A stretch of DNA of 64,000 bases from Neptuniibacter marinus (GTDB lineage Bacteria; Pseudomonadota; Gammaproteobacteria; Pseudomonadales; Balneatricaceae). Shown here in pieces: positions 1-64,000 of the stretch. A model generated the notes under the pieces. The model saw only the letters and a list, made by a program, of their open reading frames with translations. It had not been told where the DNA came from and made no database searches. Numbering within the stretch: position 1 is the stretch's first letter; every line of letters begins with the position of its first letter. The DNA lies in contig NZ_LUTR01000006.1 of the NCBI RefSeq assembly GCF_001597725.1, positions 1-64,000 on the forward strand, given 5' to 3'. The translations under genes were made by a program, and so were the position numbers.

Positions 1-560
<560 letters not shown>

Positions 561-596
561 ATTGATAGTTAAAACAATGTTAGGGAAGCAATTAAA

Positions 597-998
597 GTGT
601 CTTGGTTGAGTATAGCGTCATTGATTGTTGCTATGGGAGCTTCTGCTGCCTGTTTCGTTTTATTTCGCCGTTTGCAGCAGCATGAACGTCGGCATCAAGC
701 CCTTATTAATGTGCTCAGAAATGAGATACAAGCGATGACAAACAGCTCGATTGGTATGGGTCGCCGCTTAATTGGTGTCGAGCAGAAGCTTAATCTTACA
801 GCGGATAAACAGCTAGAATTAGAGAATCGGGATCCAACCGCTTTAGCTTATAATCAAGCTACCCGTTTGATGGAGATGGGGGCTGATGTCGATGATCTCG
901 TGCAGAATTGTGGTATTGGACGTCCAGAGGCTGAGTTAATGGCTCTTTTACATAAAGAGCTACACACTCCCCATCAATCTCTAGGGCGTGATGATTAG
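597..998 (+). CDS. DUF2802 family protein
   Basis: Encodes 133 residues from a GTG start preceded by an 'agggaagc' ribosome binding site, 36 nt after the CheW-like gene. An N-terminal membrane helix (about residues 3-25) is followed by a basic, coiled-coil-like stretch and a C-terminal helical segment around 'DVDDLVQNCGIGRPEAELM' that resembles a small DNA-binding-like helical motif. Size, topology and position after cheW match DUF2802 proteins at the end of flagellar/chemotaxis clusters in Pseudomonas and Oceanospirillales. No biochemical role is established. It converges with the flhB-like gene on the other strand with only 9 nt between them. Confidence 0.75.
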   Translation: MSWLSIASLIVAMGASAACFVLFRRLQQHERRHQALINVLRNEIQAMTNSSIGMGRRLIGVEQKLNLTADKQLELENRDPTALAYNQATRLMEMGADVDDLVQNCGIGRPEAELMALLHKELHTPHQSLGRDD

Positions 999-1007
999 GT
1001 CCTAGGT

Positions 1008-1337
1008 TTATTTAATGTTCTGTTGAATTGCTTTGTTTATCATCTCTTGGTTGCCATGTTTTAGGCTGTAGGCAAATGCAATGACTTCAGCTATGGCGCG
1101 ATACAGTGATTCAGGAATTTCATCTCCTAGTTCTAGCCTAATAAGAACTTCAACTAGCTCTGGGCTTTCGTGAATATGAATGTCGTTTTCTTCGGCTAAT
1201 TTTATAATTTGTTCGGCAATATCTCCCATCCCTTTGGCAACGATGAGAGGGGCCTTTCCCGCACTTTGGTCATACTTTAGAGCGATGGCCTTCTTACGGT
1301 TTGTTTCGGAGTATTGATCGGACTTAGAAAATTTCAT
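1008..1337 (-). CDS. FlhB C-terminal-domain homologue (stand-alone export switch protein)
   Basis: 109 residues resembling only the cytoplasmic C-terminal domain of FlhB/YscU, seen in 'ALKYDQSAGKAPLIVAKGMG' and the following helical segment. The N-terminal membrane domain and the self-cleaving NPTH motif are absent, so it is the short FlhB-related protein found beside fliK-like genes in many polar-flagellated Gammaproteobacteria. Its ATG overlaps the stop codon of the upstream fliK-like gene by 4 nt (ATGA), indicating translational coupling. A function in flagellar export or hook-length control is inferred from neighbourhood. Confidence 0.75.
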   Translation of the reverse strand: MKFSKSDQYSETNRKKAIALKYDQSAGKAPLIVAKGMGDIAEQIIKLAEENDIHIHESPELVEVLIRLELGDEIPESLYRAIAEVIAFAYSLKHGNQEMINKAIQQNIK

Positions 1338-3190
1338 GTGTGTAGGTCCACAAGCTGTTTGTGGATAGTCTGTTTTTGTTCTGGCGCTGTTCCTTCGTGC
1401 CAGGTTACCTCTGTATTATCAAAACCACATTGGCGTAGGCGTGTAGAGAATTCTTCTGAGCGTTCGCGTAATTTGTCAGCAGTTTCTTTTAACTCACACC
1501 AAAATAGGGTGCTGATTTCATGGCCATCAGTTAGCCGTATCTCTGCATCCACTCCACCTTGCTCCTCTAAATCGAAATGTAAGCGTACGCGCCATACGGA
1601 TATCATCTCTCCAGCTGCGTTGGTGCCTCCTTCTCTACTTAAACGCAACTCTAAATTATCCCACTGCTCCCCATTTTTGATCGGTAGGTCCAGTTGTAGT
1701 ACACGTTCAAACCCACCATCCGGCATCTCTCGCCACTGCTGTAGGGAGTGGAGTTGTTGGCTGGTTACACGTGAATGTACACCCTGGAGTAACTGTTCTA
1801 AACGTTCTTTTTGCTCGGCAGGTAAAGAGTCCGCTAGCTTTTGAAGCTGTTGCAGTTGGCTTTTCATATCTTGAGGTTGCGGTGCTAAGCCTTTGCTTAA
1901 ATTGTGCTCTGTGGATAACCCACCTAACTCAATGTTTTGTCTGATTTGATATGGCGCTTCTTGGCTTCCAGGTCGAACACCAAATAGCTGTAGCATCGAT
2001 TGAACCACGCTGCTGATCTGTGTGGCTTGGCTTCCCTGTGCTTGGGCAGCGACTTGAGATAACTGGCTAAAAGCATCCGCTGTGGCTATTTGAGCAGGTA
2101 GAGCATTGCGTAAAGTCTCTTGTATTGCTGGTTTTTCTAAAGCGGAAGCGGGTGTGTTTTGTGGTTCTCTTATCTGCAATACTTGAGCTTCATTATTTGA
2201 AGTCTTAAATAATTGAAGTTGCGTGCCTTGTGGTAATGGACGGGGGGAAGTTAATTCCATCTTAGTACCGTCTGGCAGGGCGAGAGTTAATATGTGGTGT
2301 GATACAGATCCGGCTGAGCGGGTGATGTTATTAGCATTATTGGCAGATTTGGCATCAGAAGGAGCAACCGCTGTTTGTACCTCTTTAGGCGAATTTGGGT
2401 TTGTGCTTTTGTTATCTATAGGCAGTGGTGTTACTTGTGGTTCAATTTTACCAGATGTAACACCTACCGGTGGGGCTGTTTGAGTTGCAGTGTTTCCTTG
2501 AATAACTTGTTTAGGGCTCGTTGGGGGTGTATTCGTTGGGGTAGTATTTGTTGTGGCAGTATTGACGAGAGTTGATGTAGAGGCGTTTTGTGTTGTATTT
2601 GTCGCTACACTTTTTTGTCCTGCTATCTCTACGGTTTGGGTGTTCGCCGATAAGGTTGGTGTTAAGAGGGGCCCGCCGGTTGTTGGTTTAGGTACGCTAT
2701 TGGCTGTCGTTGTTTGAGTGTTTTGCCCGTTATCGGTGTAAATAGGACGGCTACTAATCACCGCAGCAAGGGTTTTTATATCTACAGGCAGTTTTGCGCT
2801 GTTCTCTGGTGTTTGTATATTTAGCTTAAGGAGTTGCTCGTTTAAGCCTTTTTGTTGGGTGTTTGAGTTGGTTGAATTTATGTTTGCTTGATCTTGCTTG
2901 CTTGTGGTGTTTGGTTGATTGGGCAGTGTTATCTGAATTTGGCCATCGCTTTGGCGATTTACATTAATTTTCTGGCCGATAGGCAGTGCTTGAAATACTC
3001 CCATCTGAATTAATCGGTTGTTGACCTCTAACTTTAAACGAAAAATCTCAGGTTGAGTTTGATCTTTACTTACTGCAACAACAGTTGCGCTGACATTCCG
3101 GCCGACTGGCAAAAGCGTATTCAGATTACGGGATGAATCTGAACTAGCTTCGGTTGTTTGTAGCGGAATACCTGACAATTGAGGAAGCAA
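1334..3190 (-). CDS. fliK: FliK-like flagellar hook-length control protein
   Basis: 618 residues with FliK architecture: a long low-complexity middle rich in Thr, Asn, Gln and Pro (about residues 100-290) that would act as a molecular ruler, and a C-terminal folded domain around 'RVLQLDLPIKNGEQWDNLEL' and 'VWRVRLHFDLEEQGGVDAEI', typical of the FliK C-terminal domain. FliK stops hook growth by switching the export gate through FlhB, which fits the coupled FlhB-like gene downstream. The start is TTG with a weak 'agg' site; no ATG lies nearby. It may be a second FliK paralogue rather than the main hook-length protein, since the other flagellar genes are not here. Confidence 0.72.
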   Translation of the reverse strand: MLPQLSGIPLQTTEASSDSSRNLNTLLPVGRNVSATVVAVSKDQTQPEIFRLKLEVNNRLIQMGVFQALPIGQKINVNRQSDGQIQITLPNQPNTTSKQDQANINSTNSNTQQKGLNEQLLKLNIQTPENSAKLPVDIKTLAAVISSRPIYTDNGQNTQTTTANSVPKPTTGGPLLTPTLSANTQTVEIAGQKSVATNTTQNASTSTLVNTATTNTTPTNTPPTSPKQVIQGNTATQTAPPVGVTSGKIEPQVTPLPIDNKSTNPNSPKEVQTAVAPSDAKSANNANNITRSAGSVSHHILTLALPDGTKMELTSPRPLPQGTQLQLFKTSNNEAQVLQIREPQNTPASALEKPAIQETLRNALPAQIATADAFSQLSQVAAQAQGSQATQISSVVQSMLQLFGVRPGSQEAPYQIRQNIELGGLSTEHNLSKGLAPQPQDMKSQLQQLQKLADSLPAEQKERLEQLLQGVHSRVTSQQLHSLQQWREMPDGGFERVLQLDLPIKNGEQWDNLELRLSREGGTNAAGEMISVWRVRLHFDLEEQGGVDAEIRLTDGHEISTLFWCELKETADKLRERSEEFSTRLRQCGFDNTEVTWHEGTAPEQKQTIHKQLVDLHT

Positions 3191-3422
3191 ATTATAACCT
3201 ATCTAAGTAATGGGCCGTCACATGATGAGCGTTAGGTATCAGAGTACATCTAAATGAGGAAGTGTTTCCAACTTTTAGAAAGCAATACAACAGTGCAGAG
3301 CTGTCTGATAATCGTATATAATCACTCGCTTATTAATCGGCCGATTTCAGTAAAAGTATAGTTTAAGGTGAAAATTTGCTCTGAAGTTTGGCTGTAGGTT
3401 GTTTATTATTTTGGAGAACGGT

Positions 3423-4058
3423 TTGAGTACAGCGCTGTTACATGTAGACAAACTTTATTGCGAGCGCGATGACCGTATTCTATTTGAGGATCTTAGCTTT
3501 TCAATTAATGCGGGCGAAGTGATCCAGGTCGAAGGGCAAAATGGTAGTGGGAAAACGACTCTTTTAAGAATTTTAAGTGGTCTTTCTAATCATTATGAAG
3601 GTGATATTTTTTGGAAAGGCGCTTTACTCTCAACAGTACAAGACGATTTTAGACGCGAAATCTTATATTTTGGACATCACCCAGGTGTTAAGGCCGTTCT
3701 AACGCCAGAAGAAAATCTTCATTGGTATGCGGCAATGCATCCATCTATTGATGGTAAAAAGATTGCTATGGCATTGGAGCAAGTAGGCTTAAGAGGGTTT
3801 GAAGACTCGCCTTGTCATACATTGTCTGCAGGGCAAAATAGACGGGTCAGTTTAGCTCGGTTGTATCTGACCTCTGCAAAATTGTGGATTTTAGATGAGC
3901 CTTTTACTGCAATTGATAAAAAAGGTGTCGCACAGAAAGAACAATTGATCTTGGACCATGCAGCTAATGGTGGATCTGTTATTTTAACAACCCACCATGA
4001 ATTAGCGATTAGCGAAAAGGTTCGTCGTTTTAATCTTGATGAATTAGCGGGAACTTAA
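3423..4058 (+). CDS. ccmA: Haem exporter ATP-binding protein CcmA
   Basis: ABC-transporter ATPase of the System I cytochrome c maturation pathway. The Walker A motif is 'GQNGSGKTT', the signature region 'LSAGQNRR' and Walker B 'LWILDEP'. I place the start at TTG 3423 ('MSTALLHVDKLYC'), 6 nt after GGAGA; an earlier TTG at 3399 would put that binding site inside the gene. The product is about 211 residues, normal for CcmA. With CcmB it powers release of haem-loaded CcmE from CcmC at the cytoplasmic membrane. First gene of the ccm operon, stop overlapping the ccmB start (TAATG). Confidence 0.95.
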   Translation: MSTALLHVDKLYCERDDRILFEDLSFSINAGEVIQVEGQNGSGKTTLLRILSGLSNHYEGDIFWKGALLSTVQDDFRREILYFGHHPGVKAVLTPEENLHWYAAMHPSIDGKKIAMALEQVGLRGFEDSPCHTLSAGQNRRVSLARLYLTSAKLWILDEPFTAIDKKGVAQKEQLILDHAANGGSVILTTHHELAISEKVRRFNLDELAGT

Positions 4059-4777
4059 TGGGAATAATTGTGACAAATGAAAGCGCTAATTCTGAGGGTA
4101 GTTCTGTCTTGAGTCTTTTTGGGGCGGTTTTAAAGCGGGATTTAATGTTGGCCTATCGCAAGAAAAGCGATTTGTTTAACCCATTGATATTTTTTCTAAT
4201 GGTGGCGACTTTATTCCCTCTCGGTGTAAGTCCTGAGCCAGACTTTCTTGCTCAGATTGCTCCTGGCGTTGTATGGGTCGCCGCATTATTAGCGACGTTA
4301 CTCTCTATGGAGAGCGTGTTTAAGTCGGATTTTGAGGATGGGACATTAGAGCAAACGCTTTTAAGCCCTCAGCCTTTATTTGTTATTGTATTAGCTAAAG
4401 TGTTAGCCCATTGGATGATGAGTGGCTTACCATTAACATTATTAGCACCGTTATTGGCAGTAATGTTGTTTTTGCCTGCAGAGGGTATGTCGGGCTTGAT
4501 GTTAAGTCTCTTGATAGGTACGCCCACGTTGAGCTTAGTGGGCGCTATTGGTGCTGCGTTAACGGTAGGGTTACGTAAAGGTGGGGTGTTGATCTCGTTG
4601 TTGGTTTTACCGCTTTATATTCCTGTACTGATTTTTGGTACGAGCGCGGTTCAAGCAGCGGTTACCGGATTGCCATTGGCAGGTTTCTTTGCTTTGTTGG
4701 GGGCTATATTAGCACTAGGTTTGGTTTTGGCACCTTTAGCTATTAGCGCAGCATTACGAATTTCCGTGAGTGGATAA
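4058..4777 (+). CDS. ccmB: Haem exporter membrane protein CcmB
   Basis: 239 residues with about six membrane helices and the conserved N-terminal region 'RDLMLAYRKKSDLFNPLIFF' typical of CcmB. It forms the membrane part of the CcmAB ATPase complex in the inner membrane. The ATG overlaps the ccmA stop by 1 nt; an alternative GTG lies at 4070. Family size is about 220 residues, so a short N-terminal extension is present if the first start is used. Co-transcription with ccmA and ccmC is implied by spacing. Confidence 0.93.
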   Translation: MGIIVTNESANSEGSSVLSLFGAVLKRDLMLAYRKKSDLFNPLIFFLMVATLFPLGVSPEPDFLAQIAPGVVWVAALLATLLSMESVFKSDFEDGTLEQTLLSPQPLFVIVLAKVLAHWMMSGLPLTLLAPLLAVMLFLPAEGMSGLMLSLLIGTPTLSLVGAIGAALTVGLRKGGVLISLLVLPLYIPVLIFGTSAVQAAVTGLPLAGFFALLGAILALGLVLAPLAISAALRISVSG

Positions 4778-4789
4778 GTTAAGGTTCTT

Positions 4790-5548
4790 ATGAGTGAGAA
4801 AAAGAATTGGATGCCTCGTTGGTTCTATCAACTTGCATCACCACGTTGGTCTTATGAAATCATGGGTAAGCTATTACCTGGATTTGCGATAGCCGCATTC
4901 CTGCTTCTTATTGCAGGAACCGTTTGGGCGTTGCTGTTTGCACCATCCGATTATCAGCAAGGCAATAGTTTTCGCATAATTTATATTCATGTACCTTCCG
5001 CTCTTTTGGCCCAATCGTGCTATATGATGATGGCGATTGCGGGCGCCATTGGTTTGATTTGGAAAATGAAAGTGGCTGATATGGTGGCCAAATCTTGTGC
5101 TCCTATAGGTGCCACTATGGCTGTGTTAGCACTAGCAACAGGGGCTATTTGGGGTAAGCCTACCTGGGGATCTTGGTGGGTTTGGGATGCACGTTTAACC
5201 TCTATGTTGATTCTTCTTTTTCTTTATTTAGGTGTTATTGCTCTTTATTCAGCTATTGAGAATGAGGCCATGGCTGCAAAATCTGCGGCGGTGTTAGCGT
5301 TAGTTGGATTGGTGAATATCCCTATTATTAAATATTCAGTGGACTGGTGGAATACACTCCATCAGCCTGCCACGTTTAAATTAACAGAACGCCCAGCAAT
5401 GGCCCCAGAGATGTGGCTGCCTTTATTGGTAATGGTAATCGGTTTTTACTGTTTTTTTGCTGTTTCGTTGATGATGAGAACGCGGAACGAAATTCTTGTA
5501 CGTGAACGTCGTGCAAGTTGGGTAAAAGAATTAGTTGAAAAGCAGTGA
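4790..5548 (+). CDS. ccmC: Haem-handling protein CcmC
   Basis: 252-residue six-helix inner membrane protein with the tryptophan-rich signature 'WGSWWVWDARLTS' facing the periplasm and flanking conserved histidines ('YIHVPSA', 'NTLHQPA'). CcmC presents haem to CcmE in the periplasm and the WWD domain binds the haem. It lies 12 nt after ccmB and is followed directly by ccmD. Length and motif order are as expected. Confidence 0.95.
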   Translation: MSEKKNWMPRWFYQLASPRWSYEIMGKLLPGFAIAAFLLLIAGTVWALLFAPSDYQQGNSFRIIYIHVPSALLAQSCYMMMAIAGAIGLIWKMKVADMVAKSCAPIGATMAVLALATGAIWGKPTWGSWWVWDARLTSMLILLFLYLGVIALYSAIENEAMAAKSAAVLALVGLVNIPIIKYSVDWWNTLHQPATFKLTERPAMAPEMWLPLLVMVIGFYCFFAVSLMMRTRNEILVRERRASWVKELVEKQ

Positions 5549-5558
5549 GGAAAATTAA

Positions 5559-5738
5559 GTGAGTTTTGATAGCTTTTCGGATTTCATTGCGATGGGAGGG
5601 CACGGTTTTTATGTTTGGCTGAGTTATGCCATCGCATTAGTTGTAGTTGTAATTAATATTGTTAATCCGGCACTACAGAAGAAGAAAATTGTTTCTAATC
5701 TTGTACGTCGCCTGCGCAGGGAGAACAAATCTTTATGA
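5559..5738 (+). CDS. ccmD: Small membrane protein CcmD
   Basis: A 59-residue reading frame with a GTG start. It carries the family pattern '[15 protein letters not shown]', one membrane helix (about residues 18-36) and a basic C-terminal tail ([14 protein letters not shown]). CcmD helps release holo-CcmE from CcmC. The gene sits exactly between ccmC and ccmE; its TGA overlaps the ccmE ATG (ATGA). It is short enough to be missed by length-limited gene calling. Confidence 0.93.
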
Positions 5739-6196
5739 ACCCTAAACGCAAACAACGTTTGATCATTGTTTTGTTTATTGTATTTGGTGTTGGTATTGCT
5801 GTGGGGTTAACTATGTTTGCTCTCAGCCAAAATATTAACTTGTTTTATTCACCTACCCAGATTGCGGCAGGGGAAGCGCCTCATAATACTCGTATTCGCG
5901 CCGGTGGTATGGTGGTCGATGGTAGCGTCAATAGAGATCAGCAGAGCCTGAATGTCACGTTTGATATTACTGATTATGATCAAACAGTGACTGTTCATTA
6001 TAACGGCATTTTGCCTGATCTTTTTCGTGAAGGTCAGGGCATTGTTGCACAAGGTGAACTTGATTCTAATAACGTATTGCAGGCATCAGAAGTGTTAGCT
6101 AAGCATGATGAAAACTATATGCCTCCTGAAGTGGCTGAAGCATTAGAGAAAAGTGGCAATATGCCTAAGCCTGAAGCCGAGGTTTATAACAAATGA
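5735..6196 (+). CDS. ccmE: Periplasmic haem chaperone CcmE
   Basis: 153 residues: an N-terminal membrane anchor (about 9-31) and a periplasmic beta-barrel OB-fold ending in the haem-binding '[13 protein letters not shown]' motif. His124 is the residue that binds haem covalently, with the Tyr of the same motif as expected axial ligand. CcmE carries haem from CcmC to CcmF. The start overlaps ccmD and the stop overlaps ccmF, each by 4 nt. Confidence 0.96.
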
Positions 6197-8148
6197 TTCC
6201 TGAATTAGGTCAATATGCACTTATTCTTGCTTTATGTATGTCAGCGTTACTGGCGGTTGTCCCTATTCTAGGAACCTATAGTAATAATGCGTTATGGATG
6301 GGCTACGCTCGGCCGCTTGCTACAGGGATGTTTGCGTTCTTATTAGTGAGCTTGATTTGCTTAGGTTATGCTTTTGTAACCGATGACTTTTCGGTCGTTT
6401 ATGTTGCTACCAATTCAAATACGGCATTGCCGATTTATTATAAAGTGAGCGCGATCTGGGGGGGGCACGAAGGGTCTCTTCTACTTTGGGTCTTTATTCT
6501 TGGCGGTTGGACTTGGGCGGTTGCACTGAAAAGTGATAATTTGCCTCAGGATATCGTAGCTCGAGTGTTAGGTATAATGGGTATTATTGGGGTTGGTTTT
6601 ATCCTCTTTACCTTGATGACCTCTAGTCCATTTGAACGTTATTTGCCAGACTACCCTGTGGAAGGTGGTGATCTTAACCCTCTATTACAAGATATTGGTC
6701 TGATTATTCATCCGCCTATGCTTTATATGGGTTATGTGGGATTCTCTGTTGCTTTTGCTTTCGCTATAGCTGCGCTATTAAGTGGTCGTTTAGATGCTGC
6801 TTGGGCACGTTGGTCCCGACCTTGGACTGTTGTGGCTTGGGCTTTTTTAACTTTAGGTATCGCGTTAGGTAGCTGGTGGGCATATTACGAGCTTGGTTGG
6901 GGCGGCTGGTGGTTCTGGGATCCTGTTGAGAATGCATCATTTATGCCTTGGTTAGTGGGCACTGCGCTTATTCATAGCTTGGCTGTAACAGAAAAGCGTG
7001 GTGTGTTTAAAAGCTGGACGGTGTTATTAGCTATTTTTGCTTTTTCGCTCAGTTTATTAGGCACGTTTTTGGTTCGTTCGGGGGTTTTGACGTCGGTTCA
7101 TGCTTTTGCGACAGATCCTGAACGCGGTTACTTTATCTTAGCGTTATTGGCGATCACTATTGGTGGGTCTCTTTTACTTTATGCAATTAAAGCTGCCCAT
7201 GTAAAAAGTGAATCACGTTTTGAGCTGATTTCCCGAGAAACATTGTTGTTAGGCAATAATATCCTATTGGTTATTGTGGCTTTGATGGTGTTGCTGGGCA
7301 CGCTTTATCCTTTGTTGATTGATGCATTAGGCAAGGGGAAAATATCCGTAGGACCTCCTTACTTTAATGCTTTATTTGTTCCGTTAATGTCTGCTTTAGT
7401 GGTGTTAATGGGCGCAGGTATAGTGTCTCGCTGGAGACAAACTAAAGGCAGCTATATTGCCAAGCAATTACTGATCCCTATGCTGGTTAGTGTTGTCTTA
7501 GGTGCCAGTTTTTCTGTTGTCTATGGTGATCAGTTTGATTGGAGTGTGACGCTGGGAATGGTGCTTTCCTTCTGGGTTGTTTGTGTTTCCGTCAAAGATA
7601 TTTGGAATAAGGTGTCTCATAAGGCTAACCCTTTCAAGGGGTTAAGAAATCTTTCAAGAAGTTATTATGCGATGGTTCTGGCACACATTGGTGTGGCTGT
7701 AGCTATTGTCGGGATGACCTTGGTGACGGTTTATAACGAGGAACGTGATTTAAGAATGGCACCTGGTGATACTTTAACCTTTAAACAGTATGAGTTTATC
7801 TTTGATGGTGCTCAGGTTGTTCAAGGGCCTAACTATCAGGCCGATCAAGCGCAGATTCGTGTACTTAAAAATGGCGAACCTTATGGTGCTTTACACCCTG
7901 AGAAGCGTTTTTATAAAGCGCGTGGCAATGTCATGACTGAAGCAGATATAGATCCAGGTTTAACTAGAGATCTCTATGTCGCATTGGGTGAGCCTTTAGA
8001 TGGTGGAGCTTGGGCTGTCCGAATTCAGCATAAACCTTTTGTCCGTTGGTTATGGTTAGGTGGGTTGTTGATGACAGCCGGTGGTTTGTTGGCAGCTACA
8101 GATCCTCGATATCGTAAACAAGCTAAACGTAAAGTTAAAACTGTTTAA
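6193..8148 (+). CDS. ccmF: Cytochrome c haem lyase subunit CcmF
   Basis: 651-residue polytopic membrane protein with the WWD signature '[17 protein letters not shown]', the preceding 'WGGHEGS' segment and a C-terminal periplasmic domain before the last helix. CcmF, with CcmH and CcmI, attaches haem to apocytochrome c at the outer face of the inner membrane. Length and motif order match full-length CcmF. Confidence 0.96.
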
Positions 8149-8192
8149 TCGTTGGTTAGGGTTTTTATACCTGCGCTGTTTGGAGATTCATT

Positions 8193-8738
8193 GTGCGTCG
8201 ATTTATTTTATTTATTCCGCTTGCCATTTTTGTTGGTATGGGGCTGTTTTTATGGAAGGGACTTCAGCTAGATCCTACTGAATTGCCGTCGGCGTTGCTT
8301 GATAAGCCACTGCCTGTCTTTGAATTGCCTTCGCTTTTAGATCCGGAGCGCAAAGTTACAGAAGCTGACCTGAAAGGCGAAGTTGCTTTGGTGAATGTGT
8401 GGGCGACTTGGTGTCCTTCATGTAAGGCGGAGCATGCGCAATTGAATCGTATTAAGGCAGAAGGTTATAAAGTTATTGGTATCAATTATAAGGATGAGCG
8501 TGAAAAAGCGGATACTTGGTTAAAGAAATACCTTAATCCATATGCCCTAAACATTTTTGATGATAAAGGTAGCTTAGGCTTAGATTTGGGGGTTTATGGT
8601 GCACCCGAAACTTATGTTATAGATGCTAATGGCATCATTCGATATAAGCATGTGGGTGTTGTAGATCAGCAGGTCTGGGGGACTTTAAAAGCCATTATGG
8701 ATCAGCTTAAAAGCGATAAGCAGGTATTGTCACAATGA
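8193..8738 (+). CDS. ccmG: Thiol:disulfide oxidoreductase CcmG/DsbE
   Basis: 181 residues: a single N-terminal membrane anchor and a periplasmic thioredoxin fold with active site WCPSC (Cys74, Cys77) and the CcmG-typical 'VYGAPETYVID' segment. It keeps the CXXCH cysteines of apocytochromes reduced. The GTG start at 8193 follows a 'tggaga' binding site and leaves a 44-nt gap after ccmF, the widest in the operon. The stop overlaps ccmH by 4 nt. Confidence 0.95.
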   Translation: MRRFILFIPLAIFVGMGLFLWKGLQLDPTELPSALLDKPLPVFELPSLLDPERKVTEADLKGEVALVNVWATWCPSCKAEHAQLNRIKAEGYKVIGINYKDEREKADTWLKKYLNPYALNIFDDKGSLGLDLGVYGAPETYVIDANGIIRYKHVGVVDQQVWGTLKAIMDQLKSDKQVLSQ

Positions 8739-9208
8739 GATATATAGTAGCGCTGATCGTTATTTTTATTCCTCTAAGTGTGTTTGCGGCTATAGATACA
8801 TTTGAGTTTAAAGATGATGCAACCCGAGATCGTTTTAATGAGTTAACCTTTGAACTGCGTTGCCCTAAGTGTCAGAACCAAAACCTTCAAGATTCTAACT
8901 CGCCGATTGCTGCCGACCTTAGAAATGAAGTTTATAAAATGGTTCAGGATGGTAAAGGTAATAATGAAATCAAAGATTTCTTAGTTGCCCGTTATGGGGA
9001 GTTTGTTCTTTATAACCCTCCTGTAAATGAGACAACTTACATTTTGTGGTATGGCCCATTTGGCTTAGTCGTCATCGGTATTATTGTTTTAATCGCTGTT
9101 TCGAGAAAGCGTAAGCGTAGTGATCAAAAGGATGACTCAGAAACTCACCTTAATAATGACGAGGCAGAAAGGTTGAACGATATTCTAGGTAAAGGTGAGC
9201 AAAAATGA
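8735..9208 (+). CDS. ccmH: Cytochrome c maturation protein CcmH (CcmL type)
   Basis: 157 residues: signal sequence, a three-helix periplasmic domain with redox motif 'LRCPKCQNQNLQDSN' (Cys43, Cys46), one C-terminal membrane helix and a charged tail. It reduces the apocytochrome haem-binding site with CcmG. This is the short form; the TPR part of the E. coli CcmH is a separate gene here (ccmI). Overlaps ccmI by 4 nt. Confidence 0.94.
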   Translation: MRYIVALIVIFIPLSVFAAIDTFEFKDDATRDRFNELTFELRCPKCQNQNLQDSNSPIAADLRNEVYKMVQDGKGNNEIKDFLVARYGEFVLYNPPVNETTYILWYGPFGLVVIGIIVLIAVSRKRKRSDQKDDSETHLNNDEAERLNDILGKGEQK

Positions 9209-10452
9209 TCGAGTTATGGGGTGGAATTGCGGTTTTAACGGTAATTGCGGTCGCATTCGTTTTTCTTCCTTTTATTCGTGCTAAGCGCGTTGTAGAGGTT
9301 GAATCGGCAGAGAATCGCGGTCAACAGAATATAGAAATATTTCGTGAGCGCTTATCTGAGCTGGAAAATGAAAAGTCTGCTGGCAATCTAGATGAAACTG
9401 ATTTTGTTACTTTAAAAACGGAATTAGAGAGAAATTTGTTGTCTGATGTGGAAGACGCAGGTTCAAGAGCCGGTAAGTTACAGCTGACAACTCAAACATT
9501 AGTGACGGTTACACTGCTCGCTATGTTGATTCCGGTGGCTGGCCTCGGTTTGTACTCTGTCTATGGTCGTTCAGCGGATTTAGATATAGCTTTGCATCAA
9601 CCTAACGATCCTTTCAATGGGGAAAAACCTACTCTTGAGCAAGCCGTTGCTCAATTAGAGAGAGAGTTGCAGCAAAATCCTGATAATCCTGAAGGGTGGT
9701 TTTTACTATCGACTACCTATATGAACCAAGGGCGATACGCAGAAGGAGCGGAAGGTTTTAAAAAGATATTAGAGCTTCTACCGTCTGATGCGCCCCAGTA
9801 TTCCAGCGTTAATGGTCAATATGCACAAGCATTGTTTTTTGCTGCTGATAGTAAAATAACAGATGAAGTTAGAGCGCAAATTGATAAAACATTAGCTATT
9901 GAACCATTGGAAATAACGGCTTTGGGGCTTTTGGGTATCGAAGCCTACGAAAAACAAGATTTCGAAGCGGCCATGGAGTATTGGTTGACGGCCCTACGAA
10001 ACGCTGAAGGCGCTACAGCGGAATCTCTTCGTTCTGGTGTTCGTAAGGCTCGGGATGAATTGATTGCTCAAGGTAAAAACGTCCCCGATATTCCGGAGCT
10101 GCAAATTGCATCTGTGACCTTACAGGTTGATCTAAGCCCAGAGTTCAAAGAGCAAGTAACACCAGAGCAAACGATTTTTGTGTTTGCGAAAGAGATTGGT
10201 GGGCGAATACCATTGGCAGCGGTTAAGCTAATGGTGTCTGATCTACCTACTCAGGTAGTATTAGATGATACAATGGCAATGAATCCTCAAGTAACTTTAT
10301 CATCGGTTGCTGAAGTTGAAGTGTCGGCCAGAATTTCTTTATCAGGTCAGCCGCAAGCTCAAAAGGGTGATTTGTACGGTATTATCTCGCCTGTAGAGGT
10401 GAGAGGGGGGGAACTACCATTGATGTTGGTTATCGATAAGGTTGTCGAATAA
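9205..10452 (+). CDS. ccmI: Apocytochrome c chaperone CcmI
   Basis: 415 residues with two N-terminal membrane helices (about 5-23 and 97-119), a cytoplasmic coiled loop between them, then a periplasmic tetratricopeptide region ('NPDNPEGWFLLSTTYMNQGRYAEG') and a C-terminal beta domain. CcmI holds apocytochrome c for the CcmF/H ligation complex. Last gene of the operon; zipA starts 64 nt downstream. Confidence 0.92.
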   Translation: MIELWGGIAVLTVIAVAFVFLPFIRAKRVVEVESAENRGQQNIEIFRERLSELENEKSAGNLDETDFVTLKTELERNLLSDVEDAGSRAGKLQLTTQTLVTVTLLAMLIPVAGLGLYSVYGRSADLDIALHQPNDPFNGEKPTLEQAVAQLERELQQNPDNPEGWFLLSTTYMNQGRYAEGAEGFKKILELLPSDAPQYSSVNGQYAQALFFAADSKITDEVRAQIDKTLAIEPLEITALGLLGIEAYEKQDFEAAMEYWLTALRNAEGATAESLRSGVRKARDELIAQGKNVPDIPELQIASVTLQVDLSPEFKEQVTPEQTIFVFAKEIGGRIPLAAVKLMVSDLPTQVVLDDTMAMNPQVTLSSVAEVEVSARISLSGQPQAQKGDLYGIISPVEVRGGELPLMLVIDKVVE

Positions 10453-10516
10453 AACCAGCTCTTTTATAGTTGTATGATTATCGATAATTACAAAAGAAAG
10501 GGGCGCGACTAGGCAC

Positions 10517-14987
<4,471 letters not shown>

Positions 14988-15004
14988 CTGTGGATAAGTC
15001 CTTA

Positions 15005-15217
15005 ATGATCATTCCTTATGAGCAGCTTGAACCCGATACGCTCAATGCTTTAATTGAAGAGTTTGTTAGCCGTGATGGCACTGATTATGGTGATAATGAG
15101 ATATCCCTGTCAGCTAAAGTGGAGCAAGTTAGAGGTAAGTTGCGTTCAGGTGATGCCGTGATTTTGTTCAGCGAGAGTAAAGGCCTTTGTAATATAGTTC
15201 ATAAAGATATGTTATGA
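15005..15217 (+). CDS. yheU: YheU family protein (UPF0270)
   Basis: 70 residues matching the small YheU family ('MIIPYEQLEPDTLNALIEEF', 'REGTDYG'-like 'RDGTDYG', 'LSAKVEQVRGKLRSGDAVIL'). The family almost always starts MIIP, so I take ATG 15005 rather than TTG 14981. Function is unknown; in E. coli yheU sits near prkB. Possibly co-transcribed with the lipoprotein gene. Confidence 0.88.
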   Translation: MIIPYEQLEPDTLNALIEEFVSRDGTDYGDNEISLSAKVEQVRGKLRSGDAVILFSESKGLCNIVHKDML

Positions 15218-15274
15218 ACTGGGCCGGCCTGTAATAGTTTTTTCTGCTGAGCCTAATCAAAAAGAGGTCGTCAA

Positions 15275-15949
15275 ATGGATCAGCTTGAGCAAACTATTAG
15301 CCTTATTGCACTGACAATGGGGGTTGGCTGGGCAAGTGGTATTAATCTTTATGCAACCATATTTATGTTGGGCATGCTCAATAATATGGGGCATATCGCA
15401 TTGCCTGAAGAGCTACAAGTTGTTTCTGATCCGTTAGTTTTAATGGCTGCGGGTTTTATGTATTTTGTCGAGTTTTTTGCCGATAAGATTCCTGGCGTTG
15501 ATACGGGTTGGGATGGGCTACATACCTTTATCCGAATACCTGCGGGGGCTGTACTAGCAGCGGGTGCTGTAGGTGATATGTCTGTACCTGTCGAATTAGC
15601 AGCAGCCCTTGTCGGTGGGACGTTAGCGGCGGGAAGCCATGCCGCTAAGGCGGGAAGTCGTGTTTTGATAAATACCTCTCCCGAACCTGTAACTAATTGG
15701 ACTGCGTCTATAAGTGAAGATTTATTAGTGCTGGGTGGTTTATGGGCAGCACTTAATCATCCTATTTTGTTCTTGTTAGGGTTGGTCGTATTTGTCATCT
15801 TATTGATTTGGTTGTTGCCAAAACTTTGGCGAGGTATCAAAAAAGTATTCCGCTTTATAGCAGGGTTGTTTGGCGGTGGTAAAGATAAGGAGCAACCGCC
15901 TTTAACGTCCTTTCCGACTAAACCCAGCGCTCCAAATGAGCTCCGCTGA
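15275..15949 (+). CDS. DUF4126 membrane protein
   Basis: 224 residues with about six hydrophobic helices and the DUF4126 pattern 'GVGWASGINLYATIFMLG' near the N-terminus, 'DKIPGVDTGWDGLHTFIRIPAGA' in the middle and a basic/Pro-rich C-terminal tail. Family function is unknown; an inner membrane location is predicted. The ATG follows a good 'aaagaggtcgtc' binding site. Its last 32 nt overlap the 3' end of the convergent CBS gene. Confidence 0.85.
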   Translation: MDQLEQTISLIALTMGVGWASGINLYATIFMLGMLNNMGHIALPEELQVVSDPLVLMAAGFMYFVEFFADKIPGVDTGWDGLHTFIRIPAGAVLAAGAVGDMSVPVELAAALVGGTLAAGSHAAKAGSRVLINTSPEPVTNWTASISEDLLVLGGLWAALNHPILFLLGLVVFVILLIWLLPKLWRGIKKVFRFIAGLFGGGKDKEQPPLTSFPTKPSAPNELR

Positions 15950-16559
15950 CCAGGAGCCTTAATAAATCTGTGCGGCAAACAATGCCCACTATCTCATCGT
16001 TATTATTTACAACAGGAATAGAGTTTATTTCGTTGTCGATAAAGTTAATGGCAACACTTTGAACTAAGGTTTCAGGTGTTGCAGCGATCAGTTGTTTAGA
16101 ATAAATGTCACTAATAAGAGTGAGCGAATCGGTTCCCGCCTCGATTAAATCTGTCTTCGATATTAAGCCTAATGGCCGTTTATCCTCTTCGGCAACGACT
16201 AAGTGGCTAATCTCTAAGCTGATCATCCTTTTCCATGCGGTACTGACGGTTACATTGGGAGATATTGTATGTACTGGGGATACCATAATTGTTGATACGG
16301 TAAGCTGAGCACTTTCGTTCTGGGGTTCAGCTTCTTCAGCATTAGCTGTATATGCAAGGGTGGCTGGATCTTTGTTTTGATTGGGTTTTCCGGGGCCGGG
16401 GATAATAAACTTTTCACCATCGGAGTGTAGCCGATCTTCCTTGTCTGCAGTTCGATGTATATGGCGGCTTTTCGATAGAGAGTCGACACCTTGTTTAGGA
16501 AAGAGGGCTTCCTTTGGTGTTTGTATGCGATAGCCGTGGTCGTATACATAAAGTGTCAT
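15918..16559 (-). CDS. CBS-domain protein
   Basis: About 213 residues from ATG 16559 ('MTLYVYDHGYRIQTP'), chosen because 'gtggagcgg' lies just upstream. The N-terminal 95 residues are a polar, probably disordered segment. The C-terminal 120 residues hold a tandem CBS pair ('VSTIMVSPVHTISPNVTV', 'LGLISKTDL' and 'NSIPVVNNNDEIVGIVCRTDLL'). CBS pairs bind adenosyl ligands and usually regulate attached or partner proteins; no effector domain is seen here. Downstream of mnmC on the same strand. Confidence 0.85.
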   Translation of the reverse strand: MTLYVYDHGYRIQTPKEALFPKQGVDSLSKSRHIHRTADKEDRLHSDGEKFIIPGPGKPNQNKDPATLAYTANAEEAEPQNESAQLTVSTIMVSPVHTISPNVTVSTAWKRMISLEISHLVVAEEDKRPLGLISKTDLIEAGTDSLTLISDIYSKQLIAATPETLVQSVAINFIDNEINSIPVVNNNDEIVGIVCRTDLLRLLVSGAHLERWV

Positions 16560-16632
16560 AACCGCTCCACATCTGTGTTTGTTCAAATACTAACCGATCT
16601 GTGCTTTTTAGCTTAACATACATGCTCTTTAC

Positions 16633-18585
16633 TTATATCGCCCGTCTTATCAAGTTCTTGATAATAAACCGCGCTGGGTTCACTGCATCTATTAGAGTCT
16701 TGGGGAGAGGTAAAGGTTCATTACAGATCATAGACGCTAATAGTTCAGCTGAGATCGGACAAGTAATTAGCCCTTTTGAGCCATGGCCGGTATTTAAGTA
16801 TAGATTAGGGTGATGGTTAGCAGTGCAGCCGTCAAAACGCCAATTTTTATCTTTTCTCAGACGACCGAAGGTTTCAACAAAATCGCTATAGATTGGCGCT
16901 GGACCAACAACGGGCATGTAGTCTGGTGTGCTACAGCGAAAGGCTGTTCTTCCTGTGAGCAGCTCATTTTTACCGATAAGCGCGTTATGAAATTCTGGTA
17001 GAGCATCCTTCAGTTTTTCTAGATTCCTATTATGGTCGTATTGAGTAACGTCACGTTGTTTGCCCTTCAGATCGAATGTAGCGCCAAAGCAATATTTTCC
17101 TCCCTGTGCTGGAGAGATATAGCCTTCGCCACAAACAACCGTCCTTAGTTGCGGTAAATCTGCACTATCTTCAGTAATTGATACTTGTCCGCGAATAGCT
17201 TTTAACGGCAGATGTTCAGTTTGTTTAAATTGATTAGCTAATTCCGCATTGCAGATAATTAAGTGAGAGCAATGTAAGTGCTTACTATTGTTGGTGGTTA
17301 GATTCCATAAGTGATCGACCTGTTCGATATTTGTTATATCGTGTTGCTCAATAGAGATATTAGGGTGGGCGGCTAATAGATGACAGAAGTCTACAGGTGA
17401 CACCCAGCCTGCTGTAGGAAAAAATAAACCGCTACTGGATACAACAGAACCACTAATCTCCGATAATTCGATGTCTGATTTATGTTGTACTAGGGAATCA
17501 GGATAATGGCCGTTATCAATTAATTCCTGTTGTCGTTTATTTTCGTTTTCTTTAGTCGCTAGTTGCGCTACGCCACACTGAGACCAAAAGGATTGCTCGG
17601 GGTCTTTCCGTTTAAGTAGATTAACCGTATGTAAAAAACCGGTTAGATGCAGTTCGCCTTGTTTCGTAGGGCTGACAGGTAGCTTGGCATAAAGCGCCCC
17701 TTGCCGATTACCCGATCCTGCTGTTGCTAAATGCTGCTCTTTCTCAATGAGTCTTACCTTAATCCCTCTCTGTGCAAGAGAGTAGGCAGAGGAGCAGCCA
17801 GAAAGCCCCCCGCCAATAATAGTAACTTCAGTCGGCTGTTCAGGTTTAGGGATTGAAAACCAAGGTTTTGTATCGACTTGAGGAGCGTTGTTTTTGATAA
17901 AAGTGCCTAAACACATTTCACGCTTTTTCCCAAATCCAGGTTGTTTTTTTACCTCAAAACCTACCGCTTTTAACCCTCTTCTGACAATGCCGGCGGAGGT
18001 GAAGGTTGAGAAGGTTGTGCCGGGTTTGCTTAAACGTGCAATTTCTCGAAAAAGTTCGGGGCTCCACATATCGGGGTTTTTCGATGGTGAAAACCCATCT
18101 AAATACCAGGCATCAATAGAGGCTTCGAGTTGTTTATAGCTATCTAAAGCATCTCCAAAAATCAGAGTTAATGTGATTCGTTCATCAGGAAAGGAAAGTC
18201 GATGGAAGCCTTGGCATGCTAAGGGGTATTGGTTTAATAGCTTTGATGATAAAGGTTCAAAGTCTTTCCATTGATGAAGGGCGCGTTTTAAATCGTTATG
18301 GCTTAGTGGTTGCTTTTCCACGGAGATAAAATGAAGTTGTTGTCCATTAGAGCTTTTATTCAACCATTGCTGCGCAGTAAGTAGAAAATTTAGCCCCGTT
18401 CCAAACCCTGTTTCAGCGATGGTGAGTAGCTTCTGCTTTGAGCTGATGCGTGCCGGTATTTGATTGGCATTGACGTAAACATACAAGCTATCTTCATGGC
18501 TTTGTTCTGTGTTGAAGTAGAAATCATCAAAGCCTGTTGAATAAGGGGTGTCGTTTTTCCAAAAGATGTCAGCGCAAGTAATCAC
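16633..18585 (-). CDS. mnmC: Bifunctional tRNA wobble-uridine modification enzyme MnmC
   Basis: 650 residues with both domains. The N-terminal SAM-dependent methyltransferase (MnmC2: 'IAETGFGTGLNFLL', 'DAWYLDGFSPSKNPDMWS') is followed by a C-terminal FAD-dependent oxidoreductase (MnmC1: dinucleotide-binding 'VTIIGGGLSGCSSAYSLAQRG'). It turns cmnm5(s2)U34 into mnm5(s2)U in tRNA. Length is normal for the full bifunctional protein. It reads away from the polysaccharide locus that begins 258 nt upstream. Confidence 0.95.
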   Translation of the reverse strand: MITCADIFWKNDTPYSTGFDDFYFNTEQSHEDSLYVYVNANQIPARISSKQKLLTIAETGFGTGLNFLLTAQQWLNKSSNGQQLHFISVEKQPLSHNDLKRALHQWKDFEPLSSKLLNQYPLACQGFHRLSFPDERITLTLIFGDALDSYKQLEASIDAWYLDGFSPSKNPDMWSPELFREIARLSKPGTTFSTFTSAGIVRRGLKAVGFEVKKQPGFGKKREMCLGTFIKNNAPQVDTKPWFSIPKPEQPTEVTIIGGGLSGCSSAYSLAQRGIKVRLIEKEQHLATAGSGNRQGALYAKLPVSPTKQGELHLTGFLHTVNLLKRKDPEQSFWSQCGVAQLATKENENKRQQELIDNGHYPDSLVQHKSDIELSEISGSVVSSSGLFFPTAGWVSPVDFCHLLAAHPNISIEQHDITNIEQVDHLWNLTTNNSKHLHCSHLIICNAELANQFKQTEHLPLKAIRGQVSITEDSADLPQLRTVVCGEGYISPAQGGKYCFGATFDLKGKQRDVTQYDHNRNLEKLKDALPEFHNALIGKNELLTGRTAFRCSTPDYMPVVGPAPIYSDFVETFGRLRKDKNWRFDGCTANHHPNLYLNTGHGSKGLITCPISAELLASMICNEPLPLPKTLIDAVNPARFIIKNLIRRAI

Positions 18586-18721
18586 AATCGTAAGTTTAGG
18601 CTATAGGTAGTTATTAGGTTTGGGTGGCTGAATATGCCGTATTTATACTGTAAGTCTAGAGGTTAGTAGGGCTATAAGCTACAATTTGCTCTCGGATAGT
18701 TACAGTGTGTTTTATGGGATT

Positions 18722-18752
18722 GAGATAATTTATTTTATTGGTTAATTATCTC
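18722..18752. repeat. 9-bp inverted repeat upstream of the polysaccharide locus
   Basis: gagataatt (18722-18730) and aattatctc (18744-18752) form a perfect inverted repeat around a 13-nt AT-rich loop, in the 258-nt mnmC/tviB divergent gap. It could be a regulator site. No JUMPstart/ops element is visible in this gap. Confidence 0.4.
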
Positions 18753-18843
18753 GTTACTTACCAAATAGACTGCGATTGAATTCTTTCCGTTTTAAGGTCG
18801 AATTGCAAAATTCCAAAATAATTCTTCTTACTGTAGGTCGATA

Positions 18844-21089
<2,246 letters not shown>

Positions 21090-21090
21090 C

Positions 21091-21672
21091 ATGACTTTTT
21101 ATCAGCATGATAGCGCTATTGTAGATGATGGAGCTCAAATAGGTGATGAGTCTCGTGTTTGGCACTTTGTACATGTCTGCGGGGGCGCCAAAATAGGCAA
21201 GGGAGTATCCCTAGGCCAAAATGTATTTGTGGGTAATAAAGTTACTATTGGTGATAAATGTAAGATACAAAATAATGTATCTGTCTACGATAATGTACAC
21301 CTTGAAGAAGGCGTATTTTGTGGCCCTAGTATGGTTTTTACCAATGTTTATAATCCTCGTTCGTTAATTGAGCGCAAAGATGAGTATCGAGATACGTTGG
21401 TAAAAAAAGGGGCAACCTTAGGCGCTAATTGTACCATTGTGTGTGGGGTAATCATTGGTGAATTCGCATTTGTAGGCGCGGGTGCTGTGGTGAATAAAGA
21501 TGTACCGGCTTATGCGCTTATGGTGGGGGTGCCAGCGAAGCAAGTCGGTTGGATGAGCGAATATGGAGAACAGTTGGATTTACCTATATCAGGTCATGGT
21601 GAGGCTGTTTGTGCTCAAACTGGTGATAAATATCATTTAGATGGTATTGTCTTGCAGAAGGGTGCTAGGTAA
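21091..21672 (+). CDS. wbpD: UDP-GlcNAc3NA 3-N-acetyltransferase WbpD/WlbB
   Basis: 193 residues with left-handed beta-helix hexapeptide repeats ('[21 protein letters not shown]', '[20 protein letters not shown]'), the hallmark of WbpD/WlbB trimers. It acetylates the 3-amino group using acetyl-CoA. It begins 1 nt after wbpB and its TAATG stop/start overlaps wbpE. Confidence 0.9.
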
Positions 21673-22754
21673 TGGAGTTTATAGATCTTGCAGCCCAACA
21701 GGCTTTAATAAAAGAACAGATTGATTCTGCTATTCAAAGGGTTTTAGTACATGGTAAATATATTCTAGGACCCGAAGTTGGTGAGCTTGAAGAACGTTTA
21801 GCTGATTTTGTGGGGGTTAAACACTGTATTACCTGTGCTAATGGGACTGATGCATTGCAAATTGCTCAGATGGCGCTAGGAGTTAGGCCGGGAGATGAGG
21901 TGATAACGCCTGGGTTTACCTATATAGCAACAGCTGAAACAGTTGCTATATTAGGGGCTAAGCCTGTTTATGTTGATATAGATCCGCGTACTTATAACCT
22001 TGATCCTCAGAAATTAGAGCAAGCTATAACGGCCAAGACAAAAGCAATCATTCCCGTCTCGTTATATGGCCAGTGTGCAGATTTTGATGCCATTAATAGT
22101 ATTGCGAATAAATACAATATCCCTGTCATTGAAGATGGCGCTCAAAGCTTTGGTGCTACATATAAAGGCCGCAAATCAGGATGCTTATCAACAATAGCTA
22201 CAACCTCATTTTTCCCCAGTAAACCATTGGGTTGTTACGGTGATGGAGGAGCGATGTTTACTGATGATGATGAGCTTGCCATTGTGTTAAGGCAGATTGC
22301 TCGTCATGGCCAAGACCGCCGCTATCATCATGTTAGAGTTGGAATGAATAGTCGTTTAGATACAATTCAAGCGGCCATTTTGCTGCAAAAACTTGATATT
22401 TTTCCTGAAGAAATCAATTTAAGAAATAAGGCTGCGGATTGTTACAACCGATTACTAAAAGAGGCTGGAATAACGAATACGCCCTATATTGAACCATACA
22501 ATAAAAGTGTTTGGGCACAATATACAGTTAAAGTTGAGAAGCGAGAGGAACTCCAGAAGAACTTGCATTCTTTAGGAATTCCTACTGCAATTCATTATCC
22601 TATTCCCTTGAATAAGCAGCCTGCTGTTGCGGACGAAACCGTTAAGCTGCCTCATGGTGATCAGGTATCAAATGAAGTAATGAGCTTGCCAATGCACCCG
22701 TATTTAAGTTTTGAAAGTCAAGAACAAGTTATAAAGGCACTTGCTGCACTGTAA
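21672..22754 (+). CDS. wbpE: UDP-3-keto-GlcNAcA aminotransferase WbpE/WlbC
   Basis: 360-residue DegT/DnrJ/EryC1-family PLP enzyme ('TCANGTDALQIAQMALG', 'IEDGAQSFGATYKGRKSG', and the 'SFFPSKPLGCYGDGGA' segment with the Schiff-base Lys). It adds the amino group at C3 using glutamate before WbpD acetylation. It starts at the stop of wbpD. With wbpB and wbpD it gives UDP-GlcNAc3NAcA, later epimerised by WbpI (35902-36990). Confidence 0.9.
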   Translation: MEFIDLAAQQALIKEQIDSAIQRVLVHGKYILGPEVGELEERLADFVGVKHCITCANGTDALQIAQMALGVRPGDEVITPGFTYIATAETVAILGAKPVYVDIDPRTYNLDPQKLEQAITAKTKAIIPVSLYGQCADFDAINSIANKYNIPVIEDGAQSFGATYKGRKSGCLSTIATTSFFPSKPLGCYGDGGAMFTDDDELAIVLRQIARHGQDRRYHHVRVGMNSRLDTIQAAILLQKLDIFPEEINLRNKAADCYNRLLKEAGITNTPYIEPYNKSVWAQYTVKVEKREELQKNLHSLGIPTAIHYPIPLNKQPAVADETVKLPHGDQVSNEVMSLPMHPYLSFESQEQVIKALAAL

Positions 22755-22769
22755 ATAATTGGAGATGAA

Positions 22770-23738
22770 ATGAATAGTTTGACAAAAGCTAAAGTACTCG
22801 TAACAGGTGGTGCTGGATTTATAGGTAGTCATGTTGTTGGCGAATTGCTAAAAACCGATGTGGGTGAAGTTGTTATTTACGATAACTTAGCTCGAGGGGA
22901 GCAATCTTACGTTGAGGAATATTTGAAGGATAAACGTTGCTCTTTAGTCAAAGCAGATCTACGTGAAATAGATGTATTAAATCACTCAATGGTTGGTTGT
23001 GATTATGTTATTCATTTAGCTGCTATGTGGTTGTTGCATTGTAAAGATTTCCCAAGAACTGCTTTCGATGTAAATATTGAAGGTACATTCAATGTGCTTG
23101 AGGCATGTGTAAAGAATGATGTTAAGCGCCTTGTGTATTCATCATCTGCTTCAGTGTACGGTGATGCAGTTGAAGTCCCGATGACAGAAGATCATCCTTT
23201 TAATAACCGTAATTTCTATGGCGCTAGTAAAATTGCTTGTGAGTCAATGTGTAGAGCATTCTTTGACCGATATGGATTAGATTATGTTGGCCTTCGCTAT
23301 ATGAATGTTTATGGGCCTCATCAGGATCAGACTGCTGCATATACTGGTGTTGTACCAATAATGCTTAATAAAATTGATGCAAATGAGTCTCCAGTTATTA
23401 ATGGTGATGGTACTCAGGCATATGATTTTATTTATGTTGAAGATGTTGCAAGGTGTAATGTATTGGCATTACAGGCATCCTCAGCGGATGAATTTTACAA
23501 TGTTGGTTCTGGAGTTCAGACTAGTATTAAGGAGCTTTGTAACCTTATTTTAGAGCTCAAAGAATCAGATCTCACAGTGAGTTATAACCCTTATAGTGAG
23601 GATGATGCGAGGCGTATGGTGCAAAATCGTATAGGTTGCCCAAAGAAGGCTGACTCAGAACTTGGTTTCAAATACACCTATAGTTTGAAAGAAGGATTAC
23701 TGAAATTAATTCAATGGCGTGAAGAAAACAATGGGTGA
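22770..23738 (+). CDS. NAD-dependent sugar epimerase/dehydratase (extended SDR)
   Basis: 322 residues with 'VLVTGGAGFIGSHVV' and active-site 'YGASK' plus a Ser-rich 'VYSSSASVYG' strand, all features of extended SDR enzymes such as GalE. Its exact substrate cannot be read. The end overlaps the following aminotransferase gene, and the AsnB-type gene overlaps that one in turn, so the three form a tightly coupled unit that probably builds or modifies one sugar. Confidence 0.8.
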   Translation: MNSLTKAKVLVTGGAGFIGSHVVGELLKTDVGEVVIYDNLARGEQSYVEEYLKDKRCSLVKADLREIDVLNHSMVGCDYVIHLAAMWLLHCKDFPRTAFDVNIEGTFNVLEACVKNDVKRLVYSSSASVYGDAVEVPMTEDHPFNNRNFYGASKIACESMCRAFFDRYGLDYVGLRYMNVYGPHQDQTAAYTGVVPIMLNKIDANESPVINGDGTQAYDFIYVEDVARCNVLALQASSADEFYNVGSGVQTSIKELCNLILELKESDLTVSYNPYSEDDARRMVQNRIGCPKKADSELGFKYTYSLKEGLLKLIQWREENNG

Positions 23739-24918
23739 TATTAAAAGCCATATGGATATTCCAATAGCACGAACTAATTTGCTGGATAATGAAATTCAAA
23801 GTGTATTAGAACCATTAAAGAATGGCTGGTTAGTTCAGGGCCCCAAAACAAAAGAGTTTGAAGATAAGTGGTCTGTTTTTACCGGTGCGAAGCATTCGAT
23901 TGCGGTAACCTCATGTACAACTGGTCTTCACCTCTCCCTAGCAGCATCAGGCTTCGGTCCGGGCGATGAGGCAATTGTTCCTGCATTTACTTGGATAGCT
24001 ACTGCTAATATTGTTGAGCATTTAGGTGGGAAAGTGGTTTTCTGTGATATTGATTCTGAAACATTCAATATCGATCTATCGAAAGTGGAAAGTTTGATTA
24101 CAGAAAATACTAAGGCAATTTTACCCGTGCACCTCTTTGGTCTAGCTGCTGATATGGATGCTGTAAATCAGATTGCAGAGAAAAACAATCTGTTTGTGGT
24201 TGAGGATGCCGCCTGTGGTTTCGGGAGTTATTACAATGGGAAACATGTCGGAACATTAGGGCATACAGGAGCTTTTAGTTTTCACCCCCGTAAGGCTATC
24301 ACAACAGGTGAAGGGGGGATGATTACAACCAACGATGATGAATTAGCAAGGAAAATTCGTCGTTTACGTGATCATGGTGCAGAAATGACTGACCTTCAGC
24401 GTCATTTGGGTGCAAGGCCTTATTTACTAGCAGATCACCCAGATGCTGGTTATAACCAAAGGATGACAGATATTCAGGGGGCTTTGGGGTCGGCGCAAAT
24501 GGATAGAGCGGATGACATCGTTGCAGAGCGTCAAAGATTAGCTGAACGATATGATAGTGCATTTGCTGATTTAGAATGGTTAAAGGTGCCAGTGCATATG
24601 GACGGCTATGTTCATGGTTACCAAAGCTACCCATGCATATTTTGTCCTAAGGTTCTTACGGTAGATAATGCTGGACATATTAATAAGATGCGTAATGAAT
24701 GGATGGATTGTTTGCAAAAAGTTGGTATATCAACAAGGCCTGCTACTCATGCGGTGCATATGCTGACGTTCTATAGAGAAAAATATGGTCTAGCCAAAAC
24801 TGATTTTCCTAATGCATTCATTGCGAATGATTGTAGCATTTCCTTGCCTTTATTTCATGGAATGACTGATGAAGAACAGGATTATGTTATACAGCATGTA
24901 AGGGAAAGCTTTCAGTAA
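23731..24918 (+). CDS. DegT/DnrJ/EryC1 family sugar aminotransferase
   Basis: About 395 residues. PLP-binding elements include 'AVTSCTTGLHLSLAASG', 'VEDAACGFGSYYNGKHVG' and 'FSFHPRKAITTGEGGM', with the Schiff-base Lys. I chose ATG 23731, which overlaps the previous stop; ATG 23752 ('MDIPIARTN') is also possible. Family members transfer an amino group to keto-sugar nucleotides at C3 or C4. A C4 aminotransferase acting on the WbpM product is one option, but this is inference. Confidence 0.8.
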   Translation: MGDIKSHMDIPIARTNLLDNEIQSVLEPLKNGWLVQGPKTKEFEDKWSVFTGAKHSIAVTSCTTGLHLSLAASGFGPGDEAIVPAFTWIATANIVEHLGGKVVFCDIDSETFNIDLSKVESLITENTKAILPVHLFGLAADMDAVNQIAEKNNLFVVEDAACGFGSYYNGKHVGTLGHTGAFSFHPRKAITTGEGGMITTNDDELARKIRRLRDHGAEMTDLQRHLGARPYLLADHPDAGYNQRMTDIQGALGSAQMDRADDIVAERQRLAERYDSAFADLEWLKVPVHMDGYVHGYQSYPCIFCPKVLTVDNAGHINKMRNEWMDCLQKVGISTRPATHAVHMLTFYREKYGLAKTDFPNAFIANDCSISLPLFHGMTDEEQDYVIQHVRESFQ

Positions 24919-26795
24919 TGTGTGGGGTTGCCGGTATTGTTAATTTGACACAGGACGCTGTGTCTCCTGTGGTCCTTAAAAAAATGACCGACGCTATTGC
25001 TCACCGCGGGCCTGATGGTGAAGGACAATGGATTGAGAACAACGTAGGATTAGGTCATCGCAGGTTAGCTATATTAGATTTGAGCCCTTCCGGTCATCAG
25101 CCTATGGCGTCTCAGAATCAGAGATATGTTCTGAGTTATAATGGAGAAGTTTATAATTTTCGTGAGTTAAGAGCGGAATTAGAATCACTCGGCTACCAGT
25201 TTCGTTCTCAAACGGATAGTGAGGTTGTATTAAACGCTCTTGCTGAATGGGGTGTTTCAGCGTTAAGTCGGTTTAACGGTATGTTTGGTTTGGCTCTATG
25301 GGATAGACAAGAGAAAACTATGTTGCTAGCTCGAGATAGGTATGGTGTTAAGCCTCTATATTACTCGATGCAAGGTAATAAACTGTTATTTGGCTCAGAG
25401 CAAAAAGCAATACTAGCAATCCCAAGCTTCAAGCGAGAAGTAGATAAAGAGGCTTTGCTCGAGTACTTTACTTTTCAAAATATTTTTACAGATAAAACGC
25501 TTGTTGATGGAGTCAAAATTCTATCTGCCGGACATTATGCTATTCTTGATCTGAAGAAAATTAAACCGGTTCTTAACATTACCCAATATTGGGATTTTGA
25601 CTTTAAAGAACCCACTACTAAGTCTGATGATGAAGAATATCGTCAAGAATTAGATCGATTATTCAAACAAGCAGTCAATCGACAACTAGTGACAGATGTG
25701 GAATTAGGCTGTTACCTTAGTGGTGGAATGGATTCAGGGTCCATTACTGCTGTTGCGTCTCAGTCATACCCATATATGAAAACTTTTACCTGCGGCTTTG
25801 ATTTAAATTCTGCCTCAGGATTGGAGTTGGCATATGATGAACGTGCTAAAGCAGAATACATGTCTTACTTTTTTAAGACTGAACACTATGAAATGGTATT
25901 GAAATCCGGTGATATGGAAAGGGCTTTGCCTTCATTGACGTATCACTTGGAAGAACCTCGTGTTGGGCAAAGTTATCCAAATTACTATGCAGCAAAATTG
26001 GCCTCAAAGTTTGGAAAGGTAGTGTTATCGGGAACCGGTGGCGATGAACTGTTTGGGGGGTATCCGTGGCGATATTATCGAGCGGTGGTTAATGATGACT
26101 TTGATCATTATATAGATAAGTATTACCAGTTTTGGCAAAGGCTTATACCTAATAGTCAAATCAAGGAAGTATTTGCGCCTATATGGGATGATGTAAAGCA
26201 TGTTTGGACTCGAGATATCTTTAAAGATGTTTTCAAACATCATGCAGAAAAATTATATACACCAGAGGACTACATTAATCATTCACTTTACTTCGAAGCG
26301 AAAACTTTTCTTCATGGATTGCTTGTGGTCGAAGATAAGCTGAGTATGGCGCATAGTCTTGAGAGCAGAGTTCCTTTTCTCGATAATGATCTTGTAAATT
26401 TTGCCATGCAATGTCCGGTTCACCTAAAATTGAATAACCTGTCTGATGTTGTTCGAATTAATGAGAATGAGATTGGAAATAAAACGAATAAATATTATCA
26501 AAAAACAAAAGATGGCAAGCAGATATTACGGGATAGTATGAGACAATATATCCCTGATGATATTTCTAAAGCTGAAAAACAAGGGTTTTCAGCACCGGAT
26601 GCAAGTTGGTTTAAAGGTGAAAGTATTGATTATGTTAAAGATAAGTTACTGAATAAAAATGCAAGAATATATGATTATATGGATCCACAAGTTGCACAGT
26701 CGTTAATCAATGAACATATAAATGGTAAGGCAAACAGACGATTACTGATTTGGTCTTTGTTAAATGTAGAAGAGTGGTGTAATCAGTTTTTATAG
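24918..26795 (+). CDS. asnB: Asparagine synthase-type glutamine amidotransferase
   Basis: 625 residues: N-terminal class II glutaminase domain with catalytic Cys2 ('MCGVAGIV') and 'AHRGPDGEG', then an ATP-pyrophosphatase domain with 'LSGGMDSG'. In polysaccharide loci such proteins (for example WbpS-like) amidate uronic acid carboxyls rather than make asparagine, which would fit a ManNAc3NAcA-containing polymer. The start overlaps the aminotransferase stop (TAATG). True asparagine synthesis cannot be excluded. Confidence 0.85.
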   Translation: MCGVAGIVNLTQDAVSPVVLKKMTDAIAHRGPDGEGQWIENNVGLGHRRLAILDLSPSGHQPMASQNQRYVLSYNGEVYNFRELRAELESLGYQFRSQTDSEVVLNALAEWGVSALSRFNGMFGLALWDRQEKTMLLARDRYGVKPLYYSMQGNKLLFGSEQKAILAIPSFKREVDKEALLEYFTFQNIFTDKTLVDGVKILSAGHYAILDLKKIKPVLNITQYWDFDFKEPTTKSDDEEYRQELDRLFKQAVNRQLVTDVELGCYLSGGMDSGSITAVASQSYPYMKTFTCGFDLNSASGLELAYDERAKAEYMSYFFKTEHYEMVLKSGDMERALPSLTYHLEEPRVGQSYPNYYAAKLASKFGKVVLSGTGGDELFGGYPWRYYRAVVNDDFDHYIDKYYQFWQRLIPNSQIKEVFAPIWDDVKHVWTRDIFKDVFKHHAEKLYTPEDYINHSLYFEAKTFLHGLLVVEDKLSMAHSLESRVPFLDNDLVNFAMQCPVHLKLNNLSDVVRINENEIGNKTNKYYQKTKDGKQILRDSMRQYIPDDISKAEKQGFSAPDASWFKGESIDYVKDKLLNKNARIYDYMDPQVAQSLINEHINGKANRRLLIWSLLNVEEWCNQFL

Positions 26796-26864
26796 GCCCT
26801 TGGTGGTGAGTAGGGTTAGATGATCATATTGTGTGAATTATGAAGGTAATTAAGGGAGGATAAT

Positions 26865-27506
26865 GTGCAAAGCATCGTTTTGATTGGTGGTTATGGTGAT
26901 GGGTTGGTTGCTGCGCAGATTATAGCCGATATGAGAAGCGCTGGCTGTTCAGTCAGCCTTTTAGGTTTTTTGAATGATGCTCTAAAAGTAGGTGATACTA
27001 TCAACTGTTGGCCTGTTTTAGGGAAAATTAAGGACTGGGAAGGATTAAGCGAGGATATTCAATTTCACATCTGCTTGCATAAAGTAGGGATGATGGACGC
27101 AAGAATCAAGCTAATAGAGTCGCTTTGCATACCTGAGTCTCGGTTAATTTCTTTGGTTCATCCAGCGGCTTGTATTGCTGACGACGTGATTGTTGGTAAA
27201 GGATCTATGATTTGTCAGCATGTTACCTGCCAGCCTGGGAGTGTTATAGGTAATATTACAACAATCAGAGCAGGCGCCAATGTAGGTCATGACGCTAAAC
27301 TTGGAAATTACTGTTATCTAGGCCCTAATGCATCGTTATGTGGCCGGTCAGAGGTAAAAACGGGGGCCCACGTAGGGCCGAATGCTGTAGTAGTTGATGC
27401 CGTTGTTCTTGAGCAGTTTTCGATTGCTGGCGCTGGTGCAGTAATCTTTAAGTCTACGCCCAAATACAGTACTTGGATTGGTAATCCTGCGCGGAGAGCT
27501 AAATGA
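26865..27506 (+). CDS. PglD/NeuD-type sugar O/N-acyltransferase
   Basis: 213 residues: an N-terminal Rossmann-like part that binds the sugar nucleotide ('IVLIGGYGDGLVAAQIIADM') and a C-terminal left-handed beta-helix with hexapeptide repeats ('IRAGANVGHDAKLGNYCYLG', 'FSIAGAGAVIFKSTPKY'). GTG start behind a strong 'gggagg' site. PglD/NeuD enzymes acetylate amino sugars or sialic acids. The adjacent aminotransferase, or the acyl-carrier genes that follow, may supply its partner. Confidence 0.82.
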   Translation: MQSIVLIGGYGDGLVAAQIIADMRSAGCSVSLLGFLNDALKVGDTINCWPVLGKIKDWEGLSEDIQFHICLHKVGMMDARIKLIESLCIPESRLISLVHPAACIADDVIVGKGSMICQHVTCQPGSVIGNITTIRAGANVGHDAKLGNYCYLGPNASLCGRSEVKTGAHVGPNAVVVDAVVLEQFSIAGAGAVIFKSTPKYSTWIGNPARRAK

Positions 27507-28099
27507 ATCTTGAGTTATCGTTTAAAGGCACACGGAAGTATTTGCATGGAAGTGATTTTTATAACTCGATTAATGATTTATGTGAATCGAAATACTCAAA
27601 GGACTCTTTTGTTTCAAAAATATCTTTTCGATCACTTGCTTCTAAGCAGTGTGTGGTTTTATTTGAAACGCCTTCAGTAAATGAGAAGTTGATTGGTAAT
27701 GGGCTTATATCTGTTTCTAGTGCGGAAATGAATTCCATACCTTTCTGGTTAGTTGAGTCTGATAAAAAAGTAAGCGGTCGTTATCCTTTCGATGAAGATG
27801 CTTTAGTCGGGAATAGTCTTTTGAATTTGACTAATAAAAGTATAACTATTCAACCAAATGGAGAATACACAGTTATTGAAGAGATTATAGTACTTACTAA
27901 AGAGTTAAATAACCAAGTATGTAGTGTTGATGGTAAATGGCTTTTTGGACAACTCGATTTAAAAACGAAGCTACCTGATTCTGCTGATGAAATTGCTGTT
28001 GTGCTAAGTAAAATGATCTCAGGGAGATTCAGTGTTAATGATATATATATCAATAATATTCCTATGGGTAAAATACAGTTTATAGTGGGAAAAGCATGA
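27503..28099 (+). CDS. Unknown protein coupled to KAS III and ACP genes
   Basis: 198 residues without a family I recognise. Both ends overlap neighbours by 4 nt (ATGA), so it is translated together with the acetyltransferase before it and the ketoacyl synthase after it. There is no signal peptide or membrane segment. The second half is beta-rich, with 'ITIQPNGEYTVIEEIIV' and 'GKWLFGQLDLKTKLPD', which could suit a hot-dog or similar acyl-handling fold, but that is a guess from context only. Confidence 0.55.
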   Translation: MNLELSFKGTRKYLHGSDFYNSINDLCESKYSKDSFVSKISFRSLASKQCVVLFETPSVNEKLIGNGLISVSSAEMNSIPFWLVESDKKVSGRYPFDEDALVGNSLLNLTNKSITIQPNGEYTVIEEIIVLTKELNNQVCSVDGKWLFGQLDLKTKLPDSADEIAVVLSKMISGRFSVNDIYINNIPMGKIQFIVGKA

Positions 28100-29028
28100 G
28101 TATTGGGTTGAAATCTATAGGAAGTTATATTCCTGCTGCATCGATTGATAATATCAAACAGGCCAATAAATTTGGAGAAACAGAGGAGTTTATTAAAAGT
28201 AAGATTGGCGCTGTAACTCTTGCAAGAAAAGATGATAGGGAAGAAACATCCGACTTGGCTGTTAAAGCGATAAAGGCTTTAGATGAGGAAAATGAAGCGT
28301 TTTCTTTGTTGGCTATAGAAGCGTTGGTTGTTGTTACACAGAACCCTGATGGTAGCGGGCTTCCGCACACATCTGCAATTGTGCAGAATAAACTGGGTTT
28401 GCCCACAAATATAGCTGCTTTTGATGTGTCTCTTGGCTGTTCTGGTTATGTGTATGGTCTATATATACTGAAAGGGTTTATGGAAGCTTCTGGTCTAAAA
28501 AATGGTCTTTTGGTAACAGTTGATCCTTATTCAAAAATTGTTGACCCTGATGATCGAGTCACAGCCTTGTTATTTGGTGATGCAGCTACTGCTTCCTGGC
28601 TGGGTGAAGATTCTGAACTGAATATTAAAACTGTAAAATATGGTACTGATGGGAGCGGCGCAGAACATTTAACCTCTTTTAATGGAAGGTTACATATGAA
28701 CGGTCGTCAGGTGTTTAATTTTGCAGCGCTTAGGGTTCCACCGCAAATTAAAAGTGTTTTATCTAATAGTAATTTAGAGCTTAGTGATATTGACTTATTT
28801 TGTATTCATCAGGGTAGTAATGCGATAGTTGATGCCATCTCAAGACGATTTGGTGATTCTGCTGATAAATTTTTAAAAGATATCGAGCATACTGGTAATA
28901 CTATCTCCTCTTCTATTCCCTTATTGTTGAAGGATCAGGTCCATGATAATAAGGTACAAAATATATTAATTAGTGGGTTTGGTGTTGGCTTGTCTTGGGC
29001 AAGTGCATTATTAAGTAGAAGTTTATAA
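28096..29028 (+). CDS. 3-oxoacyl-ACP synthase III family protein (FabH-like)
   Basis: 310 residues with a complete KAS III catalytic triad: Cys115 in 'SLGCSGYVYG', His238 in 'CIHQGSN' and Asn268 in 'HTGNTISSSIP'. It is not the housekeeping fabH, since it lies inside a glycan locus next to its own acyl carrier protein. KAS III enzymes condense an acyl-CoA with malonyl-ACP. Here it may make a short beta-ketoacyl chain for N- or O-acylation of an amino sugar (inference). Confidence 0.85.
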   Translation: MSIGLKSIGSYIPAASIDNIKQANKFGETEEFIKSKIGAVTLARKDDREETSDLAVKAIKALDEENEAFSLLAIEALVVVTQNPDGSGLPHTSAIVQNKLGLPTNIAAFDVSLGCSGYVYGLYILKGFMEASGLKNGLLVTVDPYSKIVDPDDRVTALLFGDAATASWLGEDSELNIKTVKYGTDGSGAEHLTSFNGRLHMNGRQVFNFAALRVPPQIKSVLSNSNLELSDIDLFCIHQGSNAIVDAISRRFGDSADKFLKDIEHTGNTISSSIPLLLKDQVHDNKVQNILISGFGVGLSWASALLSRSL

Positions 29029-29057
29029 TTTATTATATTAGGGCAAGGTTGGTATTT

Positions 29058-29282
29058 ATGTTTGATGTGGAGTTTGTTGTTGATATTATTAATAAATCGG
29101 GATCAAGTGTTGAAGTTAAACTGGATGATCAGGCTAAAAAATTTTCTCAGATAGGACTAGATAGTCTTGATATGTTTAATGTTTTTATTGAACTTCAGGA
29201 TGCAACAGGGAAAGAATTTTCAGATGATATTGTAGAAAATCTAGTATCTATTTCTACAATAGTTGAATTTTTAAATAGCTAA
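29058..29282 (+). CDS. Acyl carrier protein
   Basis: 74 residues from ATG 29058 ('aagg' 9 nt upstream). The phosphopantetheine attachment Ser36 lies in 'IGLDSLDMF'; acidic helices surround it and the length is typical of ACP. It follows the KAS III gene by 29 nt and is presumably its carrier partner. A dedicated ACP separate from the fatty-acid AcpP indicates a special acyl group is made in this locus. Confidence 0.85.
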   Translation: MFDVEFVVDIINKSGSSVEVKLDDQAKKFSQIGLDSLDMFNVFIELQDATGKEFSDDIVENLVSISTIVEFLNS

Positions 29283-29318
29283 TTTATACATATGATTTTT
29301 CTTTACTAGGATGCCTCT

Positions 29319-30395
29319 ATGCGAATATACCACGGTCCAGTGAATATTGCTGGTATAGGTGCGGTTCTTGCTGATTATCAGCGAAAAAAAGGTTATGAAT
29401 CTTGCTTTGATGTATGGGTAGGTAATAGTTTTTTTAAAAATCATGATGTGGAAATATTCAATGGTACCGAAAATCGTTGGCTTAAGCAGTTAGTAAGATT
29501 GAAATATTTTTATAACTCATTATTTAGGTTTGATATCTATAGTTTTTATTTCGGGCAAACCCTTTTACCATATTCTTTAGATCTTCCTTTATTGAAATTA
29601 TTGGGGAAGAAAATAGTCATGACTTATTGTGGTAGCGATATTCGATTATCTGAGGTTGAGAAAGAAAGGAACCCCTACTGGGAAATCATAGTTGAAAATT
29701 TTTCAGGAGGTCTGAATGATCCAAAAAAAGATAATACTAAGAAGATTAAAATGTTATGGCAGGGGATTTGGGTTGATAAGTTTATTGCCCCGAGAAATTT
29801 ATATCATAGCGCTTCCCTTTATATACCTAGATATAAGATAATTAAAGATGTTTGGGTTCATAATTTAAGTTTTAGTGAGTTTTTGAATGATTATTCAGCC
29901 GCACCTCTTGTTAAGAAGAACGCTTTAAATGAAAGTATAGTCATTGTTCATGCTCCAACCTCGCCTGCAATAAAAGGGACAAAATATTTTAATACGGTAA
30001 TAAGTAATTTAATACGTGATGGTTATGATATTGAATATATTGAGCTCACTAATATGGATCATAAGGATGTGGTTCATGAGCTATATAAAGCGGATATAGT
30101 ACTGGATCAGATTCTTTTAGGTGGGTTTGGCTCTCTTTCAGTGGAAGCTATGGCGTTTGGAAAACCGGTTATTTGTTATTTAATTGAAAGCGTAAAAGAA
30201 AAACATTACCCAGAGTGTCCAATTGTTAATGCTAATATTTCTAATATCGAAGATAAAATAAAAGAATTAGTCTCGAATAAAGAATATAGAGATCTATTGT
30301 CGCAGAAAGGGGTTGGATTTGTGCGTGATAATTTTGATTATATTAAAATAAATGAGCAGGTTATTGATATCTATAATGAACTAATTGATGATTAA
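29319..30395 (+). CDS. Glycosyltransferase (GT4-like)
   Basis: 358 residues with a two-domain GT-B look: 'YCGSDIRLSEVEKERNP' in the N-terminal half and a C-terminal 'GTKYFNTVI...VLDQILLGGFGSLSVEAMAFGKPVICY' block that resembles the sugar-nucleotide binding half of GT4 enzymes. Donor and acceptor are unknown. The gene is AT-rich compared with the flanks, as are its neighbours to about 34.7 kb. It overlaps wzx by 8 nt. Confidence 0.75.
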   Translation: MRIYHGPVNIAGIGAVLADYQRKKGYESCFDVWVGNSFFKNHDVEIFNGTENRWLKQLVRLKYFYNSLFRFDIYSFYFGQTLLPYSLDLPLLKLLGKKIVMTYCGSDIRLSEVEKERNPYWEIIVENFSGGLNDPKKDNTKKIKMLWQGIWVDKFIAPRNLYHSASLYIPRYKIIKDVWVHNLSFSEFLNDYSAAPLVKKNALNESIVIVHAPTSPAIKGTKYFNTVISNLIRDGYDIEYIELTNMDHKDVVHELYKADIVLDQILLGGFGSLSVEAMAFGKPVICYLIESVKEKHYPECPIVNANISNIEDKIKELVSNKEYRDLLSQKGVGFVRDNFDYIKINEQVIDIYNELIDD

Positions 30396-31800
30396 GTTAT
30401 TTTTTTCTAATGCAGCGGTATATTTTTTATCAACAATTCTCAGTCGAGGGATTTCTCTATTAATGATGCCGCTTTACACTTCAGTTTTATCGCCGGCTGA
30501 ATATGGAATCCTGGATTATTTGTCAATTATAGGGTCTTTTGTTTTAGTTGTTGTTGCATTAGAAATTTCTCAGGCAGCAGCTCGATTTGTGTCAGAGTAT
30601 AGAGCTGACTCCCAGCTTAGGAAATATTATTTTTCATCAGCTTTTTTGTTTTCTATTTTCTGTAATTTGTTGTTTGTAATTTGTTGTTTGTTTTTTTCTG
30701 ATGCGATTGTTGTTTTCTTTTTTGATGATTTAAGCTTTTTGGATGTTTTTTTTGTCGCAGTTTTTGGGTATTCTGCAACATCTATTTTTAGGCTTGTTTC
30801 TAATCACCTTAGGTTTACACTTAAAGTTCAGCTGGAAGCAGTGCTCAATATTATTTATTCGTTAGTTGTTGTCTTATTATCATATTTTTTGATGTATAAA
30901 GCTGGTATGGGGGTTCTAGGCGGGGTTGTTTCCTTGCTAGTTGGCTCGTTTTTTGGGATTGTAATAGGTTTGTTTTTTGTTAGAGAGGATCTTTGTTTTT
31001 GTAAAAAATATATTTTTGAAATGATCTCGTTTTCTTGGCCTTTTGTTTTTTCTAGTTTAGGTGTTGTTTTATCTGGATTGATTGATCGCTTATTTGTTAA
31101 AGAAATGCTTGGGTATGAGGATTTAGGTATTTATGGAGTGGCTTTTCGGATAGCTTCGATAGCCTCTGTTCTGATTTTTGTTTTTCATAAAGCGTTATCA
31201 CCATTAATCTATAGTAATTATAAAGAAATTGATTTTGGTGAAAACCTTAACTCTATTTTTAGGTATTTTTCTGCTTTTTTTATATGTGTTTTCATTGTTT
31301 TGTCAGTTAATTCGGATTTCTTTGTTAAAATTCTTACTAATGAGCAATATAATGCTGCCTCTGACGTGATACCTTTTCTTGTGTTGTCATTTGTTTTTTC
31401 AGGGATGTATTTTTTTGCGCCGGGCATGGGGATAAAAAAGAAGACTAAACTCCTTGCGCTGATTAATATATTGGGCGTTTTTTTTAATACTGGTTTGAAT
31501 TTTTTTATGGTTCCTTTATATGGGGCGATAGGTGCTGCTATTGCAACAGCAGTATCTTCTTTTTTTGTTTTTTGTATTTTATTTTTATCCTCTCAGAAGC
31601 TGTTCTTTATTCCTTATGAATGGTTGAGAGTTTTGCTTTGTGTTTTTTTCGTTGCTGTAAGTGTTTTTTTGTTTTATTTGCATGGTGATTTTTCTATTGT
31701 TTATAAACTTATTGTGATGTTTGTTTCGATTTCTTTTATTTTTGTTTTTGGGGTTTTTCGTGTTCTTGATTTTAAAGTAGGGCTTAAGTTTTTTAGTTGA
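30388..31800 (+). CDS. wzx: O-antigen flippase Wzx
   Basis: 470 residues, about 12-14 membrane helices, with the typical N-terminus 'LSRGISLLMMPLYTSVLSPAEYG' of the polysaccharide transporter/flippase (MATE-like) family. It moves lipid-linked repeat units across the inner membrane. I take ATG 30388 rather than the TTG just before it. The gene is very AT-rich and full of short T-runs. No Wzy polymerase accompanies it in the window. Confidence 0.88.
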   Translation: MIKLFFSNAAVYFLSTILSRGISLLMMPLYTSVLSPAEYGILDYLSIIGSFVLVVVALEISQAAARFVSEYRADSQLRKYYFSSAFLFSIFCNLLFVICCLFFSDAIVVFFFDDLSFLDVFFVAVFGYSATSIFRLVSNHLRFTLKVQLEAVLNIIYSLVVVLLSYFLMYKAGMGVLGGVVSLLVGSFFGIVIGLFFVREDLCFCKKYIFEMISFSWPFVFSSLGVVLSGLIDRLFVKEMLGYEDLGIYGVAFRIASIASVLIFVFHKALSPLIYSNYKEIDFGENLNSIFRYFSAFFICVFIVLSVNSDFFVKILTNEQYNAASDVIPFLVLSFVFSGMYFFAPGMGIKKKTKLLALINILGVFFNTGLNFFMVPLYGAIGAAIATAVSSFFVFCILFLSSQKLFFIPYEWLRVLLCVFFVAVSVFLFYLHGDFSIVYKLIVMFVSISFIFVFGVFRVLDFKVGLKFFS

Positions 31801-31924
31801 TTTTTTGGGATATTGATCGTATGTTTTTTAATTTTTCTTGCTTGAGATTAAAAGCTAATGTTTTAAATAATTCTTGACCTTTTTATTAAAAACTTTATAT
31901 TTTATTTATATTGTAAGCTAGTAG

Positions 31925-32326
31925 GTGTCAATAAAGCTATACGGATTAGTCGGTATTATTTTTTTACGCTGGGAGCAGCCAACGACGTTGCGAGCTTGGG
32001 CACAGGCAGGCATGAGTTATGACTCTACAATGGGGTATGCTGATTATCCAGGTTTTCGATGTGGTACTTGCTACGAATATCCTGCATTTGACCCGTGTTC
32101 TTCGATACCCCTCCAGTTACGTATTAGACCGTTAATTGTTATGGAATGTTCGGTGATAGATGATGCTTATTTGGGGTTGGGTTGTACTGATGGGGCAAGG
32201 GAAAAAATTTTAAAGCTGAAAGCCACTTGTCGAAAAGTTAATGGTCGGTTTGGATTGCTTTGGCATAATTCGTACCTTAAAAGCCCACAGTTAAAGCGCT
32301 TATATAAAAGTGTTTTAGAGGACTGA
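31925..32326 (+). pseudogene. C-terminal remnant of a polysaccharide deacetylase-like protein
   Basis: The 133 codons match only the C-terminal part of the long polysaccharide deacetylase-like proteins of O-antigen loci, seen in 'AGMSYDSTMGYADYPGFRCG', 'PLIVMECSVID' and 'GLLWHNSYL'. The catalytic N-terminal half (with the Asp and His metal ligands) is missing. Upstream is 124 nt of AT-rich sequence with stops, and there is no good start or ribosome binding site. I read it as the leftover of a gene truncated when the central cassette was exchanged. Confidence 0.65.
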
Positions 32327-32431
32327 TAACTATTAGTCTTTTGTTTTTGTAGAATCGAGTGGTTTTATATATGAAATCATGCTGTTTTTCTTGTTGGGAT
32401 TGTTTAAATTTAATTTTTTTTTTGGTTTTTT

Positions 32432-33550
32432 ATGAAGAAAGTTGCAAATATTGTTCTTAATGACTTTGTTAATGATAGCCGTGTTTTGAAAACATCAAAG
32501 TCCCTTTCTGTTTTGGGCTATGAAACTGTGGTTGTTGCTATGCATAATAAAGGTTTGTGTGAAAAAGAAATAGTAAGCAATGTTTCTGTAGAACGTATTA
32601 ATCTGGCATCAAGATACTGGCCTAAAATTAAAATAATACAATTTATTAAATATTTTGAATTTATATGTAGAGCGTTTTTTCGGTTCCGTAAGTTTGATGT
32701 GATTCATTGCAATGATCTTAATGCATTGCCAATTGGTATTTTAATTAAGCTATTTTATAAAGATGTTAAAGTTGTATATGATTGCCATGAGTATGAGACA
32801 GAGCGGGGGGGAGCTAACAGAGTATCAAAATGGTTAATGAAATTTTTTGAAAAAAATCTGATGCGGTATGTTGATAGTATAATTACAGTTAGTGATTCTA
32901 TTGCCGCTTGTTATTCAAAAGATTATGGAATAGTAAAACCTCATTTGGTGTTGAATTGCCCATCATACACTGAGCAAGAAAAGCTTGATTTATTTCGTCA
33001 AAATCTAAATATAAAAACTAATCAAACCATTTTTTTGTATCAAGGTGGTTTAAGTTCTGGTCGAGGTATTGAATTATTGCTTGAAGCTTTTTTAGGTATT
33101 GATGATAAAAATGTGCTCGTTTTTATGGGGTACGGTCCACTAGAAGAGTTAATTAGAGAAAAAACTGAAACGTCTTATAATATATTTTTTCATCCCGCTG
33201 TTAGTCCAGATGAACTTTTGAAGTATACCAGTTCAGCAGATTACGGTATTTCCTTCATAGAAGATTCATGTTTGAGTTATCGTTATTGTCTACCTAATAA
33301 ATTTTTTGAATATTTAATGGCTGGTCTCCCTGTTATTACATCGAATCTTCATGAAATGAAACGCTTAGTTGAATCTGAGGGTGTGGGAATAGTGGCGGAG
33401 GCTAATACTGTTGATGGTTTTAGGGCAGCTATTTCTGCTTCGCTAAGCCAAGATTATGAAGAAATACAAAGTAATGTGTTTGAGGCTAGAAAAAAATACT
33501 GTTGGGAAGAACAAGAAAAAGTCATTAAGGAAATTTATAATGCGCTCTAA
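32432..33550 (+). CDS. Glycosyltransferase family 4 protein
   Basis: 372 residues with GT4 layout: N-terminal acceptor domain ('NDFVNDSRVLKTSKSLSVLG', 'DVIHCNDLNALPIG', 'VYDCHEYETERGG') and C-terminal donor domain ('LYQGGLSSGRGIELLLEAF', 'PNKFFEYLMAGLPVI' with the E-x7-E-type region). It adds one sugar of the repeat unit on the cytoplasmic face; the specificity is unknown. AT-rich; it overlaps the next truncated gene by 11 nt. Confidence 0.85.
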   Translation: MKKVANIVLNDFVNDSRVLKTSKSLSVLGYETVVVAMHNKGLCEKEIVSNVSVERINLASRYWPKIKIIQFIKYFEFICRAFFRFRKFDVIHCNDLNALPIGILIKLFYKDVKVVYDCHEYETERGGANRVSKWLMKFFEKNLMRYVDSIITVSDSIAACYSKDYGIVKPHLVLNCPSYTEQEKLDLFRQNLNIKTNQTIFLYQGGLSSGRGIELLLEAFLGIDDKNVLVFMGYGPLEELIREKTETSYNIFFHPAVSPDELLKYTSSADYGISFIEDSCLSYRYCLPNKFFEYLMAGLPVITSNLHEMKRLVESEGVGIVAEANTVDGFRAAISASLSQDYEEIQSNVFEARKKYCWEEQEKVIKEIYNAL

Positions 33551-33728
33551 TATTAAAGTAGCCCATCTTACTTCTGCGCATCCTCGCTATGATACTCGTA
33601 TTTTTTTGAAAGAATGCGTTTCGCTTGTAAGACATGGTTTGTTTGTTTCGTTGATTGTTGATGATACTGAGAAATATGGTGTTTATGTAGGCAAGAATAA
33701 AGCCGAAACCATCAAGATGAGAAATTAG
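33540..33728 (+). pseudogene. N-terminal remnant of a glycosyltransferase
   Basis: 62 codons starting 'MRSNIKVAHLTSAHPRYDTR' match only the first 60 residues of a common GT4 family ('HLTSAHPRYDTRIF.K.C.SL...G..VSLIV.D'). The frame then stops, with no donor domain. It overlaps the intact glycosyltransferase before it by 11 nt, a normal operon junction, so it was once a full gene. The missing 3' part was replaced by the sequence leading into the next gene. Confidence 0.65.
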
Positions 33729-33793
33729 TATTTTTGGCTTTATTTGCCTATGTTAGATTGTTATATGTTTTATTAATATGCCTAGGATTTTAT

Positions 33794-34759
33794 ATGAAGT
33801 TTATTGTTTTTGTGAATTCTAATCTTGAAAAGGGTCAACCTATTTATTCAAGAATTAAATCTTTTAGTGACTATTTTTTATCTAAAGGGTTCGGAATTGA
33901 TTTTTCATTCAAAACTATTTTACTAGATAATACTAATTATCTTTTCATATCTATGCCTCCCTTTCGAAATTTTTGGCTTTTTTTTATACCAGGTTTAAAT
34001 ATTATCCTAGATATTCGTGATGGATGGTCTATAGCTCAAGAAACTGGCTATGGTGGTATCGTAAGAAAAAAAGCCTTTAAAGCAAAAATATCACGCTTAA
34101 TCGAGCGATTCGCTATTAGACGTTCTTATCTTGCCATTACTTGTACTCCTGGATTACAAAAATACCTTTCTCAAATTTCAAATCGTGAATTGGTTTTAGT
34201 TCCTAATGGTATTAACGATAATGACTTGGATTTAATTAACCAGCTAAAAATTAAGAGTAAAAAGGAAAAAGATAATAATACAGTTTTTTTCTGCTGTGGA
34301 GGTAAGTTTTCTGAGTACGGACAAGATAAAGTAAAAAAATTACTTCGAATTATTGCTTCTAGGTATCGAGGTAAAAAACTAGTTATTCTGCTAATTGGAT
34401 GTAATAAAAATGCTAATTATTGGGTGGAAAGTTTTTTTAGTCAATTGACCTCAGGTAATAGTGAGGTGAAAATTATTCCACGAATGCATAAAAAAGAACT
34501 TTATATCACTATGCTTAATTCTGATTATGGGTTATCTATTATACGTGATCCAGACTATGAATTAGGTACAAAAGTGTATGACTATATTGCTTTAGGTTTA
34601 CCTATTGTTAATTACTTCGATGAGCCTAATAATTTTACAAACTATTTTGATGCTTGCTTAGATGTTTCTTTTAATAAATGTGCAAAAATTCCAGAAATTC
34701 GTAGAAGCATCTTGATTAAGTCAGTTTTAGATGGCTTTTTTGATAAGGATTATCAGTGA
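33794..34759 (+). CDS. Glycosyltransferase-like protein
   Basis: 321 residues from ATG 33794 ('MKFIVFVNSN', with 'aggattt' upstream); hydrophobic codons in frame before it may be remnant sequence. Features are 'ILDIRDGWSIAQE', 'AITCTPGLQKYL', 'VPNGIND' and a C-terminal 'YELGTKVYDYIALGLPIVNY', consistent with a GT-B fold of the GT4 kind. Acceptor and donor are unknown. Strongly AT-rich. GTGA overlap with the next glycosyltransferase. Confidence 0.72.
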   Translation: MKFIVFVNSNLEKGQPIYSRIKSFSDYFLSKGFGIDFSFKTILLDNTNYLFISMPPFRNFWLFFIPGLNIILDIRDGWSIAQETGYGGIVRKKAFKAKISRLIERFAIRRSYLAITCTPGLQKYLSQISNRELVLVPNGINDNDLDLINQLKIKSKKEKDNNTVFFCCGGKFSEYGQDKVKKLLRIIASRYRGKKLVILLIGCNKNANYWVESFFSQLTSGNSEVKIIPRMHKKELYITMLNSDYGLSIIRDPDYELGTKVYDYIALGLPIVNYFDEPNNFTNYFDACLDVSFNKCAKIPEIRRSILIKSVLDGFFDKDYQ

Positions 34760-35838
34760 AAGTTGTTCTTTTATCCGCTGCATTTTCGATTCATACAGCA
34801 CGTTGGGCTAATGGTCTTGTGTCGCGTGGTGTTGAGGTGCATCTTATTTCGCTGCATGAGAATGCCCATGTGCTTGATTCTAAGGTATATCTGTACAAGC
34901 TTAAAAATAAAGCGCCGCTTGGTTATTTTTCGGCGGTGTTTGAAGTACGGAAATTATTAAAAGAAATTCAGCCTGATTTAGTGAACGCACATTATGCGAC
35001 GGGTTATGGCTTGTTAGCGCGTTTAGTCGCGTTTAAACCCGTTTTACTTTCGGTGTGGGGAAGTGATGTTTACGACTTTCCTGAAAAGTCTGTTGTACAT
35101 CGCTGGTTGTTAAAAGGCAATTTAAAATCGGCCACCTCTATTGCGTCCACTAGCCATTGTATGTCCAGCAAGACTGGAGAAACATTTAAGCATAGTAAAG
35201 TATTTATCACGCCTTTTGGAATCGACGAGTCGTTGTTTAAACCTTTACCTGCACTAGAGGGTAGAGGCTCTAATAAAATTGTTCTTGGTACTGTGAAGAC
35301 TCTTAAAAGAAAGTACGGGATTGATATTTTAATTAAGGCGTTTGCAAAAACCTGGTATGAGCTTGATAAAAATAGGGATCTATTTTTAGAAATTTCAGGA
35401 GGTGGGCCAGATTTGAATGCTTTGCAACAGCTAGCCAAATCTTTAGGTGTTGATAAGCAAGTTGTTTTTCATGGACAGGTTGATCATGCTGATGTTCCTA
35501 ATATATTAAACCGGTTAGATATATACTGCGCGTTTAGTCGCATGGATAGTGAAAGCTTTGGTGTGGCTATATTAGAGGCGAGTGCTTGTGGAAAACCTGT
35601 AATAGTGTCAGATGCTGATGGCCCAGCTGAAGTGACTTTGGATGGGAAAACAGGTTTAGTTGTGCCTAAAGAGGATGTGGTTGCTTCTGCTGAGGCAATG
35701 ATTCAATTGATTGAAAACGAGCAGCTTAGAAAAAAAATGGGCGACGCCGGTCGTCAACATGTTTTAGAGCATTATACTTGGGAAAAGTCTTTAGACTTGA
35801 TGGTTGAGGCTTACCGGCAAACAATGTCCATGCGCTAG
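34756..35838 (+). CDS. Glycosyltransferase family 4 protein
   Basis: 360 residues with a GTG start overlapping the previous stop. GT4 features: 'HTARWANGLVSRGVEVHLIS', 'VNAHYATGYGLLARL', 'SVWGSDVYDFP', 'GTVKTLKRKYGIDILIKAF' and donor-binding 'ESFGVAILEASACGKPVIVS' with the EX7E motif. It transfers an unknown sugar to the lipid-linked repeat unit. G+C rises again here, marking the right border of the AT-rich central cassette. Confidence 0.87.
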   Translation: MKVVLLSAAFSIHTARWANGLVSRGVEVHLISLHENAHVLDSKVYLYKLKNKAPLGYFSAVFEVRKLLKEIQPDLVNAHYATGYGLLARLVAFKPVLLSVWGSDVYDFPEKSVVHRWLLKGNLKSATSIASTSHCMSSKTGETFKHSKVFITPFGIDESLFKPLPALEGRGSNKIVLGTVKTLKRKYGIDILIKAFAKTWYELDKNRDLFLEISGGGPDLNALQQLAKSLGVDKQVVFHGQVDHADVPNILNRLDIYCAFSRMDSESFGVAILEASACGKPVIVSDADGPAEVTLDGKTGLVVPKEDVVASAEAMIQLIENEQLRKKMGDAGRQHVLEHYTWEKSLDLMVEAYRQTMSMR

Positions 35839-35901
35839 CATATATAGTGCAACTTGGTAGTGCTGGTTAGCGGAATCCTTGGATGATTATAAGAGTTTAT
35901 C

Positions 35902-36990
35902 ATGAAAATAATTACTATTTTAGGCGCCCGCCCGCAGTTTATTAAAGCGGGTTCGGTCAGCCGTGAAATCATCTGTAAACGAGAAGCTGGTTGTAATATT
36001 CAAGAAGTAATTGTCCATACGGGTCAGCATTATGATGCCAATATGAGCGATGTTTTTTTCGAGGAAATGCATATTTCTAAGCCGGATTACTTTCTTGGCA
36101 TTGGTGGTAAAACGCACGGTGCTATGACGGGGCAAATGATTGAAAAGATCGAAAGTATTTTGGTGAAAGAAGAGCCGGATTGGGTGATGGTCTATGGTGA
36201 TACCAATTCTACCTTGGCGGGGGCGATTGCAGCGTCTAAACTGCATATAAAAATAGCACATGTGGAAGCAGGTTTACGCTCGTTTAATATGCGTATGCCG
36301 GAAGAAGTGAATCGCATATTAACTGATCGCATTAGTTCGGTACTTTTTTGCCCCACTCAAGCTGCAGTGGACAACTTAACGAAGGAAGGAGTGGATAGTT
36401 GGCAAACGGATACCAGCGTGGTGTTATCGGGTGATGTAATGCAAGATGGTGCATTGTTTTATAAAGGCTTAGCACAAAAACCATCTAACCTGAATATTGC
36501 AGGTGATTGTGTGTTGTGCACTATTCATCGTGCTGAAAATACCGATGATCCGCAGCGTCTAAAACAAATTATTTCTGCATTGAATGAAATAGCGCAAACT
36601 CAGCAAGTGATTTTGCCGTTGCACCCACGGACGAAGAAGCTTCTGGAAATGGGCGAGTACGATACATCTAATCTCTCCATTATTGATCCAGTAGGTTATT
36701 TAAATATGGTCTGGTTGATTGATAATTGCAGTCTTGTAATGACTGATAGCGGGGGACTACAAAAAGAAGCCTATTTCTTTGGGGTACCCTGTATCACTAT
36801 GCGAGATGAGACTGAGTGGGTGGAGCTGGTTGAGGCTGGCGCAAATGTGCTAGTAGGTGCAGATAAAAAGAGAATCCTAGACGCTTACCATAATACGAAA
36901 AGTTCTTCTGTGGTCGAAACACATAGTGAAGATTTGTACGGTGGTGGTAAAGCGAGTAAGCGAATTGTCAAGGTGTTGCTTAATGGCTGA
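35902..36990 (+). CDS. wbpI: UDP-2,3-diacetamido-2,3-dideoxyglucuronate 2-epimerase WbpI
   Basis: 362 residues of the non-hydrolysing UDP-sugar 2-epimerase family ('ILGARPQFIKAGSVSREI', 'VYGDTNSTLAGAIAASKLHI', 'HVEAGLRSFNMRMPEEVNR', 'TDSGGLQKEAYFF'). The close WbpI-like wording rather than WecB, and the presence of wbpB/D/E earlier in the locus, indicate conversion of UDP-GlcNAc3NAcA to UDP-ManNAc3NAcA. It overlaps the following glycosyltransferase by 8 nt, the same neighbour arrangement as wbpI-wbpJ in Pseudomonas aeruginosa. Confidence 0.9.
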   Translation: MKIITILGARPQFIKAGSVSREIICKREAGCNIQEVIVHTGQHYDANMSDVFFEEMHISKPDYFLGIGGKTHGAMTGQMIEKIESILVKEEPDWVMVYGDTNSTLAGAIAASKLHIKIAHVEAGLRSFNMRMPEEVNRILTDRISSVLFCPTQAAVDNLTKEGVDSWQTDTSVVLSGDVMQDGALFYKGLAQKPSNLNIAGDCVLCTIHRAENTDDPQRLKQIISALNEIAQTQQVILPLHPRTKKLLEMGEYDTSNLSIIDPVGYLNMVWLIDNCSLVMTDSGGLQKEAYFFGVPCITMRDETEWVELVEAGANVLVGADKKRILDAYHNTKSSSVVETHSEDLYGGGKASKRIVKVLLNG

Positions 36991-38221
36991 CGAAAACTCG
37001 AAAAAAACGTATTGGTTAATTAATCAATATGCGTCTACCCCGGAAAGTGGCATGGGGGGAAGGCATTACTATTTAGCTAAGGAGCTAGCAAAGCAAGGAC
37101 ATCGCGTTTATTTGATTGGTGCAGGCTTTACACATTTGTTACGTCAACCACCAAGGCTGGTAGAAGAGTTTACTGTGGAGCCTATTGCAGAAGGTTTTAA
37201 TTTTGTTTGGATTAAAGTGCCTGAGTATTCAGGTGCCCATGATAAAAAACGGGTTTTAAATTGGATAAGGTTCGCGTGGAAGTTGCTTACACTTCCCAAA
37301 GTGATTGCCGATAAACCGGATGCTATTTTATATAGCTCTCCTGCTTTAATTCCCTTTCTTGGGGCTCAGCGTTTGGCTAAAAAGTTTAAAGCTAAACTGG
37401 CTTTTGAAGTGCGCGATATTTGGCCTTTATCTTTGGTTGAACTTGGCGGTTTTTCTAAGAAGCATCCTTTTATTCTATTGATGCAATGGATTGAATATTT
37501 TGCCTATGGCTCTGCTGATAAGGTTGTTTCAAACCTGAAGAATTCTGTAGAGCATATGGTTGAGCATGGAATGCGACGTCAGAAGTTTGTTTGGGTTCCA
37601 AATGGTTTTGCTATTTCTGAGGCTGAAAACAAAGAAGCATTGAATGCAGCTGTAAAAAGTAAACTACCTGACGGTAAATTTATAATTGGTTACACGGGGA
37701 GTATTGGTGTAGCAAATGCATTAAGTAATATTATTCAGGCAGCTGATATGCTTTCTGATCATGCTGATGTAGCTTTTGTTATTGTTGGCGGTGGGCAGGA
37801 GAGGGAGGCGTTAGAGAAATTGACAGCTGAGCTTCGATTGCAGAATGTTTTCTTTGTTAACCCAATACCTAAGAAGCAAATACAGTCGATGCTTGCTGTG
37901 TTTGATGTTTGTTTTATTGGTCTGACTAAAGATCCATTATTTCGATTTGGTGTGTCTCCTAATAAGTTATTTGATTATTTTTATTCAGGTAAGCCTTTAT
38001 TATATGCAATTGAATCGGGTGAATATCATCCTGTTGATGATGCTGGTGCAGGAATTGAAGTGGCCGCTGAAGATCCGCAAGCTATTGCAGACGCAATTTT
38101 GAGTATTAAAAGCCTTACACCGGGTGAGCGCGAACAGATGGGCAAAAATGGTAGAGCTTATGCACTCGAACATCATGACTATGCAAAGCTCGCTAAAAAA
38201 CTTGAACAGGCTTTGTCATAA
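36983..38221 (+). CDS. Glycosyltransferase (WbpJ/WbuB-like, GT4)
   Basis: 412 residues from ATG 36983, overlapping the wbpI stop. GT4 features: 'GGRHYYLAKELAKQGHRVYL', 'LAFEVRDIWPLSLVELGGFS' and donor-domain 'GVSPNKLFDYFYSGKPLLYA'. The 'EVRDIWPLS' motif is typical of the WbuB/WbpJ group that adds amino-hexose or uronic-acid residues. A role in adding ManNAc3NAcA is suggested by the neighbour wbpI. Confidence 0.83.
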   Translation: MADENSKKTYWLINQYASTPESGMGGRHYYLAKELAKQGHRVYLIGAGFTHLLRQPPRLVEEFTVEPIAEGFNFVWIKVPEYSGAHDKKRVLNWIRFAWKLLTLPKVIADKPDAILYSSPALIPFLGAQRLAKKFKAKLAFEVRDIWPLSLVELGGFSKKHPFILLMQWIEYFAYGSADKVVSNLKNSVEHMVEHGMRRQKFVWVPNGFAISEAENKEALNAAVKSKLPDGKFIIGYTGSIGVANALSNIIQAADMLSDHADVAFVIVGGGQEREALEKLTAELRLQNVFFVNPIPKKQIQSMLAVFDVCFIGLTKDPLFRFGVSPNKLFDYFYSGKPLLYAIESGEYHPVDDAGAGIEVAAEDPQAIADAILSIKSLTPGEREQMGKNGRAYALEHHDYAKLAKKLEQALS

Positions 38222-38666
38222 TATTTAAGTGATTTTCGCGTAATTTATGAGAAATATAATTGTTCCGGAGGCTGTTAATTACTCCCAACTAAATTAAGGT
38301 CAATGTTATCGGATGCAGGCAGCAGAACTTGAGCTGATCTTTTAGATAAAGTGGGAGTGCCATTGATTAGAAAAATACAAGGGTCTCGATTATGTCTTAA
38401 ATTACTGAAGACAGTCGAATCTGCGTAGACAGTCTCCAGAGCCTTTTGGTTTTCTATCATGTCAGTTAACATCCTGTTTCGTGGAATAAGCCTAGCAGTG
38501 CAGCCTATACTTGGGTTCTGTATCAAGTTACTTCCCTCCAGTTGTCTATGGGTTATTTTAGCCTGCTATGCCGTTGGTGGTGTGTTAACATCCAATTTTT
38601 AAAAAGCTACTAGAGTGTTAGATTTTATACCTTAGTTTTTTGGGCTATGGGCTATCGTTGGTTATT
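38222..38666. other. 445-nt gap with a possible minus-strand ORF remnant
   Basis: No convincing gene. On the minus strand a frame of 83 codons runs 38526 to 38275 from a TTG preceded by an unusually good 'ggaggga' site, but its product matches nothing I recognise and it opposes the operon. It may be a residue of a lost gene or insertion. The gap interrupts an otherwise tightly packed locus just before its conserved right end. Confidence 0.4.
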
Positions 38667-39635
38667 ATGACTAAGACTGTTAAGAATATTCTTGTTACCG
38701 GTGCTACTGGTTTTGTTGGCTCTTCTTTACTGAATCAATTAGCGAATGATGAACGCTTTTCTACCACCGCTATTACTAGAAGAAAGAAACTGAAAATTAG
38801 TGATAAAGTTCTTTTCAAGAAGTTAGATAATATAAATGGTTTGACTGACTGGAGTGGTTTTTTTGATGGCATTGATTGTATCCTTCATGTCGCGGGCGTT
38901 GCGCATGCTCAGGAACAGGAACAGCCTTCGCCTGACTCTATTGACCCTTTCAATGATGTGAATGTTGCTGGTACATTAAATTTAGCGAAGCAGGCAGCTG
39001 AATACGGAGTAAGTCGATTCGTATTTGTCAGTTCTATTGGTGTTTATGGTAGAAATAGTACAGCGCCTTTATCAGAAGAAAGTAGCCTATCTCCTCATTC
39101 CAAGTATGCCCAATCAAAAATTGATGCTGAAGTAGGGTTAAGGCAGCTTGCTCGGGATCTGTGTTTTGATTTAGTTATTATTAGACCTGTTTTGGTATAT
39201 GGTCTGGGTGCCCCTGGAAGTTTTGGCAAGTTGACTAAGCTCGTTGATAAAACTCCTATGTTGCCTTTTGGACTCTGCCATAACCTTCGTAGCTTTATTT
39301 CTGTAGATAATCTGGCTGATTTCCTGTTGCTTTGTGCGGTGCATCCCTTAGCAGCCAATCAGGACTTTGTGATTTCTGATGGTGAAGATATTTCAATAAA
39401 GCAGTTTACAAACGAGATTGCTAGGGGGTTAGGTAAAAGCTTGATACAGCTACCTATTCCTCATTCACTTATGCGCTTAGTTGCTAGGCTGTTACGCAAA
39501 GATAAGTTAGCGGAACAAGTATTAGGAGACCTTCAGGTCGACTGTTCAAAAGCAAAAACGTTATTGGGCTGGCAGCCGTTAGAGACGATGAGCCAAGCTA
39601 TGGCTAAGTTGGATTCTTCAAATTTTTGTAAGTGA
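38667..39635 (+). CDS. NAD-dependent 4-reductase/epimerase (WbpV-like SDR)
   Basis: 322 residues from ATG 38667. Extended SDR with 'ILVTGATGFVGSSLLNQL', 'HVAGVAHAQEQEQPS', 'VFVSSIGVYG' and a 'YAQSK' active site. The 'LHVAGVAHA' and 'YAQSK' pattern is typical of WbpV/WbuV-type enzymes that reduce the 4-keto product of WbpM to UDP-QuiNAc or UDP-FucNAc. It sits directly before the initiating transferase and wbpM, as in Pseudomonas B-band loci. Confidence 0.82.
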   Translation: MTKTVKNILVTGATGFVGSSLLNQLANDERFSTTAITRRKKLKISDKVLFKKLDNINGLTDWSGFFDGIDCILHVAGVAHAQEQEQPSPDSIDPFNDVNVAGTLNLAKQAAEYGVSRFVFVSSIGVYGRNSTAPLSEESSLSPHSKYAQSKIDAEVGLRQLARDLCFDLVIIRPVLVYGLGAPGSFGKLTKLVDKTPMLPFGLCHNLRSFISVDNLADFLLLCAVHPLAANQDFVISDGEDISIKQFTNEIARGLGKSLIQLPIPHSLMRLVARLLRKDKLAEQVLGDLQVDCSKAKTLLGWQPLETMSQAMAKLDSSNFCK

Positions 39636-39642
39636 TTTAATT

Positions 39643-40191
39643 ATGTATAGATTGTTAGATCTAGTTATCTCTTGTATAGCTTTATGTTGTTTATGGCCTT
39701 TAATGCTGATTGTTATTGGGATAGGGCTGTTTGATACTGGGGCGCCAGTTTTTATGCAGGAAAGGGTAGGTAAAAATCAAAAGAAATTTGTATTAATTAA
39801 ATTTAGAACGATGTCAGTTGATACCAAGTCAGTGGCTTCTCATTTAGCTAGCTCGTCTTCCATTACGTGCTTTGGGCGATTTCTTCGTAAATCTAAAATA
39901 GATGAGCTACCTCAACTAATTAATGTGCTTAAAGGGGATATGAGCTTGGTAGGGCCTAGACCTTGTCTTTTTAATCAGCAAGAGTTGATTAAAGAGCGTC
40001 AGGCTAAAGGTGTGTTTGATGTTCTTCCTGGCATAACTGGTCTTGCGCAAATTAATGCAATTGATATGTCTACTCCAGTGCTCTTGGCTGAATATGATCG
40101 AGAAATGATCCGGACAATGTCACTTGGAAAATACTTTAGGTATCTTATTTTAACTGGTTTGGGCAAAGGCGCTGGCGATCGTGTGGGATAA
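39643..40191 (+). CDS. Initiating phosphoglycosyl transferase (PglC-type monotopic)
   Basis: 182 residues: one N-terminal re-entrant membrane helix ('LLDLVISCIALCCLWPLMLI') followed by the catalytic domain with 'FVLIKFRTMS', 'FLRKSKIDELPQLINVLKGD' (catalytic Asp-Glu) and 'LVGPRP'. It moves a sugar-1-phosphate to undecaprenyl phosphate, starting the repeat unit. The short monotopic form and its neighbours suggest QuiNAc, FucNAc or diNAcBac as first sugar (inference). Confidence 0.88.
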   Translation: MYRLLDLVISCIALCCLWPLMLIVIGIGLFDTGAPVFMQERVGKNQKKFVLIKFRTMSVDTKSVASHLASSSSITCFGRFLRKSKIDELPQLINVLKGDMSLVGPRPCLFNQQELIKERQAKGVFDVLPGITGLAQINAIDMSTPVLLAEYDREMIRTMSLGKYFRYLILTGLGKGAGDRVG

Positions 40192-40225
40192 CTGTTGTTC
40201 AACTATACTTCAAGGGGCTTTGTAA

Positions 40226-42139
40226 TTGCTTAATCTGTTAATAGGTTCATCTCGTCGGTCGAAGAAAATATTCTTTCTAGTTTTTGACGCGATTGTGTTG
40301 CCTTTATGCTGTTGGTTGAGCTTTGCCCTTCGTTATGAGGATTTCACAGCAAAAAACTTTGCACATTGGCCTGCATACCTTTTAGCTCCTGCTGTTGCTA
40401 TTCCGATATTTATTAAGCTTGGATTGTATAGGGCTGTTATTCGATATATTGGCTACAAAGCTCAATGGACTGTTATTAAAGCGGTCTCTTTTACCTTGTT
40501 GATTTGGGTATTATGTACATATTTATTGGGCCTTGAGCAAAGTACACCGCGCTCAGTTATCTTTATTTTTTGGTTTATTGCAGTGTTCGCTGTTGGCGGG
40601 AGCCGCATGATTGCGCGCTGGGTTGTGTTGCACCAGTTTCCCGGTGGGGAACAGAAGGCAAAAGCGGAAGCGCGTCGGGTTATCATATATGGAGCAGGCT
40701 CTTCTGGTCGGCAACTAGCTGATGCGTTATATCACTCTATCGAATTTAGCCCGGTTGCTTATGTTGATGATGATTTACGCCTTCAAGGTTTGGATATCAA
40801 TGGTACGCGTGTTTATGGTGCTAATAAAATTGATGAGTTAATTGAACGGTTTGATGTTGATTCCATCTTGTTGGCTATTCCGTCGGCACCGACTCAGCGT
40901 AAAAAGGAAATCATTGATGAGCTATCGATCCATGAATTAAAGGTTATGACGCTACCAGGCTTATCGGATCTGGCTGATGGTAAGGTCAGTATTAGTGACG
41001 TTAGAGAAGTAGATATTGCGGACTTATTAGGGCGTGATGAAGTTGCACCTAATAAAGAGCTATTAGGCTCTTGTATCAAAGCTCAGTCCGTAATGGTCAC
41101 TGGCGCAGGAGGATCCATCGGTTCTGAGTTGTGTCGACAGATTATCAAACAGCAGCCAAATGTTTTGGTGCTTTTTGAGTTGTCAGAGTTTTCGCTTTAT
41201 AGCATAGAGAAAGAGTTATTAGCCTTGGGGGCTGGACAGACAGTAATTATTCCAGTTTTAGGCAGTGTGACAGATAAGGCTCACCTAGAAAAAATACTTC
41301 AATCTTACCGCGTTGATACTGTGTATCATGCGGCGGCTTATAAGCATGTACCTATAGTTGAGTCCAATAATATAGCTGGCTTACAAAATAATATTTTGGG
41401 TACTTGGCAATGTGCCGAAGCTGCTATTTCTGCTGGTGTGAGAAATTTTGTTTTAATCTCGACAGACAAAGCGGTGCGACCCACTAATGTGATGGGGGCG
41501 AGCAAGCGTTTTGCTGAATTAGTGCTTCAAGGGCTTAGCAAGAGGGAGGAACATTGTTCTGATATCCGTTTTGCAATTGTTCGTTTTGGTAATGTGTTGG
41601 GCTCTTCGGGCTCGGTTATTCCTTTGTTTAAGGAACAAATTAGTCAGGGAGGACCTGTAACCGTTACCGATCCTGAGATTACGCGCTATTTTATGACGAT
41701 TCCTGAGGCGGCCTCTTTGGTGATACAAGCAGGTTCTATGGGCGCTTCAGGGGATGTTTTTGTGCTAGATATGGGTGAACCAGTCAAAATTTTCGATTTA
41801 GCAAAACAGATGATTAATCTTACAGGATTGTCTGTTAGAAATGCTCAAAACCCATCAGGTGATATTGAGATTAATTTCACTGGGTTGAGAAATGGTGAAA
41901 AGTTATATGAAGAGTTACTAATTGGGGATGATGTTTTAAAAACGGATCACCCTATGATTATGCGTGCTCAAGAGGTGATGCTTCCTTGGGATCAGCTAGA
42001 ACTTGTATTAGATAATTTGCAAATTGCATTAGAGTCATTTGATTATGATGCCATACGTGAGATTTTATTGCAGAATGTGAATGGCTATAATCCGCAGCAT
42101 GAAATTCGTGATCTGTTGTATAATGCAAACGCGGTGTAA
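40226..42139 (+). CDS. wbpM: UDP-GlcNAc C6-dehydratase WbpM/PglF type
   Basis: 637 residues: four N-terminal membrane helices, a first Rossmann domain ('IIYGAGSSGRQLADAL') and the catalytic SDR domain ('VMVTGAGGSIGSELCRQII', 'STDKAVRPTNVMGASKR'). The catalytic Tyr of the usual YxxxK is replaced by Met (MGASK), as known for the WbpM/FlaA1 group. It makes UDP-4-keto-6-deoxy-GlcNAc. TTG start behind 'aagggg'. Last gene of the polysaccharide locus, its usual position in Pseudomonas relatives. Confidence 0.92.
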   Translation: MLNLLIGSSRRSKKIFFLVFDAIVLPLCCWLSFALRYEDFTAKNFAHWPAYLLAPAVAIPIFIKLGLYRAVIRYIGYKAQWTVIKAVSFTLLIWVLCTYLLGLEQSTPRSVIFIFWFIAVFAVGGSRMIARWVVLHQFPGGEQKAKAEARRVIIYGAGSSGRQLADALYHSIEFSPVAYVDDDLRLQGLDINGTRVYGANKIDELIERFDVDSILLAIPSAPTQRKKEIIDELSIHELKVMTLPGLSDLADGKVSISDVREVDIADLLGRDEVAPNKELLGSCIKAQSVMVTGAGGSIGSELCRQIIKQQPNVLVLFELSEFSLYSIEKELLALGAGQTVIIPVLGSVTDKAHLEKILQSYRVDTVYHAAAYKHVPIVESNNIAGLQNNILGTWQCAEAAISAGVRNFVLISTDKAVRPTNVMGASKRFAELVLQGLSKREEHCSDIRFAIVRFGNVLGSSGSVIPLFKEQISQGGPVTVTDPEITRYFMTIPEAASLVIQAGSMGASGDVFVLDMGEPVKIFDLAKQMINLTGLSVRNAQNPSGDIEINFTGLRNGEKLYEELLIGDDVLKTDHPMIMRAQEVMLPWDQLELVLDNLQIALESFDYDAIREILLQNVNGYNPQHEIRDLLYNANAV

Positions 42140-42229
42140 GCATTAGGTTTTGTTGGGTTGATACTGCGCAGAGCAGGCCTCTATTCCGCAGTCTCCTTAA
42201 TTAGCCTAATTTATACGACGACCTTGGTT

Positions 42230-43585
42230 TTATAATTTACTGCTGATGATCGAAAAATCAACGCTGACTTCAAAGCCATCTTCTCGTCCCGTCGCGGGGG
42301 AGTTAAATGTCATCGTTGCGCCCACGCCCGTAACGATGGCATCGACAATGGCTAAGCCAAGCCCTAAGCCTTGCGCCTTGGTCTCTGATCTAACAAAACG
42401 CTGCTGCAGTCGTGCAAGCGTTTCGGCAGGAATCACCTGGGTATCATTAACAATATTTAATACCCCGTTGGCAGAAAAATTAACCTCGATCAGTTGGTTT
42501 GGGTTCCCATGTTTTATGGCATTGTCGATTAAATTGCGCACCAAAATAGCAAAGGCATCGGGATCTATAGTCGATTTAAATTCGCTGGGCGGTAGAGTTA
42601 CCCTAATAGTTGCCGGGGGATTCGATCGCTGGCTGTCATCAATAATCAGCTGCAATAGATTTATGAGATCAGTCTGCTGCGTTGATAACAGACCGCCCCC
42701 TTCCGCCTTAGCTAACTGCATCAGTTTTTCTGACAAGCTGGATAAACCTTTTATGGTTGTTTCCACTTTCTGCACTTTATCTTTAAGGGGGCCTGCCGTG
42801 ACGTCCTGTTGTAGATATTGAATCTGGGCCAGCGCCGTTGCAATGGGCGTACGTAACTCGTGGGCACTATTGGCGGTAAAGGATCGTTCCGATTCTAAAG
42901 CTCGGCGTAAGCGTTCCAATAAGTCATTTACCGAGGTAGCGATTGTGTGAAGCTCGGTTGGCAGGTCTTTGGTTTCGATCGGTGAAAGATCACCACTACC
43001 ACGGGATTCAATGGCTTTTCTATAAACCAGTAGGTGACGCAAACTGTAACGCACAAAGGCCCAGGTCCCGATAAAGCAGAGCGGGATCAACAAGAGGAGT
43101 GGCCAGAGTAAGCTAGCGGCCATTGCAAAGATGGCTTTTCGCCTTTGAGTTAGAGGCTCGGCAACCTCGATGTGTAATGTATTTTGTACTGCCCACGCCC
43201 CATAGAATCGGTGATTTTCCGATGAACTAAAACCTTTTAATAACGTTTTATTGAACATCAGCGGATCCGCATTATGGGATTGCAATAAAATCGTGCCTGA
43301 CGCATCACGTACAAGGTATACCAGCGGTTCATCGTGGGTTTCGAATGACATGATTTGTTGTAATTGCCCTGGCTCCTCTCGGTTGGTTATCTCAACTACC
43401 GCAAGGGGCATAATACGTTGAGCGGTTTCGGCCAATGCGCTATCGAAGAGGGTATTCAGTTTATTCTGTGATACATAAACGGTGCTCAATAGCGCCAATA
43501 ACCAGAGTAAAGTCACACCCACGGTTAAGCCAATACCTAAGGTTTTTTGGAGGCTTTTTGGTGCCTTTATCTGCGTTGATCTCAT
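42230..43585 (-). CDS. Two-component sensor histidine kinase (QseC/TctE-like)
   Basis: 451 residues: membrane helices at about 16-38 and 153-180 enclosing a periplasmic domain of about 115 residues, then HAMP, HisKA with phosphoacceptor His242 ('SAHELRTP'), and ATPase domain ('NLIDNAIKHGN', 'GLGLGLAIVDAI'). The stimulus is unknown. It overlaps the response regulator gene by 4 nt, and the pair diverges from a ferric-reductase/PepSY gene set that it probably controls. Confidence 0.9.
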   Translation of the reverse strand: MRSTQIKAPKSLQKTLGIGLTVGVTLLWLLALLSTVYVSQNKLNTLFDSALAETAQRIMPLAVVEITNREEPGQLQQIMSFETHDEPLVYLVRDASGTILLQSHNADPLMFNKTLLKGFSSSENHRFYGAWAVQNTLHIEVAEPLTQRRKAIFAMAASLLWPLLLLIPLCFIGTWAFVRYSLRHLLVYRKAIESRGSGDLSPIETKDLPTELHTIATSVNDLLERLRRALESERSFTANSAHELRTPIATALAQIQYLQQDVTAGPLKDKVQKVETTIKGLSSLSEKLMQLAKAEGGGLLSTQQTDLINLLQLIIDDSQRSNPPATIRVTLPPSEFKSTIDPDAFAILVRNLIDNAIKHGNPNQLIEVNFSANGVLNIVNDTQVIPAETLARLQQRFVRSETKAQGLGLGLAIVDAIVTGVGATMTFNSPATGREDGFEVSVDFSIISSKL

Positions 43586-44241
43586 GAGGACCTCATGCGA
43601 TAGCCTAGTCCGCGCACCGTTTCTAACTGACCTTTATCCAGTTTTTTCCGTAGCCGACTGACATAAACTTCAATGGTATTACTTTCGATCTCGGCGCCAA
43701 AAGCATAAAGGTGGTCTTCCAGTTGTGACTTCGAGAGGACGTTGCCAGGATGTTGAATAAAGGCCTCAAACAACGCCCACTCACGGGCCGTTAAATTGAT
43801 GGCCACACCCTCACGAGAAATAAAGTGCTTGTTGAGATCGACGTCTAATGTGCCAACCTTAATGATAGGATTCGGGTTGCCACTGTAACGCCGAGACACT
43901 GCCGCGATACGCGCGGAAAGCTCGGATAGATCAAAGGGTTTTACCAGATAATCATCTGCGCCGGCATTTAATCCTTCGATGCGATCAGATAGCTGATCTC
44001 GGGCGGTTAAAATAATAACGGGGGTCGTATCGCCTGATTCGCGTATCTTTTTTAACAGGTCAATACCGTTGCCATCCGGCAGCATTAGATCAAGTAGAAT
44101 CAAATCATATTGAGTGACCTGTAAGCTAGCATCCGCATATGAAAGGTTTTTAACCCAATCGACCGCATGACCTTCATCGCTAATCTGATCCCGTATGACT
44201 TCGCCTAACCCCGCCGCATCCTCTACCAGTAATAATCGCAT
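43582..44241 (-). CDS. OmpR/QseB-family response regulator
   Basis: 219 residues: receiver domain with phosphoacceptor Asp51 ('YDLILLDLMLPDGNG'), Thr ('VIILTARD') and Lys ('DDYLVKPF'), and a C-terminal winged helix ('LSKSQLEDHLYAFGAEIESN', 'VYVSRLRKKLDK'). Start ATG 44241 has an 'aaggatgag' site. The class usually binds direct repeats about 11 bp apart; three such repeats lie upstream of this gene, the ferric reductase gene and the PepSY gene. Confidence 0.92.
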   Translation of the reverse strand: MRLLLVEDAAGLGEVIRDQISDEGHAVDWVKNLSYADASLQVTQYDLILLDLMLPDGNGIDLLKKIRESGDTTPVIILTARDQLSDRIEGLNAGADDYLVKPFDLSELSARIAAVSRRYSGNPNPIIKVGTLDVDLNKHFISREGVAINLTAREWALFEAFIQHPGNVLSKSQLEDHLYAFGAEIESNTIEVYVSRLRKKLDKGQLETVRGLGYRMRSS

Positions 44242-44272
44242 CTCTCATCCTTAGATCTTCGCAGCCTGACTA

Positions 44273-44306
44273 ATCATAACCAAAAAACCTGACAATAAAC
44301 TGAAAG
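44273..44306 (-). promoter_or_regulatory. Predicted operator and promoter of the response-regulator gene
   Basis: On the minus strand 44306-44289 reads ctttcagtttattgtcag, a direct repeat TTTCAG/TGTCAG 11 nt apart. Ten nt further on is TATGAT (44278-44273), a good -10 box. The transcription start would be near 44266, about 25 nt before the start codon. It suggests autoregulation. Confidence 0.6.
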
Positions 44307-44388
44307 CCCCCGTGATGAATGATATCAACACATAAACTCGCTTACAGCTTACGCCTTCCTGATTTATCGCGCCTATTGATTAATCAGG

Positions 44389-44422
44389 CTTTCAGCTGAT
44401 TGTCAGAATTAGACAATAACAT
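44389..44422 (+). promoter_or_regulatory. Predicted operator and promoter of the ferric-reductase-like gene
   Basis: ctttcagctgattgtcag (44389-44406) matches the minus-strand copy at 16 of 18 positions. Ten nt after it is TAACAT (44417-44422), a -10-like box. The predicted start of transcription near 44429 supports ATG 44453 as the start codon rather than ATG 44432. Confidence 0.6.
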
Positions 44423-44452
44423 ATGGGCTAAATGCAGCACTGGATAGTTAAG

Positions 44453-45787
44453 ATGAAACCTAAAAAACTCAGCATTACCCTAGCACTGATCACCACCGTC
44501 ACTCTTATTATCTGGGGCTGGAGCTATCAGATGAGCACGACAGTAAAGGCGTCACTCGCTTGGGAAATTTATGACAACGGCCTCTATCTGAGCGGTTTGT
44601 TATCCATCGCATTCATGTCAGTGACGATGATGCTGGCTACTCGTCCAGCTTGGTTAGAAACACCCTTTAATGGTCTCGATCAAATTTATCGCCTGCATAA
44701 ATGGGCCGGTATTCTAGCGGTTGTTTTTGCCCTATCTCACTGGTTAATTGAGATGGGTGATGATCTCGTTAAAGCGCTCTTTGGCCGAGCAGGACGTTTG
44801 CCTGAGCAAGACTTTTCAGGTTTTACCCATATGATGAGAGAAGCGGCAGAAGGAATTGGCGAATGGGGTGTCTATCTGGTATTTGCCATGCTGATACTGA
44901 CGCTCTGGAAACGCTTTCCTTACAATCTCTGGCACTCTATACACCGTGCTATGCCGTTTATTTATCTAGCACTCGTTTTCCATGCGGTCTGGCTAGCGCC
45001 TTTGGTTTGGTGGCAACAACCGATCGGTTGGCTGATGGGAGTATTACTCACAGGCGGAAGTGTCGCTAGCCTGTTATCGATCAAAGGGCAGATAGGAAAA
45101 TCACGCCAGGTGCAGGGCACCATCACTTCCATCGTAACTTCAGCCATGGGTATCACCGAAGTGAAGTGTCAGTTGGAACGCCCATGGCAAGGTCACCGTG
45201 CCGGCCAGTTTGCGTTTGTGACCTTTGAGCCTAGCGAGGGTGCCCACCCTTTTACCATTGCCAGTGCGGATCATGGTAATGGTCAGATCACCTTTCACAT
45301 TAAAGGGCTGGGCGACTATACGCGGCAGTTGGGTTATCGGTTAGCAATCGGCCACCCCATTACCGTTGAAGGGCCTTATGGTGAATTTAACTTCAAACAG
45401 CGGAAGCACAATGCAACACAAGTTTGGATCGCTGGCGGAATTGGCATCACCCCTTTTTTAGCATGGCTTGAAGTACTGCAAAATCAGCGGGAAGACTCTC
45501 TCGAAGCTGAACTGCATTATTCCACCCATGATGGCGCGACAGATCCTTTTGTTAAGCGACTAAAGGCAGCCTGTAACGGTTTAAGCGGCATCCAGCTGCA
45601 GATACATGACAGCAGTCAGGGCCACAAACTCACAGCGGAGCAGCTCCTCACGCTGCATCCGAAGGAAAAGGCGATGGAGGTCTGGTTTTGTGGTCCCTCA
45701 AGCTGGGCCAATACCTTAGAAAAAGAGCTACGGGAAAATTTACAAGGGTCTCTGTCGTTCCGACAGGAAGCATTTGAACTGCGCTAA
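44453..45787 (+). CDS. Ferric reductase-like flavohaem membrane protein
   Basis: 444 residues from ATG 44453. Six membrane helices with haem-ligand histidines ('YRLHKWAGILAVVFALSHWL', 'WHSIHRAMPFIYLALVFHAV'), then a ferredoxin-reductase-type FAD domain ('HPFTIASADHG') and NAD domain ('IAGGIGITPFLAWLE'; 'VWFCGPSSWA'). It resembles bacterial NOX/ferric-reductase-like proteins that pass electrons from NAD(P)H across the membrane through haem. The substrate, possibly ferric iron, is not shown by sequence. Divergent from the two-component genes. Confidence 0.85.
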   Translation: MKPKKLSITLALITTVTLIIWGWSYQMSTTVKASLAWEIYDNGLYLSGLLSIAFMSVTMMLATRPAWLETPFNGLDQIYRLHKWAGILAVVFALSHWLIEMGDDLVKALFGRAGRLPEQDFSGFTHMMREAAEGIGEWGVYLVFAMLILTLWKRFPYNLWHSIHRAMPFIYLALVFHAVWLAPLVWWQQPIGWLMGVLLTGGSVASLLSIKGQIGKSRQVQGTITSIVTSAMGITEVKCQLERPWQGHRAGQFAFVTFEPSEGAHPFTIASADHGNGQITFHIKGLGDYTRQLGYRLAIGHPITVEGPYGEFNFKQRKHNATQVWIAGGIGITPFLAWLEVLQNQREDSLEAELHYSTHDGATDPFVKRLKAACNGLSGIQLQIHDSSQGHKLTAEQLLTLHPKEKAMEVWFCGPSSWANTLEKELRENLQGSLSFRQEAFELR

Positions 45788-45804
45788 ACCTATAACACTG
45801 ACCG

Positions 45805-45838
45805 CCTTCAGCTGAATGTCAGGAAAGCGGTTTAGGAT
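45805..45838 (+). promoter_or_regulatory. Predicted operator and promoter of the PepSY/DUF2271 operon
   Basis: ccttcagctgaatgtcag (45805-45822) is a third copy of the motif, 16 of 18 identical to the copy at 44389. TAGGAT (45833-45838) lies 10 nt after it, the same spacing as at the other two. Transcription would start near 45845, 22 nt before the PepSY gene. Confidence 0.6.
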
Positions 45839-45866
45839 AAACAATGAAGTCATTAGGAGGTACAAC

Positions 45867-46256
45867 ATGAAAAATACACTAATTACTGCCTTTTTAAGCA
45901 CCTGTTTGATCAGTGGTGCCGCGCTAGCCAGCGATGATTGCACCGACCCTACCGTCGACTGGCAGCCAAAGGAGCGCCTTCGCCAAATGATGATAGACCA
46001 TGGCTGGAAGGTAAAGCGCATCAAAGTAGACGATGGCTGTTATGAGCTCAAAGGAAGAGATCGCAAAGGTCATCGAGTTGAAGCGAAATTCTCACCCGCT
46101 TCACTAAGGATTATCGAACTTGAAATAAAATTTGATGATTCAGATGACGCATCCGACTACCTGAACTTAGGTAATCAAGCCCAACCATCATCAACTAGCG
46201 ACTTAAACTCCGGTAGTAACACGCCAACAAACAAACCTAAAGTCACAATCGAATAA
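45867..46256 (+). CDS. Secreted PepSY-domain protein
   Basis: 129 residues from ATG 45867, set by a perfect 'aggagg' 6 nt upstream. A cleavable signal peptide ends near 'GAALAS'. A small PepSY-like domain follows ('RLRQMMIDHGWKVKRIKVDD', 'CYELKGRDRKGHRVEAKF'), with an acidic, Ser/Thr-rich tail. Periplasmic PepSY proteins of this size often lie beside ferric reductase and two-component genes and may modulate the reductase or sensor. The precise role is unknown. Confidence 0.83.
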   Translation: MKNTLITAFLSTCLISGAALASDDCTDPTVDWQPKERLRQMMIDHGWKVKRIKVDDGCYELKGRDRKGHRVEAKFSPASLRIIELEIKFDDSDDASDYLNLGNQAQPSSTSDLNSGSNTPTNKPKVTIE

Positions 46257-46269
46257 GGGAGATAAAACC

Positions 46270-46740
46270 ATGAAACGTTTCGCAATAACCCTGTGTTTGA
46301 TGGCTGCAGCTTTACTATCCTCGCAATCCTATGCACGTGACATCACCCTCACCACCGAGTTAAAAAATTATGGCGGTGATGGTGCCTATCTCGCTATTTA
46401 TTTAACCAATGTTGGAGGTCAGTATCAAAAAACCTTATGGGTGGCAGGCAAGAAGTCAAAATATTACAAACACTTGAGCGGTTGGGCACGGGGGAGTGGT
46501 CAACGTAAAAGTGAATACGATGGACTGTCCGGTGCCAGCGTTACAGAGGGTAAGACATTAACGGTCACCCTTGATCTAGCCGACACCTATATTGATGCAG
46601 GATTTCAGCTCCACATTGATACCGCTGTCGAAGATATGCGAGACAACCGTAATGATGTTGTCGTGCCATTAACCAGTGAAGGGGTCGATAAACCCAATAA
46701 TGGCCGCGGTTATGTCAAAACGTTCACCTACTCGTTTTAA
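46270..46740 (+). CDS. Secreted DUF2271 family protein
   Basis: 156 residues with a signal peptide ending near 'SQSYA' and a beta-sandwich-like body typical of DUF2271 ('GDGAYLAIYLTNVGGQYQKT', 'KTLWVAGKK', 'LSGWARGSG'). DUF2271 genes commonly occur between PepSY proteins and flavoreductases, in presumed iron or electron-transfer modules. It is 13 nt after the PepSY gene and in the same operon. Confidence 0.85.
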   Translation: MKRFAITLCLMAAALLSSQSYARDITLTTELKNYGGDGAYLAIYLTNVGGQYQKTLWVAGKKSKYYKHLSGWARGSGQRKSEYDGLSGASVTEGKTLTVTLDLADTYIDAGFQLHIDTAVEDMRDNRNDVVVPLTSEGVDKPNNGRGYVKTFTYSF

Positions 46741-46762
46741 ATAACTGCCTAGGAATCCCGTC

Positions 46763-48985
46763 ATGTTACGTCAGTTTCACTCCCTGTCTGGCTTGATAGC
46801 AACACTGTTCGTTGTATTGCTCACCATTTCCGGTGCTGTGCTCTCGCTTGATCCGATTTTAGAGCGCTCACAGGCTAAAATAGCGGGCACATCATCAATC
46901 AGCGTGGCGGAGCTAGCGGGTAAGCTTATCACTCGCTACCCTGGCACCGAGCAAATACAACGACATCCGTCAGGCAGTATCATTGTTTACTTTACTGACG
47001 GCGACCAAACAGGTGCGGATCTAATCAACCCGCTAACGGGGGCAACGATTGGCGCCTATTCCAGCTCACCCATTATGGTATGGATAAAAAACTTGCACCG
47101 TTCTTATCTGTTGGGGACTCCTGGACGAGTGGTGGCTGGGGTTGCCGCTTTCTTTATGCTGCTGTTAACCTTTTCCGGTGCCTCCATGTTGATCAATCGC
47201 CTCGGCGGTTGGCGCCATATTTTTCGACCGATTCAAGGGCCCTTTAAGCAACGACTACATACCGAAGTCGGTCGAGTGGCGGTACTGGGCCTGATATTAT
47301 CAGCTTCTACCGGCCTGTATATGTCAGCCATGACTTTTGAGTTGATACCCGACTACTCATCGACTGAGCCCGATTTTCCAACCCATGTCGATGGCGGTGT
47401 GCCTGCACCCATTGATACCCTTTCGGCATTAAAAGCGATCCCGATTACCGAGTTCAGAGAGCTGGTTTATCCCTATCCAAACGACCTAATGGGCGTTTAC
47501 TCAATTACCACCGATCAAGGAAGCGGCTTTGTTGATCAAGCAACCGGTGAGTGGCTCTCTTATCAAGCTTACGGTAACCCACAAAAACTCTATGAGTTTA
47601 TCTACATGCTACACACCGGCGAAGGGTTATGGTGGCTTGGACTACTGCTTGGTCTAAGTGCGCTCACTGTGCCATTGATGGCATGGACCGGCATCCAGAT
47701 CTGGTGGAAGCGTAAACAATCCGCCACAACCATTAACCATAATAGCGCTGCTCGCGTTGCCGATACCATCATTCTGGTTGGCAGTGAAAGTAACAGTACT
47801 TGGGGCTTTGCCAAAACCCTGCATGACGCCCTTTATCGCTTAGGATTTCAGGTTCACACCGCATCCATGAATCAGGTTGGCAACCATTATCCACAGGCAA
47901 AACGGATGTTTATGCTGACCGCCACCTATGGGGATGGTGACGCTCCGGCATCGGCGAATCATTTTCTGACACGACTGGCGAAAATGTCGAAGACACCCGA
48001 TGTTCCTGTTGCCGTATTAGGTTTTGGTGATCGACAGTTCCCTGAGTTCTGCCAGTTTGCCAAAGAGGTTGAGGCCGCGCTCATCACCAAGGGCTGGCCG
48101 CAACTACTACCACTCGACACTATTCATCGACAATCGCCACAGGAGTTTGCCCGCTGGGGCCATGCTGTGGATAGCGTCATCAATAGGGAATTAACACTCG
48201 AGCATATCCCGGTTCATCCCGCTAGCACGACGTTAACGCTTGTCGAACGCGTCGATTACGGTGCAGCGGTGCAAGCACCAACGGCGGTATTACGCTTCAA
48301 GTCATCGGTAGAGCGTAATAACGGTCTGTTAAATCGTTTACTGAGACGCACCGGTTTACCGCATTTTGATGCAGGTGATCTTGTGGGTATCTTAGCCCCA
48401 GGCAGCAGTGTGCCGCGGTTTTATTCGTTAGCATCCGCATCGAAGAATGGCGTGCTCGAGATCTGCGTTCGTCATCATCCAGACGGTTTATGCTCAGGTT
48501 TTCTTCATGGATTATCCGTTGGTGACACCATTGAGGCTTTCATTAAGCTTAATCCGAGCTTTCGCCCAGCATCGGGCAAAGCACCGATAATACTGATCGG
48601 CGCGGGCACCGGCATTGGGCCGTTAGTCGGTTTTATCCGTAACAATAAAGCACATCACCCGATACACCTTTATTGGGGCGGTCGCTCTCCACAGTCTGAT
48701 TTTCTCTATGAGACAGAGCTTAAGCGCTACTTAAAAGATCAGCGGTTAACTAAATTAAATCCGGTTTTCTCCCGTATCAGCCAAGGCGCATATGTGCAGA
48801 ATAAGATTACTGAAGATGACGTGGTGCTGCGTCAATTGATCGAGGAGGGGGCGCAGTTTTTAATATGTGGCGGTCGTAACATGGCGAGTAGCGTAGCGGC
48901 GGCACTGGACAAGGTAATTGCCCCGCTGGGGATCGATGTGGCGACACTGAAAGCTCAGGGACGTTATCGTGAAGATGTTTATTAG
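46763..48985 (+). CDS. PepSY-flavodoxin-reductase fusion (membrane NADPH oxidoreductase)
   Basis: 740 residues. The N-terminal half is a PepSY-TM membrane module (helices near 10-30, 118-145, 168-190 and 285-315; 'FHSLSGLIATLFVVLLTISG'). It is followed by a flavodoxin domain ('ILVGSESNSTWGFA', 'TATYGDGDAP') and an FAD/NADPH reductase ('PRFYSLASA', 'GAGTGIGPLVGFI', 'LICGGRNMA'), like a CysJ tail. It probably carries electrons from NADPH through FMN to a periplasmic acceptor such as a ferric siderophore. Last gene of the operon. Confidence 0.88.
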   Translation: MLRQFHSLSGLIATLFVVLLTISGAVLSLDPILERSQAKIAGTSSISVAELAGKLITRYPGTEQIQRHPSGSIIVYFTDGDQTGADLINPLTGATIGAYSSSPIMVWIKNLHRSYLLGTPGRVVAGVAAFFMLLLTFSGASMLINRLGGWRHIFRPIQGPFKQRLHTEVGRVAVLGLILSASTGLYMSAMTFELIPDYSSTEPDFPTHVDGGVPAPIDTLSALKAIPITEFRELVYPYPNDLMGVYSITTDQGSGFVDQATGEWLSYQAYGNPQKLYEFIYMLHTGEGLWWLGLLLGLSALTVPLMAWTGIQIWWKRKQSATTINHNSAARVADTIILVGSESNSTWGFAKTLHDALYRLGFQVHTASMNQVGNHYPQAKRMFMLTATYGDGDAPASANHFLTRLAKMSKTPDVPVAVLGFGDRQFPEFCQFAKEVEAALITKGWPQLLPLDTIHRQSPQEFARWGHAVDSVINRELTLEHIPVHPASTTLTLVERVDYGAAVQAPTAVLRFKSSVERNNGLLNRLLRRTGLPHFDAGDLVGILAPGSSVPRFYSLASASKNGVLEICVRHHPDGLCSGFLHGLSVGDTIEAFIKLNPSFRPASGKAPIILIGAGTGIGPLVGFIRNNKAHHPIHLYWGGRSPQSDFLYETELKRYLKDQRLTKLNPVFSRISQGAYVQNKITEDDVVLRQLIEEGAQFLICGGRNMASSVAAALDKVIAPLGIDVATLKAQGRYREDVY

Positions 48986-49010
48986 CTGATTTATTGAGTG
49001 GGTCACTAAG

Positions 49011-49040
49011 CCAAGAATTCTCTGGCTAGGTCCTTTTTTT
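49011..49040 (+). terminator. Putative terminator of the PepSY/flavoreductase operon
   Basis: An imperfect hairpin pairing agcca with tggct across 'agaattctc', followed by a run of seven T at 49034-49040, 26 nt after the last gene's stop. Confidence 0.55.
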
Positions 49041-49417
49041 AGGAGATTAGTCGGGTGGAAAAAGAATATTTTTCTATATCTAAGGAAGCTGTATTAACTA
49101 TTAAGTATTAGTTATGTGTCTAAATGAAAAAGAGGAGGTTCTGAATAGATAGATTAAGCAGAACGCAGCCGAGTTATTTTAGATCGCTGCTTAACTGGTA
49201 AGAAATTGATTTAATTAAATAAAATGGTGGGCCTAGCAGGACTCGAACCTGCGACCGATCGATTATGAGTCAAAAACAAACATATAATTCGGTGTCACAT
49301 AGTATAACGCTATGTAACTAAGTTATTGATATGTAAGGTTTTATGTGTACTTTGAGATCATTCTCAGTAATATAGAATCTTCATGTGATGTAACCCTAGT
49401 GTGACCCCGGAGAATGT
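49041..49417. other. tRNA 3' flank, left attachment site and integrase leader
   Basis: No gene. The first part is the former 3' flank of tRNA-Ile2. The stretch 49221-49271 is the left copy of the att repeat. Sequence 49272-49417 is the left end of the element and holds the integrase leader, a short inverted repeat (acatag/ctatgt near 49298-49316) and a GTAACCCTA motif at 49390-49398 that recurs at the right end. Confidence 0.6.
49221..49271 (-). repeat. Left attachment repeat: displaced 3' half of tRNA-Ile2
   Basis: This 51-nt stretch is identical to 62560-62610. It contains the 3' half of the tRNA (minus strand, including CCA) and ends at the anticodon-loop core GATTATGAGTC. After the core the sequence no longer reads as tRNA, so this copy was cut off by the insertion. 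Confidence 0.93.
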
Positions 49418-50614
49418 GTGACTAGACAATTCAACTTCACTAAGCAGGCTATAGAAAGCTTGCCTCTTCCTGAAAGCCGTATCGAATATCGTGACGATAA
49501 AATACCTGAATTACGGCTTCGTGTTACTCCAAAGGGCATCAAAAGCTTTTCTGTCTTCAAACGTATCTCTGGCGGCCATCCAGTTCGTGTGACTTTGGGG
49601 AAATATCCAGTTTTAACTCCAGTGAAAGCAAGGTCTCTAGCGCTTCAGCATTTAGCAGACCTATGTGGCGGTGTTAATCCTAATGAAAAAAGGCGTGTAG
49701 ACGCTTTAGCCGAGATTACTTTACTTGAGGTTTTTGATGCTTATAAAAAAAGCAGAAGCCTGAAGAAAACCACGCTGACGGGGTATGAAGGCGTTGTAAG
49801 AAACCACCTAGCTCGTCAGCTGAATAGGCCCTTAAAAACTATAGACCGCAAAATTGTTGCTGATATTCACTCCAAAATAGGATCTAAGGCACAAGCAGAT
49901 CTCACAATGAGAGTTTTGCGAGCTTTGTTCAATTTCGCAAAGTATGAATACTGCTATCAGGATGGCAGCTCAATTTTCTCTGAAAATCCTGTAGAGATCC
50001 TTTCCCACCGTAAGCAATGGAACAACGTCAGGCGTAGACAAACACATCTACGTCCCGGTGAATTGTCACTTTTCTATCGCGCCCTACAGTCTGTGAAAGC
50101 TACCGAGACACCAACAGGGAAATCAATATGTGACGCGATGCTGTTTGCTCTTTTCACAGGCTTAAGACGAGGCGAAATCTTCAATCTGCAATGGAGAAAT
50201 GTAGATGAGAGAGCAAAAATTTTTACTGTAATGGACACTAAAAATGGTTTGCCTTTAGAGCTCCCAATTACAGATACGATCCAAGATGTTTTCTCAAGAC
50301 AATCTAAGGCTTTCGGATCTATGTATGTTTTCGCTGCCGAGAATTCTTATGGGCAGATCAGGGAGCCCAAAAAAGTTGTAGCTAAGGTGAAGCAGCTTTC
50401 ATCAACTAGCTGTGACTTTCACGATCTACGCAGAACATTCGCAACCTCTGCAGAACACTTGGATATTGGAAGCTATAAGCTCAAACGGCTTATGAATCAT
50501 GCAACTGGTAGGGACGATGTTACAGCCGGATATGTGATTCTGACCGCCGAAACGTTAAGGCATTCAGCAGAGAAAATTCAGAAATATTTTATGGAGCGGA
50601 TTTTACCGGAATAG
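49418..50614 (+). CDS. int: Tyrosine recombinase/integrase
   Basis: 398 residues from GTG 49418 ('ggaga' 5 nt upstream). Layout: N-terminal arm-binding DUF4102-like domain (1-90, 'LRLRVTPKGIKSFSVFKRIS'), SAM-like core-binding domain (about 100-195) and a catalytic domain with Arg250 ('TGLRRGEI'), His335/Arg338 ('HDLRRTF'), His361 ('LMNHA') and Tyr372. It would insert and excise the element at the tRNA anticodon-loop core. The catalytic set is complete, so it may be active. Confidence 0.93.
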   Translation: MTRQFNFTKQAIESLPLPESRIEYRDDKIPELRLRVTPKGIKSFSVFKRISGGHPVRVTLGKYPVLTPVKARSLALQHLADLCGGVNPNEKRRVDALAEITLLEVFDAYKKSRSLKKTTLTGYEGVVRNHLARQLNRPLKTIDRKIVADIHSKIGSKAQADLTMRVLRALFNFAKYEYCYQDGSSIFSENPVEILSHRKQWNNVRRRQTHLRPGELSLFYRALQSVKATETPTGKSICDAMLFALFTGLRRGEIFNLQWRNVDERAKIFTVMDTKNGLPLELPITDTIQDVFSRQSKAFGSMYVFAAENSYGQIREPKKVVAKVKQLSSTSCDFHDLRRTFATSAEHLDIGSYKLKRLMNHATGRDDVTAGYVILTAETLRHSAEKIQKYFMERILPE

Positions 50615-50660
50615 CTCCTCCCTTCTCAAAGTAACTCAAGAAATCATAAGGATGGTGTAT

Positions 50661-50921
50661 ATGGATAACGTTGTATCGCTCCCTTTCGTAGAGAGAGAGT
50701 CTAAAGAGCTTCAATCATTGCTCTTTAAGAGTTTCGATAACCTGGCGCGTCAGGCTGGGTTTCAGTCATCTCGACTGGTTGGACAGCAGCCTATTAGAAT
50801 CCCTGAGCTGTTTGATTCGTTGAAGCAGATCAAAGCTCTAGTAGATTCAATAGAAAACCAAACTGCTCTGATTTGCTGGTATTCAGAGGGTGGTAATTTA
50901 GAAAGAGGGAGGACGGATTAA
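50661..50921 (+). CDS. Small unknown protein upstream of trbJ
   Basis: 86 residues from ATG 50661 (aagga 8 nt upstream; the ATG at 50652 is too close to that site). Soluble, no signal peptide, no recognised domain. It includes 'FDNLARQAGFQSSRLVGQQP'. Its stop overlaps the trbJ start (TAATG), so it is part of the transfer operon. Function is unknown. Confidence 0.6.
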   Translation: MDNVVSLPFVERESKELQSLLFKSFDNLARQAGFQSSRLVGQQPIRIPELFDSLKQIKALVDSIENQTALICWYSEGGNLERGRTD

Positions 50922-51703
50922 TGATTAACTCTGTTCAAAAGAGGATTTTTTTACTGATCCTTAGCCTCTCTTCCATCGAGGTTTATGCCGGAGGCGGCGG
51001 TTTAACTGGCGGCGCGACTGAGATAACTCAGATCGCAAATAACGCTGAGTTGGGCGCGGTTCTTAGCCAGGAAACTCGACAGGTTTCCAACCAGTTGACC
51101 CAGATTCAGAACCAAATCCAGCAGTATCAGCAACTTGTGAATCAGTACAACAACATGGTTCAGAACACGCTTAATCTGCCTAACCATATCTGGGGTAATG
51201 CAACCCAGCATTTGCAGCAGTTAGCGAACATTGTGCAGACCGGCGAAGCCTTGGCCTACTCCGGAACCAACCTAGATTCTCAGTTTCAGGCTAAGTTTCG
51301 GTCATATGACGATCACCTGGTGCGTGACTACAACCGCGCTAACTTCAAATCTGAATATCGTGACTGGTCTGAAACCAACCGTGATTCGATCCGCTCGGCA
51401 CTACGTGCCGCGGGCTTGCAGTCTGAGCAGTTCGCAGATGAAAACAGCACTCTCCGTCAGATTGAGTTGCTATCTCAATCGTCTACTGGACGGCTTCAGG
51501 CGATACAAGCCGGCTCTCTGATAGCTGCCCAGCAGGTACGCCAAACGCAAAAACTGAGACAGTTAATCATGTCTCAAATTCAGCTCAGTGTTGCGGCAGA
51601 GACATCGATCCAGACTGAAAAGGATCGCGACCAGGCTATCCGTGAAAGCTACTTCACCAACGGTCTGAAAGACCTGGATGTTAACGATGGACAGGGGTTC
51701 TAA
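50921..51703 (+). CDS. trbJ: TrbJ-like (VirB5-type) conjugative transfer protein
   Basis: 260 residues: signal peptide ending near 'EVYAGG', then the Gln/Asn-rich helical region typical of TrbJ ('QLTQIQNQIQQYQQLVNQYN') and long helices. TrbJ/VirB5 proteins sit in the periplasm or at the pilus tip and help recipient contact; in RP4, trbJ and trbK are linked to entry exclusion. The last 17 residues are shared with the next gene product. Other trb genes are missing. Confidence 0.85.
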   Translation: MINSVQKRIFLLILSLSSIEVYAGGGGLTGGATEITQIANNAELGAVLSQETRQVSNQLTQIQNQIQQYQQLVNQYNNMVQNTLNLPNHIWGNATQHLQQLANIVQTGEALAYSGTNLDSQFQAKFRSYDDHLVRDYNRANFKSEYRDWSETNRDSIRSALRAAGLQSEQFADENSTLRQIELLSQSSTGRLQAIQAGSLIAAQQVRQTQKLRQLIMSQIQLSVAAETSIQTEKDRDQAIRESYFTNGLKDLDVNDGQGF

Positions 51704-51705
51704 GC

Positions 51706-51921
51706 ATGAACAGGACAGTGATTATAAATATCGTTTTAGCGGTGGTTTTAGGTGGGGCCGGCTACGGCATTACACAGTTCAATTTGAGTAACGACGTGAC
51801 GGTCATCGAGCAGGAAAAGTGCGATGCAGAATGCCTTGCGGGCAGAGAGCGAGAGAACCGTAAGAGGTACTTCACCAACGGCCTGAAAGACTTAGACGTT
51901 AATGACGGTAAGGGGTTTTAG
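51706..51921 (+). CDS. Small membrane-anchored protein in the trbK position
   Basis: 71 residues: an N-terminal hydrophobic helix (about 5-25), a short periplasmic part with two Cys ('EKCDAEC'), and a C-terminal tail YFTNGLKDLDVNDGKGF that nearly repeats the TrbJ tail. It sits between trbJ and trbL, where RP4 has trbK (entry exclusion). A role as exclusion or surface protein is inferred from position only. It begins 2 nt after trbJ and ends 1 nt before trbL. Confidence 0.65.
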   Translation: MNRTVIINIVLAVVLGGAGYGITQFNLSNDVTVIEQEKCDAECLAGRERENRKRYFTNGLKDLDVNDGKGF

Positions 51922-51922
51922 C

Positions 51923-53173
51923 ATGCGAAATTTTCTATCGATACCAGTGCTGGCCATCTTCGTTTTTGCGCTTCTTCCTGGTGAAGCGATGGCCGCTATC
52001 AATCAAAATAACATCTTGGACGGTTTGCTCACTACGTTTCGATCTGAAGCAGCGAGTTGGGAAACACTGATAACTGATTACGCCACGCGCTTATTCTGGA
52101 TTCTGGCCGTGATCGAACTGACTTGGGTTGGCATTACTCTTGGGCTTGGCCGCAATGAGCTGGATAACGCTTTAGGGACTATCGTCCGTACGATCCTAGT
52201 CATTGGGTTCTTCTGGGTGCTGGTTGTAAACGGTTTCGACTGGGCCGGTGATATTATCGCAAGTCTTCGCCAGGTCGGACAGGACGCTGCGACCGCAGCA
52301 GGAGCGCAGACTCAGCTGTACCCTTCTGCGATTGTTGAGCTGGGGCTGATCATCACAGGTCGCATATTCTCTGAGATAGGTGTTACTTCTCCTTCCTCCT
52401 GGATACTGCTGATCCCTGCTTTGATTATCATGGTTTGCTTCTGTGTGATCACTGCCGAGATGGTGCTGATCCTGGTTGAAAGTTACCTGGTAACAATTGG
52501 AGGTATTATCTTCCTTGGCTTTGGTGCCTCTCGCTTCACCAATAACTTTGCTGTGAACTACTTCAAGTACGCTCTTAGTGTTGGCGTTAAACTCATGCTG
52601 CTCCAGTTCCTGATAGCCTTATCCTGGGGAACGTTGTTCCAGTGGCAGGTTGATGTTGAGCTAACAGAAGATCAGATCCTCACGCTTACAGCGGCATCAA
52701 TCGTGATCGCTATTCTGGTAAGCCGTTTACCTGGTGTTGCGGCTGCTATGATCAATGGTTCCGCCTTTGGCGGAGGTTTAACTCCAAGTAGTGCAGCGTC
52801 TGCATTCATGGGTGCTGCGACCGGTGCGGCAGCAGGTACAGCGGCTGGAGCTAAAACGGCCACTGGTGGCGGCATGGCAGTAGCGGAGGCTGCTAAACTT
52901 GCCTCAGCTCAAGGTGCGACAGGGATGGAAGCCGTTACCCAAGCTGCTAAGAACCTCGCTTCACATACTGGTTCCGATATTGCCGGAAAGCTCGCTGGAA
53001 ACCTGCAAAACCAGCATGGTGTTATGGGCGCGCGAGTAGCAGACAGTATGAGATCAGAGCGTCTATCTAGCGTCAGCTCAAATAACTCGATATCTGCTGG
53101 GAATTCGGAATCGTCTACAGGTGATGCTGCATATATTTCACCAGCAGCGAACATCAATCCTGAATCGAAGTGA
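51923..53173 (+). CDS. trbL: TrbL-like (VirB6-type) conjugative transfer membrane protein
   Basis: 416 residues from ATG 51923. A signal-like N-terminus ending 'GEAMAA', about six membrane helices (to residue 285), and a long Ala/Gly/Ser-rich C-terminal tail typical of TrbL. It would form the inner-membrane channel of an IncP-type transfer apparatus with a helper's other subunits. Coding composition is visibly more G+C-rich than the defence genes to the right. Confidence 0.87.
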   Translation: MRNFLSIPVLAIFVFALLPGEAMAAINQNNILDGLLTTFRSEAASWETLITDYATRLFWILAVIELTWVGITLGLGRNELDNALGTIVRTILVIGFFWVLVVNGFDWAGDIIASLRQVGQDAATAAGAQTQLYPSAIVELGLIITGRIFSEIGVTSPSSWILLIPALIIMVCFCVITAEMVLILVESYLVTIGGIIFLGFGASRFTNNFAVNYFKYALSVGVKLMLLQFLIALSWGTLFQWQVDVELTEDQILTLTAASIVIAILVSRLPGVAAAMINGSAFGGGLTPSSAASAFMGAATGAAAGTAAGAKTATGGGMAVAEAAKLASAQGATGMEAVTQAAKNLASHTGSDIAGKLAGNLQNQHGVMGARVADSMRSERLSSVSSNNSISAGNSESSTGDAAYISPAANINPESK

Positions 53174-53199
53174 TAAGCCATATTAGGGGAGGAACTACA

Positions 53200-53526
53200 A
53201 TGCGTTCAAAACGGATTTTTATAAGAGTTAGTGATGAGGAAAAGGCTGAGATTGCAGAAAGTGCCGATGGCTGTTCTATTAGCTCTGGAGCATATCTGAG
53301 GGCCTTAGGAATTGGGCATCAAGTAAAGAGTACTTTGGATCAGCAGATGATACTGAAGATTCTGAGAATAAATGCGGATCAAGGCAGGCTTGGGGGATTA
53401 TTGAAGCTCTGGTTATCTGGTGCTGAAAAAGGTACAGAGGGCATGTCTTTGGATATTCGTGACTTGTTGAGGCAGATAGAAAATACACAGAAGGAATTGA
53501 AAGAGTGTGTTGGATCTTTGAAATAG
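53200..53526 (+). CDS. traJ: TraJ-like relaxosome accessory protein
   Basis: 108 residues from ATG 53200 ('gggaggaacta' upstream). A ribbon-helix-helix-type N-terminus ('KRIFIRVSDEEKAEIAE') and the conserved 'INADQGRLGGLLKLWLSG' segment identify the TraJ/MobC-type family that binds oriT beside the relaxase. The relaxase gene that normally follows is absent. It lies 26 nt after trbL. Confidence 0.85.
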   Translation: MRSKRIFIRVSDEEKAEIAESADGCSISSGAYLRALGIGHQVKSTLDQQMILKILRINADQGRLGGLLKLWLSGAEKGTEGMSLDIRDLLRQIENTQKELKECVGSLK

Positions 53527-53561
53527 CCTAAAGCTTGTTTCGGAGTTATGTGTCTCTAGGT

Positions 53562-53603
53562 GGGATGCTCAGTTGAAGAATGAAAACTTCAACTGAGCAT
53601 CCC
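53562..53603. repeat. 17-bp perfect inverted repeat after traJ
   Basis: gggatgctcagttgaag (53562-53578) and cttcaactgagcatccc (53587-53603) with an 8-nt loop. No T-run follows, so it is a weak intrinsic terminator candidate. Its place next to a TraJ-type gene makes an oriT or relaxosome-protein site another option. Confidence 0.9.
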
Positions 53604-53918
53604 AGGCATTCTAGAAAGAGGGGTTTAAATACATGGCTGAAAAACTTACACGATATTATCCTGCTAATGCCTTGATTGACTCGGAAACAAGGGCTGTTTT
53701 TCTCCAAGATGCTTTAGAAACGAGAGATTTTGGCTATATATTTCGGGTGAAAAAAAAGTCCTAGAAACCGTAGACAATACGGGCCAATCTAAGCAAATAA
53801 TTAAAGTGCTAGAGAAAGGCTAGTTCAACTCAGTAACTCACTTCGAGCATATATATTTAGAGCTCGTAAGCTAATTGAAAGCCTTACACCTTACATTACA
53901 TAGCTTGAAGTATGAGTG
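53604..53918. other. Gap between transfer and methyltransferase modules
   Basis: The stretch holds only the broken antitoxin gene at 53633-53764. Downstream of it I see AT-rich sequence with no further gene and no clear terminator, up to the convergent end of the nuclease-like gene at 53919. Confidence 0.5.
53633..53764 (+). pseudogene. Truncated addiction-module antidote (HigA-like) gene
   Basis: 43 codons starting 'MAEKLTRYYPANALIDSE' resemble the first 40 residues of the chromosomal/plasmid antidote family ('..EKL..YDPA..L...E....FL.DA.ETGD..YI'). The frame stops just after an A8 run, before the helix-turn-helix. No toxin gene is adjacent. I read it as a decayed toxin-antitoxin remnant. 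Confidence 0.45.
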
Positions 53919-54557
53919 TTAAACCATCGGAAGCAATCTGTGGCGTATTGTAAATGGAGAGCCACAAGTATGTCTCTTGTGATGAGTCTCAAACACTGGG
54001 AAAAACTCCTTTTTCAAAATTATTGGGCTACTTTGTAGATTAGTTAGAGATTGTCTTTTTATTAAAGCCGAATTTAGTTGTTGGAATGCAAAGTCGTGAT
54101 CACCATCCATCACATAACCGAGCATGCATCCATATGGTAATTTTTCCGCGTATTTAGCTGTGACATAGCGCACAACCCCTTGTTCGACATAATCACCAGC
54201 TAGAGAGGCTTTTCTCTTATCTTGATCAGAAAGGATATTTAGCTTTTTGCATTCATACGCAATGTATTTTTCATGATCTTGGTCCAGAAAAAGGGCCATG
54301 TCCAAAATGCCTTTGGTTGTATAGTCTCCAACGGTATCTCTTTCGCGTAATTTAAAATGAATATCAAGAAAGCCATATTGGGTTATCGCTCGATCATCGC
54401 GTAGATGATCTACAAGCCGTTGTGTAATATCGTCCTCACGCTCTCTTTGACTTAACCTACTTACTACATCAGGCCAAACGCGCTCTACACATTTGATTAC
54501 TAGCTTGTCTATATCTATCAGACGGTTTCGCCAGGCCGAAGAACTTCCTATTATCAT
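53919..54557 (-). CDS. PD-(D/E)XK nuclease-like protein
   Basis: 212 residues without a close family I can name. A nuclease-like pattern is visible: Asp86 in 'GILDMALFLD' followed by Glu102-x-Lys104 in 'YIAYECKKL', with an upstream 'REREDDITQRLVDHL' helix. This arrangement is typical of restriction-endonuclease folds. It starts 9 nt after the methyltransferase gene with an 'aagga' site, so it is the third gene of that operon. A restriction partner is the natural guess, not proven. Confidence 0.6.
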   Translation of the reverse strand: MIIGSSSAWRNRLIDIDKLVIKCVERVWPDVVSRLSQREREDDITQRLVDHLRDDRAITQYGFLDIHFKLRERDTVGDYTTKGILDMALFLDQDHEKYIAYECKKLNILSDQDKRKASLAGDYVEQGVVRYVTAKYAEKLPYGCMLGYVMDGDHDFAFQQLNSALIKRQSLTNLQSSPIILKKEFFPVFETHHKRHTCGSPFTIRHRLLPMV

Positions 54558-54566
54558 TGATTATCC

Positions 54567-57500
54567 TTAATCTGCCAGACTAAATAAATCTGAAGCTATA
54601 GTATCTGCGTCAGCCATTGCTGTTGATTTTAACCAAAACCTTTTTTTTCTAGGCTTAACCATATAAAGAACATCATCGATAAATACTCTAAGATCAGGTA
54701 TTAATTGGAAATTACTTGATATTCCTTCTGGTAAGGATTTCCAAATACTCTGTAATATGGTGTCCAGCTCACCATTATTTCTAGTAGTAAATATTTTCTT
54801 GCTTTGGTCTTCTGTGATGTTAACACCGAGGATTACGAGGTCAGCTGAGTATCCTACAAGTTCTGCTCTAGCCTGGTATGGTTTTTCAAGCCACTTTGAG
54901 AGTGCAATGGATAGGCTTTCAGAATATGACTGCCAATCTTCAATGTACGTATCTGTCCATAGTTTAGGCAAAGTCTTTGATCGTGCATTTGGCTGCATGC
55001 TAGGAATTATTTGACTTAGAGTTTCCTCAATTAAGCTAACTTCTACTTCAGACAAACCAAAGTATTTGTATATTATTTGGTCAATATCATTTCTATAGGA
55101 TGTTATGTCACTTCTTAAGAGGTCGTCTTTTTGGCATAAAAGCATGTCCATAAAGTCATTGGCCATATTAAAAGCTTGTTCTGCAGCAAAACTGTCGGCT
55201 AGCTCTTCTATTGAAGGAAAAGGGATATCGAGAAGTTGTTCTTGATGTACCTTATCTCGTTCCATACCAGTATTAGAACTATGATGAAATAAGAACCATG
55301 CAGTCAATGAACTGTTTAAGAGGACTGTCAAAAACTTAGCGTTTTGCGTATCTTCTTTTTCAAAATGAATCGCTTGTATTGAATCCCTGAAGCTAAGATC
55401 TTGATTCGAAAAGCTGGCTCGAAGTCTTCCTTGTGTGCTCTCAACACCTTGAGGTATGAGAACATGCGGTGCTTTAAAGCCTTCTTCATAGCCTTTCCTA
55501 TATACAATATCAGTGCTCCACGAGCCTGATTCGATCTCTGGAAGCACTAATGGTTGAAATCGCTTTGTTTCTAAATGCGGGACCTTTGTGACAATACTTG
55601 ATTTGGCTGTTTTATAGGAAATATCCTCTAATTTATGCTCCTGAGCTGGTATAAAACCCTGACCAATAATCCATTTTCCATGCCCTGCGTTAACTTTTTT
55701 CTTTGATTCTTGATAAGTAATTAATCTGTTTGTTAATGAGGGTAGCCTATTTAAATACTGAAATAATTTGGCCTCTGGAGTCGTCATCCACATGCGACGT
55801 TTCATAAGAAGCTGATCTTCAATTACTTGATTAATAGAGAGTTTAGCTTGATCGTTTCGACTCAGCGTAATCATTCTCTTTGTTTTTAAGTTTAAGTCGG
55901 CTTTAGGTGTCCAGTATTCAAACTTATAATCGCTGATTTTATTTTTGGGCTTAAAGATCATTAATGCAGTTGGAGCATCGCCGCCATCAAATAGCTGAAA
56001 ACGCATATCGGCAAAGTTAATTACTCGAAGGAGGTGAATGTTATTCAGCCACTCTCTTCGTGCTTTTGTTACAGTGTTGCTATGATTTGTTAGAAAACTG
56101 GTTGCTTTCAACAGAAGGGCAATAACACCTTCTTGGTTTGTGTGTTGTATTGTTTTCCAGGCAAATCCCCAAGCAACTTCCCTTGCTGGCATTCCACATT
56201 GATTGTCTTTACACCACTTTTCTGCATTTACCTGTTCACCACGACGACTCACCCATGGTGGATTACCGATGATTAAATCATATTGCTCTGTACCTTTTGG
56301 AACTTCAAAAAAATCTACTGAGCGTAATGTTTTTCCGAATAGTTTTGGTAATAATCGTCCTTTTTCCATTAAGGATAATATTTCTGTCGGTCGAGTGTTT
56401 TCTAATAACGCGATATATAGCGAGAAAGAGGCGACACGAATAGACTCTTTTTTGATATCGAAACCATGTAGGCGGTTAAGCATAGATAGCAACGCTGGCC
56501 AAGTAGGTCGGTCACTACGATGGTTTATACGCCAATCATCGATCATTTTCTCAAGCAGTCTAACAAGGAAAATACCAGATCCACACGAAGGGTCTACGTA
56601 ATTTCCTTTTGCTTTTTGCTTCTTAGAAAGCTGTTCCCAAGCTTGTTCAGTTACCAGGTCAGCCAAGAACATTGGTGTATAGTATGCACCGGAAGCCCGC
56701 TTGCTAGTGGGATTGAATCCTAGGAAACGATCGTAAACTGCACTGATTAAGTCAATAGGGATGAACTTAAAATCATATGGCCAGAACTGAAGTTGACCTG
56801 ATGAAATACTAATATTTCCTGCTCGAAAATCAGATAATATTTTTACGTGTTTTGTCGAGATATGCTCCACTCGGTCATTTTCATCAAATGAGCAAGGAGC
56901 AACGAATAGATCGCCATTAAAATGATGTTTCAATAAATTGAATAATTGGTTGAAATCAGAAACATCACCTTCATTTAATAGAGTTCTCAGGGATTTTATA
57001 TGAGGGCTATTAGTCGCGGTTTGGAAGTAATCGTCTGTGATAATTTCCTTATCTTCGAGATAGGCAATGAACATTACTTGCATGAGCAATGCTTGTGCAG
57101 ATTCTAGTGATATTCCATTATCAATTAAACGTTTAACAGTGACTTCAAGATTGCTTAATAATACCTGGTCAACTCTGTGCTTTGAATCAAACTTTTCTTC
57201 ATTGCTTGCAATGAATCGTCCAGATTCAACTCCTAAAATAAAGTCTTTTAACTCTAGAGCATCATCAATAAGACCAAAAACTTTAACTAATTTATCAGAC
57301 TGATGACTAGCAGTTTCCGGCAGTTGGGCTAATGAATAGACTCTTAGTGTATCTCTAGATATCACAAGAAGAATGGTCGCTAGACCTTGATTCCAGAGAG
57401 CTTTATGAACAGCATCTATTTCTGGTTGGTTAAGTTCATCTTGGACAAGAATGGCAATGGAAGGCACACCAGAAATGCAGTGGATTGCAGCTATGTTTAG

Positions 57501-57626
57501 TTCTTCAAATGCTTTACGGATAACTGAGCTATGCGGGATACCACTTAAGTTATCACCAGATCGGATAAACTCAGGTGATTTACGATCTTCTAGCCGTAAT
57601 GTTTTTAACCATCTTGCTGAGATCAT
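54567..57626 (-). CDS. N6-adenine DNA methyltransferase (Eco57I-like)
   Basis: 1019 residues. Central methyltransferase with SAM motif 'DPSCGSGIF' (345-353), a preceding 'SGAYYTPMFLADLV', and catalytic 'NPPW' (455-458), then a long C-terminal region likely for target recognition. The N-terminal 180 residues contain 'AILVQDELNQPEIDAVHKAL' and show no obvious endonuclease motif, unlike single-chain type IIG enzymes. It follows the MerR-like gene by 1 nt and is followed by the PD-(D/E)XK-like gene. Probably the modification unit of a restriction or phage-defence system. Confidence 0.85.
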   Translation of the reverse strand: MISARWLKTLRLEDRKSPEFIRSGDNLSGIPHSSVIRKAFEELNIAAIHCISGVPSIAILVQDELNQPEIDAVHKALWNQGLATILLVISRDTLRVYSLAQLPETASHQSDKLVKVFGLIDDALELKDFILGVESGRFIASNEEKFDSKHRVDQVLLSNLEVTVKRLIDNGISLESAQALLMQVMFIAYLEDKEIITDDYFQTATNSPHIKSLRTLLNEGDVSDFNQLFNLLKHHFNGDLFVAPCSFDENDRVEHISTKHVKILSDFRAGNISISSGQLQFWPYDFKFIPIDLISAVYDRFLGFNPTSKRASGAYYTPMFLADLVTEQAWEQLSKKQKAKGNYVDPSCGSGIFLVRLLEKMIDDWRINHRSDRPTWPALLSMLNRLHGFDIKKESIRVASFSLYIALLENTRPTEILSLMEKGRLLPKLFGKTLRSVDFFEVPKGTEQYDLIIGNPPWVSRRGEQVNAEKWCKDNQCGMPAREVAWGFAWKTIQHTNQEGVIALLLKATSFLTNHSNTVTKARREWLNNIHLLRVINFADMRFQLFDGGDAPTALMIFKPKNKISDYKFEYWTPKADLNLKTKRMITLSRNDQAKLSINQVIEDQLLMKRRMWMTTPEAKLFQYLNRLPSLTNRLITYQESKKKVNAGHGKWIIGQGFIPAQEHKLEDISYKTAKSSIVTKVPHLETKRFQPLVLPEIESGSWSTDIVYRKGYEEGFKAPHVLIPQGVESTQGRLRASFSNQDLSFRDSIQAIHFEKEDTQNAKFLTVLLNSSLTAWFLFHHSSNTGMERDKVHQEQLLDIPFPSIEELADSFAAEQAFNMANDFMDMLLCQKDDLLRSDITSYRNDIDQIIYKYFGLSEVEVSLIEETLSQIIPSMQPNARSKTLPKLWTDTYIEDWQSYSESLSIALSKWLEKPYQARAELVGYSADLVILGVNITEDQSKKIFTTRNNGELDTILQSIWKSLPEGISSNFQLIPDLRVFIDDVLYMVKPRKKRFWLKSTAMADADTIASDLFSLAD

Positions 57627-57627
57627 A

Positions 57628-58077
57628 TTAGTTCACTTTCACTAAGCCCAGTTGCAGTTGGGCTTGTTGTTGGTCAGATATGCCAAGGTATTTATAAACC
57701 TTAGCTTGTGGAGACTGCAGATCAACGAGAATTCCTTCTCGCGTAACCTCTTCAGGAATTATTCTGGAGCATCTGCATGTGTTTATGCTTATAAATAAAT
57801 AAGGCGTTGTATCTGGATCCTGAGGTTCCCTAATAGAGGTATAAAGTGATTCGGAGAACCTGCTAATAAACTGAATGGAAATACCTAGTGAATCATGTAT
57901 ATGCTTTACTGTTGCAAAAAAAAGCAGATCCCCAAAATCATATCTTGTAGCGGATCTTTCCTTCGTTTCTCGCCTAGCATACGGGGCCAGTGTATCAGTC
58001 CACGATCTGAGTTGATGGCGACCGAGCTCCAAAGCTACACATATATCTTTAGTTGTTATTTTAATACTTTCCGACAT
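57628..58077 (-). CDS. MerR-like regulator of the methyltransferase operon
   Basis: 149 residues. The N-terminal part has a MerR-type winged-helix pattern ('TTKDICVALELGRHQLRSWT', 'ATRYDFGDLLFFATVKHI') followed by an uncharacterised C-terminal part. It is the first gene of the three-gene operon, 1 nt before the methyltransferase. It most likely controls the operon, but could instead be a DNA-binding part of the system. Confidence 0.65.
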   Translation of the reverse strand: MSESIKITTKDICVALELGRHQLRSWTDTLAPYARRETKERSATRYDFGDLLFFATVKHIHDSLGISIQFISRFSESLYTSIREPQDPDTTPYLFISINTCRCSRIIPEEVTREGILVDLQSPQAKVYKYLGISDQQQAQLQLGLVKVN

Positions 58078-58674
58078 GTCAGAATCCTTTCCAGAACTGT
58101 GCTTAGTTTAGCTCAGTTCTGTAACAAAGGACACTAAATGCAGTGCTTTAAACTAAGATATTATGTTTCACCTGATCGGAAGAGGGGCAGTATAGATGGT
58201 GATTTGGCCTCAATTTAGCGGTAGCTCTTTGTTGTCGAAGACCAGGATTCGTTGAGCTAGAAAGAGCGAATAAGATTAAGTGAAAGTGTACAGAAAACTT
58301 GTTTTGTGCGCACACTCACACATCCTGCCATCCAGTGTAATTGTAATCTAGTGAATTTTACTTAATTCAGCAGATTAGCGAGGGAGAGAAGGAGGGAATC
58401 CGGTAGAATTTGGTTAAATTTGGTTAATTTTACTTAAATCTGTTTAATTTTATTTAATTAAGCAGCTAGGGCCCACTTCATACCAAGAGAGTGCGCTGAT
58501 TCTACTATTTGTCCACTTTTAGATGGGGGAGGAAAGGGGTCTGGAGCTAACTTTCTACTCTTGGTCCACTTTTGGTAGCGGTCAATATTCGGTGTTTGAG
58601 AGCTGCTTAGCGGCCCTTCTCAGATATTTTAGGGATTTAGAAGGATAAATGTATGGATAGAAACAGATAGAGCC
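58078..58674. other. Noncoding AT-rich region with direct repeats between two operons
   Basis: No gene. It contains the promoter side of the MerR-like operon and the downstream side of repA. Two repeat pairs stand out: aattttacttaattcagcag at 58354-58373 with a close copy at 58446-58465, and tctactatttgtccactttt at 58501-58520 with a close copy at 58554-58573. An AT-rich block (58410-58460) lies between them. It could be part of a replication origin. Confidence 0.5.
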
Positions 58675-59565
58675 CTACTGATCGTAGAGAGGCTTAGCAT
58701 CTAACAGCCACTTTTGAGGATTTCTTTTCACAGGTACATGAGTCTTACTGGGATTCAGGATAAGGTGTTCACCAGTTACTTCAAACTTTGCTTCAGGATA
58801 CAAAACAGCTACTTCTCGTATTTTTCGCAGGAAGTGACGGCGAAATTGACGAAGCTCCATATGGCTTGTCCCAAACTGTTCGGCTATTGAACTCCAAGAA
58901 ATGCGCGTTGAGTGTTTCATTTTGAAATATCTATGAGTTAGCCAGCAGTATATGTCCAGGGCTAATGGGGACTGCTTTAATGTTCTAATTACGGTTAAGT
59001 CTAGCGGTACAGCGTTCTTAACTGCTTCATGAAAGAATGCAGCAGATAACGTGACAGTTAAAGGGGTATTTGATCTTTCAGTCGAGTGCTCCCACCACAC
59101 TGAATGTTCATCTGCAACACGATATCCGCGCTCAGTAGATTTTTCCTTGCTGCTCGAATGGAATGACACTGTTGAACTAAAAAGTTGTTGTGCGTGTTTT
59201 CGTATACGGGGCAAGCTGCCATTCGTTCCGCCAGTTGCTTTACCTAACCCTGCTTGTTGCATGAAGTTATTAAAGCTGCGGCCTAGTTGTATTTCCCGGC
59301 TACCTGTTTTCTTTGCCTCTGTTGTTATCCAGCAGATAATTAGGCGAGGAATACTTCCCCATGGTAAGCCTATCTCAGAGGGGGTAAGAATCGATAGTAT
59401 GTGATTCCCGTTGATTCGCTTGTATTCTGAACCATCGATTTGTCTATGAGGAAGAGTTGTCATAATTAACTCTCTAGGCATGAAGCACACTTCTCCACTC
59501 ATCCATGGGTCTCGTTCTTGGATGTACACACTCGCCTTAATTAGCTTTCGATCGCACGGTCTCAT
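58675..59565 (-). CDS. repA: RepA-type replication initiator
   Basis: About 296 residues from ATG 59565, chosen because upstream codons overlap alpA. Features match the plasmid RepA family: 'EIGLPWGSIPRLIICWITTE', 'REIQLGRSFNNFMQQAGL', 'TGGTNGSLPRIRKHAQQLF' and a second winged-helix segment ('ISWSSIAEQFGTSHMELRQF'). It would bind iterons and start replication of the excised circle; an iteron-like array lies at 61048-61141. Start position is uncertain. Confidence 0.8.
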   Translation of the reverse strand: MRPCDRKLIKASVYIQERDPWMSGEVCFMPRELIMTTLPHRQIDGSEYKRINGNHILSILTPSEIGLPWGSIPRLIICWITTEAKKTGSREIQLGRSFNNFMQQAGLGKATGGTNGSLPRIRKHAQQLFSSTVSFHSSSKEKSTERGYRVADEHSVWWEHSTERSNTPLTVTLSAAFFHEAVKNAVPLDLTVIRTLKQSPLALDIYCWLTHRYFKMKHSTRISWSSIAEQFGTSHMELRQFRRHFLRKIREVAVLYPEAKFEVTGEHLILNPSKTHVPVKRNPQKWLLDAKPLYDQ

Positions 59566-59581
59566 GTGGTTTCTTAAACCT

Positions 59582-59782
59582 CTACTGAGAGTGCAGGTTT
59601 TGATGATTTTGGCTGTGCTTTCTCTGTTCAATCCAAATCTTGAAATCTTCTTCAGGAAATAAGCGTCTACGTCCAACTTTGACTGAAGGAGGCATCGGCT
59701 CTCCTCTGCATATACGGTTTCTAATAGTGCCGACAGTCATATGTAATTGTTCTGCAATTTGGTCAATTGTATAGAAATTCAT
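59582..59782 (-). CDS. alpA: AlpA-family helix-turn-helix protein
   Basis: 66 residues with a MerR-like single HTH ('MNFYTIDQIAEQLHMTVGTI', 'RRLFPEEDFKIWIEQ') typical of AlpA/excisionase-like regulators in integrative elements. Such proteins activate or direct excision by the integrase. It precedes repA by 17 nt and diverges from the unknown 335-residue gene across a short repeat-containing promoter region. Confidence 0.87.
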   Translation of the reverse strand: MNFYTIDQIAEQLHMTVGTIRNRICRGEPMPPSVKVGRRRLFPEEDFKIWIEQRKHSQNHQNLHSQ

Positions 59783-59897
59783 TTTAATTAATCCGAATAA
59801 ATGAGTTATGAATTGATATTCATAATTACATAGAGTTATCCTGTTATTAATTTTGTGAAACTGTATTATTTTAATAATTAATCCGAATGGAATTTCT
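59783..59897. promoter_or_regulatory. Divergent promoter region with a 13-bp direct repeat
   Basis: aattaatccgaat occurs at 59786-59798 and 59876-59888, each within about 12 nt of one divergent start codon (alpA and the unknown gene). Such paired sites at both ends of a short AT-rich intergenic region look like operators for one regulator controlling both promoters. Confidence 0.55.
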
Positions 59898-60905
59898 ATG
59901 AAAAGGAAAGTAGGTCGCCCGAGAAAAGAGGAGCGAAATCGTCCTACTCAGAAGCTCAGGACAATGCTATGGGCAAGGGAATTAAAGAGTGTTGTTATTG
60001 ATGATGCAGATATGCATAGGCCGCAAGGAGAGAAGGTTGAAAATGAAATTCAAGATAAGTTCGGTGTAAGTATCTCAGCGACACAATTCTTTTATTGGTG
60101 GAAAGGAGCTCAAGATCCTTCTATAACAACGGTAAAGCAGCTTGAGAATAATGGATTTAAACGTGATTTTTTGTACGCTGAAAAATCAATATTCTGTTGT
60201 GAGGGGCGGCATTTCTCAGTTCTAGATGCTTGGGCTGATACTAAAAACCAGAAAGCCGGTAGTACTTCTATCGAAGATATTCACACCATTCTTTTCAGGC
60301 TCGATACTGAGTGGAGTCCATGTCATGGAAGGCTTGGTGTCCTTGAGCGTTATCAATTTGGATCTGATGATCTTTTTAGTGATTGTTTTGGATTAGATCG
60401 CTCAGATGGTGCTCTAAAGGAGCATTATTCAAGAATGGGATGGAATAAGCAGGGTCTATACCCAGGGCCGAAAATTGATGATCGCTTCTATCGGTATTAT
60501 GACCCATATAATCTATCCAGTTTATTGGTCTGGCTAATTTCAGTTTCACCGATTTACGTCGATTTTGGGGGTAAGGAGTTTGAAAGGCTAGCTTTAGACT
60601 TAGCTACTGCCACTCTCTGCTTCCTGCTTATCAGAAATACTCTTTCTGGAGATATGATGTTTTACCGCTCATCTGGCTTAGCTCAGTTGATAGTTGCGCT
60701 TACTGAACTATTTTTTAGCCCGGATATATCAGATGAAACGTTAATCGATATTTTAACTTATGAAAAAACTGATTGGCCTGTTAGATCGTCAGAGGATAAT
60801 TCTGAGGTTGTTATGATCAAGGTTGTTACTTCCCTGAGATCTTTTTACCACGACTGGCTAGAGCGATGCGGCTATTCTTTAAAGGAAATAAGGGCCTTGC
60901 TGTAG
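59898..60905 (+). CDS. Unknown protein with AT-hook-like N-terminus
   Basis: 335 residues, no recognised family. A basic N-terminus 'MKRKVGRPRKEERNR' contains an AT-hook-like GRPRK. The next 60 residues ('QDKFGVSISATQFFYWWKGA') could form a small helical DNA-binding unit. The rest is helical and soluble with many aromatic residues. It is divergent from alpA/repA. A DNA-binding or regulatory role in the element is plausible; a defence role cannot be ruled out. Confidence 0.6.
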   Translation: MKRKVGRPRKEERNRPTQKLRTMLWARELKSVVIDDADMHRPQGEKVENEIQDKFGVSISATQFFYWWKGAQDPSITTVKQLENNGFKRDFLYAEKSIFCCEGRHFSVLDAWADTKNQKAGSTSIEDIHTILFRLDTEWSPCHGRLGVLERYQFGSDDLFSDCFGLDRSDGALKEHYSRMGWNKQGLYPGPKIDDRFYRYYDPYNLSSLLVWLISVSPIYVDFGGKEFERLALDLATATLCFLLIRNTLSGDMMFYRSSGLAQLIVALTELFFSPDISDETLIDILTYEKTDWPVRSSEDNSEVVMIKVVTSLRSFYHDWLERCGYSLKEIRALL

Positions 60906-61232
60906 TCTGATTGCTCCCGATTTTTTCGCATGCGAAATTTTATGAACTACTTAATAACTACAGGGCCATATCTATATATGGTTATTAAAGGTGTATATAG
61001 GGGGGTTGTTTAACTTATTGAAATGCAAGAGTTATATTAGCATTGGTGTGTACGTTTATGCATAGATTCGTGTATGTTTATGCGTAAAACCGTGTACGTT
61101 TATGCGTGGAAATCAATTCATGAGCGTGTACGTTTATGCGTGGATAAGTGAGTTGCTAACAGCTAATATCCAGGTTTTGGACACTTTTTCTACAGGGTTG
61201 AAAGAAAGTGTTGTTTGGAAGGGATTAGAAAT
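60906..61232. other. Noncoding region with palindrome and iterons (candidate origin)
   Basis: No gene. It contains the 14-bp palindrome tttcgcatgcgaaa (60924-60937), a second inverted repeat around 'ccatatctatatatgg' (60965-60980), a G-run, and four iteron-like repeats (listed separately). AT-rich sequence surrounds them. This is the best candidate for the element's replication origin. Confidence 0.6.
61048..61141 (+). repeat. Four iteron-like repeats, gtgtacgtttatgcgt
   Basis: Copies lie at 61048-61063, 61070-61085, 61092-61107 and 61126-61141. The first three start exactly 22 nt apart, the last 34 nt further. Single-base differences are gca/gcg near the end and tac/tat in copy 2. Spacing of two helical turns is typical of initiator-binding iterons and fits the RepA in the same element. 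Confidence 0.88.
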
Positions 61233-61262
61233 AAAAAAGCCACCTGAATGAGGTGGCTTTTA
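61233..61262. terminator. Bidirectional intrinsic terminator
   Basis: aaagccacct (61236-61245) and aggtggcttt (61251-61260) form a perfect 10-bp stem with a 5-nt loop and A/T runs on both sides. It can end transcripts from the MazF-like gene (minus strand) and from the left. Confidence 0.8.
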
Positions 61263-61420
61263 GAACTTCTTTATGCAGCGGGCCGTTTCCGGCAGAAGCC
61301 TCAGTCTAAGCTGCTTTGACCAAGGTCATATCTCTTACTAGGTGCGCTTTCGCGCTCAGGTATAATCTAAGCCATTTTATGGTTTATTGCAAGTAATAGG
61401 CTAGCCTAATGGGTATTAGT

Positions 61421-62356
61421 CTAGGCTAACTCTTCTTCCTCTACTGGAGGAGTGGTAGCTGCCTCTAGATCATCCCACAGCTGTTGATTAGCCTTTCTAA
61501 GCTCCTCTATTTCTAGCTCAAGTACTTGTTTACTGGCCTCTAGAGTCTTTACTTCTGACTGGGTCCTATCAAGGTCGTATAGAAAGTTGTTACCACCAAC
61601 AGCTTTTAAGGCAGCTTTTTTGATTTCAACAACATCGTCATTGCTTAGTTTTTTTTCCAGCCGCTTGTCATACACTTTTCTCTGCCCATTGTAATACCGA
61701 AGTGGGAAAAGCCTGTGCCCAGAAACTAGAGTTATACTGGCTGCTTTGGCAAAGCAGACAGGTTCTGAGAACGCAACTAGATCTCCTGGAAGGCTATTGA
61801 TTTCCACTACCGTGTTCGAATCTTTGGCTTTAGATTTTGTGCTTAACGGTACTACTAATGCAGGGTCTTGTTTGCTTGATAGTATGACTACCATTCTTCT
61901 CTTAACCATTTCGAATGGAAGAGGTGAATTGAAATCTTTTATGACCTTTGATCTATTTAATGAGTGGTTTACTTCTTGGTCAAAATATCCAAAGTCGCAC
62001 TCAGCAATTCTGCCCCTTATCAACTTTGAGCCGTTGGAACCATGTCGTTCTGATATGGATTCTGTGGAATATGTGACAGGTTCTAGAAAGACTTTGCATA
62101 GCGTTTTGGTAGTAGACTGATTTGTTATGTCTATTGAAACAACTTTCCAAGATTCAGCGCTCTCACTAGTAAACTTTTTCCTGATGAAAATATTCTTATC
62201 AGTAGGGTCGTGAGGCAATTTTATGGTGTCTGAATTGCTAACGATTTCTTTGCTTAGTCTTTTGGAATTAACATTGTTTATGTACTCCGTTACAAATATC
62301 GGCATGCTTTTCCTTACCATTGTGCTGAGGCTTAATTTCTTAGATATTAACTGCAT
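61421..62356 (-). CDS. PemK/MazF-like protein with long N- and C-terminal extensions
   Basis: 311 residues. A MazF/PemK-like barrel spans about 113-255 ('RGRIAECDFGYF', 'MVKRRMVVILSSKQ', 'LVVPLSTK', 'AFSEPVCFAKAASITLVSG', 'DDVVEIKKAALKAVG'). Before it are about 112 extra residues; after it come a coiled coil (about 262-297) and an acidic end. MazF toxins cut RNA and pair with a small antitoxin; none is found next to it. Start uncertain: ATG 62356 or ATG 62320, neither with a clear binding site. Last gene before the right att site. Confidence 0.75.
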   Translation of the reverse strand: MQLISKKLSLSTMVRKSMPIFVTEYINNVNSKRLSKEIVSNSDTIKLPHDPTDKNIFIRKKFTSESAESWKVVSIDITNQSTTKTLCKVFLEPVTYSTESISERHGSNGSKLIRGRIAECDFGYFDQEVNHSLNRSKVIKDFNSPLPFEMVKRRMVVILSSKQDPALVVPLSTKSKAKDSNTVVEINSLPGDLVAFSEPVCFAKAASITLVSGHRLFPLRYYNGQRKVYDKRLEKKLSNDDVVEIKKAALKAVGGNNFLYDLDRTQSEVKTLEASKQVLELEIEELRKANQQLWDDLEAATTPPVEEEELA

Positions 62357-62559
62357 ATATTACAGCACAGTTGATCTATTTCTATCTCTGTATTCTGTAG
62401 ACGAATGTAACCCTAGAGTAACCCAGAGAAAGAGTTAGTTTAGCTTAAGGAGAGGTGTCTGATCTGAGAGGGAGCTGTAAGCTATAGGGTTACTGCTTTT
62501 GTAACCCTATGTTTTAGTATTAATGCGGTTTTTTTCTGTAATGTGCTGATTTTAAAGAG
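62357..62559. other. Right-end noncoding region with GTAACCCTA arm-like sites
   Basis: No gene. GTAACCCTA occurs at 62407-62415 and 62501-62509 and inverted at 62485-62493. The last two form a 10-bp hairpin (62484-62510). The first is followed by 'gagtaacccagagaa', close to the sequence after the single left-end copy at 49390. These are candidate integrase or excisionase arm sites. Confidence 0.55.
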
Positions 62560-62610
62560 AAAATGGTGGGCCTAGCAGGACTCGAACCTGCGACCGATCG
62601 ATTATGAGTC
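62560..62610 (-). repeat. Right attachment repeat
   Basis: Identical over 51 nt to 49221-49271. It supplies the 3' half of the intact tRNA-Ile2, so the element carries a replacement 3' half, as is usual for tRNA-targeting integrases. The crossover core is the shared GATTATGAGTC (62600-62610). Confidence 0.93.
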
Positions 62611-62640
62611 GAGCGCTCTAACCAACTGAGCTATAGGCCC
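62564..62640 (-). tRNA. tRNA-Ile2 (anticodon CAU), CCA encoded
   Basis: 77 nt on the minus strand: acceptor GGGCCTA...TAGGCCC plus ACCA, D arm GCTC/GAGC, anticodon loop CTCATAA, T arm GCAGG/CCTGC with TTCGAGT. The CAU anticodon within 'CGACTCATAATCG' and the 'GGTCGC' variable/T region match tRNA-Ile2, whose C34 is changed to lysidine by TilS, better than elongator tRNA-Met. The anticodon stem has a C-U mismatch at 27-43. The 3' half comes from the mobile element. Confidence 0.92.
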
Positions 62641-62667
62641 ATTTTCACTTTTTTCTGTAGCCCTATT

Positions 62668-62708
62668 GATTATGAGTCGAGCGCTCTAACCAACTGAGCT
62701 ATAGGCCC
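62668..62708 (-). pseudogene. Orphan 5' half of tRNA-Ile2 plus core
   Basis: 41 nt identical to 62600-62640: the core GATTATGAGTC and the complete 5' half of the tRNA. The 27 nt before it do not form a tRNA 3' half. The sequence to its right is probably the original upstream flank with the native promoter, so this fragment is transcribed ahead of the intact tRNA. Confidence 0.85.
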
Positions 62709-62782
62709 TCAGATGCAAGAATTCTCTTGCGAAACCAATACGATATTTATCAAAACTGAGTTTGTATCGTTCGGTTTGAGGT

Positions 62783-62832
62783 TCTCCTAAAAGGAGAGGG
62801 CGCCAATAATACCTAGTCAGAATCATTGGCGC
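62783..62832 (-). terminator. Possible rpoD terminator (two hairpins)
   Basis: Downstream of rpoD on the minus strand are an 8-bp inverted repeat (gcgccaat 62800-62807, attggcgc 62825-62832) and a compact 6-bp hairpin (tctcct 62783-62788, aggaga 62792-62797). Neither has a clear T-run. Confidence 0.35.
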
Positions 62833-62856
62833 AATAGTTTGATTTAAAAGAATTTA

Positions 62857-64000
62857 CTACTCGTCAATAAAGCCGCGTAGATGTTCTGAACGGCTTGGAT
62901 GACGAAGCTTACGAAGTGCTTTGGCTTCGATCTGACGAATACGTTCACGGGTTACATCAAACTGTTTACCAACCTCTTCAAGGGTGTGATCGGTATTCAT
63001 CTCAATGCCGAAACGCATGCGCAGTACTTTAGATTCACGTACAGTAAGTCCAGCAAGTACTTCGCGGGTTGCTTCACGTAGCCCTTCGCCAGTTGCGGAG
63101 TCTACAGGTGAAGAGATGGTGATATCTTCAATGAAATCACCTAGGCTTGAGTCTTCGTCGTCACCGATCGGTGTTTCCATTGAGATTGGCTCTTTAGCAA
63201 TCTTCAATACTTTGCGTACTTTATCTTCAGGCATCTCCATGCGTTCTGCGAGTTCTTCAGGTGTCGCTTCACGACCCATCTCTTGTAGCATCTGGCGGGA
63301 AATACGGTTCAGTTTATTGATCGTTTCGATCATATGAACTGGAATACGAATAGTACGCGCTTGGTCGGCAATCGATCGCGTAATCGCCTGACGAATCCAC
63401 CAAGTCGCATAGGTTGAGAACTTATAACCGCGGCGATATTCAAATTTATCAACTGCTTTCATAAGACCGATGTTACCTTCTTGAATGAGATCCAAGAACT
63501 GTAAGCCACGGTTGGTGTATTTTTTGGCGATGGAGATTACAAGACGAAGGTTAGCTTCAACCATCTCTTTTTTCGCGCGGCGAGCACGTGCTTCGCCAAT
63601 AGACATAGCGCGGTTGATCTCTTTGATCTCGGTTAAACTAATACCTGTTTCGTTTTCAGTTTGAATCAGTTTGCGTTGCGCGCGTTTAAGTTCAATCAAG
63701 TTTGTTTTGATTGCACGTGCATAGTCATTTGATGACTCAATAACAGAGGTGAACCATTCAGGGTTCGTTTCGTTACCTGGGAATTCTTTTATAAACATTT
63801 TACGCGGCATTTTTGCGCGCTGTGTACAGATGCGCATAATGATGCGTTCTTGTCGGCGTACATTTTCTATTGTGGAGCGTACTCTATCAACAAGGGCTTC
63901 ATAGTATCGAGGCGATAGCTTGATAGGTGAAAAGACTTCACCTAATGCGTCTTGCGCTTTACGGTACTCTTTAGTGCCACGACCATGTTTTTCTACTACA
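62857..64000 (-). CDS. rpoD: RNA polymerase sigma-70 factor RpoD (N-terminal part outside window)
   Basis: About 380 C-terminal residues, open through the right edge. Region 2 ('[20 protein letters not shown]', '[20 protein letters not shown]', '[13 protein letters not shown]'), region 3 ('[14 protein letters not shown]') and region 4 ('[20 protein letters not shown]', '[17 protein letters not shown]') are intact. It is the primary sigma factor, directing transcription of housekeeping genes. An ATG inside (at 63837) is not the start; the frame continues upstream with family-typical sequence. Confidence 0.97.

Follow-up and report, generated by a model that had tools for sequence, protein, structure and literature searches.

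The window (the whole stretch of DNA analysed, 64,000 nucleotides of a Neptuniibacter marinus contig, NZ_LUTR01000006.1) contains a minus-strand operon (58077–53919) in which a MerR-like regulator is followed by a DNA methyltransferase (MTase, 1019 aa) and then by a small protein, here called NU (212 aa). A sequence-only reading had proposed that the three genes form an undescribed defence operon, which raises the question of what kind of system the MTase and NU constitute and how they relate to restriction systems that already have a name.

The operon and its mobile carrier

The three open reading frames run in one direction and are separated by gaps of 1 nt (regulator/MTase) and 9 nt (MTase/NU), as had been described. 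Together with the sequence preceding them, they comprise:

57628..58077, minus strand: 149-aa MerR-like regulator that opens the operon (Pfam MerR_1 scores 18.3 bits against a cut-off of 21.6)
54567..57626, minus strand: 1019-aa N6-adenine DNA methyltransferase that carries a target-recognition domain (TRD) in the same chain (Pfam N6_Mtase 6e-16, Eco57I 1.8e-14)
53919..54557, minus strand: NU, predicted 212-aa PD-(D/E)XK-like nuclease (model pLDDT 90.3, pTM 0.87; VIA-align rows)
58092..58121, no strand: dyad CAGAACTG-N14-CAGTTCTG before the regulator gene, a likely operator (kept in locus L016)

The operon is carried as cargo by an integrative element of ∼13.3 kb, whose landmarks are as follows:

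49221..49271, no strand: 51-bp direct repeat (perfect), left end of the element
49418..50614, plus strand: tyrosine integrase (Pfam Phage_integrase 7.3e-12)
51902..53526, plus strand: TrbL (51902–53173) and a NikA/TraJ-like protein (53170–53526), from domain profile searches
58675..59676, minus strand: RepA replication protein (Pfam RepA_C 4.5e-25; plasmid relatives)
62560..62610, no strand: 51-bp direct repeat (perfect), right end of the element, inside tRNA-Met (62564–62640)

The location in a mobile element that had been claimed for the operon is thus borne out by the perfect repeats at tRNA-Met on either side of it, and two congeneric genomes have this insertion site unoccupied. Several plasmid relatives lie close to other defence-like genes.

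Pairing of the MTase and NU

In order to establish which genes form the conserved unit, loci were collected from both sides. The MTase was found upstream of NU in 78/79 NU-first loci, some of them from closely related species, which derive from 83 confirmed stretches of which the best 80 were kept; the sole NU locus in this set without an MTase is L077, in which the NU match starts at residue 45. When genomes were reached via the MTase, NU lay directly downstream in all 15 (the window and 14 other regions, ten of them new; L126, L137, L138 and L139 correspond to the NU-first loci L053, L089, L091 and L045). Inspection of 13 plasmid regions, out of 52 MTase-matched plasmid records, revealed an NU-family ORF after the MTase in every case, and these 13 ORFs are included in the NU profile, which combines alignments A1 and A6. 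The pairing tests scored at most two candidates per genome, and a sample of the PADLOC family added 0 new genomes. A single NU family accompanies the MTase across great divergence, and the divergences of the two proteins are correlated (r 0.96; 0/2000 permutations). Among viral contigs NU was present in one locus (L095), whose match is the one also seen in L056, a contig of Rhodobacter sp. SW2, while the 20 phage records that match the MTase all fall short of 80% coverage (15–16% among the 15 matches listed). Literature searches of open-licence PubMed Central articles listed nothing on this pair.

The regulator behaves differently. A MerR-like relative precedes the MTase in 46/78 testable loci and another HTH gene in 7, whereas neither was found before the MTase in the remaining 25. 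Consequently, of the co-occurrence of three families that was looked for, the MTase/NU part is nearly without exception but the MerR-like part is not. The MerR-like protein does lead the operon, as proposed; however, its Pfam label is weak and the gene is not a fixed part of the system. Proteins in the same position score 20.9 bits in L017 and 23.9 bits in L125, the latter passing the cut-off. Outside the window, the CAGAACTG dyad was seen in L016 and L017 alone, and in the L017 version of CAGAACTG-N14-CAGTTCTG both arms are altered alike. Perfect-arm dyads (at least 8, within 110 nt upstream) occur in 4/35 family loci versus 2.5% in shuffles, a count that leaves out the window, L016 with its likely start, and L017. 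Judged from gene content and alignments, what is conserved is a restriction-modification-like pair of genes, the regulator being an optional addition, and the pairing is obligate in both directions.

The MTase resembles type IIG enzymes but has no recognizable nuclease

Four parts of the MTase are referred to below:

57273..57626, minus strand: N-terminal alpha/beta domain, residues 1–118 (secondary structure of the model)
56253..56264, minus strand: NPPW catalytic motif, residues 455–458 (invariant in 66/66 sequences)
55452..55739, minus strand: part of the TRD, residues 630–725, locally divergent in three clades (alignments of close pairs)
54570..55046, minus strand: C-terminal region, residues 861–1019, with a conserved KPxxxRxW...DAD motif (two MTase alignments)

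The SAM and NPPW motifs attributed to the 1019-residue protein are both present, the former as DPSCGSG at residues 345–351 (family form DPxCGSG). The PADLOC profile 'REase_MTase_IIG' (PDLC03623) matches the window MTase over nearly its whole length (4.7e-93, residues 42–1011) and two of its relatives with 718.6 and 828.5 bits. The MTase family itself is therefore not undescribed; what stands of that claim is a layout other than that of single-chain type IIG. In the structure model (pLDDT 85.2, pTM 0.84) the core and TRD resemble CamA (VIA-align Z 25.9), MmeI (Z 24.8) and M.BseCI through residue ∼860, the search being dominated by residues 149–859.

Residues 1–118 occupy the position where a type IIG enzyme would hold its nuclease. 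In 66 MTases no [DE]xK column pair was found at 60% within residues 1–260, so that the N-terminal part lacks a PD-(D/E)XK signature, as had been noted; nor was such a column pair found within residues 861–1019 of the 66 members. The topology of the modelled N-terminal domain is only suggestive of a decayed PD-(D/E)XK domain. The idea that NU and the MTase share an origin found no support in a profile comparison, which gave a probability of 0.2% and aligned NU to MTase columns 532–616.

NU is a predicted PD-(D/E)XK nuclease

54246..54302, minus strand: predicted active site of NU, codons D86 to K104, including E102-x-K104

Asp86 and Glu102-x-Lys104, which the sequence-only reading had singled out, are present (as D86 and E102-C-K104) and, along with E41, are invariant in 74/74 aligned relatives and in 28/28 members of a more diverse set consisting of the window protein, 14 proteins reached via the MTase and 13 from plasmids. 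No [DE]xK column pair in NU other than 102/104 exceeds 90%. The lack of a nuclease fold had been set beforehand as refuting; the confident PD-(D/E)XK-like model displays a helix-strand-strand-strand-helix-strand core in which D and (D/E)-x-K sit on adjacent strands. The predicted fold and the invariant residues support the assignment of NU to the PD-(D/E)XK nuclease superfamily.

The best VIA-align row for the NU model is OkrAI (194 residues, Z 7.5), a small autonomous restriction enzyme, and the rows also include the effector nucleases NucC (Z 6.5), Card1 (Z 6.4) and Can2 (Z 5.5); restriction enzymes and effector nucleases score alike in this list. These rows are read as PD-(D/E)XK enzymes partly from general background on the named proteins, not from labels given by the tool, and Z values below 8 may reflect merely a common arrangement. 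Foldseek with the same model returned nothing significant (the first 50 rows were tyrosine phosphatases, E 0.024 or worse), and the 74 NU members had no match in Pfam, PADLOC or PDB sequences. Residues 151–200 are the most variable part of NU (43–60% in L043/L060, while the TRD there stays conserved) and, going by this variability, could carry specificity.

A proposed nuclease on a separate chain

The observations are best explained by a two-protein type IIG-like restriction-modification system in which the nuclease resides on a separate chain and is directed by the MTase, a reading to which we assign a probability of about 0.62. As its fold and motifs suggest, the MTase would bind its site through its own TRD and methylate adenine with SAM, marking the host DNA; on unmethylated incoming DNA it would dock NU, a PD-(D/E)XK nuclease that would have no specificity of its own, would cut with Mg2+ and would probably be idle without the MTase. 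Cutting is expected near the site because the operon ORFs encode no ATPase or translocase. Repression or timing of the operon, by way of the upstream dyad, is the probable role of the MerR-like protein, and the pair, which travels as cargo of the integrative element, probably destroys unmarked invading DNA. In favour of this scheme are the pairing with correlated divergence, the NU model and active site, the IIG-like MTase without a nuclease motif in its N-terminus, the mobile carrier, the defence-like genes near several plasmid relatives, and two further observations. The TRD is locally divergent, with no extra change in NU, in 9/196 close pairs from three clades, and NU with an intact active site stands beside a broken MTase in three lineages (L058, L072 and Pseudosulfitobacter plasmids). 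Excluded from the latter argument were L071, whose NU frame runs through a stretch of N, L009, frameshifted downstream of the TRD, and L070, where NU is broken too. Counting against the scheme are the size of NU, which is like that of small autonomous restriction enzymes, e.g. OkrAI, its best structural row; the 141/196 close pairs in which the TRD is not specially divergent; and the variable stretch 151–200 of NU. In addition, the loci with a broken MTase may be silent or shielded by another MTase.

The size of NU also fits an ordinary type II system of two independent enzymes, in which a self-sufficient NU would read the MTase's site and the gene in front would be a controller; separate genes, the controller-like HTH gene, OkrAI as the best row and the variable C-terminal part of NU all agree with this. 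We nevertheless find it rather unlikely, since the TRD divergence in three clades is unmatched in NU, one NU family stays with the MTase over great divergence, and a self-sufficient NU beside a broken MTase would leave the host open to attack by its own enzyme. Much more improbable still is an abortive or addiction module, with the MTase as an anti-restriction or sensor partner and a less specific NU that damages cell DNA upon infection or element loss. The mobile carrier and the NucC, Card1 and Can2 rows would suit it, but restriction enzymes score no differently in that list, the operon has no signal-synthase ORF, and the survival of intact NU without a working MTase speaks against a leashed toxin.

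Should the separate-chain reading be true, a group labelled single-chain type IIG would in fact consist of two-component systems whose cutting subunit went unnoticed, and counts and cloning choices for IIG-labelled systems would be off. Going by the sequences, the MTase family was already known, filed as type IIG in PADLOC, and its separate nuclease was overlooked. With target recognition assigned to the MTase and cutting to a generic nuclease, the two genes may also provide new specificities in compact form. We give even odds to a broader proposition, that of an unnamed, widespread restriction-modification class. In it, an IIG-like MTase that has a TRD of its own but no nuclease would recruit, in trans, a small PD-(D/E)XK nuclease dedicated to it, and specificity would change via one protein only. 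Such MTases would at present be catalogued as complete type IIG enzymes, and the class would stand naturally midway between type I, whose restriction subunit is separate, and type IIG, in which it is fused. It would then offer an extant example of the stage between a separate and a fused nuclease, which models of restriction-system evolution discuss (PMC6158711).

Comparison with known systems

The sequence-only reading saw no fit with BREX, DISARM, type I or single-chain type IIG systems, and the comparisons agree. The MTase core is related to those of MADS Mad2 (5.1e-14) and BREX PglX (2.9e-12), but the operon is without the partner genes of either system, and the MTase reaches only 19.6 of the 720 bits of the NCBIfam MAD2 cut-off and 38 of 400 bits for BREX-2 PglX (NCBIfam), other BREX PglX being lower. 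For DISARM, no helicase match was found in 10 scanned proteins (the operon and seven neighbours), and the operon has only three genes. For type I, Pfam detected no translocating HsdR or separate HsdS domain in the three operon ORFs. A type I system engineered to carry M-S fusions, with HsdR kept separate, does combine modification and specificity in one chain and keep the nuclease in another (PMC6158711); however, this is an artificial construct in which HsdR is large and translocates, whereas NU has 212 residues and no motor. Type II systems with an autonomous R (type IIP/IIH) share with the operon separate genes for a nuclease and a gamma-class MTase and a possible controller gene, but R normally reads its own site. 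The TRD and broken-MTase data argue against this for NU, though not decisively, and the size of NU and its variable C-terminal part argue for it.

The closest likeness is to type IIG, in which nuclease and MTase form one chain (PMC4081073). The MTase has its motifs and TRD in the same chain, matches the curated IIG profile near full length and structurally resembles MmeI, DrdV and BpuSI. In contrast to the enzymes described there, the nuclease is a separate downstream gene and the MTase is without a [DE]xK nuclease motif; by that motif test, the single-chain combination of a cleavage domain with a gamma-class MTase is absent. A split type IIG has been proposed for Haloferax volcanii HVO_A0006 / HVO_A0237, where a PD-(D/E)XK protein of ∼200 residues is suggested to serve a nuclease-less IIG-like MTase (PMC4389544). 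The Haloferax protein is a fragment with homology to the N-terminus of IIG enzymes and is encoded away from its MTase (PMC4389544), whereas NU belongs to a family of its own and its gene directly follows that of the MTase within one operon.

Gene organization and genomic context of the operon

The operon comprises three ORFs running in one direction with intergenic gaps of 1 and 9 nt, as the sequence-only reading had described; its placement of the operon in a mobile element was likewise borne out by flanking repeats, mobility genes and an empty site.

Features of the operon and its integrative element
49221-62661, ~13.3-kb integrative element located at tRNA-Met; integrase, RepA, TrbL and NikA-like genes between 51-bp direct repeats
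49221-49271 and 62560-62610, perfect 51-bp direct repeats, the right copy inside tRNA-Met
53919-54557, minus strand, ORF of 212 aa, PD-(D/E)XK-like protein (NU)
54567-57626, minus strand, ORF of 1019 aa, N6-adenine methyltransferase (MTase) with a fused target-recognition domain (TRD)
57628-58077, minus strand, ORF of 149 aa, MerR-like regulator
59898-60905, 335-aa element protein, no family above cut-off, no PADLOC match
61421-62356, 311-aa element protein, PemK-like match under cut-off, no PADLOC match

The repeats enclose, besides the operon, an integrase gene as well as genes for TrbL, RepA and a NikA/TraJ-like protein. The element is absent from two congeneric genomes, in which the flanks adjoin directly, and in a search of 57 genomes (its own included) the full-length MTase turned up in that of the window alone, at 1582 bits against 46 for the runner-up. 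A second copy of the 5' part of tRNA-Met lies at 62662-62700; on entering the tRNA the element may therefore restore it. Adjacent 260-aa and 71-aa ORFs share a nearly identical C-terminal tail of ~17 residues (YFTNGLKDLDVNDGxGF), the source of which is a 63-nt repeat with 81% identity (51640-51702, 51858-51920). A stretch of low G+C content at 28001-35000 (0.31-0.34 versus ~0.40-0.45 around it) is possibly foreign.

MTase matched the Pfam families N6_Mtase (6e-16) and Eco57I (1.8e-14), with a TaqI-like specificity domain under cut-off, and PADLOC model PDLC03623 ('REase_MTase_IIG') spans its residues 42-1011 (4.7e-93). For NU, Pfam returned nothing above cut-off and PADLOC and NCBIfam no match; none of 74 family members matched PADLOC or Pfam (E 0.01), nor did the family profile match PDB sequences at E 10. 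In RefSeq NU genes are named 'hypothetical protein' or 'Fis family transcriptional regulator', the latter name (L006:10952-11662 and L015:7503-8177, two loci with relatives) being unsupported by fold model and motif.

Distribution of the MTase/NU pair

A species-genome collection was scanned with four NU proteins as queries, the best 80 of 83 stretches yielding 79 loci. These are mostly from Alpha- and Gammaproteobacteria, many in metagenome bins; one contig each bears the title Acidobacteria, Dadabacteria, Verrucomicrobiia, Puniceicoccaceae, Gemmatimonadetes, Vicinamibacteria or Rhodothermaceae. A same-strand MTase ORF lies upstream of NU in 78 of the 79. The junction, estimated from alignments, measures -17 to +24 nt in 75 of these 78 loci, the commonest values being overlaps of 1, 14 and 4 nt; L058, L071 and L072 make up the remainder, and all have broken MTases. 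The closest loci are L016 of Candidatus Endobugula sertula, with 78% identity in NU, 78% in MTase and 51% in the regulator, and L017 of Exilibacterium tricleocarpae, with 56, 64 and 68%, respectively.

Searches with an MTase profile (A4, E 1e-25) were positive in 7/398 Pseudomonadota genomes and 10/385 genomes from the class of genome G208, together 15 distinct genomes including that of the window; of the 14 regions besides the window's, four had already come up in the NU scan. All 15 have a NU-family ORF directly downstream of MTase (weakest E 2.4e-6 and 4.4e-10), which was the sole NU match at E 0.1 in each of eight regions checked. Distances of NU and MTase correlate at 0.96 (66 pairs), a value reached in none of 2000 permutations (highest 0.225). 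On plasmid pRSB223 (L011:6085-9776) MTase is split over two overlapping ORFs, the second being the C-terminal part, followed by NU.

Co-occurrence of all three families, as envisaged from the sequence, held for the pair and only in part for the regulator. Upstream genes were surveyed in 93 loci, four of them repeats; of the 78 with enough upstream sequence, 46 have a MerR-like relative directly 5' of MTase and seven another HTH gene, neither being detected in 25. A dyad, CAGAACTG-N14-CAGTTCTG, precedes the regulator gene in the window and L016; in L017 both arms are altered alike (CAAAACTG-N14-CAGTTTTG). On an Alteromonas plasmid (L005:8001-11963) a regulator relative heads a pair matching IetA (7.1e-74) and IetS (8.4e-44), pointing to a possible role of such regulators in more than one defence module.

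Predicted structures

NU, modelled with AF2 from 74 sequences (pLDDT 90.3, pTM 0.87), has a helix-strand-strand-strand-helix-strand core; E41 sits in a helix, while strands two and three bear D86 and E102-x-K104, respectively. Foldseek retrieved nothing significant with this model. VIA-align ranked OkrAI highest (Z 7.5, rmsd 4.0, 146 aligned), other leading rows including NucC (6.5), Card1 (6.4), McrC (6.3), MunI (5.6) and DrdV (5.5, N-terminal part), all of which are established PD-(D/E)XK enzymes. Since, by the program's own warning, Z <8 may reflect only a common arrangement, the PD-(D/E)XK case is built on fold, list and motif jointly. The four residues are invariant in 74/74 relatives and in 28/28 of a second set; three of them, D86, E102 and K104, make up the motif initially proposed.

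The MTase model (pLDDT 85.2, pTM 0.84) aligns over residues ~150-870 with CamA (Z 25.9), MmeI (24.8), BrxX (22.3), DrdV (21.3) and M.BseCI (21.0). Ahead of this region lies a small alpha/beta domain (residues 1-118). Across residues 1-260 of 66 members no [DE]xK column pair reached 60% and no column 80% lysine, so the part matching the nuclease position of a IIG enzyme has no PD-(D/E)XK motif detectable by this column test, in line with what was first noted for the N-terminal 180 residues. PDLC03623 also matches Paracoccus (828.5 bits) and Ciceribacter (718.6 bits) MTases, both adjoined by NU. A KPxxxRxW...DAD motif is conserved in the C-terminal region (54570-55046), a possible NU docking site.

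Which protein reads DNA?

From the gene order, pairing, fold model, motifs and mobile carrier we infer, with a probability of about 0.6, that MTase would methylate host DNA at its own motif and, at unmarked sites, recruit NU to cut, expression being timed by the MerR-like protein. An ordinary type II system of two independent enzymes seems rather unlikely. It would accommodate residues 151-200 of NU, the most variable part, which vary even where TRD is constant (L043/L060); part of the sequence specificity may therefore sit in NU. Against it stands a comparison of 196 close, non-independent pairs, nine of which, from three clades (L084-L087 with L089; L027/L034; L023/L033), drop locally to 52-62% identity in TRD residues 630-725, the remainder of MTase keeping 79-94% (46 pairs were intermediate and 141 without special TRD divergence). 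NU identity in the nine is as overall distance predicts (mean residual +0.006 versus +0.001 in TRD-conserved pairs). Also against independence, NU retains all four active-site residues beside MTases stripped of much of the catalytic core: L058 lacks residues ~352-870, L072 ~310-609, and in L015 the match begins at residue 534. The latter is one of 12 near-identical Pseudosulfitobacter plasmids, 11 of which, among the matches listed, have the same MTase match. Both natural experiments point to MTase as the putative DNA-reading partner and are compatible with, though no proof of, a nuclease that needs it.

Relation to known restriction-modification systems

A literature search of open-licence papers found no description of the MTase/NU pair; to that extent the suggestion of an undescribed system stands, but MTase itself is already covered by PDLC03623. 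Type IIG enzymes are described as a single chain (PMC4081073), whereas here the predicted nuclease is encoded by a separate gene, and the pair is therefore not classed as type IIG on this feature. HVO_A0006/HVO_A0237 have been proposed to form a split IIG (PMC4389544), and engineered M-S fusions were active with a separate HsdR (PMC6158711). The pair is thus best described as a variant of known restriction-modification, hidden under the type IIG label, that probably works like a type IIG enzyme.
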